Assembly: GCF_020921035.1 (NCBI RefSeq)
Contig: NC_063156.1
Coordinates: forward strand, 5,208,001 to 5,272,000
Length of the DNA stretch: 64,000 bases
From: Rhodamnia argentea
Lineage: Eukaryota; Streptophyta; Magnoliopsida; Myrtales; Myrtaceae
Direction of reading: 5' to 3'
The position numbers were made by a program, and so were the translations under genes. Shown piece after piece: positions 1 through 64,000 of this stretch. The notes under the pieces were generated by a model. That model was not told the origin of the DNA. It made no database searches and was given only the letters and a program-made list of their open reading frames with translations. Position 1 is the first letter of the stretch. Every line of letters begins with the position of its first letter.

Positions 1-1039
1 TGTCAACCAAAATTAGGTATCAACTCTTGAAATTTCTGTACCTCTAACGCATCCATGACCCTGACGAAGCCTCTTGAAAGGGGGACTCGCTTCTGTTTCA
101 TTTACATGGTTCCAAGAGCGACTGCGTGCCAAGTACAGTCGAATCCCATCAAAAAGTGGGTGAAGAAGCAACGTGCGAGACAACTCATCAGACTGCGACA
201 AGACAGGAAACATGCCCCATCGCCGAGATGGACATCATCTCATCTGGGTCGCCGTCGAACAAATCCGACCAGGCTTTTATGACCTTCCTAGTTCCTAGGT
301 CGCCCGATGGATTGAGCAATGCCGCGCAGTCAACGTTTCAGTCCTTGGGATTTCGTCCGCCCGCTCGTTTGGTTTTGCTGCAGCAGCCGACTCATCCTCG
401 GTTGCAAACTCAAAAGAGCAGAGGAAGGAAAAGCATCTCTTAACTCATCAACGCAAGGAGGATAGACCAAGCAACAGTTCAGCGAATCTCGTCATTGCCC
501 ACAAGGATGACTGACGGACGAAAGCTTTTAGATTAGGAAGGCTGGGATGAAGGAACTCTTCAACACTCTAGCTCGAGTGCAAGATCCAAGATAATTGTAC
601 GGCATTCTGTAAATTATCGTACATGTTTTCTAAAAGTTGCATTAAGCAGCGAACGGTCACGGGACGACGGCCTAACATAATCCAACCCCCCAGCCCTTAT
701 TTGGCCATGGCCCCCAAACAATTTTGGTGGACAGTAGACACACGCACGCGGGTGACATCGAATTGGTATTCGATATCTCCTCCAGGTAGATGATACACAT
801 CGCTACAAAAGTTAAACAAAACAACTGAAACTAGTGTGAAAAGGGTGCCTGTGAACTTAACAGCAAATCGGCCATTAGATCAATGGACGAGATTGCTTAG
901 AAGCTTAGTACAGGCCAAGAGAGATAGTTTCACAGCCATAAACGGTACATTTATAAAAGTTTAGCCAGGGTCTTACATTAGGCAGCAATCCTCACAGAAC
1001 ACCTTTTAGGGGGAACTTACCAATGGAAACTAACATTTG
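1..1039. other. Unassigned flank downstream of frataxin
   Basis: No recognisable gene. Short open frames on both strands (longest about 105 codons, 126-443 plus) have no domain I recognise and no convincing splice context. The part next to position 1039 should contain the frataxin 3' untranslated region, because that gene runs leftward and ends at 1040. Confidence 0.5.
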
Positions 1040-4000
1040 TTAGGAGAGACTAATCGGTCGACTGCAGAGATTCTCCAACTCTCTCTCTAGGACTTTCAAA
1101 AGATTAGCCTTGTTTCTTCTGTAAACCCATGACTGACACTCCTGATCCCAATCAAATCTGGACGGACCACTGCAACAAGAACATGTATTATAATCAAATA
1201 CCAGCATATCTCTAGAAGGAATATAAGTTAGGCAGCATCTATTACAGTCATCGTCAATAGCAAACAAAATAGTGGGCCACAACATTTACTATAACAAACA
1301 CCACTGGAATGATCTATGAAGCCATGCTAGTATCATAATTATTCTGCATGGACGCACATCAAGTACCAAATCAAGTTCATGTTCTTGCCACTCTCGCCAT
1401 GGAAGCAATGGAAGCCATTGTATTTGAAGATGCCCTTATAAGAGTACTAAGAACGAGAATCATTTACCCTTACCCCAGTCTAGTATGTGAACAATGACAT
1501 ATTTGCTGCCTTCCCCACTTGGGAGGCTACTTGGTCCCCTAAACCATCCAATTTTTGCACCATTTTATTCCTTTTCCTATCATTGTAGGCACCATTCGAC
1601 TTTCTTCTTTTGAAGTCCAGGCAAGGTCTACAGTTTATGAGAAGACCGCATTAAATTATCTTTACATCCTCCAACTGTGAAAAATAAAAGTGTTGCAGAT
1701 ATGTAAAGAGCACCTCTTTTGTAGATAATGAAGCTGGAGAATTAAGTGTCACCACATCTAATTTAGTTTCAAGACCGTTGGAACCAGCTTATCTTTCCAC
1801 AACCTTTTTTCATCTAGAAACAGGCTTCCAGAACTAAACACATTTTCAGGTCACAACAATGTATATTTTAGCCCAAAAAGAGTTATCTATAGAAAGCATT
1901 CCATCCTCAAAACTTTCAATTCAGCACGGTTTATCCCTCTATAGCATTCATCATCTTAGTCGTTACAGCCAGATTGACTGGCTTAGGATGGAAAGACTTA
2001 ACCGAGAGAACCAATCCATCAGGTTGTCTAAGTGACCTAATAGCCACCAGTGGAGACTTACAGTGAGGAACTAAGTATGATAACCGAAGAAGTTGAGTAG
2101 GTTAACAGTGTAAGCTACCCTGTACTGAAGCAACTGCTAGACTTAATTCAATCCACTCTAATAACCATGCCGTTAATTATCAAAACCATTCACCTAGAAT
2201 TCAGATCCCTATCAGACGTAAACTCAATACCCCTTGTATAGTATGGCTGCCATCATTCTGAGAGAATTTAGGAAAGACATATTTCAGACGTAGAGCATCA
2301 AGCTGCTTTTAAACCAACAATAAGGTGTTGGAGTCCAATTGGCTTCTAAGATATGCTGCTCGTTATTGCGCAGGAAAAGGAGCTACTTCACCAAGAAGAA
2401 TGTACTCTCAGTATAACTATCTAAAACCACCAGGCTTTTTCAGGCTATAATGCAGCAGAACTATAGACCATGACATAGCTGGTCAAGCAACATCACAGAA
2501 ACAGTAAAAGGCATATGGCGTAGAAAGCAAGGACAAGCATCCTAGAAGATTTAACTATGGTTAAGAAATTGTTGAGATACCGAGTTCTTCATCGACCAAA
2601 AACGATATAATCCCAAGTTAGTTTATTATTATGTAAATTCGGTCAGTCTTAGGGAAGTAATACAGTTCAAAAGGAAAAGAAACGGCCGAGCTACTGAAGG
2701 AGTGGCCCTTCTCCCAGCCACGACCACTAGTTTAAGTGATTGCATATTCTCTAGAGCATGCATCTGGTAAGAACAGTTCAAAAGGAGGTCTTCAAAAGCT
2801 TGCTACATCAATACATGATGCATCACATGATCGAGCATTTAATGTTGACATCATAATCAATTAACACGTTTCATACCTCACTGGAGAGGAGAGCCAAATT
2901 TGCCGGTTTGGCGTCTGTTTATTCAATACATACGTGCCTAGTTCCCCAAGTTTGAGGGTTAAAACATCATTCTGCGAACATCCAGAAAAATTGTTCAGAT
3001 CAGTTTGACTTTCAAAATTCACCAAGTTATACTACCAAATCTTGAACACTAATCAATCTCTCTCACCCCATAGTCTATATCAAACCCGTCAATCTCGACG
3101 TCATCTCCATAATCCTGCATGCACCAAAAGAGAGATAATGATGCAATGTGTTGGCATTTGTAGCCATTGCTGGTTTGGCACTTGAAGCAAGCATAAATAA
3201 GCACTTGCATATATAATCCCTCCCCGGAAAAAAACACTTTTTCTACCTGCTTAGATGGCAGGTTTTCCACTTTACAGTGGCATATTATAAGCATTCGATC
3301 AGTTTTATACTGCATAGCACATCCGAAAAGAAATGACGCTGCAAGCTATTATCTTTAACTTCATTTATACAAAGAGAAGGCGCTCCTGACATCTCCATAA
3401 TCAAATTGCATTTATTTTGAAAACTGTGAAACAAGAGTTCACGTGCTGGATAAACCGAAGTCACAACTAAATAACCCCAGCAGATCACAGGTTAACATAT
3501 TCAGTGCTGGAATTATTACCTCAAACTTCTCTTGCAGGTCATGGATGGTGGAATCCGCTAGCCTGTGGAACTCATCCTCCTGCAGTAGAGAACTGTGTAC
3601 ATATTAATTCATTAGCACAACCACTGCCTCCCATTTCCAACACTCTCGCATTAAAAATTTGCAGTCCCTTCCTTCTCAATTAAACAAGCATCATTTCAAC
3701 GAACTAGATAGCATAACCATGATAAGACCCATTCCACGGACAATATGCTAGAGCTAAACAAAATGGATATTCAGCTATTTCCCACCATTTTCCCGCGACA
3801 GATTCGATAAATACAGTGAAAAAAAATCGAACATTGATGGGTAGAGTACCGATAATCAATGGCGGCGGGGCCAGGGAGATCGCCGACATCCGACGGGCCG
3901 GACGAGAAACTCCGAGAAACATGTCGAAAGAGAAGGCCGACGCGACCGACGGACTCTCGCGGTGCTCTGGATGCTACAAGAAGCTCGCGAGCGCAGGCAC

Positions 4001-4073
4001 CGACCGAAGAAGAACGCGGACGGCATTGGAGGACTCTCGAGAGCCGCCTGAGAAGAAGCGATTTGGCAGCCAT
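1040..4073 (-). CDS. FH: Frataxin, mitochondrial (5 coding exons, 189 aa)
   Basis: Mitochondrial iron-binding protein that assists Fe-S cluster assembly. Exons on the minus strand: 4073-3850, 3592-3520, 3114-3067, 2971-2877, 1169-1040. All introns have GT-AG borders, the phases join exactly, and the product is 189 aa (Arabidopsis FH is about 187). Residues 1-65 are rich in Arg, Ser and Leu with few acidic residues, as in a mitochondrial presequence. The core starts near [18 protein letters not shown], continues with the acidic ridge ([14 protein letters not shown]) and holds the hallmark [20 protein letters not shown] and WVYRR. The start chosen is the first ATG in frame with the presequence. 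Intron 4 is long (1,707 bp). An alternative acceptor 13 bp inside exon 2 would drop four residues and break the frame, so the longer exon is preferred. No defect seen. Confidence 0.96.
1170..2876 (-). other. FH: Frataxin intron 4
   Basis: A 1.7-kb intron between the exon encoding the NRQIW strand and the last exon. Donor GTATG follows an exon ending in AG, and the acceptor is TTGCAG. I see no coding sequence, tRNA or clear TIR element inside it. Confidence 0.8.
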
Positions 4074-4300
4074 TTTTTCACAGCAACTGGGAACGGTGCG
4101 CGACCTTCTGCATTCTGGTCGAATACGAGCTGAGGCTCTGAGGGTGAGACCAGCTTGCCTTCTTTGTGGGCTTGAGATAGTGGGCTTTGATGACCTAAAC
4201 GATTTTCCCCAGGCCCAAAGTTGAAATTGGCACGTAATCAAAGGGCCAAAATAGCCCACAAATTGTCCATGGAAGTCCGTAGCGGCGTAGCTTGTGTTGG

Positions 4301-4310
4301 GGTTGGGGAG
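4301..4310. repeat. Target-site duplication, left copy (10 bp)
   Basis: GGTTGGGGAG immediately left of the MULE-like element. The identical 10 bp occurs at 5198-5207. A following C is also shared, so the duplication may be 11 bp. Confidence 0.8.
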
Positions 4311-5197
4311 CTATGTTGCACGGACACTCCTCCGGGAGGAATTTTTGCGTGTCGGACACGAACACGTCCGGACAAGGCCGGACACGCAGTCGGCGCCAAG
4401 GACACGCGCCCGACACGCGTGTCCGGAGGGGGGCATCTGGGGGAGATCGGAGGAGGAGACGAACTGGAGGAGCACATGGTAGTGGAGGACGTTGGCGAGG
4501 GAGGTGGAGGAGAGGCGGCACGTGAGGTCGGCGACGGCGGAGCGAGGCCAGATCCTACCGCGTGATAAAGAAGTGATTTTGCCGAGATAAAACCCGCGAA
4601 ATTCGAGGAAGAGGATCGAATTCGAAATGGGCTGGAGGATGGGTTCGATCGTTACCTGGATTTGGATTTGGTACTCGTACTGGCTCATTCAATCGGAAAT
4701 GTCGACTGAGATCTAGGTCAAGAAGAAGTCTGTGCTTGGAGGGGGGGAGAGAGAAAGAGATGATGGAGATGATAGGGAGAGAAAGTGAGGGAGACGATGG
4801 GATTGTGGCTCAAAAGTTGAGCTGCAGCGCACGAAGCAGCAGAAGAGGAAAACTTTCATTTACTCTGTCTCTGTTTTTTTTTGTCGCTCTTCTCTTGATT
4901 TTTCTCTTTTTTGTCAGAGGTCTCTTATCTTACTTAACGAGGCCAAAATTTATCCCAGTTTTATTGTAAATTTATTTTAAGCTTTCTTTGTTATTTATTA
5001 ATTTATGAATTTGAATCGAATCAATTTATTATTTTTTTTGGCCGCCCAAATCAATTTAATTGAAAAATCATATAAATGAAAATTTAAAATATATATTTAA
5101 TATAAAACGTGTCTCGACGTGTCAAAATTCTTTATTTTTTTAGAATCGGCGTGTCGGCGTGTCCCGTCGCATGTCCCGTGTGGTGTCGGTGCTTCAT
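4311..5197. mobile_element. MULE-like (Pack-MULE type) non-autonomous element, 887 bp
   Basis: Flanked by a perfect 10-bp direct repeat, a length typical of Mutator-like elements. The ends are imperfect inverted repeats: ATGTTGCACGGACAC at the left, and ATGAAGCACCGACAC when the right end is read on the other strand. The subterminal regions are rich in short GTGTCGG/CCGACAC motifs. The interior holds no transposase but contains gene-like sequence on the minus strand, listed separately. The element lies about 240 bp upstream of the frataxin ATG, so it sits in or next to that gene's promoter. Confidence 0.75.
4430..4760 (-). pseudogene. Captured gene start inside the MULE, fasciclin-like fragment
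   Basis: On the minus strand the sequence runs from a CT-rich leader (4735-4800) into ATG at 4688, a short open segment ending CAG, then GTAACG, which looks like a splice donor. It continues into a stretch containing LANVLHYHVLLQFVSSSDL, which resembles the YH-containing part of plant fasciclin-like arabinogalactan proteins (FLA4-like from memory). The unspliced open frame is 125 codons and ends exactly at the element edge (4311). It lacks the rest of a fasciclin domain, so it is a captured fragment. The domain call is tentative. Confidence 0.45.
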
Positions 5198-5207
5198 GGT
5201 TGGGGAG
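5198..5207. repeat. Target-site duplication, right copy (10 bp)
   Basis: GGTTGGGGAG, identical to 4301-4310. Confidence 0.8.
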
Positions 5208-7499
5208 CATGAAGGATTTAGATTTGGCTTTGAGGTCCGGTTCAAAACTTGATCATCACCTGCAACAAATCTGCCGGTTCGGTTGGTCCTAACAAACCTA
5301 GCATTTCTTTTTGTCTAAGGTGCGCGTCTATTTCGTAAAAAGTGAATGATTTAAAAAATATTTTTCTAAAAAGAGTCGCATGTTTCGCTTACAAAAATGA
5401 ACAAAAGGAAAAAAAAATTACATTTTCTATGAAAGTATTTTGACACGAATTGTTGTCGATAATATAACATTTTTCTTTGATTAATTATTTCAAGCAATAC
5501 AAACAATTATTTTTAAAAAAAAATTTCAAATCATTCATTTTTCGCGAAACAAACAAAGTTAGCAATTTTCATTCATTTATTTTTGTAAGTGGCTCAAGCA
5601 ATCTTTTTTCTTTTTCTTTTTGTAAAATGCATTCCAAATTATTCCTTTTTTTTTTTTTTCGCAAGGCAAATACATCACGAAAGGACTCGACAAGTGCTAG
5701 TATTTGGAGTAGGGGTATTTTGGCTATGGAAGGGGTTGATCATCCCTGTTGACCACTACTTACATAACTAAGCCTATTCATAATACAGTTTAATATCCGT
5801 TTGACTTAGTCATTTAGCAAAAAAAAAAAAAAATTTAATAAACAGATGATTTTTTTAAGGCTATCCAACTCATGATTCTGTATCCCACGTTTTATGGGAA
5901 CGGCCAAAAGGGTCGGACGGAAGTGAAGGCAAATAAGACATTGGCGGATTAATAGCAAATTTCGGAAGACTAAAAATGAGAGATTGCAGTCGACTCGTGA
6001 TCAAATCATATAATTCGCGTTCTCCCCAAAAGATATGCACACTTGTGCATCTCGAATGCTTCGTCAAAACTCGACCAAAAAAAAAAAAACAAAAGAATGA
6101 CCCGCCAATCGGGTGAGTTAGACCACGTTTGAGAAGCACCGCCATTCAGTGCAATGCGAATTTAGTGACCCGTGTTTGACCCGACTTATATTCGTAAAAC
6201 ACTTTCATATTTAATTCCATTTATGAAAATGTTTGTAAGAGCGGGATCGAGAGAGAATGTAGAAAGAGTCAAGTTGGGTTGAGTCTAAATAAGCAATAAG
6301 GCTTTTTATGACTCATTTACAATCCATTTATGATCCATTCAATACACATATTATGTATGACAAAAAAAAAAAAAACACATTGTATGTTTAAATTCATTCG
6401 TGGAATATATCTAATTCATATAACAATTCAATCCATCACGTATGAATTAAGAAACGGGATTTATGACTTATTTTACCAGTTCCAGTCTCGAATTATTGCC
6501 AAAGATGCGTGGATGGAGCGACATCTCATTCTATGAAGATTAACGGGGTTTTTCAAAGGAGCCCTTGATATTTTGGCATGAATCACGGTGCTTTAAGGAG
6601 CGGGATTTAAAGCTTCAATATATAATGTTTTACAAAACAATCCTCGGTGCTCCGGCGCAGGGCCCCATCTCGATTTCCGACTCAATCAAGCACGGACAGC
6701 AATTAGTTCTTGTCGGAATTCTCGGACTTTGGATATTAAAGACCATTTTTGCTCTCGCATGCAAAGCAGAAAGCGGAGATTCGGCAATTTTGATCAAATT
6801 GCTTTTGAGGAGATCTGGGTGTTCGGTTGAAAATGGACAGAATCTCGACATCTTCATGAATGCCGTCGAAACTGTGCATCTCGATGCTTAATGTCTACCC
6901 GATAATATGATCACGTGTGGAAGATCACATGGACCCGACATTCACATCTCATTGCCCGAAAAGAAGGTTGCGGAATTAATTTGTCCTTGGACTTGTCTGC
7001 ATAAATAATATCCCGCCACGAAAAATTTGACCTCTCTAGTTATGGCCGTCAACATAGAAAGTATGTATGCCGTCAATAGGGGCGTCCGCTTATCAACCCC
7101 TTATTCATCTCGCCCCTTTGATTATCAAATTATACTATAGAATTTTAGGACAAGATTTGACTTCCGTCGATCTCTTTTCGCGAAGGAGTCTTTTTCTAAC
7201 ATGTTATAGCTGCACGCGAAATAATTTATCATGCTCCATACGGTATTTCGCTCGATGCACACAATCAATGTGATGAAAACATTGAAAAAGTCCTCTTAAG
7301 ATATAGTTAGGGAAGGGAGCGCGCGGTGAAGAGCTCATTCAAATTGACCAACTCATAGTAGCTTCTTTTTTTGAAAATTTCGTGCACGGTCGAAGAGCAT
7401 CAAGGAGTCACGTTCGTCGGGAGATTTCCTCGGGAAACCGAAATGCGGGAAACCTTGTCGCTTTCCCGGGAAAGAGACAATTCCTCGCCTTTCTAGGAA
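5208..7499. other. Intergenic region, frataxin to LRR gene
   Basis: AT-rich and low in coding signal. It has several poly(A)/poly(T) tracts (5651-5660, 5819-5833, 6078-6091, 6361-6374). An open frame at 6565-6891 (plus, 108 codons) faintly recalls the DGQ-LV-G start of S-locus lectin proteins, but is too weak to call. Confidence 0.5.
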
Positions 7500-9537
7500 A
7501 CTGCAGATATGGAGGCAATTTGTTCGCTGCTTTAAAGGGGACGATATTTTCTCTCTCTTCTCCTCCTCCTCCTCTTGCCGATTCAATTTTTGTGGACGCA
7601 GCCTCTCTCCCTTCTCTCCTTCACTCGAAGTTTATCGATTTTTTTTGCCCTTCTCGGCCCGATTCAAAGGAAAGTGGAATTCCAATCCGATTTCGGATCC
7701 ACAATGCCGATCGTTGAAATTCAAACCCTATCTTCTTTTTCTTTTTCTTGACAAATTTCGTATTTGATTTTTGTGTACCGTCCTTTTTGGGAAGGAATCG
7801 GACGGCGAATAAAGTGACCCCGGAGAATATAAATCACGTCCCGGCATTTCTAGGGTTTGCTTATCGTTTTAAAGAGGAGGGAGGGGGATTAGAGAAAGTG
7901 AGGATTTGGCGTTGATTTTTCGGCGAAATCAGAAAACCCAAGAAGGCTAATCTCCTGAACGAGGCATCGCTCGCAATCTGGCTCGAAAAAGGTTGAATCT
8001 TCTCTCTCCTGGGAGCGTCTGAGTGTATAGTTCAACTGGGGTTGCTTGGGGTTCTTCACGATTTGTTTTGTGTTTTTCCATGAGCATAATACGTTTGACG
8101 AGAAGGGTTTTTGTGAGTTAGAGTGAGGGGGAAGATGAGATGTGTGCGTGGAGAAAGAGGTTTCTTGGGAGCTGTCGTATTGAATGCGATGACTTGTTGA
8201 CCTATACAAAATCGAAAAAGAAGTTTGAAAGATTTCCAGGCTTCGAAGAGGTTTTTGTCAACGTTGGCATTGTCTTGGCTTCTGGTCAATAGTTTCTTCC
8301 CTTCTTTTTGTTACCTGTGGTCGATAATTTTGTTAGTTACTTAGCAGTGAGATTCTTGATTTTCTTTTCACAAAATATGAGTATTGTCTGGTCAAGAATC
8401 TATAAGCATCGAGCTATTGATTATAGATTGCAATGTATAAGATCCCTGCCGCAGGATTATAGCGGGGTAGACATAGACAAAAGAAAAACAGAAGAAGAAT
8501 CTAGATCTGTTATGGTAGCAAAAAGTCGGATGAGGTGGTTGTTAGGTCGTAAAGTTAATTTGAATCCTGGTCTGGACGGGTTCATTTCTAGTTTTGATTC
8601 CAATGATTTTTTCATTAATAATCCGGCCTGTTGGTCTCTTGTAGTACACTTTGTTGTTAAGAAAGAGAGTTACACAGGCATCATGTTTTGTTTTGCCTTT
8701 AGGATAAATAAAATTGTGGCTTACAGTCTGCTGGCTTTTGCTTCAAGGAGGTAGCTTGCATATATGAGAACAACCCTCTAGCTTGTTTTGAGACGCCCTC
8801 TTCTTTTAAGCGTTTGCTTTATCGTGTGGCAGAGAAATATAAGAAGTTTTGTATTATCAAGAGCTATTTCATAAATTAGGGGTTAATGGATTGTTGTTGT
8901 GAATTTTTGGCATACATATCATTGAGTTCTTGCTGCAAATACTGCCATCAATCTTATAGACTTACTTCATACAGGTCACTTCATCTCTGCCTGGTATACC
9001 TTGGTGTTTTTTGAAGCACGATTAAAACTTAACTCACTTTGTTCTTTTTTAAGCTTAGTTTTTTTTTTTTTTTTTGTAGTTTTTGTTTTTGTTTCTAAGC
9101 TTATTGGATCTTTTTCCCATGACAAAATGCATTACTTAATCATTTTCGCGCTCTATCAGGCCAGGATCCTGTGGAAGTTTGGAGTTTGAATTTTATAGCT
9201 GATCAGATTGCTTTTCACTCTGGCCGCTGCTGCAAGATTGAAGTCTTCTCCCACCTTTGTGAGGGTGCGGGGTAGTAATGAGCGAGTGATTTTGCTTTGT
9301 GTTTTGAGACGATCAAGATCATCATATGCTTGGAGATTATGCCGTGTTTCTGAAGGCTTGTTTCTTGATTATGGCTAAAGCCATTGTTGACTAATCTGAA
9401 CTTCAATGGTAGTTTCTTATCACATTGTTGGGGAAGTCCTTTTTTCCATTTCTTGGGAAGAATAAATTGCCACATGTAGCTTTCGATGTGATACAAAGTA
9501 GATAGTTGTGGATGTAGATCTGTTCAGTATTAGCACG
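7500..9537 (+). other. Promoter and 5' untranslated/intron region of the LRR gene
   Basis: A CT-rich stretch (7545-7630) looks like a plant transcription start/5' leader. Between it and the first coding ATG at 9538 lie about 1.9 kb of non-coding sequence, probably one or more leader introns (T-rich, with a poly(T) run at 9059-9075). I could not fix the splice sites. A 148-codon open frame at 8308-8754 has no recognisable domain and is probably chance. Confidence 0.45.
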
Positions 9538-12355
9538 ATGGTTCGATTTTCCTGCTTCAATGGTCACATGTCTGGTCACAAACCAAAGGTAACTCATCGC
9601 TCTTCTCTCTTTTCTTCTTTCTTTGTCAATTTTGAAGACAAATTCTTACATTCTTTTCTATTTTGTTTGACATTATTGCACTCCAAATCAAGTTACTTCC
9701 AACATGCACTCACATAATTTGTCCCCTGTACTGCACTTCAAGTAGTCCTGGAAAAGTTTACTACTCCATTTCAAAAAAATCTTTGGGTGGAAGGGGATTT
9801 GCTTTTAGGCAGAAGTTCAGTGTACTTATTTGAAATTTCAAGAAATTGCAAGGATGATTTGTAGTTTGAGGGTTGATCATACATAAATTTGAATCTGAGG
9901 GCGTAATTGCTTATTTTATGTAGTTGATTTAATCTAATCTTTTCACTAAATATTTAGGGGCTTGCATGCTGTTAATTTGTCTTGGTGTATTTACTGAAGG
10001 GGTTTTGTTTTGTATCACATCTGGTCTAAAAGTTCATATACTGTTTCAGAATGGACTTGTGTGTCCACAGTTTGATTTAATGATGCATGCCATTCCCTTT
10101 CTTAATCCTGTATCCCTTCCTTTTCTCAAGCAGAAAACAGCACATCCACCTGTTGAAGCAGTTAGTGAGTTTCAGGGTTCTTCTGAATTCCAGGCTTCGG
10201 AGAATGCCATGAGCCCAAATTCATTGCTTTCAGAAATGCATGGAGATGGTGACATGAACAAAATTTTGGACAAGGTTGCAGATTCTCTATCCATTGAACG
10301 AGGTTGGAAATCAGAAGAAATGGGGAGTAAAGTTGATAATAAGGAGATCGATACAAGCGGTCTTAAGATTGGCCTTCTCAAGAAAAGTCAATCTCTTTCA
10401 AATGGTTTGCATGAAGGATTCTCATTTGACCACCATAGCAGGTCAGCCACGGAGGACGTCAGCAATGAACTGGGCTTTATGCCATTTGGCGAATATTGTA
10501 AGAATGGACCCTTTGATACATGTCAAGTGCCTAATCTCAACAAAAAATCAATTTTTTCAATTGGAGATTCGCAAGATACTGACAAAGGGGTGCTAGAAAA
10601 TTTTGAAGCCCAATATTCTGGAGAAAATGCGGGTGACTCTGGGGATCACTCACCTCATACTTCTCCGGAGTTAGTTAGACCCCAATCGATGCCCAACATT
10701 GGTGGTTGGTCTCCTAAGTCGGGTGAACTTCCGAAGGAGCACTTGGGACTTCGAACAAAATCTTCTGGGGACCTGTTCATTCTCAGCACGGGACAAAATG
10801 GGACATCCATTCCTGAGCTTAAAAATCAGTTCTTTCCACAAAAAGAAAGAGATGTCAATGCGCATAAAGGTAAAAATATTATCTATGAAGATGCTGTTCG
10901 TAATGATTATCATGATTATGATTATGCTGGTTCAGGCCAAGAGGGGATTACCCCCATTTTTTATGAGAACTTCTTGAAACCCCATAGAGGGGAAAGCTCA
11001 TCTCACCAACAGTATGATTTACCAAACAAGGAATTTAAGATTAAGCGGATTGAGGAGTGGGTCACAGATCTCCAGCCTTACAGCCCTTCAGATGAAGTGG
11101 AGGAGTCATACCAGCCAAATGATCAGAATCAGAGAGAATACCCTGTTTTGAATGATCTGGCTGCGGCAAAAGTTGGGCCTAAGATGAGTCCTGGAAACGA
11201 AGCTGCTAAGAGATACATATCATCCCTGAGTGCCTCAGCAACTACAGCTCAGCTGGCGAACCATGGTTTGGCTTTGATCCCGTTTTTCAGTGCATTCACG
11301 AGCTTGAAGATGCTTAATCTGTCCGGAAACAACATAGGTATGCTCATCAGTCTGCGTTCTGAACTGTTGGCTTCTTATGCTTTTACTAGCTGTTGTGTTT
11401 TCTCATGTTCAATCTTACCTTTCCCAGTGAGGATAACAGCTGGTGCTCTTCCTCGGGGACTTCATATGTTGAATCTGTCAAAAAATCAGATTTCCACCAT
11501 TGAAGGCTTACGTGAATTGACCCGATTGCGTGTACTGGACTTGAGCTACAACAGGATCGTCAGAATTGGACATGGTAATGCTTAGGGTTGAACTGCATTA
11601 TTTGTCCCTATCTCATTCAGAAAGATGGGATGTTCACGCAATTACTTTGTCCAACATACTTTGAATATGGACATGCATGCTTTGTATCATCTTTCTGAAA
11701 GGTTCTGCTATCGTTGACCTTTACATTTTAATGTTCAGGCCTAGCTTCTTGTTCATCACTGAAGGAGCTATATTTGGCGGGGAATAAGATCAGTGAAGTC
11801 GAGGGTCTTCACCGCCTTCTGAAACTGAATGTTTTGGATCTCCGTGCCAACAAGATCTCTACAGCGAAATGTTTAGGCCAGCTTGCAGCAAACTACAATT
11901 CCTTGCAAGTTGTTAGCTTGGAAGGGAATCCAGCCCAGAAGAATGTGGGAGACGACCAGCTTAAGAAGCATCTGCAGGGCCTTCTTCCTCACCTTGCTTG
12001 TTACAACCGACAACTCATAAAAGTGGGTACACTGAAGGATGCTGCCGATCGATCAGTTCGACTGGGTGCTAGTGCCTTCGATCGTAGTGGCCTTAGATCA
12101 GAACACAAATCGATAAAGAAGGGTGGTCATGGGCTGGCTAGCAAGCCATCGTCCTCATCATATGGTCGAAGAAGTCAAGCGACGGTTTCTCCAAAACGTT
12201 CCAAGGGGAAGCATGCACGCCTTCCTCCAAGTGGAACCAAGGGAGCAACTCATCACCAGCACTACAATTTGGACTTCACTGACAGGCTTCGCAACATGAG
12301 GCAGGATCTTGCAATTCGTAGAAGTCGAAGTGAAGGCACTTTGGGAGTGCTTTGA
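9538..12355 (+). CDS. Leucine-rich repeat protein, 'outer arm dynein light chain 1'-like (4 coding exons, 672 aa)
   Basis: Exons 9538-9588, 10134-11337, 11428-11574, 11739-12355. All introns have GT-AG borders, the phases join, and the total is 2,019 bp. The first exon encodes only MVRFSCFNGHMSGHKPK, a start I recall from the Arabidopsis relative AT4G03260. Residues 18-390 are polar, Ser/Asp-rich and probably disordered. Residues about 395-560 hold five to six SDS22-type LRRs (SLKMLNLSGNNI, GLHMLNLSKNQI, RLRVLDLSYNRI, SLKELYLAGNKI, KLNVLDLRANKI), followed by an LRR cap. The tail is basic and ends RRSRSEGTLGVL. Flowering plants lack motile axonemes, so the dynein label reflects LRR similarity only. 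The function is unknown and a protein-interaction scaffold is likely. The 3' flank was later duplicated (see 17873-19115). Confidence 0.93.
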
Positions 12356-13474
12356 GATGCATTTGGTGCAGTTCTCTATAATAAGTCATATGGTATGTTT
12401 GCAAGGGCGGCTCCTTTTCTCTGTCCTCTAAGGATCAGATATTTCGAGGCTTTGGTTTTCTGGATGTTCAATAATTTCTTGCTCTCATTGCTAAAATGAT
12501 TCCTGCTCCTTGTATGGACTGACAGTGATCGTGGGTTTACGATTATTCGTTGCTGCTTTGTTTAACGACTGGAGGGTTGAACAAGACCCAAATCATATAT
12601 ATCTGTGTTGCTTCAACTTCGCGGCTCAATCCCAGAATTTGGTACTTATGTACGTTGTGCAAGTGATCAATTTTGTTGAAGAGAAGTGCGTCTGTTTGAC
12701 TATTAGCTTTGCTTTACGTTCTGCTGAAAAAGCAACTTTTTGTTCACGGGGAAACAAAGCGTAAGTTGTACGGTTTTCCCCGAGTAACTTGGGCAGAGCT
12801 ACATACATCCCCGGTTCTCGTTCTCGAAACAGAGTCCACTGAAATCACAACAAATGGGATTGGGCTCTTCTCCTTTATAGCTCCGTTTGCTATCTTGTTC
12901 CCTTTCTGCAATAAATTGGAGTTCATCAGTGTGTAACCCGAATGTCTGGAGGCATTTACATCTTGGGTTTCTCATTAGTGACCGGTTAGAGCTTCCAGAA
13001 AACAGAGCTCGCAATAGAAAGTCGGGAACAAATTTTGCTTGCATGTCGAGATTTAACGTAAGACTCCGATGCAAATGCTGCGGTTTTTTTGCCTTGTAAT
13101 TTATTATTATTTTTATTTCGCTTTGTCTTTTTTTCCCATGCCAGAGGCGGTGGCCTGCTGACAATAAAATCCGAGAACAAATAATTGAACAAAGGAAGAA
13201 GAAAAACTAAGAATCAGAGGATTAAAGTCCAACGACTAGATTCCAAACACATCTCCATCTCTCATTGTCTACGATTTTGTCACGCTAGTGCAAAATTTTT
13301 GATGGCAAGCACCAAAGACACAGAGGTCACCCCAGGCATGGATGGATTCTTCCTCCAAGCGAATCCTTTCCACTAATATAGTGAGCTCTCATTGGAAACC
13401 TGTTGTCATCTCCTCAAAATCCCTCATTTCTCACACCCTCCATCGAAAATTGATCTTTTCTCGGAATCTCGGAC
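12356..13474 (+). promoter_or_regulatory. LRR gene 3' end and UNC93-like promoter
   Basis: Non-coding 1.1 kb that should contain the LRR 3' UTR and the promoter/5' leader of the UNC93-like gene. Most of it, about 12640-13300, has a diverged second copy at 17873-19115 plus 20255-20290. Conserved landmarks are the AAGTGATCAATTT segment near 12660 and the ATGCTGCGGTTTTT segment near 13075. Confidence 0.6.
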
Positions 13475-14997
13475 ATGGGTTTCCCGGACAATCTTGATCA
13501 GGAATCGGCCACGCTGCCGAACAAATCCCTCTTCAGGTACAACTCCCCCCTGGTCCAAGTCAGCCTCATCGGTCTGGTCTGCTTCTGCTGCCCTGGCATG
13601 TACGGCGCCCTTGTCGGCATGGGTGGCGGCGGCCAGGTGGACCCCACCGCGGTGAACAACGCCAACACTGCCCTCTACACCACCTTCGCCGTCTTCGGCA
13701 TCCTGGGTGGCGGAATCTATAATGTCTTAGGCCCTCGCTTGACTCTGGCCTCTGGTTGTAGCACTTATGCTCTCTATGCAGGCTCTTTCTTGTACTACAA
13801 CCATTACCACCACCAGACCTTTGTCATCATTGCCGGCGCGATACTTGGCATCGGTGCTGGATTCTTGTGGGCCGGCGAAGGCGCCATCATGACCTCGTAC
13901 CCACCGCACGACCGAAAGGGCATTTACATCTCCCTGTTCTGGAGTATTTTCAGTATGGGGGGCGTCATTGGTGGGTTGATCCCGTTTGTCTTGAATTACA
14001 ACAGAAGTGAGGCTGGTTCCGTGAACGATGCAACCTATATCGGATTCATGTGTTTCATGGCTGTTGGAGCACTGCTTTCCCTTGCTATCTTGCCGCCAAG
14101 CAAGGTGATTCGTGACGATGGGACTAATTGCACTAAGGTGGAGTACTCGAGCGTTTCGACTGAGGCGACCGAGATTCTCAAGCTGTTCTTCAACTGGAAG
14201 ATGCTCTTGATTGCCCCGGCCGCCTGGGCTGGCAACTTCTTTTACAGCTACCAGTTTACTAATGTGAACGGGGCCTTGTTCAATTTGAGGACTAGAGGGC
14301 TGAACGGTGTGTTCTACTGGGTGGCCCAGATACTGGGGTCGATCGGGATCGGGTATGTGTTGGATTTCAGCCTTTCCAGCCGGAAGATGAGGGGTTACGT
14401 CGGGATTGCGATTGTCGCTTTGCTTGGGACTGCTGTTTGGGGGGGTGGCCTTGCTAATCAGCTGAAGTACTCTCGCCGCAACCTGCCCGAGAAATTGGAC
14501 TTCAAGGACTCCGGTGCCGACTACGCCGGTCCGTTTGTGTTGTATCTCAGCTATGGATTGCTGGACGCAATGTTCCAGACCTTGGTCTATTGGTTCATTG
14601 GATGTTTAGCTGATGATTCTGAAACTCTTAGCAGGTAGTGTCTGGAGTTTCTAAACTACGAGCAAGAAATTCTATTCTGGCATGTAGGCCTAGGAAATTT
14701 GGATTCTTTTTTATTAACACTGATGATTATAGGTCTAAAACTGAAACTGTTATCTGGTTTTCTATGTCCTGCAGGTACACCGGGTTCTACAAAGGAGTGC
14801 AGAGCGCAGGAGCGGCTGTCTCTTGGCAAATCGACACGCGCAAAGTCCCGTTCCTCTCGGAGCTTATCGTCAGCTGGTCGCTCATGACGGTGGGCTATCC
14901 ATTGTTACTGGTTCTCGTTAAGTTGGCCGTGAAGGACGATGAGGATGGTGAAGAGGGAGCTGAAAAGCAAGTCGTTGCTTCGTCTTTTGCTCATTAG
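13475..14997 (+). CDS. UNC93-like major facilitator protein (2 exons, 460 aa)
   Basis: Exons 13475-14634 and 14775-14997. The junction splits an Arg codon (AG|G), and intron 1 runs from GTAGTG to CTGCAG. The product is 460 aa, as in Arabidopsis UNC93-like protein 1 (At1g18000, about 459 aa). The sequence is strongly hydrophobic with about 11-12 membrane segments. It opens with SPLVQVSLIGLVCFCCPGMY and shows the family loop MTSYPPHDRKGIYISLFW between segments, plus a charged C-terminal tail (KDDEDGEEGAEK). It is presumably a membrane transporter or a channel regulator, and the substrate is unknown. The start is the first ATG of the frame and fits family length. Third-codon positions are GC-rich compared with the flanks. 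No break seen. Confidence 0.94.
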
Positions 14998-15094
14998 GTG
15001 ATCATCCAAAGCCTCGTCTAATCTTTCTTATGAAGCTCCTCTGTTGATGGGGTCGGGCTTAGCAAGACAACAACCTGAAAATGGATAAATCCTT

Positions 15095-15300
15095 GTTTAG
15101 GGTTAATAACAAAAAAAATAAAATTCTGAATTGGTACGCCCGTGTCACGTTTATCCAAAAATTGATCTTTGTATTATAGAAAATTTCAAATTAGTAAATT
15201 CGTGGCAAATCTACCATAGTATTAGAGCAAAATTGGGGTGAAATTAGCGATATTAGTAGATTTTGCAAATGTAAGGGAGCTCTTGGGGGCAAAATAGCAG
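15095..15300. repeat. Remnant related to the 40.9-kb MITE
   Basis: Just after the UNC93-like gene, GGTTAATAACAAAAAAAA followed by GGTACGCCCGTG and TTTATCC matches the end module of the element at 40884-41342. I could not find the opposite end, so this is a partial or diverged copy. Confidence 0.4.
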
Positions 15301-15721
15301 ATTTCCCATTTTCCACGTTGCCGCACGTCGATCATTCAAGTTGTTTGGCCCTTGTGTATCCCTATTAGCAATTTCAAAGGATTTTGGGCGAATGTTGTCA
15401 TGGGTGTACTGGTATAGAATTTTCTGTGATAGAAAAATTAGTTGAGATTCATGTGGTTATTAGTGATATTTAAGATATCTTCAAGAGATATTTACGATGT
15501 TTTCTCTAATAATGGCATGGATGTACTAATTCGAGATTTTCTGTGATACGAAAATTAGTTTATGATCAATGGTGCACGAGTTACTAGTGGATTTGTAATC
15601 TTTGGCACCCGACACAGCAAATTGCAAATGACCGGTATATTGCTACCTTTCTAGTGTTTCAATTGTGCAATTAAAGTCATGTACCATTGAAAATCTCTTT
15701 CCCCCTAAAGAGCTGTGAAAA

Positions 15722-17790
15722 ACCGGTGTGGCTCAGAATGGAGTAAAATGAAGAGATTAAAAAAAAAAAAAGGAGACGACCTTGTCTGAGCTAAATCTGG
15801 AGCTTCCAATGTACACTTGGGGTCGGGCGGACATTGCTCGAGACATTGGCCAGCATCCCACGACCGTCGGCAAGCTAGATCTGGAAAAATGCAAAATAGA
15901 GGCCTCGGTATCGCAAGCTAGATTTGGAACTACATCTAGAGCATGGCATTGCCCCACCCTCGGCTGGCCGAGGGACAATCGATGAGCTAAATCTAGGAAA
16001 AATGAAAAAGAAGACCTCGACAAGGCGAGCTAGATCTAGAGCTACACTTGGGGCTTGGCGTCGGCTAGGTAGTTAAGGAAAAAAGGAAGACTGGTGACGG
16101 CGTTGCCATTAGGAGCTACATCTAGAGCCCGGCGTTGCTCAACCCCTCGATTGGCGTCGCGTGAATGCTGGCAAGCTAGATCCGCAAAAAAAGGAGAACA
16201 TAGACCTCGACAAGGCGAGCTGAGCTAACTCTGGAGCCTGGCGTCGCGCGACCATCGGCTGGTGTCTCGTCTCTCTACCTCTTCCGTGAATTTCCAATCA
16301 AAATTCTGAGACAGAACTCAACATGGGTAAAACAGGATTATTACCATTATCTCTGTGTCTGGTCCTCCTCTTGTTTGCTTGGGCTAACAGTATAGTCGTT
16401 ATGCATTCAGTGCGAAAAGGATCAGGTTCTCAATAATACTCTTTGGCTTCTTTCAATTGTTGACAACTGCATTGTTCGGGGTAGAAAGCTTGACTCGCGT
16501 TACTGCTACAGACCATCACTTACTGTCTCTTCAGGATCGCGTGATGTGGGGGAAAGGTCGTATTCGGATGCATAATTTTTGAAAAGTCGCCAATTAGCGG
16601 GAGTTGGAAGTAGAGATTCCACTTTGTAGTTATGCTTCGGACCAATCGGGACAACCGTGGCATGTACCGTGAATTGAGATAAGAGTTTCTAATTCGGCAA
16701 ACAGTTCCAGGAAGCGCTGAGGAATTGTGTGCCTCTCCTGTTTTCTCAATCCGAAGTCTTCTCATGATTGGCCAGTGTAAACTGTCAAAGGACGAAATCT
16801 CTTGCTGCTTCTCCGTCGACATGCCAAAATCGTATTTTTACAACTAAAGACCGACTGGAAAACATTCAGAAAGAACAGGCTTTCACTTTCAGGGACCAAG
16901 TTTTCAAGCACATCACGGAGAAGACCGCGCAGCTTTTTCTGCCACTCTGAGAAGAAAGCGAAGCTGCGAAAGGAGATCAACTGTGCTCATCAGTATGACA
17001 TTCTTGAACTCAACGTCACTTTGACGTCAGCTTTCCACAGATCGTGAAGAGCCTTAACGGGAGACAGGAAGGACGAATTAGAGGAAGTGCCCTGTGCACC
17101 AGACGAGCGCTGCGAGTCTGAGTAGGTCTCCCTAGATCCATACACGAGTTACCCCGTAGAGATACCAGAAAACAGAGTTTGCAATAGGAATCATCAGAGT
17201 TCACGCCCAATGGAGATTAAAGAAGTTGCTTGTTTGTCGAGATTATCTAAACAAATAAGTTTTCCTATGGCAAAAATCTACAATTGTAACGTAACGTGCC
17301 CAAAAAACCCAGAGAACAACCAAGGCAGCGGTTAGCGCCTCCTCAGGACCCGCGACATTTCTTCCAACACAAATGAAATACATCGAACCGGCTCTATACA
17401 TACATCACAATCAAGTGCAATCCAAAAAGCATGTTATCTAAGATAGGAGCTCGATGATCGCCCGACATGAGACTGAGAAGACAATCAGAAGCAGCATTTA
17501 CTCCTTATAAATCTACAATAATGGGAGAATGAAGTCAATTTACAGATGAAGATGCTAGAAATACCACTCTCAGAAGTTAGTAGTCTAGGCTTAAATCCTT
17601 AAAAGGAGATTGGTAGTGGGATCACAGTTTGCTGGTTCTTCCATAGATCTGTTCTTTGGTTCCAGACAGTAGACAGATACTAACTTAAGCACTAGTTGAA
17701 ACCATCAAGAGACTACCCTTGGTAGGACCTTGCAGCAGTATAAACCATGGCAGAGTCATCAAAGCATTAAAGCACAGAGAAATCCTTACC
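15722..17790. repeat. Segmental duplication, copy A
   Basis: Matches 21330-24370 in the same order, with interruptions. The first part (15780-16270) consists of many short variants of GCTAGATCTGGAGCTACA and TTGGGGCTTGGCGTCGG motifs. Then come a match to the GGAAAGGTC-TATTCGGATGCA segment (16550 versus 22917) and a closely similar 200-bp tail (17581-17790 versus 24168-24370). Open frames inside (for example 16762-16980 minus, DVLENLVPES) have counterparts in copy B but no recognised domain. Probably duplicated non-coding or decayed gene DNA. Confidence 0.7.
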
Positions 17791-17872
17791 TGGGTTGGAC
17801 GACACCCATATCATAAACTACCCTCGGTTCACGATTGTTCATTGGTTCAAGATCATGGATCGATCCTGGAAT

Positions 17873-19115
17873 TTGTTACGTATGGAGGTTTGCAAGTGAT
17901 CAATTTCACTAAGGAGTGCGTCTGTTTGACTACTAGCTTCCATTTCCATTGTCCTGCTGGAAGAAGCAACTGCTTTATTCCCGGTGAAACAACGCATAAA
18001 CCGGACAGTTTTCCCGAGGACCTGGGCCGAGCTACATACGTTCCATGTTCTCGTGTTTCTAACAGTCCACTGATATCACAAAGAGCCAACAGCTTGGATT
18101 TGGCTGTCTGCCTCACTTGGAAAATTACCCAAAAAGTCATAAATCTGTTGCACTTATTATCAATCAAATCCTAAACCTTTTAATTATGTCAGCTGAGTCC
18201 TAAATATCTTCCAGTTTTGCCAATCGAGACTATCCAACCTATTTAGTCGGAAATGGCCGACGTCGACACCGGCTGTCATATGTGGCATAATTTGGTCTTG
18301 AAGTGGATAATTTTTAATAATATTTTAATATTTTTCCAAATTTTTTGTTAACTTTTCTTAATGTGGTTAGTGATGCCCTTTCTCGCGAGCGGTGAGGGCC
18401 CAACAACATTAGCTAGCTGCATTAAGAAAAGAAAAAAAAAGATAAAGAAAAGAAAATTAAAAGAAATTTAAAATATTATTAAAATCATCCTCATTAGCGG
18501 CGGTCATGTCACGTCAAACGCCCGGCGTTTACGTTAGAGATTTCCGGCCAACATTTATCGGATGGATTCAATTGGCAAAATCTGAATATGTTTAGGACTC
18601 AATTGACAAAACTAAAAGGTTTAGGACTAAATTGACAAAACTGCAACAGATTTAGATCTTTTGGAACAATTTCCTGCCGGTTTTCTTCAGCTGTCTTGAT
18701 CCTTTTCTGCAATTTCAAGGCAAATTGGAGTTATCAGTCTCAACACAAAACCGGGCTCCGTAGATCCAAGCATTAGTTGCCGGTTAGAGATTCCAGAAAA
18801 GCACAGCACGCAAGACAACGTAAAAAACAAGTTGTTTGCGTGTCAAGATTTGTCTCAATTAATAAGTTTTACAGTGGCAAAAAATTAAAAAAAAATTTAC
18901 CGCGTAAAATTCGATGCGAATGCTGCGGTTTTTCCACCTTGTAAAATTTATTTATTTTGTTTTTTTGTTTTTTTTACTTTGTTTTTTCTTCCCATACCAG
19001 AGCCAATGGCCGGCTGACAATAATATCCGAGATCAAATAGTTGAATAAAAAAATGAAGGGAAACTAATAATCCCAAGATTAAAGAAAGCCCAACACCTAG
19101 ATTCCAAACGCATGT
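17873..19115. repeat. Second copy of the LRR 3' flank / UNC93 promoter, interrupted
   Basis: Sequence from 17873 resembles 12640 onward, sharing AAGTGATCAATTT and GTGCGTCTGTTTGACTA. After an insertion (18119-18674) the match resumes at about 18700 against 12897-13240, sharing the ATGCTGCGGTTTTT segment and CCGGCTGACAATAA against CCTGCTGACAATAA. It resumes again after a second insertion at 20255-20290, matching 13258-13290 (CTCATTGTCTACGATTTTGTC). No UNC93 coding sequence follows, so the promoter was copied without the gene, or the gene was lost. Confidence 0.75.
18119..18674. mobile_element. Small TIR element, family 1 copy 1
   Basis: The ends are inverted repeats of about 32 bp: GGAAAATTACCCAAAAAG...AAATCTGTTGCA, and the reverse of TGCAACAGATTTAG...AATTTCC. 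It is absent from the homologous site near 12880, so it inserted after the duplication. The interior is non-coding and carries the family signature: a GGAAATGGCCGACGTC segment and a TTTTTAATAATATTTT run. Confidence 0.65.
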
Positions 19116-20250
19116 CCAACCGAAAAATTACCAAAAAAATTCTAAATTTATTGTAATTATATCAATTCCGTCATGAACATTTTTTCTTTGCCAATTCGGT
19201 TTTACACATTTTGTACTTGTGTTAATTTAGTCCATCTAATCAATTTTGACCGGAAATCGTTGATGTGGACTGGCAACCCTACATGGCACGGCATGCGCTG
19301 ATGTGAATAATTTTTAATAATACTTTATCATTTGTCCGAATCTTTATCTATTTGTTGTTTCTATTTCCTTTTTTCCATTCGTTTTCTTTTTGCTTTTTGT
19401 TTTCCCTTCTTCCTCTACAGTCTCCGGCCTCATCGATGGTCAGCGAGTCTCGCCCTCACTAGATCTAATGAAAGCCGACGTGGGGCGAGGTTCTCCCTAG
19501 CCAGAATTTGGCGAGAGTTGATCTTGCCAGCCACAAAAAACTTTTCTACAGTTTAAGCTTATAGTTCTGAAAAGGAGATTTTCAATTTCCCATCGAATTC
19601 AATTGTGGAAAAAATGGAGTGAAAGAAACCTTATAGAAAAAGCTTGCCTTGCAGGGGCGAGGTCATCGCCAACTTTAGCCACTGGCAAGACAATGTCTCT
19701 ACTAGAGCGGAAGATGAGAGGACGTGGGGTTGCAAGTAAAGGCGGCATTTGTATCGCTTAAGGTGCATCGAGAATGGCCGAGCAAAAACTTGCGAGATCA
19801 AAGCTGCAAAAAGCGAAGGTTGCGGATCTAACGAGGGTGACCCTCGACCAACATCGGCATGGTCGATCCTTGTCGGATAGTGGCGAGGTTACCTTGCCAG
19901 CCTCGGGTGACCTCTCCTATGCGAGGCAAGCCTCGCTGGGCTGGCGACCTCAATGAGATTGTCCCTCGCTAGCCCTTGTTGGTGGCCGGTCTCCAGCCAT
20001 CAACGAGGTTGGCAATTGTAGAACAAGAAAGGAAGAAAAAAGAAACGAAAATATAATTAAAATTATCCACGTCAGCATCGATCATAACACGTAGGACGAC
20101 CGGTATCCATGACGGTGTTTCCAACCAATATTGATCGATGGATTTAATTGGCACAAATGTAAAAATTTAGCTCTCAATTGGCCAATACAAAATTTATAAC
20201 TGAATTGATATATTACTCAAGATTTAATTTTTTTTTTTATAATTCTCCCA
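19116..20250. mobile_element. Small TIR element, family 1 copy 2
   Basis: The left end GAAAAATTACCAAAAAAATT and the inverted right end GAATTATAAAAAAAAAAATT pair over about 45 bp and end in ATATCAATTC on both sides. CATGTC occurs on each side (19112-19117 and 20250-20255), a possible 6-bp target duplication. The homologous sequence at 13240-13260 lacks the element and so is the empty site. The interior is GC-richer (19430-20010, GAGGTTGCC-type motifs) and non-coding. Confidence 0.65.
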
Positions 20251-20418
20251 TGTCATGCTCTCATTGTCTACGATTTTGTCAGGCTACTTGAAAACAAAAC
20301 AACTTCTAAGGGAAAAAAGAAAGTACGTTTCCTCCTGATCTTTTTTCAATTTTGTATAAAAAAATAAAAAAAAGTTACCAAAATAGGTTAAGAAAAAATA
20401 TATTTACTGTTGTAGGTG

Positions 20419-21096
20419 TCGCTTGGCATTCAAAATGCCGAGCAAGTATATATTTTTATAATCATTTTTTAAATTTCTTTTTCTTGTTTTCTTTGTAATC
20501 ATTTTTTTATTATTCAATTTGTTCTCTGGAATGGATAAAATATTAATGAATTTTGTATATAATACCATGTTCTGTAATATTCACGCGAATCAACAATAGA
20601 TGAAACACTTATATATCGAGAATTTATCTGTAGATGATGTTCTAAAAACTCAAATAGCAAAAAAGTAGAGATCAGCACGGGATGAATGCTGTCGACGCCG
20701 CTTCGCCTCCCAACTCACTACGTCGGCTCCGCCTCCCACCTCCAGCCGGCATTCATCGACGCCGGCAAATAACTCAAGTCGTGCATCACGATAGGATGAC
20801 GCACCTCGACTCCGAGGAAGGCGAACGAATGAGCGAGGCGACGGGGAACTCGAGTCGTGCATGATGATACGATGACGCGCCTCGACTCCGAGGAAAGCGA
20901 GCGAACAAGCGAGAATATTACAGAACAGGGTATTGCATACAAATTTCATTAATGTCTTGTCCATTCCAGAAAACAAATTGAATAATAAAAAAATGATTGA
21001 AACAAGAAAAAGAAATTAAAAAAATGATTAAAGGAAAATAATAAAAAAAGTTGAAAAAAAAAATACACTTGCTCGGCACTCAAAGTGACGGAGCGA
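20419..21096. mobile_element. Fold-back element with arms of about 180 bp
   Basis: 20419-20590 and 20910-21096 are long inverted repeats of each other. Outer ends are TCGCT...GCCGAGCAAGT and its reverse complement. Inside, matching blocks include TTATTATTCAATTTGTT, CTGGAATGGA and TGTTCTGTAATATTC. The loop (20591-20909) is GC-rich and contains two tandem copies of a 76-bp unit (20771-20846, then 20847 to about 20912, key block CTCGACTCCGAGGAA). No transposase. A clear target duplication was not found. Confidence 0.7.
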
Positions 21097-21329
21097 TCCA
21101 TTATTTTGTAGCTATGATCTGCCTGCTTGCATGCTTTAATATGGTCTTTCTCTCAATATGCTTAGGAACTTTATGAGCAACTAATTCCAATGTCGGGTGT
21201 GTTTGGGGGAGTTTTGAGACACTGACTTCGTATTTCCCCAAAGTTTTTTTTTACTCAAAGGTGTATTTGTTCAAAGCAAATAGTTTTTGGATGATCAACT
21301 TATGGTACATTTTTGTAAAAGCAACTTTA

Positions 21330-24300
21330 AAACGGAGTGAAATGAAGGGAGGGAAAAAGCCCTTGGCTTTGAGCTAAATCTGGAGCTACCAAAGGAGACA
21401 TGGCGTCGGCGGATATCGATTGAGACATTAGCCAGCACCCCATGGCGGTCGGCTGGTGTCTTGCGAGGCCTTGGCTGCGTGACCGCTGAGGAGCTAAATC
21501 TTAAATAAAAACTAAAAACGAAAAACAATGACCTTGGCAGCCGGAGCTAGATCTGGAGCTACATTTGGAGCTTGGCACTGGCCGGCGACGTGCGACTGTC
21601 GGCCAGATGGTTATGGAAAAAAGGAAAATGGAGACCTCGGCAAGGCAAGCTACGTTGGGAGCTACATCTAGAGCCCAACGTCGCTTGAAACCTCGGCCGG
21701 CGTTGCTCAACTCCTCAGCTCGCATCGCGCGATCGGTTGGCGAGCTCGATTTGCTAAAAGAGGAAAAGTAGACCTCCACAAAGTGAGCTAAGTTACATCT
21801 GGAGCCTGGCGTCGTGCGAGCCTCAGCTGGCGTCTCTCAACCTCTTTCGCGAATTTCCAGTCAAAATTACGAGACATAACGCGACATGGGTAAAACATGA
21901 TTATCGGTATATTATTGAAGACGAGATCGGAAAGAACCTCTAAAGTAGCAATTCCAGAACGTCAAAAGTCAAAGTTGGTCCCGAGTTGCTTTATGCTTTC
22001 ACCATTGCAATACTTTGAAAGCTTTTGGGACAATGTGATCAATACCTTCATTTTAGCACAAGAGCCTTTAAAGTCTCAAAAGACTTTTGAAATGCTTTCA
22101 AAGATGCACCCCGGCTTTTCCTTTTAGCTTTCTAGAGATCTGAGCTAAGACAAATTGAAAAAAAAAAGGAAAAACTTCAGGAAGCTGCTTCCAAAATTAT
22201 AAAAAAAATCCTAAACTTTTTACATTTTTACCGATTAAGTCACGAACCTTTTAAGTTTGCCAATTTAATTCTAAACTTATTTACCTTTTGTTGATTCGGT
22301 CATATTGCCCGGAAATCACTAACATAGATGCTAGCCGTCCTATGTGGCACCGATGATGCTTACGTGAACAATTTTCAATAATTTGTTTATTTATTTTTTT
22401 CTTTTTCTATTTTTCCTTTTTCTCCATTTTCTTTTTTTTCGTTTCCTTTTTTTTTCCCCTCCTCCGGCTTTAGGAGAGGGCCGTCCTTGCCTGAGGCCGA
22501 CGGAGGGAAAAAAGGAGAAGAAAAGGAAACAAAAGAAAGAAAGAAAAAGGAAAAAGAAAAATAAGGAAAGGAAAAATAAATTAAAATATTTAAAAATAAA
22601 AAATTGTCCTTAGGTCAATAAAACTGAATTGGTAAAAGGTGAAAAAAATTTAAGACTTTTTTGATAATTTTCTCGCTTCTCGTCCTAGCCGACAAATTTT
22701 CTGGAGTAGATTGGATCCTCATGTCGGGAAGTACCTTGGCTTATAGCAAAGGGTAACATTATCCTCTCGTTGTTTGTTTGGGCTAAAAATATATTGTTTG
22801 TTCGTTCAGGACAGAGAGCTCTTATCAGTCATAATATAAACGCATCTCAACATGTCCTATCGCGTTATTGCCGTAGAACATCAAGTCACCGTCTCTTCAG
22901 GATCGACGCAATGTGGTGGAAAGGTCATATTCGGATGCAAAATTTCCTAGGAGTCGCTGATCAGCAGGAACTGGAAGTAGAGGCTTTAGTGAAACCGGCA
23001 TTTGACTCTGCTCGTTTCCGAGAATCAGAAGCTAGCAAAGGATATTTGGTATTCATTTGTATGCTGAACACAAACCGTGAACCGCCTCGTATTTTGCACA
23101 TGAATCTCCACTTCCCACATGAAAATGCAGAAATTGTACTTCGTAGTTAATTCTTCAGACCGATCGGGACAACAGTGACATGTATCATGAAATGTCTTCG
23201 AGTTTCAAATTATGCAAACAGTTCTAGGAAGCACTGAGAAGTGGTGTGCCCCTCCTGTTTTCTCAAATCCGGACTTCTCTCATGATAGGCCGGTGTAAAC
23301 TGTCTAAGAAAAGGGAAATCTCTTGCTGCTTTTTCTTTGATATTATAACAGAAGCGAAAAATCACCAAAGTCGTATTTTTACATCCAAAGACTGACTGAG
23401 AAATATTCTTAAGGAACAGACTTTCAGGGACCATGTTTTCAAGCACATCATGAAATAAACACGCAGCTTTTCGGCCCCCATGAGAAGAAAGCAAAGCTGC
23501 GAAAGGAGATCAACTGTGCTCATCTGTACAATATTCTTGAACTTGCCATCGCCTCGAAGTCAACTTTCAACAGATTATGAAGAGCCTTAACAGGAGATAG
23601 GAAGGACGAATTAGAGGAAGTGCCCTGTTCACCAGACAATAGTAATGTGAGTCTGAGTAGGTGTCTCCCTAGATCCATACATTAGTTACACCGTAGAGAT
23701 TCCAGAAAACAGATATTGCAACAGGAAGTCAAACGATGCATCATCATAATTCACCTCAAGATTATCTCAATCAATAAATCTTCAATGGAGATTAAAGAAG
23801 TTGCTTGCTTGTCAAGATTATCTCAATCAATAAATTTTCCTATGGCAAAAATATACATTTGCAATGTAAAATGCCCAAACAACCCGGACACTATTACGGC
23901 AGCGGTTAGTGCCTCCTCATGACCTGCAACATTTCTTCCAACACAGATGAAATCCATCGAACCAGCTCTACACATATCACAACCAAGTGCAACCCATAAT
24001 TTAAGAAAAGCATGTCATCTAAGATAGGAACTCGATGATCACCTGACATGAGACTGAGAAGACATTCAGGAGCAGAATTTACTCCTTACAAATCTACAAG
24101 AAGGGGAGAATAAAGTCAAGTTATACATGAGGATGCTAGAAATACCACTCTCAGACGTTAGTAGTCTAGGCTTGAATCCTTAAAAGGAGATTGGGAGTGT
24201 GATCACAGTTCGCTGGTTCTTCCATAGATCTATTTTCCGGTTCCAGACCGTAGACAGATACTAACTTGAGCACAAGTAGAAACCATCAAGAGACTACCCT

Positions 24301-24370
24301 TGGTAGGGCTTTGCAGCAGTATAAATCATGGCAAAGTCATCAAAGCATTAAAACATAGAGAAGTCCTTAG
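21330..24370. repeat. Segmental duplication, copy B
   Basis: Counterpart of 15722-17790, and longer because of a TIR element (22190-22672) and other inserts. It shares the GATCTGGAGCTACA repeat field (21370-21800) and TATTCGGATGCA (22930). It also shares CCAGAAAACAGA...TTGCAA, the AAAGAAGTTGCTTG region (23800) and the tail 24168-24370. Copy B has a private short duplication: AAGATTATCTCAATCAATAA occurs at 23758 and again at about 23814. The unspliced minus frame 23210-23494 has no recognised domain. Confidence 0.7.
22190..22672. mobile_element. Small TIR element, family 1 copy 3
   Basis: The left end CAAAATTATAAAAAAAATCC and the inverted right end GAAAATTATCAAAAAAGTC resemble the other family copies. 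The interior has the GGAAATCACTAACATAGATG signature, a T-rich arm (22383-22460) and an A-rich arm (22505-22605). It lies inside copy B and is absent at the matching place in copy A. Confidence 0.55.
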
Positions 24371-26498
24371 ATTGAAGGAAACCGTTGACGGAACTGAGTG
24401 CTCTGGCAGAGACCTCCCAGAAGTTAATAGAAGATAGTACTCACGGCAACTTGTGATGCTTTTAAAATTTGAGACATTTAAGTGGTTTTCAAAGTTCCTG
24501 TCAGAGAATATCAGCTTGGGAAAAGGCACACATGACTGGTTCATGTGCAATAAATTATGGCAAACTTCAAATGACCTGCTCAAGCCTATCCACTTCACTT
24601 TTCAGTTACCTTGAGAAGTGCTAATGCTGACTAAAATATATATGGTCTTAGTAGCTCCCCCATCTTCATGCACATTTTATGTGAGGATAAAGTGGCCTAC
24701 TCACGAGATGCGTTGCAAACAGCAAACAGGACCAGGTGAACATAATGTCACCAAATGCCCATAAGGGGGTTTCTCTTCTTTACGTCCCCTTACAACTCCA
24801 CAACATGTACTCATAATGCTTGAGGAACACTGCTACTTTTGAACACAGTTTGACTGCAATCTCAACTTCTCATCAGAGGATAAACAAAAATATATTTACG
24901 CTAAATATAGAAATTAGCCATATACATCTTGTAATTTCCCAAGCGACATATTAAAGATCACAACAGTAGGCATAAAGTGACTGGTTTGGGTGGACAACAT
25001 AAGGTAGTGACATGGTGCCCTGTGGGGATTTACTATATTCTCACAGACATGGTGGGATCAACAGAAGACTGAATTTTGTACACAACATTATTTATCGAAT
25101 GGTTAACGGGAAAAGACAGCGGAAAATATACCATAGAGACAAGAACTTGAACACACGGAGATATATCTCCAGAACAAGAGTCTCATTGATGACCCAGAGG
25201 TCCTGATTACGGACTCAATGCTATAAGAATTGGGGACCTAACAAATATATCAAACTGAAGCCAGATCGTATCTACAATTCTGGATATTCAGGTCACAAAT
25301 TGACCCGCCCGACAGTTCTCATGGCCCCAAAAAACCCATCTGATGACATGGACTAAATGCAGTAACTATAGTCAATGGAGCACCTGAATTAAGGAACCGG
25401 CAAGAGAAAAAACTATAATAGATCAAAATGAGTTCAATTATGCATATTTTACCTAATAATTCACATCAACCATATCACATGTATTTTTATCATATTCCAT
25501 CAGTTGACATTGAACTTGTCTGGGGCTAGAAATGAATGTAGTAGTTCACAAAGAAATTCTCGCTTAACGCGTATTCTGTCTTTCCACTTCCACTGTATCT
25601 ATCGACCATCGACTTCATTAAAACACACCCACAACCATTCCCACAGTTACACATACTAGTTAATACTGGCATGTTACCAAAAGGCAGTCGCAGAGCAGAC
25701 CATATTAGTATAAGACAGTTCTTTATCTTCCTTTTTCTTTCGGTTGGACTGCAATTCCATAAGGGAGCTTTATACATAAGCCTTGACCTAAAGCGTCTAC
25801 AACACCCATCAAACGTTATGCCACAGAACACAATCACTGTCAGTCCAACCCGCCTAACAAGTCATCCATCCTGAAACCTTGAATTCCCATATCAATCATA
25901 GCAAAAATCAGGTAGCTCAGAGTTCCCTTTTGTTACTTCTCCAAGAAGGAAGGATTCTTAGCCCAAGCATCTAATGATGGTGAGAGTCCATGCGCGTGCC
26001 TACTTAGCCAACACCAAAGAACAAGAATATGATGGAACACGAATAAACCGTAGAGTCAATGGTAACAGATGATTCTCACGACAACAATATCAAACCGATG
26101 GTCCCCAACCTAAACACAGAGTATGGAAATTGCTAGATTATGGACAGAGATCAATCTATCCACTGATTGAGATCAATCTGTCCTTTGCAACTCCATGGAA
26201 AGGGAGACACAGGGATTCGTTAAGCCTACCTAATCAACAAGGCGATAAGTGAGAAATTTGCAACTCTCCCAAGAGACATAAAATTCAAAAAAGAAACAGA
26301 GAGACAGAGAATTGAAAGAGAAGAGTAGAGTAAAACTACGAGAAAAACCAAGAAAATGGAAAATTCCTACCTCTACTCAAGATCAAGAATCACAGAAAAA
26401 GCCAGCAAAAGTGCCAATTGCCAACCAAAGCCAAACAGAATCAAACGAAAAGAAGAACAAAAAGGAAAAAGCACGAAAGCAACACCAAAAACACTAAC
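24371..26498 (-). other. Region downstream of the stress-protein exon, intron or 3' end
   Basis: The main exon of the universal stress protein gene ends in a splice donor at 26498, so its last small coding exon and 3' UTR should lie here or further left. No exon can be fixed. A minus-strand CCAG acceptor near 24406 would add about 30 residues before a stop at 24326, but I have no family evidence for those residues. Otherwise AT-rich sequence with nothing recognised. Confidence 0.4.
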
Positions 26499-27213
26499 CT
26501 TTATGCTCGTCGGAAGCATCGGCATCCTCCAGATCCTCCTCCTCCGGCACCGGATGCAACTCCAGCTCCCCGTCCTCTCCTCCCTCCTCCGCCACCCCCA
26601 TCCTGCCACCTTCCTCCTCCGGAAACCGAACCACCACCACCGGACATATGCAGTGATGAACGCAGTAATCGCTCACACTCCCCAACCTCCCCTTGCCCGC
26701 CCTCCTCGCCGCGCCGAACCCTCGGCTGCCCATTATCATCGCGCTCAGCCTCAACCTCTCCACCTCCAGGCACAGCCTCTCCTTCATGTCGTGATCCTTC
26801 ACTATGTGGATTTTGAATGGGATGCCCGCCTCCACGAGCGGCTGCGCGAGGTTGTCCAACTTGGCCGCCGTGAGGCTGTCAAAGTCGGACTCCAGCTTCT
26901 CCTCCTCCTCCCCGGAGAGGTGATCGGCGGAGGGGGAGCTCCCGGCGCCCCAGTCGGCGCCGTAGAGGACGGAGGTCGGCCTCACGTGGAGGAGGACGAC
27001 GGCGTCGCCCGGGCGGAGGTAGTCCCGCACGGCCCAACGCACGGCGTAGGCGCTCTCGTCGCTCAGGTCGACGGCGATGGCGATCTTGCGGCTGGCGCCG
27101 GCGGTCGGGGTGGCGACGAGTGGGACGCGCGGGGTCCCCCGTTGCGTGCGGATCGACGGCGGGGGAGGGTCGGGGAGGTCCGGTTCCGGGTGCGCTTGTT
27201 GCGGGTTCGTCAT
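26499..27213 (-). CDS. Universal stress protein, PHOS34/PHOS32-like (main exon)
   Basis: Encodes 238 residues plus one base. The start is MTNPQQAHPEPDLPDPPPP, chosen because the Pro-rich lead and TPTAGASRKIAIAVDLS fit Arabidopsis PHOS34 (AT4G27320). The UspA fold follows: DESAYAVRWAV, GDAVVLLHVRPTSVLYGADW, HIVKDHDMKERLCLEVERL, then the glycine-rich nucleotide-binding type loop MGSRGFG...KGRLGSVSDY and HHCICPVVVVRFP. The tail is acidic (EEEDLEDADASDEHK). The exon ends AAAG|GTTAGTG, a good donor. If the intron is retained the frame stops two codons later (Gly, stop), so the protein is essentially complete either way. In Arabidopsis such proteins are phosphorylated after elicitor treatment. The coding DNA is very GC-rich compared with its surroundings. 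Confidence 0.88.
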
Positions 27214-28347
27214 GTGAAAATTCCGGCTTCGTTCGGTTGACCGATGAAAGAAGTCGTGCCTTCTTGCCCCTCGGTCGGCGCTGCTTATCATGCGTCGAAG
27301 GGATTCGGGCTCGTATTTATTTAACAAATTCAATGAATTTTTGTCATTTTCTTGTTTTCTTTTTTTCTTTTTTGGTCGAATGTCATTTTCTTGTTAAGAG
27401 GCGAATATGTTTATTACGAGGAATATATTTAAACTTCAATCGTTGATGATTATAATTTATAGACACCAAACACCACAATATAATATATATATATATTTAA
27501 TTGTTTATTTCGAGATGTAATTTATTTTTTTTCACTCTGTCAAACAATCCGACATGAAGATTGATTACTAAACAAGTCATGTTTTGTGGTTGAATATACG
27601 ACATTATTATTATTATTGGAATTTCATTTCGAAACTTTATTGCCTTTTTATCTTCTATGTAAAAAGAGAACACTCGAGATCTTAAGCCTCAAAAAGTAAT
27701 TTGTATTTTGAAATCGATTCGGCGTGGAAGGATGCTTCGAAATAACTAAGACATACTGATTTTTTTTTTTCTTGTGATCAAAGGATTCTACTACAAGAGT
27801 ACGCATGTGGTTTCGAGTATTACAATAGCGACACGGTAAAACCATTCAACTTTGATATTCTATAGTTGATATTTCAATTTTGAGATTCCCGTCACTTTAA
27901 ATTTGCCACCGTATGGATTGCTTGTGCATTAATTCACACACCGTCTATGTGTACAAGATAAACCGTATGAAAAATTGACTACAACCTTATTTTTATCTAA
28001 TGGGCTAAACGTAAATCAAATTAAAAAAGAAAAAGAGAATGGAACGAACGGTTTAGGTGGTGGGGTTTAGTCGCGATCGAGTCCGTAACCCCCTAATTTT
28101 GAGGGCGACTTGCGAGTTACTGCGAAGACGTTGACCCGCCAGGAAGCCCCCAAGCCCGTGCAGCACAAGTTCTGGGCCTCTTCTAATCCATGGAGAGATG
28201 AAAACTAATCCCTCGAATCTATACATACTGATCGCGGAATTAAAATGCCTAGAAAGTCTTGAATCACCGATTGAAAGCGTATATAACAATTATGAACATA
28301 CCTTATTGTTCCACAGATTAAATGTTCTCGATGTAGAGAGAGTTAGG
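27214..28347. other. Intergenic region upstream of the stress-protein gene
   Basis: Should hold the promoter of the stress-protein gene at its left edge. AT-rich, with (AT) and (ATT) runs at 27480-27498 and 27603-27617. No gene recognised. Confidence 0.5.
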
Positions 28348-29822
28348 AGCATGTATGGTAACCATTATGATCCCAAAAAGTGGTTTTGAATAAAATGAAT
28401 TTTTTTTTGATTTTGTTCCCTAGATGAGTTTTAGAGAATCAGAATACGTTTAATAAGCGCCCAAAATTTATGTTCTTGGAACGTAAACGCGTTTGATAAC
28501 TGCACAATATTTCTGTTTCAGGAAACAATTGCTCTTCCCAAATTTTGCCATTTAAGTCAAATAATTACGTAGTTACTTTGTGAAATTTCATCCTACATTT
28601 CAAAACTTATCAAAGATTAATTCATATTGATTCTCTTATATAACATATTACGTATTGAAATATAAAAATAAATAGCAAGAATCATCACAAGTCATTTTCG
28701 CCATTTATTGTGGGATTTTATCAAACCCTTTTGAGCGAGCGGACTACCGACATCGAGCGACACCCTCGCAATGCATTGCCTTGCATTGGTGTGCATTTTT
28801 GGTTCTAGGAAATCAAATCTCAGTCTCAATTCATTGAAAACTTAAGAAGGAGAGCTTGCTAAGTGCTCACGATGGTTTTTTCTTTTTTTTTTTTGTTTTT
28901 TTCCAAAATTTTCTAAACTAGACTAAGTCTAAAGTACATAAACTTAGGCAAATCACAATCAATGGAATCAAGTGCACAATCAAAGAATCATAGCATTGAT
29001 AAATCGCATCATAAAACCCTAATGAAACCTTAATGACTTAGAAAAATGTGGTTCGAGTTTAATTGCAAAAGTGTTTATGGTTTTTCTAAAAAAGAAAAAA
29101 ATCTATTAAATCTAGGAAATCTATGCCCAAATTTATGAAAATGAGGTCAAACTAGCCTAATCTAAGCTTCTTCTATTTTTAGAGATTTTCTGAAATTTTT
29201 CTGATTTTTTAGAATTTTTCCAAAATTTTTCGAGTTACTTTATATTTTATTATCCTATATATTGTTATTTGAAAATGAGAGCTCATTCTGTTTTAGGTCG
29301 AGGAAAAGTGAAAAATTGGGAATTTTTCATGAATTGAAACATAATCGAAGGCGAATTGGAAGGATGTTGTTGGAAATATGTGATTGAGGCTTTGCAAGTT
29401 CAGTTCGTGGTTTGGCTGGATCAAACCCTAGTTGGTTAATTAGTCAAAGTGCAAGTGGTTCCCAAAGTCTTCCTTCAGGTTGAAGTACAATCCGACTTTT
29501 TTTTTTTTTGTAGTTAACTAAATGGGCTGTTCGGCACCTTTTAGAGAATGAGATCGATGTTAGGCCACCTTCAAGGAGTCCAGGTGAAAGCTATCCCCGA
29601 GGCAAATGTGGGTGATATCGCCCACATAAAGAAAGCGTTGCCTTCAATTGGCTCTCACCCAACCACTTTGGGATTTAATTGTTGAATCTTATTTTACTAC
29701 TGTAATTCTGCTATGGATGAATGAATAGCATTTCTTTTCGACCAAAAAAAAAAAAAAAAAACAAGATTCTCATCTTTTTTTTTTTTTTGTTCGGAGAACC
29801 ATAATGATTACCATACAAACCC
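28348..29822. mobile_element. TIR element of about 1.5 kb, class uncertain
   Basis: The left end reads TGTATGGTAACCATTATGAT (from 28354). The right end, inverted, reads TGTATGGTAATCATTATGGT (near 29790-29815). No transposase frame. Both subterminal regions are AT-rich. A target duplication is not clear. A poly(A)-tailed segment is nested near the right end. Confidence 0.55.
29380..29761 (+). mobile_element. Poly(A)-tailed retroposon-like segment
   Basis: Sequence ending CATTTCTTTTCGACC followed by about 18 A residues (29744-29761) looks like the 3' end of a LINE or another retroposed RNA, nested in the TIR element. No reverse transcriptase is visible, so it is a short 5'-truncated copy at best. 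The left limit is arbitrary. Confidence 0.35.
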
Positions 29823-32676
29823 TTAAAGGAAAATGACGTATGTTTTTTCGTGTTTTCTACCATATGCACAAAAGAAACGTCGTTCTTCCTCTTTTCTTAA
29901 TGATACAAAGAGAACATAACTACCTGGGCAGTTATTTCGCATTTGAAAGACGATAACTACCATTGTCAGTTATTTGATGTGGATAAAGGGCTGTGATAGC
30001 CTACTTGGCGGACCACGGTTCTCCCATAAATCCCAACACCATCCAAGTCAACCTCGAGGTCACTGCTTACCGCAACAAAAAGGAGGTTTGAAGCATAAAA
30101 ATCGACCTACGGCGCAAGACCCATTCGATTTAGGACAACTTAATTGAGAGTTGGCGAGTGTGGTGGTGTGTTGGGATGATTAGTTCCCGGGATTGAACTG
30201 GTTTCACCTTAGAATTAGGAAACAGATTGAATAGGTCGGTCTTGATCAAATTCCATGATTGGACCGATCCGATTTAGGATTTCGGCAATTGATATCGGTT
30301 TCAATTTGGACAGTTTGGTTTTGCACCTGAAATCGAGAACTGCCTAGAATCAATCAATTCGGTTCGATCCGGTTTGATTTTTGCGCACACCCCTAGTGTC
30401 GTGACCTTCTTTCCCAGATATTATTGCCCTGGCGTCGGATTGAAAAACCTACGGAAAGGGACACGACATGGAAGGGGGGAGACACCGGGCAAAAGGAGAG
30501 AGCATCCTCGAGAAAAAGCCAAAAGCTCAAACGAACTGAAAACTGCCAAAAGAGGGTCGATGCCGAGTCACGTCCGAAAAGTTTTGAGGGGGACATGAGA
30601 CGACCATGGCTGCTTCTGCGCGTTGCCGTCGCTGTGGCTATCAACCACGAAGCTGGACTCAAGCTGTAATACTTGCTTAGGTGTCCACGGTTGCTGTCCG
30701 AAACCCCCCGCTTCAAATCACTTATTCATCATCGTCCCTTTGTCTTTTTCCGGGGACTCTTGCCCTACGTTCAATTTCTAAATGTTCGAAAATTGCGTAC
30801 CTACGTTTCTCGGAGCACGTTCGAAAAATCGGAAAAATTTCGATTGATCCCAGCATTGGTTAATCGCGTCAACAAGAAAAAGCTGTAAATCAAAATCCAG
30901 CAATGGTCACAAGGGCAGCATAAACGATGTTCATAGTCCGCGGTACGTCGACACATGCGTGAAATATGATTTACAATATAAACTTATATAGCGGTCCATT
31001 TAAGATTCCATACCACGTTAACATTCTCGTTCTAACCGTCGTGGTGAAACGGGTTACGATTCCACCACGACAAATCTCCATCTTCTCAGTGGCGTCCAAA
31101 AGACAATATGAATATGAAGTAGCATTTTTAGGGTTGGAACTTCACGAGGAACAAAAACGAAGTACCCTTCTTTAACCCTCACAAAATGATCTCTATCACA
31201 AATGGAAGAAGACAAACACAAACGAAATTCTAGAGTAATTAGGAGAAGGCTTTCTTCTTAAAAATAAAGCTTAGGCATCGAATCCATGCGTGTTTAATTG
31301 GCAACAACTACCAAATTGCGAGGTAGGTCGTGTAGGGAGTTGAACCAACCGAAAGATCTTTTATTTGTTGTGTGTACCCTCAACCGATGCTCGCAATCGT
31401 ATCCTCAATCCCATTTTTCGCTAGCCAGTGTACTGATAAATAAAACCCGAAAGTCCAGGTAAGTAAGATCCGGATCCACGAAACACCTCATTGGTATTAT
31501 GAATCAGATAAGACATGAGCCTGAACTCCCGATGAGATTCCAATATGGTAGTCTTTGTTTCTAGCATGTTGTGGTGGCACATTGGACGCGTGTTGTGCGT
31601 GTAATCCACGCACACATCCTTTTCATTCTTTAACTTACTCAAAAGTCACTCATGAAATTGTCTAAACAGGGATTTTAGTTCAGAATTACCGGCAGAGCTG
31701 GTCCGTCCAGAGAATTTTCATCTGCCGGAACTGAAGTTTCTTCCATCATGCTCTGCGTTTGGACTACAAGAACTGTGAAGAGAGAGAGAGCCCAAACTCA
31801 TTTGGGCTATAAAAAAAGCTTTCTTTTGAAATCAGGTTGGGCTGATATGGAGCTATGCCTCGATCCAGTAGGAGCATAGGAGGATAGTATCATGATATAA
31901 TGTGTCCAGACCATAATTTGGCTTGAATCAGTGTATTCAAGTGATTCAAGCCAACTTCACAAAACCAAAAAGGGTCACCCATCAGGCGATTTCCTAATGT
32001 TATGCCAGCGCCGTTCGATGGTTCGATAGGATTACATCGTGCCACGAATTACGAGCTTTGAACTCTAGATTAACGTGCTAATCTCCCCAAAAGGTCAATC
32101 TCTAACAATTTTCCGCTGATGACAGATGATGAATTCCAACAGAAGTATGCTCAGTTCTCTGTTTTTTTTTTTTTTTTCTTTTCACCATTTCATTGCCACC
32201 ATGTTAGCTTTTTCTCTGCCAGAACCAAAAAGAAGAAAACGAAGACAGAGACCAGAACAGAAACACCAGGCCGAGCAAAAAGCCCTTTTTACCAATTCCG
32301 GTCCAGACCCAAAGCGATGTTTTGTCTCTGCAATTTGCATTTAGTTCCCCAAACAAACCGAAACCAAACAAAAAGGCATTTCCTCCCACTTTTACTTTTC
32401 GCTCTGCTCCTAGCCTCCTGCTACTCGGACCCTGTTTTGAACAGCCAGCGTTAATGGAGGGGCCCCGTACTGAGATCACGTCGCAGCGATTTTGTCCCTC
32501 GCAACATCCACTTCTCATTCCCACTCTCTCTCTCCCTCTCTTTCTCTCTCTTAGTTCTGTGAACCAAGCTGGTGTCATTTTCAAAGTCGCAACGCTGACA
32601 CTAAAAGCAATTAACTATTTCGCAGAGACAGAGAGTCCCTCAGTTGACTACAAGTTGTTTGTTTTTTTTCCCTGTT
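29823..32676. other. Intergenic region left of CYCD6
   Basis: No gene recognised. Short frames at 30374-30670 have no domain. The stretch 32160-32175 is poly(T). The part next to 32677 should include the cyclin 3' UTR. Confidence 0.5.
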
Positions 32677-34338
32677 TTACTGGGTTTTTCTTCTCTTGAG
32701 AGCTCGCTGTGACCTGACGGTGGAGGCTGCGGCATTGGTCACCTCGCTGTCCGAGCACGAGAAATGGTGGTCCAGCACATTAATGGGGGTGTCTGAGCTT
32801 GAGTGAACATCGAGCGCTGACTCGCATCCCTCCATCGCTACGTCTTGTTGCATAGCGTTGTAACAATGCAGCAAGTTATCCTGCGATTAGAAGCAAAAGC
32901 AGAGCAAAGCCAATGAGACCCATCTTCCAAAACCGGACACAGATTAAAAAAAAAAAGCAAAAGCAAGTACTTGTGAGTTGATTCTCAAAAAGTAACATTG
33001 ACCCATTCTTTAAACCGAAAGAAAATTATAAAAGATCTTGCTTTTGGAAGAGTAACCCATCTTGGACTACGTAGTAAAGCAACACATTGTACTTCCTGAC
33101 AGGACAAGATGACAAGAGTCGCTCATTAACTAAAATATTAAACGATGTTTAAGTTGGACTGGACTACTAACTTACCTTATTTACGTATGAACAACTGGAG
33201 ATGTCGCTCTTGAAGCTCGCAAATTGCAAGGGAAGCAGCTCGTGAGATGCGCAGAGAAGCGCTGACGCTGCTGTTATTGATGGCTTGAACTCCAGAAGCT
33301 TGATATCTGTCCCCCCCAAAAAAAAGAACATTTTTCAGGCTCTGTCTTATAAGTTTTGCTTCAACAGAGAAATAAATGCTAAAATGGGTCTCTCTCTGCA
33401 GTACCATTCTGAGCTTTGAGGATGATCTCGCTCGCTCGAGCTTTGAAAGCCTGCCTCAATGGCGGGTCTCGGAGTTTGAACAGAGAGACGAAGAAGGAGA
33501 TGAAACAGAAGGGAGTGATTGAGCGCGTTCGCCATTGGAGAGCCCCCAACACGAGTAACTCCATACTCTGTATTGAATGTGCGTCGAATATGAAACCTCC
33601 TCCTCCATCACTCTGCATTCAAACCCAAGAAATATCACAATTGGTCCCGAATTCAAGTGAAACAAGCATCATTTATATTCTCTCTTTCCTCCTGTTTTTT
33701 TAGTTCGAATTCTTCCACGTTCACCTGAACATCAGCGAGAGAGATCTCTGTTTTCAGCATTTTCGCGGCCAAAGCTACGCAAGATACGGCAAGAAGCCTC
33801 GAGACCCATGGCTTCGGTTTCTGCCAAAAGAACAAAGAAACCCAAAATTCAGGAGGTGACAGAACACGGTCAAACCCAAAAAGCAACGCAGAACGCGAAA
33901 ACCGCGAAAAGAAAAAAATATGGTCTCTGTTCAACATCGTGAGAGAAGAAGGAAAAAATGAGAAAAGCAAATGCGCGTTTTCATTAACCTGCAATTTATG
34001 GGAGGACAGGAACCGATCGACATAATTGATCGCGAGGTACGATAGCGTCGGGTCCAAGTTTCCAGATAACTGCAAAAACACCCCAGGACGAAGAAGAATG
34101 TAAGGAAACTCGCCCAGAGAGAGAGAGAGAGAGAGATTGCGATTTCGCGATCGAAAACCTGCGAGATAGAAGAGATGATGCCCCGTCGAACAGAGAGATC
34201 GTCGGAGCAGCCGACCGATCGAAGACCGGCGAGGTATTTCTCGGACGGCATGTGGTCCAACTCGACGAGAAAGAGGAAGGTCTTGTCAGGGAAGCCATCG
34301 TCGAAGTTGGTGAGCGGGTTTTCAAGATCGAACTCCAT
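32677..34338 (-). CDS. CYCD6;1: D-type cyclin, D6 class (6 exons, 299 aa)
   Basis: Exons on the minus strand: 34338-34159, 34069-33989, 33820-33725, 33612-33405, 33306-33176, 32880-32677. All introns have GT-AG borders, the phases join, and the product is 299 aa (Arabidopsis CYCD6;1 about 302). It begins MEFDLENPLTNF, like the Arabidopsis protein, and lacks an LxCxE Rb-binding motif, which I recall as a D6 trait. The cyclin box covers about residues 25-165, with LSYLAINYVDRFLSSHKL, KPWVSRLLAVSCVALAAKM and MELLVLGALQWRTRSITPF. The C-terminal cyclin fold (LLEFKPSITAASALLCAS) is followed by a polar tail ending ALKRRKTQ. In Arabidopsis this cyclin acts with CDKs in formative root divisions under SHORT-ROOT/SCARECROW. 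A (GA)n run lies in intron 1 near 34116-34136. Confidence 0.95.
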
Positions 34339-34560
34339 TCTCGACGACGACGACGAATGCGTGATTTAAGAGGAAGAGGGGAGGGGGGTGTTTCAGAGGA
34401 ACAATCTTGCGCAATGCATTGTGGGCAACGAGAGTGAGCAGTCGAGAGAGAGAGAGAGAGAGATGAAGATGAAGAAGAGAGGGAGAGGGAGTGAGGCGTG
34501 GGTCTTATTGGGGGAGAGAGGGAAATTCCATAGTCGGGGAAGGTGGCGATCGGATGGTGT
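34339..34560 (-). promoter_or_regulatory. CYCD6 5' leader/promoter with (GA)n
   Basis: Immediately upstream of the cyclin ATG. A run of GA repeats (34444-34463) reads as CT repeats on the gene strand, typical of plant 5' leaders. TATA and start sites were not fixed. Confidence 0.45.
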
Positions 34561-34960
34561 CGAGGGCTCATGTTCGGTCCGCTGCACAACCTGTCAGCCT
34601 TTTTGAAAATTTCATCTTCCACTGCTCCGCAAATCTCGACCGTCGATAGCAACCCCAGTTTCCCGACCCAACGGTTGAGATTTCTTCCAGTGTATTTGTG
34701 CAGCACGATCTACTACACCCTCTAAAAATGAGAGTGAAATCCCCCATCAATTTGTCCATTTGATATTTCACGTGGAGAGGTCCTTTGGCATCTCTCTCGT
34801 TAGTCGATAGGACCACAGCAACGGATCGCATACGTACAAGTGAATTGAGGATCGAGGATTGAGGATTTGAATCTCAAAATTTGAACATTCGTAACGGGGC
34901 GTGGAACTCTTGTTATAGCGATTAGAAAGGTAGTTGCTCCAAGTAGGCTTCTTCGCTATC

Positions 34961-34962
<2 letters not shown>

Positions 34963-34994
<32 letters not shown>
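34963..34994. repeat. (TA)16 microsatellite
   Basis: An uninterrupted TA repeat of 32 bp. Confidence 0.95.
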
Positions 34995-34998
<4 letters not shown>

Positions 34999-35033
34999 GA
35001 AAATAATGTAAATGATTTGTAAATTTTGATTTT

Positions 35034-35345
35034 ATGTACAATATTATCCCTCAATTTTTAACTTGCTTAAATATGGTCCATGTACTTGATCCAATGTGCC
35101 ATGTTATTTCTGAAATTTTAATATGTTCAAAATGTTTTCTCAATTTTAGCCTGATGTTCAGTATAATCTCGAACTATTTATACCGTTCGGAGACTACGTT
35201 GAACATTTACTAATAATTCAGGAAACATTTTGAACAAATCAAAAGTCCAAAGATGATATTGCACATTGATCTAAAATTTATTGATCACATTGCATAAATT
35301 AAAAAATCATAAATGATATTACACAATGGATCGAAATTTATGGAC
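35034..35345. mobile_element. MITE-like palindromic element
   Basis: The left arm (TGTACAATATTATCCCTCAA... CAATGTGCCATGTTATT) pairs imperfectly with the right arm (read inverted: TGTGTAATATCATTTATGAT... CAATGTGCAATATCATC). The middle contains a smaller inverted pair, TTCAAAATGTTTTCT and AGGAAACATTTTGAA. No coding potential. Confidence 0.5.
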
Positions 35346-38300
35346 CGTTTGTGTCATCATTCCATATGTATTTTATAATTTCAGGACGCAAACGTAAAAA
35401 TGCTCGACTGATTAGGGGCTCATGAAATGCCCTGCGACGGTCAAGAACCAATCAAGTCTAGATTTTTTGCCTAGGCACGGGTCACGTACCTAGAGTAGTT
35501 TGCTTGCGTTTGGTCGGATTTGAACACGTCACATCGACTTGATAATAATAGTAAAAAATAAAATGCCTTTAAGGCTCTGTTGCGAGCACATGGAGAAGAA
35601 GAAAATTGAGAGACAATTTGAAATTTCCATCCCTCTCCTCTTCACAAAAAGTTTTTAAAATACATTCGACATCCACCCCCTCACCTCCTTCCCAAACGCA
35701 ACACAAAAGAGTTGGCCGGACTCTGTTACGCAAACGAAAGAACGTCGAATCCATAACTTTGCATGAAGTTAAAGCATCCAAACTCTTGGCGAATACCAAC
35801 TCGAATTAGCATGTTAGCGCATGCGATTCGAGACGCCTGACGACGTGTCGAGTGCGAATCGGATTTGCAAACTCATGCTTCATAAGATCCGAAGCTGCAA
35901 TGATCTTTACCCAACTCGATTTCAAACTCGCAGGAGCCGCTTTTTCCAGCTCTCTTGATCGTATTTACAAGTTCCTCGCTTCGGGATCTTTAGATGAGGC
36001 ACATTTGACTTGCCAAATTCACAAACACCAAGTCCCTTTCCCTGATCACAGACCCCCAGTGTTTTGACCAAGCCGAGAAGGTCGCCAATCGCCTAGTCAG
36101 ACATATATAAGTAAACGTTTCATCGGCAAACCCTAGGGGAAAATGACAAGTTTGAAATCCCTGCTGTTCCTTCACATTAAATCATGTAACCACTCCAAGG
36201 AGGCAAAACAAACAATGAAATTTTTAGAAAAATTAAAGAGAGTCGTGCATAAAAGTCCACCCCCCACTCCATTCCCACGATGAACAACCCCTCCAAGCAA
36301 TATAATACAAAGAGTGGTTTGGCAGCTTCGGGCTTATCGTTTAATGTCCTCGCACCGAGCGAGAACCTCTCGCCCTTCCAAGCGGGCCAGAACCATCGAT
36401 ACGACAAATTTCTCTTCCAGCACTTGCATGCATGAGTGAAATCTAGTGCGTGTCTGTGCAGTGAAACCTAGGCGCGAAGCTAAGAACTGAGAACGAGGTT
36501 TTTACGTACGTGGATTTGATCAAGACAGAAGTCAATGGGGACCGCGACACGAGCAAAACGATACGCTCGGTACGTTATGATAATGGAAGTCTGTGGTGTT
36601 TTCAGCAGTTACTTCGTGGTGTTTACCCAGATACCAATCGTTCCCCGGAGAGGTCAATTCTCGAGGACGCTCGTCATTTTTATAACTCTTTAGGGCAAGA
36701 TTTTTCGTATCCGAGAGGGTTTCGCATGTGTGTGTCGGATTCATCATTGAGGGCCAAAAGAAAGGGCATCTCCATATTTCTCTGTGAGCTTTTCTGGGCA
36801 TGTGAAGGCTTAGATCATAGCCTCACAGGACCTTGCCTCGCAAGTGAAAATGTTCTTCAACGTAAAATTAACTGCCCAAATAATTTCTTCGTTTCCTTTT
36901 TCTTATACTTGAGAAGTAATGTTTTCTTTGCCATGTTAACAACAGCATAGCAACTAAGATGTGATCTTTGAAGCCACGTACGGCGAAAATATTTTCGCCG
37001 TCATCCGATTACGTCGAACAAAGTCGAAGAAACCCTAGCCAACCAACTTTTCACCAACTTCATTGAGAGGTCCTGCTCATACATTTAATTTGCTCTTGTA
37101 GAATACAGATTTAAAGGAGGATCGTGGTTCTATAAACGTTAGTTAGGCAACAAAATCTGGCGAAGAGAAGCAAGCGTCAAATTGAATCAACGAGTGTGTC
37201 CAACGAGTTCTCACAACCCCCCTTGATGTTTCCCTTGATCTTTAGTGTTGTGATAGATTAATGTGAGGTTTTGTGGAACCATTGCAAACTGTTCTAAAAT
37301 CTTAAGTTTTAGATGAATGCGTAGTTTAATATTTAATTGTTCTATCACTCCATGCATGAAAATATTTAATTGGGAAGGTAAAGATTTGAACGCAGTACTC
37401 TTGCTTAGATACCATGTGAGATTTTGCGAAACCGCTGTCAATTGTTCTAAAAGCTTAAACTGCTAGATGAAAGCGTTCAGTTAATTAGAGAGATGCACAA
37501 AGATAGGACAACCATTACCTTCGTAACGTCTTTGTCCATCTCTCTTACCTTAAAGAAGGAAAAGAAAAGAGGAGAGAAACAAAAAGAGGCCGTTCACACT
37601 TATGTCCAATCATCGCATTTGCAAAGCAGAACTTGATCAACATCACGGCTGGAGGGGCATGAGGCTACCATAAAACACACGATCCCTCTTGCTTTAACGA
37701 AGCAAGACTGGACCAAACAACAAGGACCGCAAAAGAACCTTCTAAATAACCCCTTTTTCACCCCCAACTAATCTTTTTTCTTTAACTTTTCCCCCCCTCC
37801 CTCCCTCCCTCTCTCTCTCTTTCGGGTGTAAAATGGGAATACCAAGAAATGAAGGGGGGGTCCCCACTCAAAAAGCCAGACAAGACAATCATTTGGTGGT
37901 CGTTTGTTTTGTTTGTGTGTGTAATGCGTTTGGGTTAAGCGAGAAAACGGTGCAACTTCATTGTAATCAACTATTTGAGTGCACCTAACTTTTGAAAAAT
38001 CACTCACCGATCCGTTCAACTTCTTTGACCATTGGCTTTAGTGCGTGACCAAACTCACATGGCAGATTTCTTCCTTTTATCCACTTTAACTTTTTTGTTT
38101 TCTCCAAAAGAGAGTCTTGGGAAATATGGGGCTTTCAATGGGGCGGGGAGGGGGCAAAAATATTCTCTTTGACCTTTTCTTTATTCGGTTCATGGGGGAC
38201 CGGATTAAATAAAGCGGAAAGAACATATACTACAATCATGAACTTTGTAGGGTGATGGTGACTCATGCCTAGTGGCGGTGGGGCCGGTTCGGAATTGATG

Positions 38301-40883
38301 ATGACGTGGAGTTTTCGTGTCTTTGTGATTGATGGTTGGGATAAAGATTTGGTCCTTGACTTGGTCAAGCATTGAAAAGGAAAAAGTAAGAGGCAAGTGC
38401 GTGGAGTTTTGGAGTTGAAATGAGACACCCAAACCCAATTTTACTTAAGTGAGACACTAACTAATTAGGGTAATATTTGACTTAGTGAACATTGTGGTTT
38501 TTTTTTTTTTTTCATATTGGCATGTTTATGTAGGCATTGAAAGGGGGATTGAGAAAAAAAATAATTGAGAACCCGAGATTCTGAAGTGGAAGTGAGGAGG
38601 ACAATGATGAAATCAAAGAAAAATGTGGTTGAGATTTCATTTGAGGGGGAGGCGATAGCTAGATGAACTCCTTACAAAAGATCGAATTAATTGGGACACA
38701 TGAAGAGAAGGATAATTCCATTTTTTTAATAGGTTAATAGGTAATTGATTGGATTTCTTTTCGGTTTGGTAAGTCGGGAGCATCAGCGCAGGGATCCGAC
38801 AACTTTGATGCCCATGAAATATCATGTAAGCCTTGTAAACCAGTTAAGTTCATAACTTTCAACTGTGCGGGCGGTGTCTTGACCTTGAACAGTTTGCATG
38901 GAGCTCATTGAATTTAAAGAGTTATCCTCCAATTCCCGAATTGGAAATACCCTTATGCCCTAATCAACTATGCAAACTCTGGAGTTTCATGATTATCTCC
39001 GCGAAATCTGGCACGGTTAAGTTTGTCACATTCTCTTCAGTCTTATTATCTTCTTCATATATTCTCTCTCTCTCATCATTGTCAATATAGTCAACGTTCC
39101 TATCGGACATTTTCCCATTCTCTCAGTGATGGAGGGTAGGGGGATTTTGGTCCCTATAAGTCTTCCTCTCTATATGCACAGCACGACTCTATATTCATTG
39201 TTTTTGGTGTGCTCAGCCATCTTAAAGCAACGGGTAGGTGGTATTAGGAATTGAATGTCTAGTGCATTATGACTTGTTTATTAGACAGAATAATTTGGGA
39301 CATTTAAACCTTATCCATCTCATCATCATGTAGAAATAACACTCATGACTGCTACACCAAATGCAGTGACCCGATACTCATGAGCACTCTATGGTGAAAT
39401 CGTGAACATGGAAGCGGAGAAAGCTTAATCACGTCTTATCCAAAGACCCATGTTAATATTGAATTGTCTTTTGTTATATTTAGCTGAATGCTTGATCGTA
39501 TTCGAACGGCAAGAAAGAGCTGGGATACATAGTACGTTGACTACATATGTCGAATGTTGTATCGGTTTTAAATTATTCCAAATCGTATATCCTCGTGCCT
39601 TAAGTTTTCGCCGGTCTTTATTGACTCTCTCCATCTCTCTCTCAAACGAGACAAGAGAGAGCCTACAGAGATAGAGTCTTTTCATTAATTTCTTTGGTAA
39701 GATTTCACAAATGCATGCTTCCCACCTCCTCTTTTTCCTCGATTTAAGTAACCATTCTTTTGTTATGTACGTCATGTGAGATTGAGTTGATTGGTGTGGT
39801 GTCTATCTACATGCAATGCGAAAGTCAAAATGAAGAGAAAACCAGAAGAAGCAGATGATGGCAGGCAGGCAGGCAGGGCTGGTTCAGATGCAAAGTCGTG
39901 CATGCCAGGAAAGAAAGAGGACATACAATATATACACGATGATTGGATGCTTCTTCACGCCGTTCTCTCTTGCAGATGACACCATCATTACGCTTTTTCT
40001 CGTCCCCCCACCCCAAGACGAGAATCGGTAGTCTGATTGGGACATAACCCAAGGAGATGCTCCCCCTGTCCGATTGGGACAAAAACCAAGGAGATGCTCC
40101 CAATTGGACGACCCTTTTCGGCCTTTGAATGCGTCCCACTGATAAATACGTCGATCCATATATGGTACATGAATTTAGCTTTTGGGTGCAATTGATACAT
40201 TTCATAAAGTTCAAATGTGTGAGTTGGTAATGTTACGTTGTGTTCGGACATGGTCATGGGTTTATCTTCTGAACACGGGGTGGTGTATAAGTTGATTGGC
40301 CTAAGCAAATCTTATTTTCGATGATGATAATCATGGAGTAAGCCTAACCATGGCTATTTGTATGGACGAATATTGCATTTCAATGTGCTCTGCGTCATCT
40401 TAAAACGCATAAATTTTATCAGAACTCTTATCAGTTAATTCAGATTAAGAGAAATATCGCATTCCACGATAATTGGGTCTCGTTTTTCCCGATCCAACGA
40501 CTTTCATTATGCGTGTGGAAAGACAATTTTCTCTTAAAGACGAAGAGGGGTGCCGTTGTAAATTGGAAAAGAGCCGGGGGGGTGTCAAAGTTAATTTATC
40601 TTAAAATGAAACAGAAGTTTGAGAGTAATTTATTTGTTCTTTTCGAATTTGGCTTAATAGGAAAATCCGGGGAGCACCGTGGCTGACGGCGTACGGGACG
40701 GGGGCTCCTTGTCCAATAATTTACATTCAATTGTTTTATGAGCCCAAGATCGAGCCCAATTCTTGCACTCCTTCCCAGATTCCATTTACCTACTCATAAT
40801 TAATCCTTGATTAGTATATATGTATTTTTATATAGTCAATGCAATGGATGTTTCTGACTTCTCAGTCCAGTTTATATATAGGA
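35346..40883. other. Long intergenic region, 5.5 kb
   Basis: No recognisable gene. The longest frames (36510-36950 plus, 146 codons; 39825-40214 minus, 129 codons) lack known domains and splice support. Simple-sequence runs occur at 37791-37820 (CT-rich), 38499-38512 (poly T) and 39860-39876 (GGCA repeats). Confidence 0.5.
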
Positions 40884-41342
40884 TTAACACTACAAAAAAA
40901 TCCAAACTAATATACCCGTGATAACTTCATCTCAAATTATTTTTTTGATCGCCAAAAAATTTCAAACTGATACATTTGTGATAAATTTATCATAAAATAT
41001 TTTTTTAACCACCAAAAATCCTAAACTAGTCAACTGTAACAAATTTATCCAAAATTAATTTTTTTTACCACATAAAAATCCCAAACTGGTATACATGTAC
41101 AATTTAGCCTCCGTTAGTTTCCGTTAAATTGAGTTAATACCACAAAAAATTCAAAATTGATACACACGAGACAAATAGAGGGTAACATATACGCCCGACA
41201 ATTGCTACTTAAACTCGTCACAACCGTATCGGTTTTGGGTAAATTTGTTACTGTGTACCAGTTTAGGATTTTTGGTTGTCAAAAAATAATTTGTGGTAAA
41301 TTTATCACGGGTATACCATTTTAGGGTTTATGATGGTATTAA
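40884..41342. mobile_element. MITE-like element built from repeated modules
   Basis: The ends are inverted repeats: TTAACACTACAAAAAAATCC at the left, and TTAATACCATCATAAACCC for the right end read inverted. Both continue into TATACCCGTGATAA. The left half repeats a module of about 60 bp several times, with AAACTGATACA and TGATAAATTTATC as the recurring words. Non-coding. Confidence 0.65.
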
Positions 41343-43905
41343 CTCTTATATATATATACACCCTTACCAAAAAAAAAAAAATCTTATATATATATACACA
41401 CACACTTAGAGAATATTAAGGTGACCTTATGTTTGTCTTGACATCGCCATGACCATTAAAAAACAGAAAAATTTCAAATACAAATCTAAAGTGAACCTTA
41501 TTTCAAATAAGAGCATGAAATGTTCATAGAGTCTAAAAAAGGCATGGTCTCAAAGGCATTCTTGTTATATCCCTTTTCTGATTATGTCCTTTGTTTTTTC
41601 CTTTTTATAGGCGGGAGGGTGCCGGCGACCTCATCGACCCACTAGCGGTGGGGCGGTGGCCAAAGGTAGGAGGGCTTCCCTCCTGCTATGTGCTCTTTTT
41701 TTTTTTTTTTGTACAAATTTTTAAATTTTAAAAAAAGAAAAAGAAAAAAAAAGGGGAATTGATGAAAATGCCCTTTAGATCAAGTCCTTTTTTGAGACTC
41801 CATGGTCACTTCAGGATATTTTTTTTTTTTAAAGAAAATGAGAGCATTGGCCCTTATTTGCAATTTTCCTTTAAAAAGTAGGTAAGTGGACAATACTTGG
41901 TACAAACCGATTTAAAATATTTTGGCGATTGAATTTGCCATTTTTATCAGATTCTAGTTGGAGTTTATGGGTCCAGCGAGTTCCGATGGGCTATGATTCT
42001 AACCTTCAAAGGCTGCGTGAAACCGGCCTTTTGGGCCTGTCCAGCCCAGCAACTTGGAGGCCCTGTTCCTCCTCCCTCAAGAAGATAATATCTGGCGCGA
42101 TCGCCATGGGTCATATTGCCCGGCAACAGGGGAGAAACCGGCCGATCAGGATCACATAGTCCGGTCGTGTGACCTATGTGTGAAATACTTAGATTGCAAC
42201 CCCCTGCGATGATTAAAACGACTAGCCTAGTATGGGTTCGTTTGTCTTGGATTATATAATTTGAAGATAAACATGACAATTTTTTTTTGGTTTTTCCAAC
42301 ATTTAAAAAAAATTAATTACATTTTTTTTCATACATTTTTTTTTAAAGATTATGCGTGAATTTAATAACAGTTGTCTTGCAATCTAAGTGAGGTGGGAGA
42401 AGCCCATGAATGAGCCTGTAGCCGAGAATCGTTCCTCTGTACTCGAATATGGAAATGGGCCTTTGGTTCGTAACCTGAGAAACAAGCCTTTGTTGCTACC
42501 AACGCCGTGTCTTCGCTCGTCCTTTTTATTTTTCTCAGATCTTGCTGATATTTTACACAGTGAGTAATCACGTATCTTTCGATTTGGACGAAGTACGAGG
42601 TCTCCCGACGAGATTATCATTGAAAATCTACACGTGTCAAGCACCCAAACGCCTGCAAATCCGGTTGACATTACATATGAGTATGCCCTGTACGTGGAAA
42701 GTCAAAGTTCGATGCGATCCAAATACAGCTCACGCTCGTTGAACAAGAATCTTTTCGGATCTCTGCATTAGGAAAGTGCTATCACAATATTCTCCGTCCA
42801 TATTTTACCGAAAACATGTGGGATCTTCGAGTTAAGATTCTGGATTCGCCTCAATGTGTCCTCCGCAGTGAAAAAGATCTTGAAGGCGAACCTGAAACGG
42901 GCCGCGAAACACAAATTTTTTTTTTTTTTGGAAGGGCGCAAGATTGATGGATAGAACGAAATTAGAAAAGTCAAAACACTGAAAAGTAAACCCAGAAAGG
43001 CATCCCCCGCAAATGGGAATCTGAATCCGAGTGCCATTTGAGCATGTGTTATCCAGTCAAAGCCACGCAGCATTACGTGCTTGAAAAATTTTAGATATTT
43101 CAGGAATCGCCATTGCATACGCAGCCCATGGATAATCCGCAACTGCTGTTACGGATTCTGGGTGTCTCTTAGTTCCACACCTCGTCACAATTTAAACCAG
43201 TGTGAAGCCATCTTTTTTTATTTTTTTCCCCCTCGAAGAAGAGGATCAAGAACGAGGGTTCCGGATTCCTTTGTAAATTGCGACAAGGTAAAAAAAATAT
43301 CATCTTTACCTGTTGTTCATAGATATCGTTGCTTTTGCCTGAAGATTTCGCGACATGCCCGATTGTTTCTCCTTCTTTTTGTGGGGTTGCTAGTGTTAAT
43401 GGGTTGTGCGATTAGGTTTGTTTCGTCAACTTGTTGATGCCCTTTGAATTCTGCATGAATTGAGTAGCTTTACGGGGTTTCTCTTTCTTTTTTCTGTGTG
43501 AGCCTGTGGTTTCCCACTCAGGGGAGCAAGATGTTTGAATAAATGCTTCGATGGAGGCATGCCTCTCTTAATTTTATTCTCAGAAGAGACATGCATATGG
43601 GTTTTGAGTTATTTTGCAGCTTCAGCAATACTATTTTAATGTGAAGGCCACAGTTCTTGGGTCAACGGTGTTGATGTGAGGGTCTCTTCCACCTAAGAGG
43701 CTCTAGTTCTATAGGTGTGAATGAATAAAAATGGCCTGTCGATGAAGATGATGACTGCAGTGCAAGGCCACACAAATCATGAATTCCATGTGAATGATTA
43801 GTTGTCTGTTTGATTAGGAGTTGTGAACTATCCTCTTACGTAAAAACAGAAATAATGGAGCCGGTTGTTCATTATGTGTAGCTCCTGTTTGGGAGGAGGT
43901 GAGAA
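41343..43905. other. Intergenic region and 5' part of the nucleoside transporter gene
   Basis: The left part is AT-rich with poly(T)/poly(A) runs and a dinucleotide run (41346-41408). A 5' untranslated exon may lie near 43200-43288, where GACAAG is followed by the donor-like GTAAAA. The stretch 43655-43830 has a diverged copy at 55008-55185. No other gene recognised. Confidence 0.4.
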
Positions 43906-46900
43906 ATGGGTACTGTCGATGAAGATAGATCTCCAACAAACAAGGTATGTGACCATAACAATTCCTAGCGCTTTTCAAGTAACCTTGAAATGCAGTGTCC
44001 TTTCAAGGGAACATAAATCTCTGGAATTGGCAAAACTGTCTAGCTTTCCGTTTGCGATGGAGATGAGCTGTGTAAACGTCTGACAAGCTTCTCATGCTTT
44101 CTTCTGCGATTCACCAGGGGAAGTATGCAGCGATGGTTGTGTGTTGGCTTCTTGGGAACGGCTGCCTGTTCTCATGGAATAGCATGCTAACAATAGAAGA
44201 TTATTATGTCTACTTGTTCCCGGTATTTGCTCCTATCCAATACTGCAATCTTTCTAATATGTTCCATTCTCTGGACATGTTCGTATTTATAGTACTGGCA
44301 TGGCTTCTCTTCAAGATTTCCATGATTAGCAAGGCATTTGATGGATACAGACTCCCTTTTGAAAAACTTGGTTTAAATCGTCACGTGATTAATCTTTCGA
44401 CCAGATTTTGTTGCAATCATGATGAACTCGGCAAAATATTTAGGTTTGGCTGTAAGAGCATTTTCTCTGTCAAAATCCTGCAACTTGGCGAACTTTGTTG
44501 GCTTGTTCTCCTTGGTAGAATTTCTCCACGATCTCTATGGTGTCCTGCCTTTTAGAAAAGTTGTGCTCTGGACATCGCGGTCAAACTTGTAGGTCATCAA
44601 AATTGCTTTCTACTGGTTCTTGCCAACTTTGGTTCTGTTTATGGGCTGTATTAAACTGTTTAGAAGGGTTGATGCTAGTACTTTTATTATGCAGTTTCTT
44701 TTGCAAACTTTGGAGTATATGTATCTTGTTTTAGAAAGACTGGGTCTCTTAGAAAGCTCCTAACTGAAAGTTGTTTTGGATCTGTTTAGTAATGACCCTG
44801 TCAATTAAGAGGTGTATGGTGATTTAGATTATGAAACTTTGTTTTTCATTTCATTTGCAGAAATACCACCCCTCAAGAGTTCTAACTCTTGTCTACCAAC
44901 CTTTCGCACTTGGAACACTTGCGGTGTTAGCATACAATGAGGCAAAGATCAACACTAGACAGCGGAATCTATTTGGATATCTTCTTTTCTTCATTAGTAC
45001 TCTTCTGGTTCTAGTTGTGAGTTATCTATTTGTAGTTTTTCTTCTGGCACATAGTGGTTCATAGCTTGGTTGAACACTTGAATCTAATTCCAAGTTTTCT
45101 TTCTCCGTATTCCATGATATAGTTGGATTTAGCTACATCTGGGAAAGGAGGGATTGGAACTTTTATTGGAATATGCGCCATCAGCGGTGCTTTTGGAGTT
45201 GCAGATGCTCATGTGCAAGGTGGAATGGTCGGAGATCTTTCTTTCATGCGACCTGAATTTATTCAGGTAGGTATTCCTGGAGGGTGCTGTGCTACTTAAT
45301 AAGTTGATTTGATTCATTCAGCATAACACAAATTTCTTTTTCCCAAATTTTTTTAGTCTTTCCTTTGTGGTTTGGCTGCATCTGGTGCCTTAACTTCAGC
45401 ATTGAGGTTAATTACAAAAGCTGCGTTTGAGAAGTTCCAAGGAAGGTCTACGCAAGGGAGCTAGTAAGTGCAAGTTTTTCATAGGAGATAGAAAGAGTGA
45501 AATCTCATTTTCTGATGTTGGTGAATGAATCATAGTTATGGCTCTTAAATTTTGATCTGCAAGTCAAGTTGTTCATTGTTTCAAGATTTCGAATTAGGAC
45601 GTTGTCAACATAACTTCCTGTTCGCTCTGCTCTTTAATTTACCAGGTCTTAGATAACTCCAAAAGTGTTTCCTGAAGCCTTATATCGATACTCTTAATTG
45701 GTACAACATCAATGGACATGTGTACATGATGTCTACCTGATTATTACACCTATCCTTTCAAGAGGTTATGGATGATCTGGTGGTAAACTGAAAGTAAATA
45801 CTAAGTGGACTCTTCTTTCTTCTTTAACGTGACATTTGAAAGTATTTTGCGCTTGTCTCCAGTTACGCACTGCAACTTTATTTTATTAATCTAATGTGCT
45901 CCTAAACATGATGGACATTAATATAACTACTTTTCGGGTGCAGTTATGTTCTTTGCAATATCTTCATTTTTTGAGCTTCTCTGTGTTCTGCTTTATGCAT
46001 TCATCTTTCCAAGACTACCAATTGTCAAATACTACCGCTCAAAGGCAGCTTCCGAGGGATCTAAAACAGTGTCAGCGGACCTTGCTGCTGGTGGTGTTCA
46101 AGCATTACCTTGCCAAGAAGTATGTCTGCTCTACTACCTGAATCAAAACACCCCCACCAAGAAAACAAAAAAAGAATAGAGAAGAACCTCCTTCAATTAA
46201 TGTTGAGAGTATGTCGTAAATGCAGGCTGAGGAGGATCCAAAGCAGCTTGAGCGTTTCAGCAACAAAGAGTTGCTAATCCAAAACTTTGATTATGCTGTC
46301 GATATGTTTTTGATCTATGCGTTGACGTTGTCTATTTTCCCGGGATTCTTATCTGAGGATACTGGATCCCACCGTCTGGGTGCATGGTAAGTTTCTGTTT
46401 GGTTGTACTCCAGTAGTTTATGCATGTAGATACATCTAATCCATCTTTTCATTTGCATATGTCATTGTTCATCAGATTGTTACATTTTTTTAGTGGACTC
46501 TCTATCTACTTCTCTATTCGTCTTACATTATCCAAGCCAATGTGTTATGCACCAGGTATGCACTTGTATTGATAGCAATGTACAACGTGTGGGATCTCAT
46601 AGGGAGATACATTCCACTCGTGAAATTTCTTAAGATGGAGTCAAGAAAAGGGCTGATGACGGCAATCCTCTCCCGTTTCCTTTTAGTTCCTGCGTTTTAC
46701 TTCACAGCCAAATACGGGGACCAAGGCTGGATGATAATGCTCACATCATTCTTGGGGTTATCAAACGGTTACCTCACTGTTTGTGTCCTTACTTCAGCAC
46801 CAAAAGGTTATAAGGTTCGTAATCAAAATCCATGCTCTTGCATAAGAAAAATCAGTCTCTGCAGCATTAGTGGACTAACCTATATGCGATTTCAATCTGT

Positions 46901-47010
46901 AGGGTCCGGAGCAAAATGCTTTGGGAAACCTGCTCGTGTTGTTTCTTTTAGGGGGCATATTTGCAGGAGTGACACTCGATTGGTTGTGGCTCATAGGCAA
47001 AGGCTGGTAA
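43906..47010 (+). CDS. ENT: Equilibrative nucleoside transporter, ENT3/6/7 group (9 exons, frameshift at exon 5)
   Basis: Exons 43906-43944, 44118-44222, 44861-45016, 45123-45266, 45357-45463, 45944-46119, 46226-46386, 46556-46814, 46903-47010. The product would be 417 aa, like Arabidopsis ENT3 (about 418), with 11 membrane segments. Family marks include WNSMLTIEDYY, PSRVLTLVYQPFALGT, GGMVGDLSFMRPEFIQSFLCG, LPIVKYYRSKAASEGSKT, AKYGDQGWMIMLTSFLGLSNG and GPEQNALGNLLVLFLLGGIF. All junctions keep frame except exon 5/6. Exon 5 (107 bp) ends CAAGGGAGCTA|GTAAGT, one base too long; family proteins read Q/K-G-A-I there. So there is a one-base insertion in the GGG run (45456-45458) or a sequence error. 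With canonical splicing translation shifts frame and stops early in exon 6. It moves nucleosides across membranes if functional. Confidence 0.85.
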
Positions 47011-47374
47011 AATTGCTCTTGGTGAACTGCCTGCAGGAGCTGTATTCTTCCTTATGGCGAGTATTCATTTGACAAAGTACAATGTAGCTAGCCATCAAAT
47101 CAGTTCTCAAGCATTCATTGGAACATTGCTTTTTGAATATACATCTCATAATTTATTAGGATACTATGTGCGTTCGCAATGAACGACAATCCATGCATTG
47201 TTTTAGTACCAAAAATAGTTGTCTTGGTGACTTGTGCAGTTCTCTTTGAGCTAAACACCATCCTCCCAAAATTGCATTTCTTGTTTGGGACTATGGTGCA
47301 TATCGTGTCCATCCTCGTGTCCTTTAGGCGGCCTTCATCCGAGTTCTATACCACCTTGTAAATTTTTTTAGTTT
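47011..47374 (+). other. 3' flank of the nucleoside transporter
   Basis: Probable 3' UTR and flank. About 47011-47150 is conserved in both downstream ENT pseudogenes (52720-52850 and 57493-57650), which shows the duplicated unit ran past the stop codon. Confidence 0.55.
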
Positions 47375-50300
47375 TTACGTTGTGATCCCGTGATGGCCTT
47401 GGATAATCAGTCGATTACCACCAAGGAAGACATAGTATCCCTACATTGACCAGCGATCCACGGGGTAACCGGCTCGATTTGCATTAGAATATGCTATCAC
47501 CTCTAAAGACTCGGGATTAGAATAACCAGCTATATGAAGATGACCCCGATTATAAAACACAAGTCCTTGACCCAGAGCTTCTTTCAAATACCAAACAATT
47601 TGTAGGACGACTTGCTAGTGAGTAGTACGGGGAGAGCTCATGAATTGACTTACCACGCTAACAACAAACGAAATATCCGGATGAGTAATAGTGAGATAAT
47701 TTAACTTGCCTACTAATAGGCGATAATTCTTTGGATCATGAAGAAGCTCTCTATGTTTATTATCAATCCTCACCCTAGGGTCTATAGGTGTGTCACCAGG
47801 CCTAGCATCATGCGAGCCTAGCTCCTTAAGAATATCAAAAGTATACTTTCGTCGGGAGAGCGATACGGCCATCGGCATAGGTCACCTCTATGCCGTGAAA
47901 ATATCAAAGACAACCCAAGTTTTTAGTGTTAAACTCCTTTTGAAGAAACTTCTTGAGCCGTTGTACTTTCAATAACAATAATATCATCAACATAGATAAC
48001 AAGAATAACACACCTTTTTGAAAAGGACATACTAAACACGGAGTGATCCACTTTGCATCAATGCATGCCAAAAGTAATATTCGCATACTAAAGCGGCTAA
48101 ACCAAGTTAAAGAAGATTGTTTAAGTCCATAAAGATCCTTTTCACAGCCGGCAGACCTTTTTCCCCTATGCAACAAACTTGGGTGGTTGCTCCATAAAGA
48201 CTTCTTTGTAAAGATCACCATGAAAGAATGCATTTTTTATATCAAGCTAATGAAAAGTCCACTGAAATTAGGTAGCCAAAGAGATAAGGACATGGATGTA
48301 AGGAATTTTGGCCACCGGTGAAAAAGTCTCATCATACTCGATACCATAAGTCCGAGTATAGCCCTTTGCAACAAGACATGCCTTTAAATGCTCAAGCGAA
48401 CCATCGGGATGGTGTTTAATGACAAAGACCCAGTGACAACCCACTAACTATTTATTAGAAGGCAAATGAACTAGCTCCAAGTTTTATTATGATGCAATAC
48501 GGCCATCTCCTCCTTCATAGCACGAGCCCAACCAAGATAAGCCAAAGCCTCCTACTCACTACATGGCACGGACACGGATGCAAGGGACGACACAAATGCA
48601 AACTTCATGAGGGGTTAAATTATGATAAGACACAAAATGAGAAAGAGGATACCAAAGCCGAGTACGATGAGCAATAGGAGAATCGATAGAAGTTGGTGGA
48701 AGAGGATGAGAAATGCTTGATCCTTAAAGAGAGTGGCATCAATAGAAATATTCTCCCGACGATGAGTAGGAGTATAATAGACATAGCCCTTTTGAGTATG
48801 GGAGTAAGCGACAAATACACATTTTTCATCTTGAGGCGATAATGCAAAATAGACACAACAAAAAATACAAGGATGAACGGCCCACAAAGGATGATTGGGA
48901 TAAAAAAGAGCATAAGGGACAACTCCCTTCAACACCGAGAACAGAAGACGAATAGTAAAATGACATGCTGTAAGAAGAGCATAACTCCAGAATAACTTAG
49001 GCATATGTGTGTGGAGTAGTATACAATGAGCAACATCCAACAAATAACGGTTTTTCGTTCAACAACTTCATTTTGTTGCTGAGCATGAGCGCAAGAAGTT
49101 TGATGTAAAATACCATGAGATTCAAGAAATGGAATAAAAGTAAAAGAAGAAAAATATTTGTGAGCCTTGTCTATAAGCAAGCACTTAACAAGATAGCCGT
49201 ATAGAGTATGAACTTCATTATAAAAATGGTGGAAAGAAGGAAACACTTCGGTATGATCTTTTATTAAATATAACCAAATTGTATGAGTACAATCATCAAT
49301 AAAGATAACAAAATAACGGAAACCAAATGAAGACTATTGACTAGGACCCCAAACATCGGAGTGGACTAACTCGAATGGCTGGAACGTTTGACTCAAAACC
49401 CCGAGGGGGAAAAGACACACGATGGTGCGTACCCAACCGACGCGTTTCACAATCAAACTGAAGACTAGAACTAGACATGAAAGGAAAATATTGAGTACTT
49501 CCGTTGAGGGGTGACCGAGGTGACAATGTAACCAATAACAGTCATCCACATCCTTCTTTTGAACGGTAGCAGCAACAACAATAATCTCAAGGTTCTGGGA
49601 GGAACAATCCACTAGCCTCACGCCTACTACCTATTCGGCGTCTAGGCTTCCAATCCTTAAAAACACACGAAGGGGTATAAAAGATAATATCACAGTCAAG
49701 GTCACGGGTTATAGACCTTACGGATAATAAATTAATAGGGAAGCGTGGAATATGATAAACAAAATATAAGGACATGGAGAACTCAATGTTATACAACATG
49801 TACCGGTCATTTTATTTTGAGAACCATATATTAAGATGATTGAAGTGGACAGAACGGACGAGGTAGGGGTGAGAAGAAGTGGATCACCAGTCATGTGATG
49901 AGTGGCACCCGAATTAAAAACCCAAGGATGAGGAGTAGCTATAGTGGACAATTGACGAGTAGAATCATTATATTGTTTCAAAATAGCAATAGGACCAGAA
50001 GGAAAACTAAACTAGCATGCTCTAATCAACTCATCATATTCTACACGAGTCAAATTCATCGTACTCTATCTAGAAGGAGGTTTAGGTGAAGGAGACCAAG
50101 ACTTAGTATCAATAGAAGCATGAAAACCCCGCAGCTTGGGATGGAGGTCATAGAAATAATCAATAGTGTGTCTAGGAAGTTGGCAATGAGTACAAAAGCA
50201 ACCCCCACAAGCTCCTCTAGAACCACTATTACTACCACCACGAGAGGCACCTTAGTCGCGACTATGGTTAAAACTATCAAAGTTCCAATTTCCACATCCA

Positions 50301-51540
50301 TTACCATGACCATGAGCTCCTTGACCACCACAAGCCACCATAGCACTATTATCTAATAGAGCTGAAGTTTTGGCATTAGGAGTGTAACGACCAGCTCGAG
50401 AACACACTTCTATGGAAGATAGAGAGCCTAGAGAAGTAATTTCTTATCGAAGAACACCGTGATGCGGACCAAGACCTCGGAGGAAGAGGACTACCACCAT
50501 ATCTGCTTCTCGTTGTTGTATTTGAGTAATTGTGGTAGCCGATGAAAAATAAGATAGCTAATATAAAGACGAAAAATAAGTATAATACTCTGCTAACCCA
50601 AGATCACTAATTTTAGCTTCAAATAAAGCCTCCTACATATCACAAACTCAACTCATATTTTTTTATCGGGAATAAGGTACAACACATTTTGTTTATACGT
50701 CATGGGCTATTGCATTATCCATGCAAAGATGGTGAATAGATTAAGCCATACTCTCCCATAAAAGAGTACACAACGTAGCATCAATGACCTTCCATACTTC
50801 TTAATTAGTTAGATCCGTAGGTGGTTCTCCTTCAAGCCATCTAGACCGGCGATTAGCATAAATAAAAGAAGAAAAAGCCACCGACCAAGCAAAATAGTTA
50901 GTACCATCCAACTTGACCAATGTAGTGTGTATGCCTGTCATGCCATAAGTACCTCTATGATAGGTACCAAAAAATCCCAAACTAGAAGTAGCATTAAAGG
51001 GAATCACCCTCGAAACAACAGATTGAAAATTTGTCTACTCAATAAACATAACCACAGATCAATAATAAAATACCATGAGCTACCACAACACCACTGGGAG
51101 CACTATATGGTGAGATTCAAAGAAACTTCTACTTTTCGGACTTACCGTAAGTCAATTACCCGGAATATAGTCGACTAGTTAGGAACTACAATACAAAAAA
51201 TACCACGAACATACAAAAATCTCACCCAAACCACCACAACTTGTGATCCAATTATCACATCACCACAAACAACTCAACACTAATCAACACATGCTTTTAA
51301 GAAACAAACTCAAGGGAATTGTATTAGAGACCGGAAAAATCGCTTGGAGGTTGTGGACGCCGCTACAAGAGTAGCAGCGATTGAAGGCATCACTATTGGA
51401 GACATAATACAAAATCACGACCGAGGCTATCGCAAAGCAAGGGAAGAAACCCTAGCGGTGGTGATTAGTCATCGTAGCAAGGGAAGGAACCGAACAATGG
51501 TAATGTGGTCGTACGTCTTCTCTCACGTGGGAAGGGTGTG

Positions 51541-51551
51541 CTATGATACCA
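51541..51551 (-). promoter_or_regulatory. Primer binding site of the copia element
   Basis: On the minus strand TGGTATCATAG lies two bases inside the LTR end. It differs by one base from the common plant copia site TGGTATCAGAG, complementary to initiator methionine tRNA. Confidence 0.75.
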
Positions 51552-51657
51552 TGTTGTTGGTAAAAGAGAGACTTATTATTAATGGGATTAAAAGAAGTAT
51601 TTATAGGTTTAAGATTAACCCTTATATAATTACATAAACAACCCCAATTTGCTAACA
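51552..51657 (-). repeat. 5' LTR of the copia element (106 bp)
   Basis: On the minus strand it starts TGTTAGCAAATTGG and ends ACCAACAACA, so it has TG...CA ends and is followed directly by the primer site. At 106 bp it is short for copia. No partner LTR was seen at the other end. Confidence 0.7.
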
Positions 51658-52268
51658 ATATAGAATAATAAGTAATAAACCCAACACCTTCTATTCTTTC
51701 AAGAACTCAAAACAGAAATGAGGAAAACATCATTACAATATTCAAATAGACTTATTTAGACTTTGACTGAAATTAAAACTAGAATATAAACAATGTCGCG
51801 TTTGTATTGATAACTATCTTAGGAATCAACGAATCAATACCTTCTTATTGCTTTGAATAGATTTGGGTATGCATGGAATTTATACTTCTATCGTTGTGCG
51901 CAATCACTATTGCGATAGCTACCCACAGCCGGCGAGGGCTTCTCGACCCTCGCTTGGTGTCGACAAGGGTCGGGCCGCCCTTGCTAGTCTTAGTAGAAAA
52001 AAAGAAATAAAAAAGAAATGAAAAATTATATATTTTTAAAATAAATAAAAATAAAAAAGTAGAAGAAAAAAAAAAAAGTAAAGAAAGGGTAGAGGCTTTT
52101 CAAATGGGTTGTTTTAAGTGGGTTATAAAAGGGTTTACAATGGACCATTTTATAATCAACCTATTTGGCCCTATTTATTTTGTAGATATGTTATGTTCAC
52201 ATGCTAAGTTTGTTATGACCCATTTAAATACTTGTGGATTACTAAATGAGTATTGGACCCATTTTGGT
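51658..52268. other. AT-rich spacer
   Basis: No gene. An A-rich run (51990-52090) follows a GC-rich patch containing the words GGCGAGGGC and GACAAGGGTCG, similar in style to patches inside the TIR elements at 19.4-20.0 kb. Confidence 0.4.
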
Positions 52269-52850
52269 AGGTCTATGCACTAGTTATATCACAATGTACA
52301 AGGTATGGAACCTAATAGGGAGATGCCTTCCCCTCATAAAATTTCTTAAGATGGAGTCAAGGAACGGGCTCACGATGGTGATCCTCTCTTGATTCTTTTT
52401 TATTCCCGTGTTTTACGCCACGGCCAAATACGGGGATCAAGGCTTGATGATAAAGCTCACATCATTCCTGGGATTATCCAACGGTGTTTCTCCTCACTTT
52501 GGCACCAAATGGCTATAAGGTTCGTAATTGAACAACCTTAATGCTATTATATCGAAAGATTCGGCCTTTGCAGTATTAGTGGACTAACCTATATGCGATT
52601 TCGATGTGTAGGGTTCGAAGCAAAATGCTTTGAGAAACCTGCTCGTGTTGTTTCTTTTAGGGTGCATATTTGTAGGAGTGACGTTAGATTGGTTATGACT
52701 CATAGGCAAAGGTTGGTGAAATTGATCTTGGTGAACCGCCTACGGGAGTTGTATTCTGCATTATGGCACGTATTCATCTAACAAAGTACAATGTGATTAG
52801 CCATCGGATCATTTCTTGAGGGTTCATTCAAACATCGCTTATTGATTATA
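52269..52850 (+). pseudogene. ENT pseudogene 1 (exons 8-9 and 3' flank only)
   Basis: Matches 46556-47150 of the transporter gene, intron included. Exon 8 similarity covers 52269-52520 (CTTAAGATGGAGTCAAG, AAATACGGGGATCAAGG). Exon 9 covers about 52612-52719. Defects include CTCTCTTGATTC, which turns a conserved Arg codon into a stop, and TGG to TGA in the last exon (GATTGGTTATGA). Exons 1-7 are absent. Confidence 0.88.
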
Positions 52851-52949
52851 ATTCGATCTTGTAATTTGCACGGAATTTGCACGTGGTTATCAAGTACTCT
52901 CCACTGGAAATGGAAAAAATGTAAATTGAATCGCTACATTTTCCGTTGT

Positions 52950-53069
52950 CGAGAATATCCTGGACCGCCAAAAATCAAGGATAATTACAATCCTGCTACT
53001 TGGATGCTGGAAATCACAAGTCCTTCGCTAGAATCTCAACTTGGTATAGACCACGGCGTCATTTATAAG
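52950..53069 (+). pseudogene. Isolated exon of a PDR-type (ABCG) transporter
   Basis: Encodes [20 protein letters not shown] followed by [15 protein letters not shown], the well-known segment after the second nucleotide-binding domain of pleiotropic drug resistance transporters. It ends AAG|GTGTATG, a plausible donor. No other PDR exon is seen nearby, so it is a stray fragment, carried here by duplication or by a transposon. Confidence 0.8.
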
Positions 53070-53431
53070 GTGTATGATTAGTGCAAGGAAGCATACATTA
53101 GACTACTGTTCAAAGCACACGTTAAGCACGTTTTAAGCACTCATTAAGCGCACAATTTGCTAAATTGAGTGATTCTGTCTCTCATGTGATGCTAACTTGG
53201 AGTGTTGATCGAGAAAATGACAACATGTGCTTGTAAATGGTGCTTCTTGTGCTTGCCATGGAGAATAATGATGTTTGTTGATTTTGTCAATCTCTAGAGG
53301 ACGAACCAAGAATTAGCGAGTGATCTAAGTTTTGTCGACAAGTGGCACAAAAGAAATATGTTTCTCTGCGCACTTCCCACAAAATAAGTGGAAGCAGTTC
53401 AAAACATGCTTCTGGAAACAACATTTAGAGG

Positions 53432-54345
53432 GTGCATGACAACATTTTGTTCCGGAAATAGATTTTTGGCTAGAAATAGATTTTTCTATTTCTATATCTA
53501 GATGATTTTTTGAGCAAAAAAATACGTTTGATAACGACATAAAATTTCTGATCTTAGAACAGAAGTTTGTTTGATAACAATTGAAAATTTCTATTTCTAA
53601 AAATTATTATTTACTACTTAAAAATTTATTATTTATTTTTTACTCCGGCGGAGGCGGCTGAATTATGGCAGGGTGGCCGGCGGAGGTCGGCGGTGGTCGG
53701 TGGCGGGCGGCGATGGTTGCGGCAACAAGCCCAGGCGGATAGGATGGTAGAGGTTGGTGGCGGGGTCGGCGGCGGCAAGTGGTGGTCGCCGGCAGCGGGC
53801 GATCGAGGACAATGGTTGGTAACGGCGGTGGTCGGCGGTGGGCCGGAGGTCGGGGCGGAGGTCGGTGGTGGTGGTTGGCATGGGAGACCGAGGGTAGTGG
53901 TTGGCGACGGCAAAGGTTGGCGGCGGTTGGCGCAGGTTAGTGGCGGCCAGCCATGGTTGAGGCGGTTGGAGGAGGTTAGCGGTGGGCGGTGGTTGGTGGT
54001 AAGCGGTGGTCGGCAGTGGTGAGGTCGGCGGTGGCTAGCGGTGGGTGGCGGTGGCCCACGGTGTGGTGGGGGGAAACGGGGGGTGGCGAGTGGTGGTTAG
54101 CGACGACGGGTACTTGAGAAAAAGTGAGGGTTATTACTTTTGATTTTTGTTTCTCCGAGAAGCTAAAAATTTTAATTTCTGATTTCCCTTCCAAATCTAT
54201 TTCTGGAACAAATTTTTGTTTCATAAATAAAAAAATAGAATTACGTTACCAAACAAGGTTATGTTCCAAATATGTTCTAGAAATAGGTTTGGAACATAAA
54301 TAAAAAAGTAAAATGGTTGCTATGCAACCCCCTTAACCTACTAGA
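53432..54345. mobile_element. TIR element with a G-rich core
   Basis: The left end GGGTGCATGACAACATTTTG and the inverted right end GGGTTGCATAGCAACCATTTT are similar. Both are followed by sequence with words such as GGAACA and GAAATAG. The core (53645-54115) is a strand-biased run of GGCGG, GGTGG and GGTTGG words. The minus-strand open frame over it is Pro-rich low complexity and not a real protein. Target duplication not certain. Confidence 0.5.
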
Positions 54346-55007
54346 GAAGCCCTACATACAATAGGGTGCACTTGCTTTTTATTACCGCGTCTTTCTTGTT
54401 ATGTATCGTTCTCCTTTGGCAGAAAGGAAAGGAAATGTAAGGTCTTGTTCATAAACCTAGTTAGTTTGGGAAAAATCTTTTGCAGCTTTTCCAAAATCGG
54501 GATTAAAAGCTTCTAAAACTTACCATCTAAGTATTGCTAAAATACCGAGTCTTTGTTTTGAAGAAATGATGAGTAGCATCTTCTCAACATACTTGGATCG
54601 ATGTTTATCTTTGTGCAATTCACGGAAATAGGCAATTGGCTACCGAATAAATTATTGTTTACGCGGCTAGAAAAAAGGATAAGTTTAGGGGTATTGCCTA
54701 AAATGCGGGCCCACAGCCCTCCATTAGGCGCGAGCTCTCTTAAACCCGATGTTAGTTATCGTTTTAACTTCTTAGTCTAAGGGAGCTTAGGAGTCGTCAC
54801 TAACATTTTGGAGTCACTAGAAACCAAACTAGACACGGACGTTGGTCTCGTTTTCTACACAGCCAGAGATTTTACTACTTGATCACACTAATTTGTCTAA
54901 TTAGAGTCTTTTCGGTACCTAAAACTCGAATTGATTGTTCATCTAAGTGATCGTGACATGTTTTTGTCGATTGTGAGCTCTAAAGCATGGTTAACGTGTG
55001 CTTTGAA
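54346..55007. other. Spacer before ENT pseudogene 2
   Basis: No gene recognised. Confidence 0.4.
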
Positions 55008-57650
55008 CAGTAGTTGGGTCACCGATGTTGATGCGAGGGTATTTTTCACGTAAGAGGCTCTTGCTCTATTGTTGTGAACAAATACCAAAATGGCCTGTCG
55101 ACGAAGATGGTGACTTCACCGATAGATCTCTCGGGCTCATGATTTCCATGTGAATGATCGTGTGCCTTCTTTATAAGGACCGATTTTGTTGGCTTGCTCT
55201 CCTTGGTAGAATATGTTCGTGATCTTTAAGGTAGCTCGCCAGAATTGCTCTCTGCTGGTTCTTACTAACTTGGGTTTTGTTGACGGGCTGTGTTAAGACT
55301 GCATAGAAGGGTTGATGCAAGTGTTGTTGGTTTGCTCTCTCCGAAGGGGGAGTGTTGGGTTTGTAAAGTGACGCGGTTCAAATGTGATATGATTGGTAGC
55401 ACCAATGTCAATAACACAAGTATCGGAATTAAATGAATTCGAAGATAAGCCAAGAACATTACCTGAGAGGTTGGCTTTCGGGATGTTTACCTCTTGTAAC
55501 AAGTGCATCAATTGCTTCTGTTGATCATTTGTGAACGGAGGAGGTGTCACATCGGAGTGGCTGGAATTATTGTGGCCGGGGGAGGTGATGGTGTCACGGG
55601 TGCTTTTGGTTGGGGGAAGCCATGAGTCGATACACACATCTCGTATATGTCCCGGATGCGGTGGGAATTTTTGGCTACAAAGGTGTTTGTGTTTAGCTAG
55701 GTTGCGGCGAGCAAGAGCGTAGAGCTAGGCGGTGCATGAGATGAGGAATTCATGTTGCCGCGGAGCATGGTTGCGTGGTGCTAAGCAAAGTACTAGTCGA
55801 TTGGACGGTGGGTGGTCCGATTGGATATGGCATGCGACTCATCTTGAAGAACTAGTGCATCGCACATGCACACTAGGAAGGATTCATTAGTAAATCGGCA
55901 CATTAGCGTACCTCGGATTGAGACCCATGAGAAATTGAAAAGCGATTCTCTTGTTGTGTGGTGATGGTGCAGCCAAACAAGAGCATTGCGGAAATGGATC
56001 TAAATTATTCAATTCAAGCAAGTTGTTGTAGTATTTGGTTACAACATCGTCACGTGGCAAGGGTACAAATCGTTTACTTAATATGAAAAATCCTAGGGCC
56101 ATTCGATAGCGACGCTGAGATGGCCCGACATCGACTTTGTGTAGAGAACCGTTGGCACCAAATCTAGATGGATGGATTAAGAATCGGGATGAATCATATT
56201 GTTCCGAATCCGGGACGCATAGGCCGGATCGGTTGGCTTTTATTTCTCCGACAAACCATCTTGTTTTGGCGGAAGGGCAATCTCCGGCTCGGGACCAATT
56301 GTTGTAATTCTGGTGAGGAGTATGCGACAAGATTGATCCAAGGTTGTGAATGATGCATAAAATAAGGGCTTCGTATTGTTGTGAAGACTTTGGAGTCTAT
56401 TTGCCATGGTGACTTGGGACTTTAGAAGGATCTAGAGGTTTCGTGGCTAGTGTTTTCCGAAAGAAATCTAGTGCTCTATCGAAGCCACTTGGCGTAGATG
56501 GGCATCAATGTCAACCTCTTTGTGGAGATAGCGCGAGAAGGCCAGAGAGAGAGGACATGGCGGCTGATGCCATGAAAGATTTTATGGAATTGTCTAAAAG
56601 TTTAGCATAGAGGAAGTGTTTTAATGGTTATATATTCCAACAAAAAATTTCGTTCTTTTCATTTCATTGGCAGAAATACCACCCCTCAAGAGTTCTAACT
56701 CTTGTCTACCAACCTTTTCGCACTTGGAACACTTGCGGTGTTAGCACACAATGAGGCAAAGATCAACACTAGACGGCGGAATCTGTTTGGATTTCTTGTT
56801 TTCTTCATTAGCACTCTTCTGGTTCTAATTGGGAGTCGTCTCTTTGTAGTTTTGCTTCTGGTGCATAGTGGTTCATAGCTTGGTCGAACACTCTGGATCT
56901 AACCCTTAGTTTTCTGTCTCTATATTATCTCGCCAAGAAGTATGTCTGCTCTCATATCTGGATTGCCCCCTGCCCCTCCGAAAAGAAAAAAGGAAAAGAA
57001 CAGACAGGAATTACCTCGAACTAATGTTGAGAGCTTGTCGTAAATGCAGGCGGAGGAAGACCTGAAGCAGCTCGTCTGTTTGAGCAACAAAGAGTTGCTA
57101 ATCCAGACTAATGATTATGCTCTCAATTTGTTTTTTGATCTCTGCATTATCTGCATGTAGATTCATCTAATTTATCTTTCCTATTGCATATGTCATTGTT
57201 CATCAGATTATTACATTTACTTAGTGGTCTCCCTATCTGCTTCTCTCTTCAGCTTTCATTATCCAACTAAAGATGGAGTCGAGAAAAAGGCTCATGACGG
57301 CGATCCTCTCTCGTTTCCTGTTGATTCCTTCATTTTACTTAGCGGCCCAACACGGGGACCAGGGCTGGATGATGATGCTCACATTCGTTGTTGGGGTTAT
57401 CAAGCGGTTATCTAACCGTATTGTCTCTTTTAGGGGGCATATTTGCAGGAGCGACGTTCGATTGGTCTTGGCTTATAGACAAAGGCTGGTGAAATTGATC
57501 TTGGTGAACAGCCTACATCTGCTACGTGCTGCATTGAGGCGAGCATCGACAGACGGTGCTCTTTTTTCACCTGAGAAAGTACAATGGGGTTGGCCATTGG
57601 ATCAGTTCTCGAGCATCATCCGAACATTGCTTCTTGATCACAAGTCTCAT
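55008..57650 (+). pseudogene. ENT pseudogene 2 (deleted, frameshifted, carrying an insertion)
   Basis: 55008-55185 matches the transporter's upstream region (43655-43830). 55186-55323 then matches intron 2 (from about 44490), so exons 1-2 are deleted. After a gag-bearing insertion (55324-56642), exon 3 returns at 56674 with an extra T (CAACCTTTTCGC) that shifts the frame. Exons 4-6 are missing. Exon 7 starts at 57050 and is cut short. Part of exon 8 (57271-57412) is fused to the middle of exon 9, ending at a TGA at 57490-57492. The 3' flank match runs to about 57650. It is clearly non-functional. Confidence 0.88.
55324..56642 (-). mobile_element. Copia-type gag/protease fragment inserted in ENT pseudogene 2
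   Basis: On the minus strand a gag-like frame (56330-55887, FQFLMGLNPRYANV) is followed by a broken zinc-knuckle-like part (GHIRDVCIDSW) and a protease-type motif (CVIDIGATNHIT, with Ser of the usual DSG replaced). The right edge reads TGTTGGAATATATAACC on the minus strand, LTR-like. Near the left edge the plus strand has GAAGGGGGAGTGTTGGG, which looks like a polypurine tract joined to an LTR start in the opposite direction, so the insert may be a mosaic. No integrase or reverse transcriptase present. Confidence 0.65.
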
Positions 57651-59151
57651 GTGTTATTTTGCATAGCATACGTGCATAAACAACGAAAACGATCGACGCC
57701 ACTGTTTTTAGTCCGAGAAAAAGTTGTCTTTGAGAATTGTACAGTTCTCTGTTGATTTTCTAAAGTCGCACGCTGTCAACTAGCCCAGGTGCGAGGTTGC
57801 TCGATCTTAGATGAGACTCGTCATCACCAGATCTGGCTTGTCGACGGTTACATCAAGGCTCGCCGGCGAGATCACACGATGAATATAAAATAAAGCTGTT
57901 GAGGTCAAAACTGGAATTTAAATAGTTTAGCGATGGCGAAGTTGGAAAAAGAAAATTCGTTTAGCATTTCAAAAATGCTCAAAAGCAAAGCTGAGTGGGA
58001 CTTGCATTGGACTAAGGGCTTTTGAAAATGCTAGTTTTGTCTCATAGCCCTTTGCATGTTCATTGCCAAACACCTCCGCGTTTTGCCAAAGGCCTTTGCC
58101 ACTCAAAAGCCTTCCGGCAAAACTGCCTCAAACGCAACCTTTCCATTGTAGAAACCGTAATGCAAATAGAAGCTGGAATACCGCAACTGAAGTGACACTC
58201 ATGTCAATACCATAAAGCTCATAGTTGCAATCAATACTAGGATTCATTCTCGTACTTATCGAATGTGCAAATATCATCATGACCTTTCTGGCCTCAATTT
58301 CGAGCTGAAAAAGGTTTTTTTTTTTTTTGTTCTTGTCATGGAATTATACGCGACCAACATGCTTGGCATCGGAGACGGTGGCCTCTTTCCAGTTTTCACT
58401 TTGTAATTTTCTGTTTAGTAAGGAATCAACCATTTGCATTCCTAGGCCTGAATCAACTCGTTTGGTGAACATTCCCAAGATTAAACAACCTTTAATATGG
58501 GGATGCAATTGGGCATAATTTGATGGAAGATTTCACAGATGCACAAGACCGAAATCAAACGGTATGAGATATGTATAAGTATATATCGCCGCACACGGAA
58601 AAAAAATATCCGGCATTATATTCGATGTCGACATTTGTGTTGCATGATGATATTGACGGAAAAACGACGTAAATGTAGTACAAGCAGCTCAACACTCAAC
58701 AAGCACGCAAAAATCACCCTGCTTGATAGAGCAAAACTTCGATTGATGGAGTGATCTTGTGATTTACCGTGTCGCTTCAACAGTATAGAAGTCGGAAGCC
58801 GCAAGGAGGCGAGCCTGTACAGAAAGCTTTTTTTGCATCACTCCATGGTCCTCGACCAACTGTTCTCCGGTCGCAACGACGTGCATTTTTGACCTAATTT
58901 CAGCGCCAATGATCATTGCATCAATTGTGGGAAAGAATGCAAAAAGGGCTCTTCCTCTTTTTCGTTTTTGGCCAAGTGAAAAGACCAGTCCTCGCACTAC
59001 ATCTCTTTGTCCTAAAAATTTACAGTGGGCCAAAAGAAAAATGAACAAGAAAGGCCTCAAAACGACACCCTGTTTGGCGCGTTTTGGTCCTCTTCCTTCA
59101 CGTTGACCCAACAGGGCCCACCTAGGGGGAAAAAGTCCAGCTCTGACCCCA
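57651..59151. other. Intergenic region left of the GPI-anchored protein gene
   Basis: No gene recognised. A poly(T) run lies at 58316-58329. The right edge should include the 3' UTR of the SPARK gene. Confidence 0.5.
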
Positions 59152-60148
59152 CTAAACAAGGAAAGCGGCGAGCATGAACAGGGGCAGAAGTGGGAAAGAA
59201 GGAAGGGACGGCGGAGATGCGGACTGGGCTTTCCCCAGCTGGAGGGAATCGACGGCCAGAGGCATGTTCTCTTGGTCGGGGCTACACGTGGACTCGTGGG
59301 GAGGGCGGGCGCTGTACATGAGGGCCCGGAGCACCGCCGAGACGGTGGGGATGTACGCCGTCTTGTTGCGGGCGAGGAGCCACGTCAGCCCCATGAGCTG
59401 GCAGTCCCGGTCGAACATCTTCCTCGCCCGCTCGCTCGACTCTTGGTCCGTCCCGTTCTTGTATCCTCCCTTCAGCTGCAAATCAGCAAAAACGAAACCC
59501 ATTTTGACTCAGCAGCTTCATCGTGCTTCCAGCAATATTTGAAGGGCAGTAAGGAATTAGGAATTGTACCTTCTGGAGGGAACCGAGGCATTTGGTGCAA
59601 CCGGCGTAGGACGAGTTGCGGCAGCTCTTCTCCAGGTTCCTCACCGCGGCCGTCGGGGTGGCGTTGTGGAGCCCCGCCGAGACGTTGAAGGCGGCGGGGC
59701 AGCTGAGCGAGCTGATCTGGTGGAGCCGTATCCCGCAGAAGCACAGCACCGCGTCGCAGCTCGCGTTCGGCCGCGGGAGCCGCACATTCTTGCTCTCCAG
59801 CGCCAACTGCAGCGAGTCCACGCACTTTTGCGAGTCGTCCGGCATTATCGGCGTGTCGTCCTCCGCCGGGGCCGAGGCGGTGATCTGGAGGGCCGACCTG
59901 GCGTGGGCCGCGAAGAGCCAAGCGGCGAGGACTGGGCAGCAGCGGCTCCGGTCGAGGTTGCGGCCGCAGGCGTGGCCGACGCCGCCGAAGAGCTCGGCGG
60001 AGAGGTCGAGCTTGCAGATTTGGGTGTCGCCCTGGGACGGGAAGGCCGGGACCGTCTCGGCCAGAAGACCGGCCAGAGAGCGTCGGAACGCGCACGGCAA
60101 CGTGCAGAGAATGAGCCACAATGCGAAAGCGATCGTGGGTCGAGGCAT
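59152..60148 (-). CDS. SPARK-domain GPI-anchored protein, At4g28100-like (2 exons, 300 aa)
   Basis: Exons 60148-59570 and 59475-59152, with intron GTACAATTC...TTGCAG in phase 0. The product is 300 aa (Arabidopsis At4g28100 about 304). The N-terminus is a signal peptide (MPRPTIAFALWLILCTLPCA). The Cys-rich SPARK region includes CGRNLDRSRCCPVLAAWLFA, PDDSQKCVDSLQLAL, CDAVLCFCGIRLHQI, SYAGCTKCLGSLQ, RDCQLMGLTWLLARNKTAYI and SAVLRALM, all matching the Arabidopsis protein. The C-terminus is a Ser/Pro spacer then a hydrophobic tail ending LPLFMLAAFLV, fitting a GPI signal. It should sit on the outer face of the plasma membrane, with function unknown. The coding DNA is GC-rich. A CT-rich leader lies directly upstream (60150-60170). 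Confidence 0.94.
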
Positions 60149-60780
60149 CTCTCTCTCTCTCTCTCTTTTGAGGGGATGGAAAAGGTGAAAACTTTAGGGG
60201 ATTGCGATAATTAGAGGTGTTGACCGAGAAAGATTACGATATGATCAGCAAGGTGATTATTTGAAAAAAAAAACCAGAACGTGGGAAGGGGGGAGGAGGC
60301 TCTGGTTCGAAGGCCGACATGAGAAGAGGAACAAAAGAAGTCTTATATCGAGTACGAGATAGACGTCCTTTTCGCTGCCGTTTGATCAATTGTTTCAGAC
60401 CGGGAAATGGAAATGGAAAAAGGAAGGAGGGCGAGGGGAAAAGGAGTGGGTGAAGGACGGGACTGAGAAGGGGCTCCCCTGCCATGCGTGGACAAACAGA
60501 AGAGAATAGATTCGTTGGAGAGAGAGAGAGGGAAAGACAAGCAGAGGAGAGAGAAAAGCTGTCTGGGGGATTTGGCAGCTTCTGCTCTGTCCTTTCTTCG
60601 CCTCTCTTTGGTCTCTCTTTTCATCTTCCACCCTTTCTCGTGCGGAAAAAAAAACCCAACTTTTTCGTTAATAATTACTAGTGAGAACGTGTCCGATCGG
60701 GTAAAAGGGATCCCATCATTATCTAATTTTGGTCTAATTATCCAAGTGATAGGGTGCACTCCCCTTCCTCCCCCTCTCCC
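60149..60780 (-). promoter_or_regulatory. Promoter/5' leader region of the SPARK gene
   Basis: (CT)n next to the ATG on the plus strand (60150-60170) and GA/CT-rich sequence to about 60640. No precise start site or TATA box was assigned. Confidence 0.4.
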
Positions 60781-60900
60781 ACCCCAAATGCATTTGGGAT
60801 TTCGCTCATGAAATGCTTCCCCCACAAAGTTTGAACCCGAGATCGAAAGAGATGATTGAACCTCCGTTATCAGCTAAGCCACTACCCTGTTGGACCACAT
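60781..60900 (-). mobile_element. tRNA-like / SINE head candidate
   Basis: Read on the minus strand, GTGGCTTAGCTGATAACGG resembles a pol III A box. About 44 bp later GGGTTCAAACTTTG resembles a B box. The spacing fits a tRNA-derived SINE head. It does not fold convincingly into a full tRNA, and the 3' end of the element was not located. Confidence 0.35.
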
Positions 60901-61707
60901 TGTTTGATTGAATACAGGGATTTCTTCATGAGTGAATAATGTGGAGTTATTCACATCTCGGATACTTGCTTTATGATTATAGTAAGCATCATCCATGTTT
61001 ATCGAGTGAGATTTACCTGGTTTAAAAGCTTGTTACGTGTTAAAATTCAAATACAACTAACGCCGATCTCTCTTTAGAATCCCTATGCTTGCAACTTTGT
61101 AGAGCCAGGACGACAAATTGTCATTCTCGAAAGACGGATCTTCAATGGATTAAGTAACTACGACTCAAGCAAAGTATTTTGAAATTGACACAGAACCCCT
61201 ACGGTAACGTCCAAGATAATTGCTAAGTCAGTTGTCAGATTCCACCCTTTTGATTGTTAAAAAAAAAAAAAAAATCTCTACCATGAGACATGATTCTTTA
61301 TTACATCGAGAGGAACAAAAATTCCTTGGACAAACTCAGGGTCATGTGACCATAAACTTGATAATCCACCGACCCTGGCATCGCTTGCAGCAACATTAAC
61401 AGAATTTTCTGGGAATGCAAGACAATTCGATGACATTCATTTAAGAAAGGAAATATCACATGGGATGGTCGTTCCAGCATGTATTTATAGGACCAGTACC
61501 ATGGGAACAATTGAAAAATAGCAAGCTTCCAAATCTAATGGGAGCATCTCAGAAAACTCCAGCCTAAACAATATCAAAGACAACAGTTTTCTCTCTTTCC
61601 AACTAATACCATTCTTTAAATATATTCTCTTCCTAGTATATGACAAAGCATGACAATATCCCAATTAGATTCCGACCAAAACATTATCATCTTGTATCGT
61701 ATAAAAC
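60901..61707. other. Intergenic spacer
   Basis: No gene recognised. Poly(A) run at 61260-61274. Confidence 0.45.
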
Positions 61708-62095
61708 AGAAAAATTATTAAAAAAAAAATCCTATACTTATTACTATTGTGTCAATTCAGTTATAAATTTTTTGTATTTGTATTAGTTCAGTCCTTTTCG
61801 ATCGGTTTTCGTCGGAAATCACTGCATTTTCGTGTCCAATGCTGACGTGGAGCGACCGACGTTGATGTCAATTTTTAATAATATTTACTATTTTTTATAT
61901 TTTTTAATTTTTTCTCTTTCTTTTTCCTCCAACCACCAGCCAGAGGTGAAGATCAACCTCATATGCGCCTGTGGAGCCACGTCAGCGATTTCCAGTCAAA
62001 ATTGGCTGGATGGAATGAACTAACATAGATGCAAAACGTTTAAGGCTGAATTGACACAGTTATAATAAATTTAGAATTTTTTTTTTATAATTCTC
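61708..62095. mobile_element. Small TIR element, family 1 copy 4
   Basis: The left end GAAAAATTATTAAAAAAAAAA (about 45 bp, to TGTGTCAATTC) pairs with the inverted right end GAGAATTATAAAAAAAAAAT, which also continues to TGTGTCAATTC. It shares the GGAAATCACTGCATTTTCG-type and TTTTTAATAATATTT internal words with the copies at 18.1, 19.1 and 22.2 kb, although it lies 40 kb away. Confidence 0.65.
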
Positions 62096-64000
62096 CCCCA
62101 TATAAAACACCATCATCAACGTGGTCGTCCTTATGACCCTGGTTGGAACCCTGGATTTCTCAACTGGTACAATGTGTAAAATGTGTCATTCTACTTTACC
62201 GTCTTCTGTTTTCTAATTAAAATACCTTCTCCATAAAATTGCAAAGTCTAGCAGCGGAGGCAAAACCCTAGAAGGAATGGCATGATCCAATCTTGAAAAA
62301 AATGGCCTTGAAGTCTTTACCTACCCTTTTGTTTTCACCTAAAAGTGGAGGCCTTTTCAATCAATCAGTAAATCAAAGACCTTGTTCGATTTTCTGGGAG
62401 GGGGGTCTCGACGTCAAGGGTGGACTTTGTGATTTCGAAACTAATCCAAAGTATCCAAAGACCCAAAAAAGCACGACACGCCAAATTGCTAAGCTAAGAT
62501 GTGAATGATCTGCAGACACAAAACGCCAACAGATGTAATCAAACCATGCTCCAAAACAAAAGCTTCTCTCTCTCTCTCTCTCTCGAAATCTCGGTTTCCC
62601 ATGTTCATTGCGAGCTTTGATGTGCTGTCGTCCGACGCACAGGGAAAAGTGAGGACTTAGCTTTGCGTTGGCTTTCTTACAGGTATTATACATGGAAAAT
62701 ATATGCAGCTTTTCACCGAAAAGCCAAACAGGATTCGAAAAAAGACGTGAGACTTTGACAAGAGAGGTCGCCCGAGTGGGGTGAAGAAGAAAAGTTGCAA
62801 TCATGGTGTCACGAGTCTGCGTTGAAGGGCCCAATCTCCATGTGCTAAAAAAACTAAATAGAATTCTTCACAAGTCCAGCACTCAGCTCCGTCTTAGGGC
62901 GCTTCTGCTTCGATAATGGGAGAAAATCTTTGGAAAAAATATTTCTGGAGATCAAATATTATGAATAGCAAATCGATTTCGAATAGATCATCTATTTTTC
63001 TGCTTTACGAATATGATATTTTTTTGGGCTTTCTTCAGATCTCTTCCTCGTGTTGATCTATAGGTTCAGGTCTATTTTCGACGTCATATTCATAGTTAGC
63101 GCATTCATCCTAGTTAGAAGCTCCAGTTCCGTATTAAGGTCATGATCAATATCGTCACCATCTTCAATATCGTCACTATGTAAAATGGCTCCATTGAATC
63201 CCGTATCAATTATTGAGCCAATTCCAATAATTATGAAACCCATATGAGATACGGAGGAATGGGTTATTCTTCTTTTTTTTTTTAAATTACGTTGACCAAA
63301 AGATGTTAAAGGTATCAAATATATAGGGTGCGGCCATATCTCTTCAGGCTGCAGGTGTGGGAGTTCGCATCTATGGTCCCTAGGACTTGCCTTGAACTTT
63401 TTGCTTTCCCAAAACCAACCATTCTCAAGGTGGTTTCTAAAAATCTTCTAAAACACCCAAATTTTGGTCCAATGAGTTATTGGCGCCCAAAGCTCCTTGG
63501 GAAAGCCTTTCCCAAACAGACCCATGGTGTGATTTCTTACAAGGCAAAAAGACTTTCGAATTCATCCCCCAATAGATTTAGAGATGGCAGTATCGCAAGT
63601 CATGCTTGCGTCTCCCTTCAAAGCTTTTGGATGCAAAAAGTTGACTTTGAGAGCTAAATACTTTTGACTATGAAAGTCGCTTTCGTTGGAGTGACCCTAA
63701 GAGGCCCAATTGCCAATATTATAGTACCACATATAAACAGGTTAGTATTCATTGGGTTAGGATTGTCAATAGTATTCACTTACTTTTGACTTTTGAGGGA
63801 CATTTCAATGTTCATTTTGAGATCGTGATTTTGAACCCGTTCTTTCCATGACCCCCTCGCCCCTAATTGAGCATGTCACACGAGGTACTTAAGGTATGCT
63901 TCCGTTAATTAGAAAAGGAACAAGAGAATTTGTTAAACCCAACATGCAACTACCGACTTGGATGGATAGGACTGTCGATCTTTTGATGTGTACAAAAAGA
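62096..64000. other. Right-hand end of the window, no gene recognised
   Basis: Open frames at 62373-62834 (minus, 153 codons) and 63058-63318 (minus, 86 codons, acidic [12 protein letters not shown] stretch) have no domain I recognise. A (CT)n run is at 62565-62584. A gene could continue beyond position 64000. Confidence 0.4.

Follow-up and report, generated by a model that had tools for sequence, protein, structure and literature searches.

The 64-kb window analysed here, the whole stretch C7:5208001-5272000 of a 346.66-Mb assembly in 74 contigs supplied without base-quality data, contains a nine-exon nucleoside transporter gene, copy A, which as the sequence stands is a broken member of the equilibrative nucleoside transporter (ENT) family. 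One net additional base towards the 3' end of exon 5 disrupts its reading frame. Judging from its lesions and substitutions, copy A is probably a young pseudogene that has become fixed, or else a null allele that is still segregating, and would have been constrained until recently. Three other readings are weighed against this one below, and the weights given to all four are a matter of judgement. Breaks of this kind are known and ordinary.

Structure and family of copy A

Copy A is an ENT3-type gene on the forward strand at 43906-47010. All eight of its introns have GT-AG boundaries, and its exons (Table 1) sum to 1255 coding bases, one base too many for a whole number of codons. The frame is broken between exons 5 and 6, while the exons flanking the lesion on both sides keep the frame and contain no stops. 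The intron boundaries and stop-free exons bear out the original prediction of a nine-exon gene whose other junctions join in frame. Besides the lesion, no further stop, frameshift or splice-site loss was found in the 1255 coding bases, and none of the 25 tandem repeat rows in the window overlaps the gene. When copy A is spliced as read, the first stop falls in exon 6 at codon 194, which lies 145 nt upstream of the exon 6/7 junction, and there is no uninterrupted frame of the length found in its open paralogues (411-413 aa).

Table 1. Positions of the copy A exons, the lesion and the two decayed ENT copies, numbered within the window
Feature	Position	Strand	Length (bp)	Remarks
Exon 1, start codon	43906..43944	+	39	donor GT
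Exon 2	44118..44222	+	105	equal in L009, L010, L042
Exon 3	44861..45016	+	156	equal in L009, L010, L042
Exon 4	45123..45266	+	144	equal in L009, L010, L042
Exon 5	45357..45463	+	107	106 in three paralogues
Lesion	45435..45444	+		ten bases, nine in L009, L010, L042; net +1, no single base assignable
Conserved 3' end of exon 5	45445..45463	+		ancestral G-L-R-K-G-A, now out of frame; includes GGG
Intron 5	45464..45943	+		donor GTAAGT, acceptor GCAG
Exon 6	45944..46119	+	176	holds premature stop (codon 194)
Exon 7	46226..46386	+	161	
Exon 8	46556..46814	+	259	
Exon 9, original stop codon	46903..47010	+	108	
Decayed copy B	52274-52805	+		part of exon 8, exon 9, 3' flank
Decayed copy C	55185-57517	+		intron 2 pieces, exons 3, 7 and 8, part of exon 9

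Exons 6-9 matched PF01733 with 83.6 bits (cut-off 29.8) over profile positions 64-307 of 309, and exons 1-5 reached 19.4 bits, under the same cut-off, at profile positions 8-59 only. With TIGR00939, exons 1-5 gave E=1e-10 at 41 bits, under that model's threshold of 297.5. The open paralogue L009, with 139.2, likewise falls under the TIGR00939 cut-off, and with 105.4 it exceeds that of PF01733. A PDB search with the C-terminal piece of copy A matched seven distinct sequences named as nucleoside transporters, three of them shown as alignments; the best aligned stretches begin at residue 60 of this piece or later and do not reach the exon 5/6 junction. The N-terminal piece gave no PDB match up to E=1. 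The labels ENT3-type, for copy A and the C9 copies, and ENT1-like, for two further genes (L011 and L012) set apart as their own group by lower identity, are what we take to be the appropriate subfamily names. Among the titles listed in literature searches, none concerned this gene.

Position of the lesion

A DNA search of the assembly with 126 bases around exon 5 as the query returned four matches, namely the window itself and three paralogous copies on C9 (L009, L010 and L042). Exon 5 is 106 bp in all three, in keeping with the original prediction that this length, rather than the 107 bp of copy A, would hold the frame. Alignment to these paralogues placed a single gap, inside the ten bases listed as the lesion in Table 1. 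Across the 19 bases that follow and the donor GT (GGTCTACGCAAGGGAGCTA followed by GT), one base differs from the three paralogues, and GGTCTNCGCAAGGGAGCTA followed by GT is conserved between copy A and all three. The GGG is therefore ancestral.

The surplus base had originally been assigned to this GGG (45456-45458) of CAAGGGAGCTA. This assignment was rejected, since all three paralogues have the same sequence there and the gap lies at 45435-45444, which the span first proposed for the break (45440-45960) only clips. Because the lesion lies outside the GGG, the accompanying proposal to distinguish GG from GGG in sequencing reads was aimed at the wrong bases. Restoring the frame at the GGG had also given the product Q-G-A-I-M-F-F, supposedly as in relatives, but the relatives read R-K-G-A-M-L-F or R-K-G-A-I-L-F, and Q-G-A-I-M-F-F is an accident of shifting the base. 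There is a lesson of method here: without the paralogues, the lesion had been put at least 12 bases away from its position.

In the old frame, exon 5 ends in G-L-R-K-G-A, of which GLR is also present in the two ENT1-like genes. In all five paralogues (L009, L010, L042, L012 and L011), GLR follows after a constant five residues past a short motif, which is KAAF in the ENT3-type genes and KAAY or KASL in the two ENT1-like genes. Origin of the lesion by tandem duplication of four bases (AAGGAAGG at 45439-45446) was considered and rejected, as it needs an ancestor one codon shorter than these five. Given the constant spacing, a simple net gain of one base is therefore preferred. Copies B and C are unable to polarise the lesion because exon 5 is absent in both.

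Age of the break and competing explanations

The two decayed copies both lie downstream of copy A and carry several lesions each, which agrees with the two older, decayed ENT copies originally reported in this locus. Copy B has stops in exons 8 and 9 as well as frame-breaking deletions of 1 nt and 11 nt in exon 8. Copy C has a +1 in exon 3 and a +1 in each of exons 7 and 8, both of which are cut short, while exons 4-5 are gone along with the greater part of exon 6. Between copies A and B lies a broken retroelement in antisense orientation (approximately 47400-52200, -), which we read as copia-type; its matches to rve (E=0.0017) and Pol_BBD (E=0.001) are both below the Pfam cut-offs, and no direct repeats qualifying as paired long terminal repeats were found in 46800-58000.

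Comparison of copy A with L009 gave a dN of 0.18 and an omega of ∼0.06 (bootstrap 0.053-0.114, undefined replicates dropped), and comparison with L010 gave an omega of ∼0.11; dS is saturated in both cases, so these values show constraint and not its exact strength. Changes since the split of copies A, B and C were polarised with L009 at 531 sites, from exons 3, 7, 8 and 9 only. The A branch carries 12 synonymous and 8 nonsynonymous changes (20 changes), whereas neutral change, with transitions given an assumed weight of 4, would be 72% nonsynonymous (p=0.003). The corresponding counts for the B branch (8:19) and the C branch (11:24) both fit neutral change, and A differs from B and C combined (Fisher test, p=0.03). 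With counts this small, the effective omega of the A branch has a 95% interval of 0.09-0.69. Copy A looks to have lost constraint much later than B and C, if it has lost it at all.

A single lesion combined with a constrained history points to one of three things, namely recent loss, a null allele that still segregates, or an error in the assembly; a very young mutation and the latter two all predict the same sequence. The original prediction of a young pseudogene or allele is supported as regards a recent break in an otherwise complete gene beside two older wrecks, with one lesion in 1255 bases and a pattern of constraint seen in copy A only. In the 346.7-Mb assembly, the exon 5 search recovered the window as the single identical copy and no near-identical second, so there is no alternative haplotype for comparison.

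In the scenario that we favour, an ENT3-type gene, which by analogy with Arabidopsis ENT3 would have imported nucleosides at the plasma membrane, remained under purifying selection until recently and then acquired a net surplus base late in exon 5. Normal splicing would yield an mRNA whose stop lies far enough before the next junction for nonsense-mediated decay to be expected under the 50-nt rule. Any protein made would keep ∼174 ENT residues followed by ∼19 others, with more than the C-terminal half missing. The loss of copy A could be tolerated because the two ENT3-type paralogues L009 and L010 on C9 are open throughout.

A base-level assembly error would leave the gene intact in the plant, with the surplus base in the consensus only. 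One lesion in an otherwise perfect, constrained gene is as much the signature of such an error as of a young mutation, and the assembly came without base-quality values. However, the lesion contains no run of more than two bases, which would be an atypical slippage context for long-read errors, and real losses are frequent in this family here, as copies B, C and L042 carry several lesions each. An error of this kind is unlikely in our view, albeit well short of negligible.

Copy A might also still yield a transporter through unusual splicing. Enumeration of GT or GC donors at 45380-45940 with acceptors at 45470-46100 identified 25 pairs that restore an open frame, including a GC at 45460 with the usual acceptor. 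Ten AG sites were checked at 45290-45455: besides the usual acceptor, two that lie inside exon 5 likewise restore an open frame. Joint skipping of exons 5 and 6 preserves the frame as well (323 aa). The least damaging rescue by length uses the GC donor (416 aa), but this site fits the donor consensus at 4/9 positions versus 7/9 for the GT donor four bases downstream, whose position is the same in the three paralogues. A GT donor 79 bases upstream scores 6/9, but its product has 391 aa. The products of the GC donor, of this upstream donor and of exon skipping all lose or scramble the conserved GLRKGA, and the acceptors inside exon 5 remove the residues preceding it. No rescue form looks competitive by splice-site consensus, and rescue by splicing is improbable. 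A minor isoform, spliced from the GC at 45460 or in some other way that keeps the frame, would be an ENT with a rewritten GLRKGA and a changed or regulatory role beside the two standard ENT3-type genes, which we consider extremely unlikely.

An old net +1 in a long-dead copy A might be suspected from its position next to two long-dead copies and a broken retroelement, but is very improbable, given the absence of a second stop, frameshift or lost splice site in the coding bases, the departure of the A branch from neutral change, and a rough calculation in which the lesion rate of copy B (at least 3 per ∼350 exonic bases) predicts ∼10 lesions in copy A (P(0 or 1) ∼0.0005).

ENT genes elsewhere and other features of the window

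Protein searches of the assembly, which score the best candidates only and so provide lower bounds on copy number, identified at least several further ENT3-type copies on C9. L009 (413 aa) and L010 (411 aa) are open genes with GT-AG introns, as predicted with hand-set exon edges. L042 is broken: the donor after exon 3 has changed from GT to AC, exon 6 is shorter by 14 bp and exon 8 is interrupted. L039, L040 and L041 yielded nothing of exons 5 to 7 beyond 24 traceable bases of exon 5 in L039. These loci form a spread-out ENT3-type family at C9:22.905-23.65 Mb (L009, L010 and L039-L042), with two open members and one broken one besides these three copies, and further ENT fragments with stops are present at C9:23.565 Mb. 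The more distant ENT1-like group comprises L012 (C7:28.69 Mb) and L011 (C4:24.90 Mb). Copy A had been described as the only near-complete ENT copy here, but the genome also has L009 and L010 as open ENT3-type genes on another contig. The ENT family in this genome shows a pattern of recurrent duplication and decay. If real, the young pseudogene or null allele proposed for copy A would be a transporter gene caught at the moment of loss, in a family that is repeatedly duplicating and dying here.

Parallels exist in Arabidopsis, where the cytidine deaminase-like genes reportedly include many dead copies and one working gene; these are comparable as a pseudogene-rich family of nucleoside metabolism but belong to a different gene family from ENT. 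Copy A resembles Arabidopsis ENT3, ENT4 and ENT6 (TC 2.A.57.1) by its PF01733 match in the C-terminal half and its sub-cut-off TIGR00939 match. In PMC4158802, Arabidopsis ENT6, ENT3 and ENT4 carry the consecutive locus numbers At4g05110, At4g05120 and At4g05130, which suggests a tandem ENT group there too. The same paper reports yeast assays of these three transporters, whereas copy A is frame-broken and is likened to them by family profiles. It also describes most plant ENTs as proton symporters, and PMC10652772 calls ENT3 plasma-membrane-localized. Arabidopsis fur1, a glycine-to-arginine change in ENT3, and T-DNA mutants of ENT3 are 5-fluorouridine resistant according to PMC4158802. The likeness to fur1 is the loss of one ENT3-type gene; copy A differs in that it has a frame break, is known from an assembled genome and is accompanied by open paralogues. 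If its break is real, copy A would provide a naturally occurring null for a nucleoside importer.

No tRNA genes were found in the 64-kb window. Leucine-rich-repeat stop-to-stop frames of 550 aa (9933-11585) and 207 aa (11732-12355) begin a stretch at 9933-14638 (+), in which they are followed by a UNC-93/MFS-like frame of 394 aa (13454-14638, +). On the reverse strand, a stop-to-stop frame of 299 aa at 26494-27393 (-) features a universal stress protein domain, and a 210 aa frame at 33653-34285 (-) has a partial match to the cyclin N-terminal domain.
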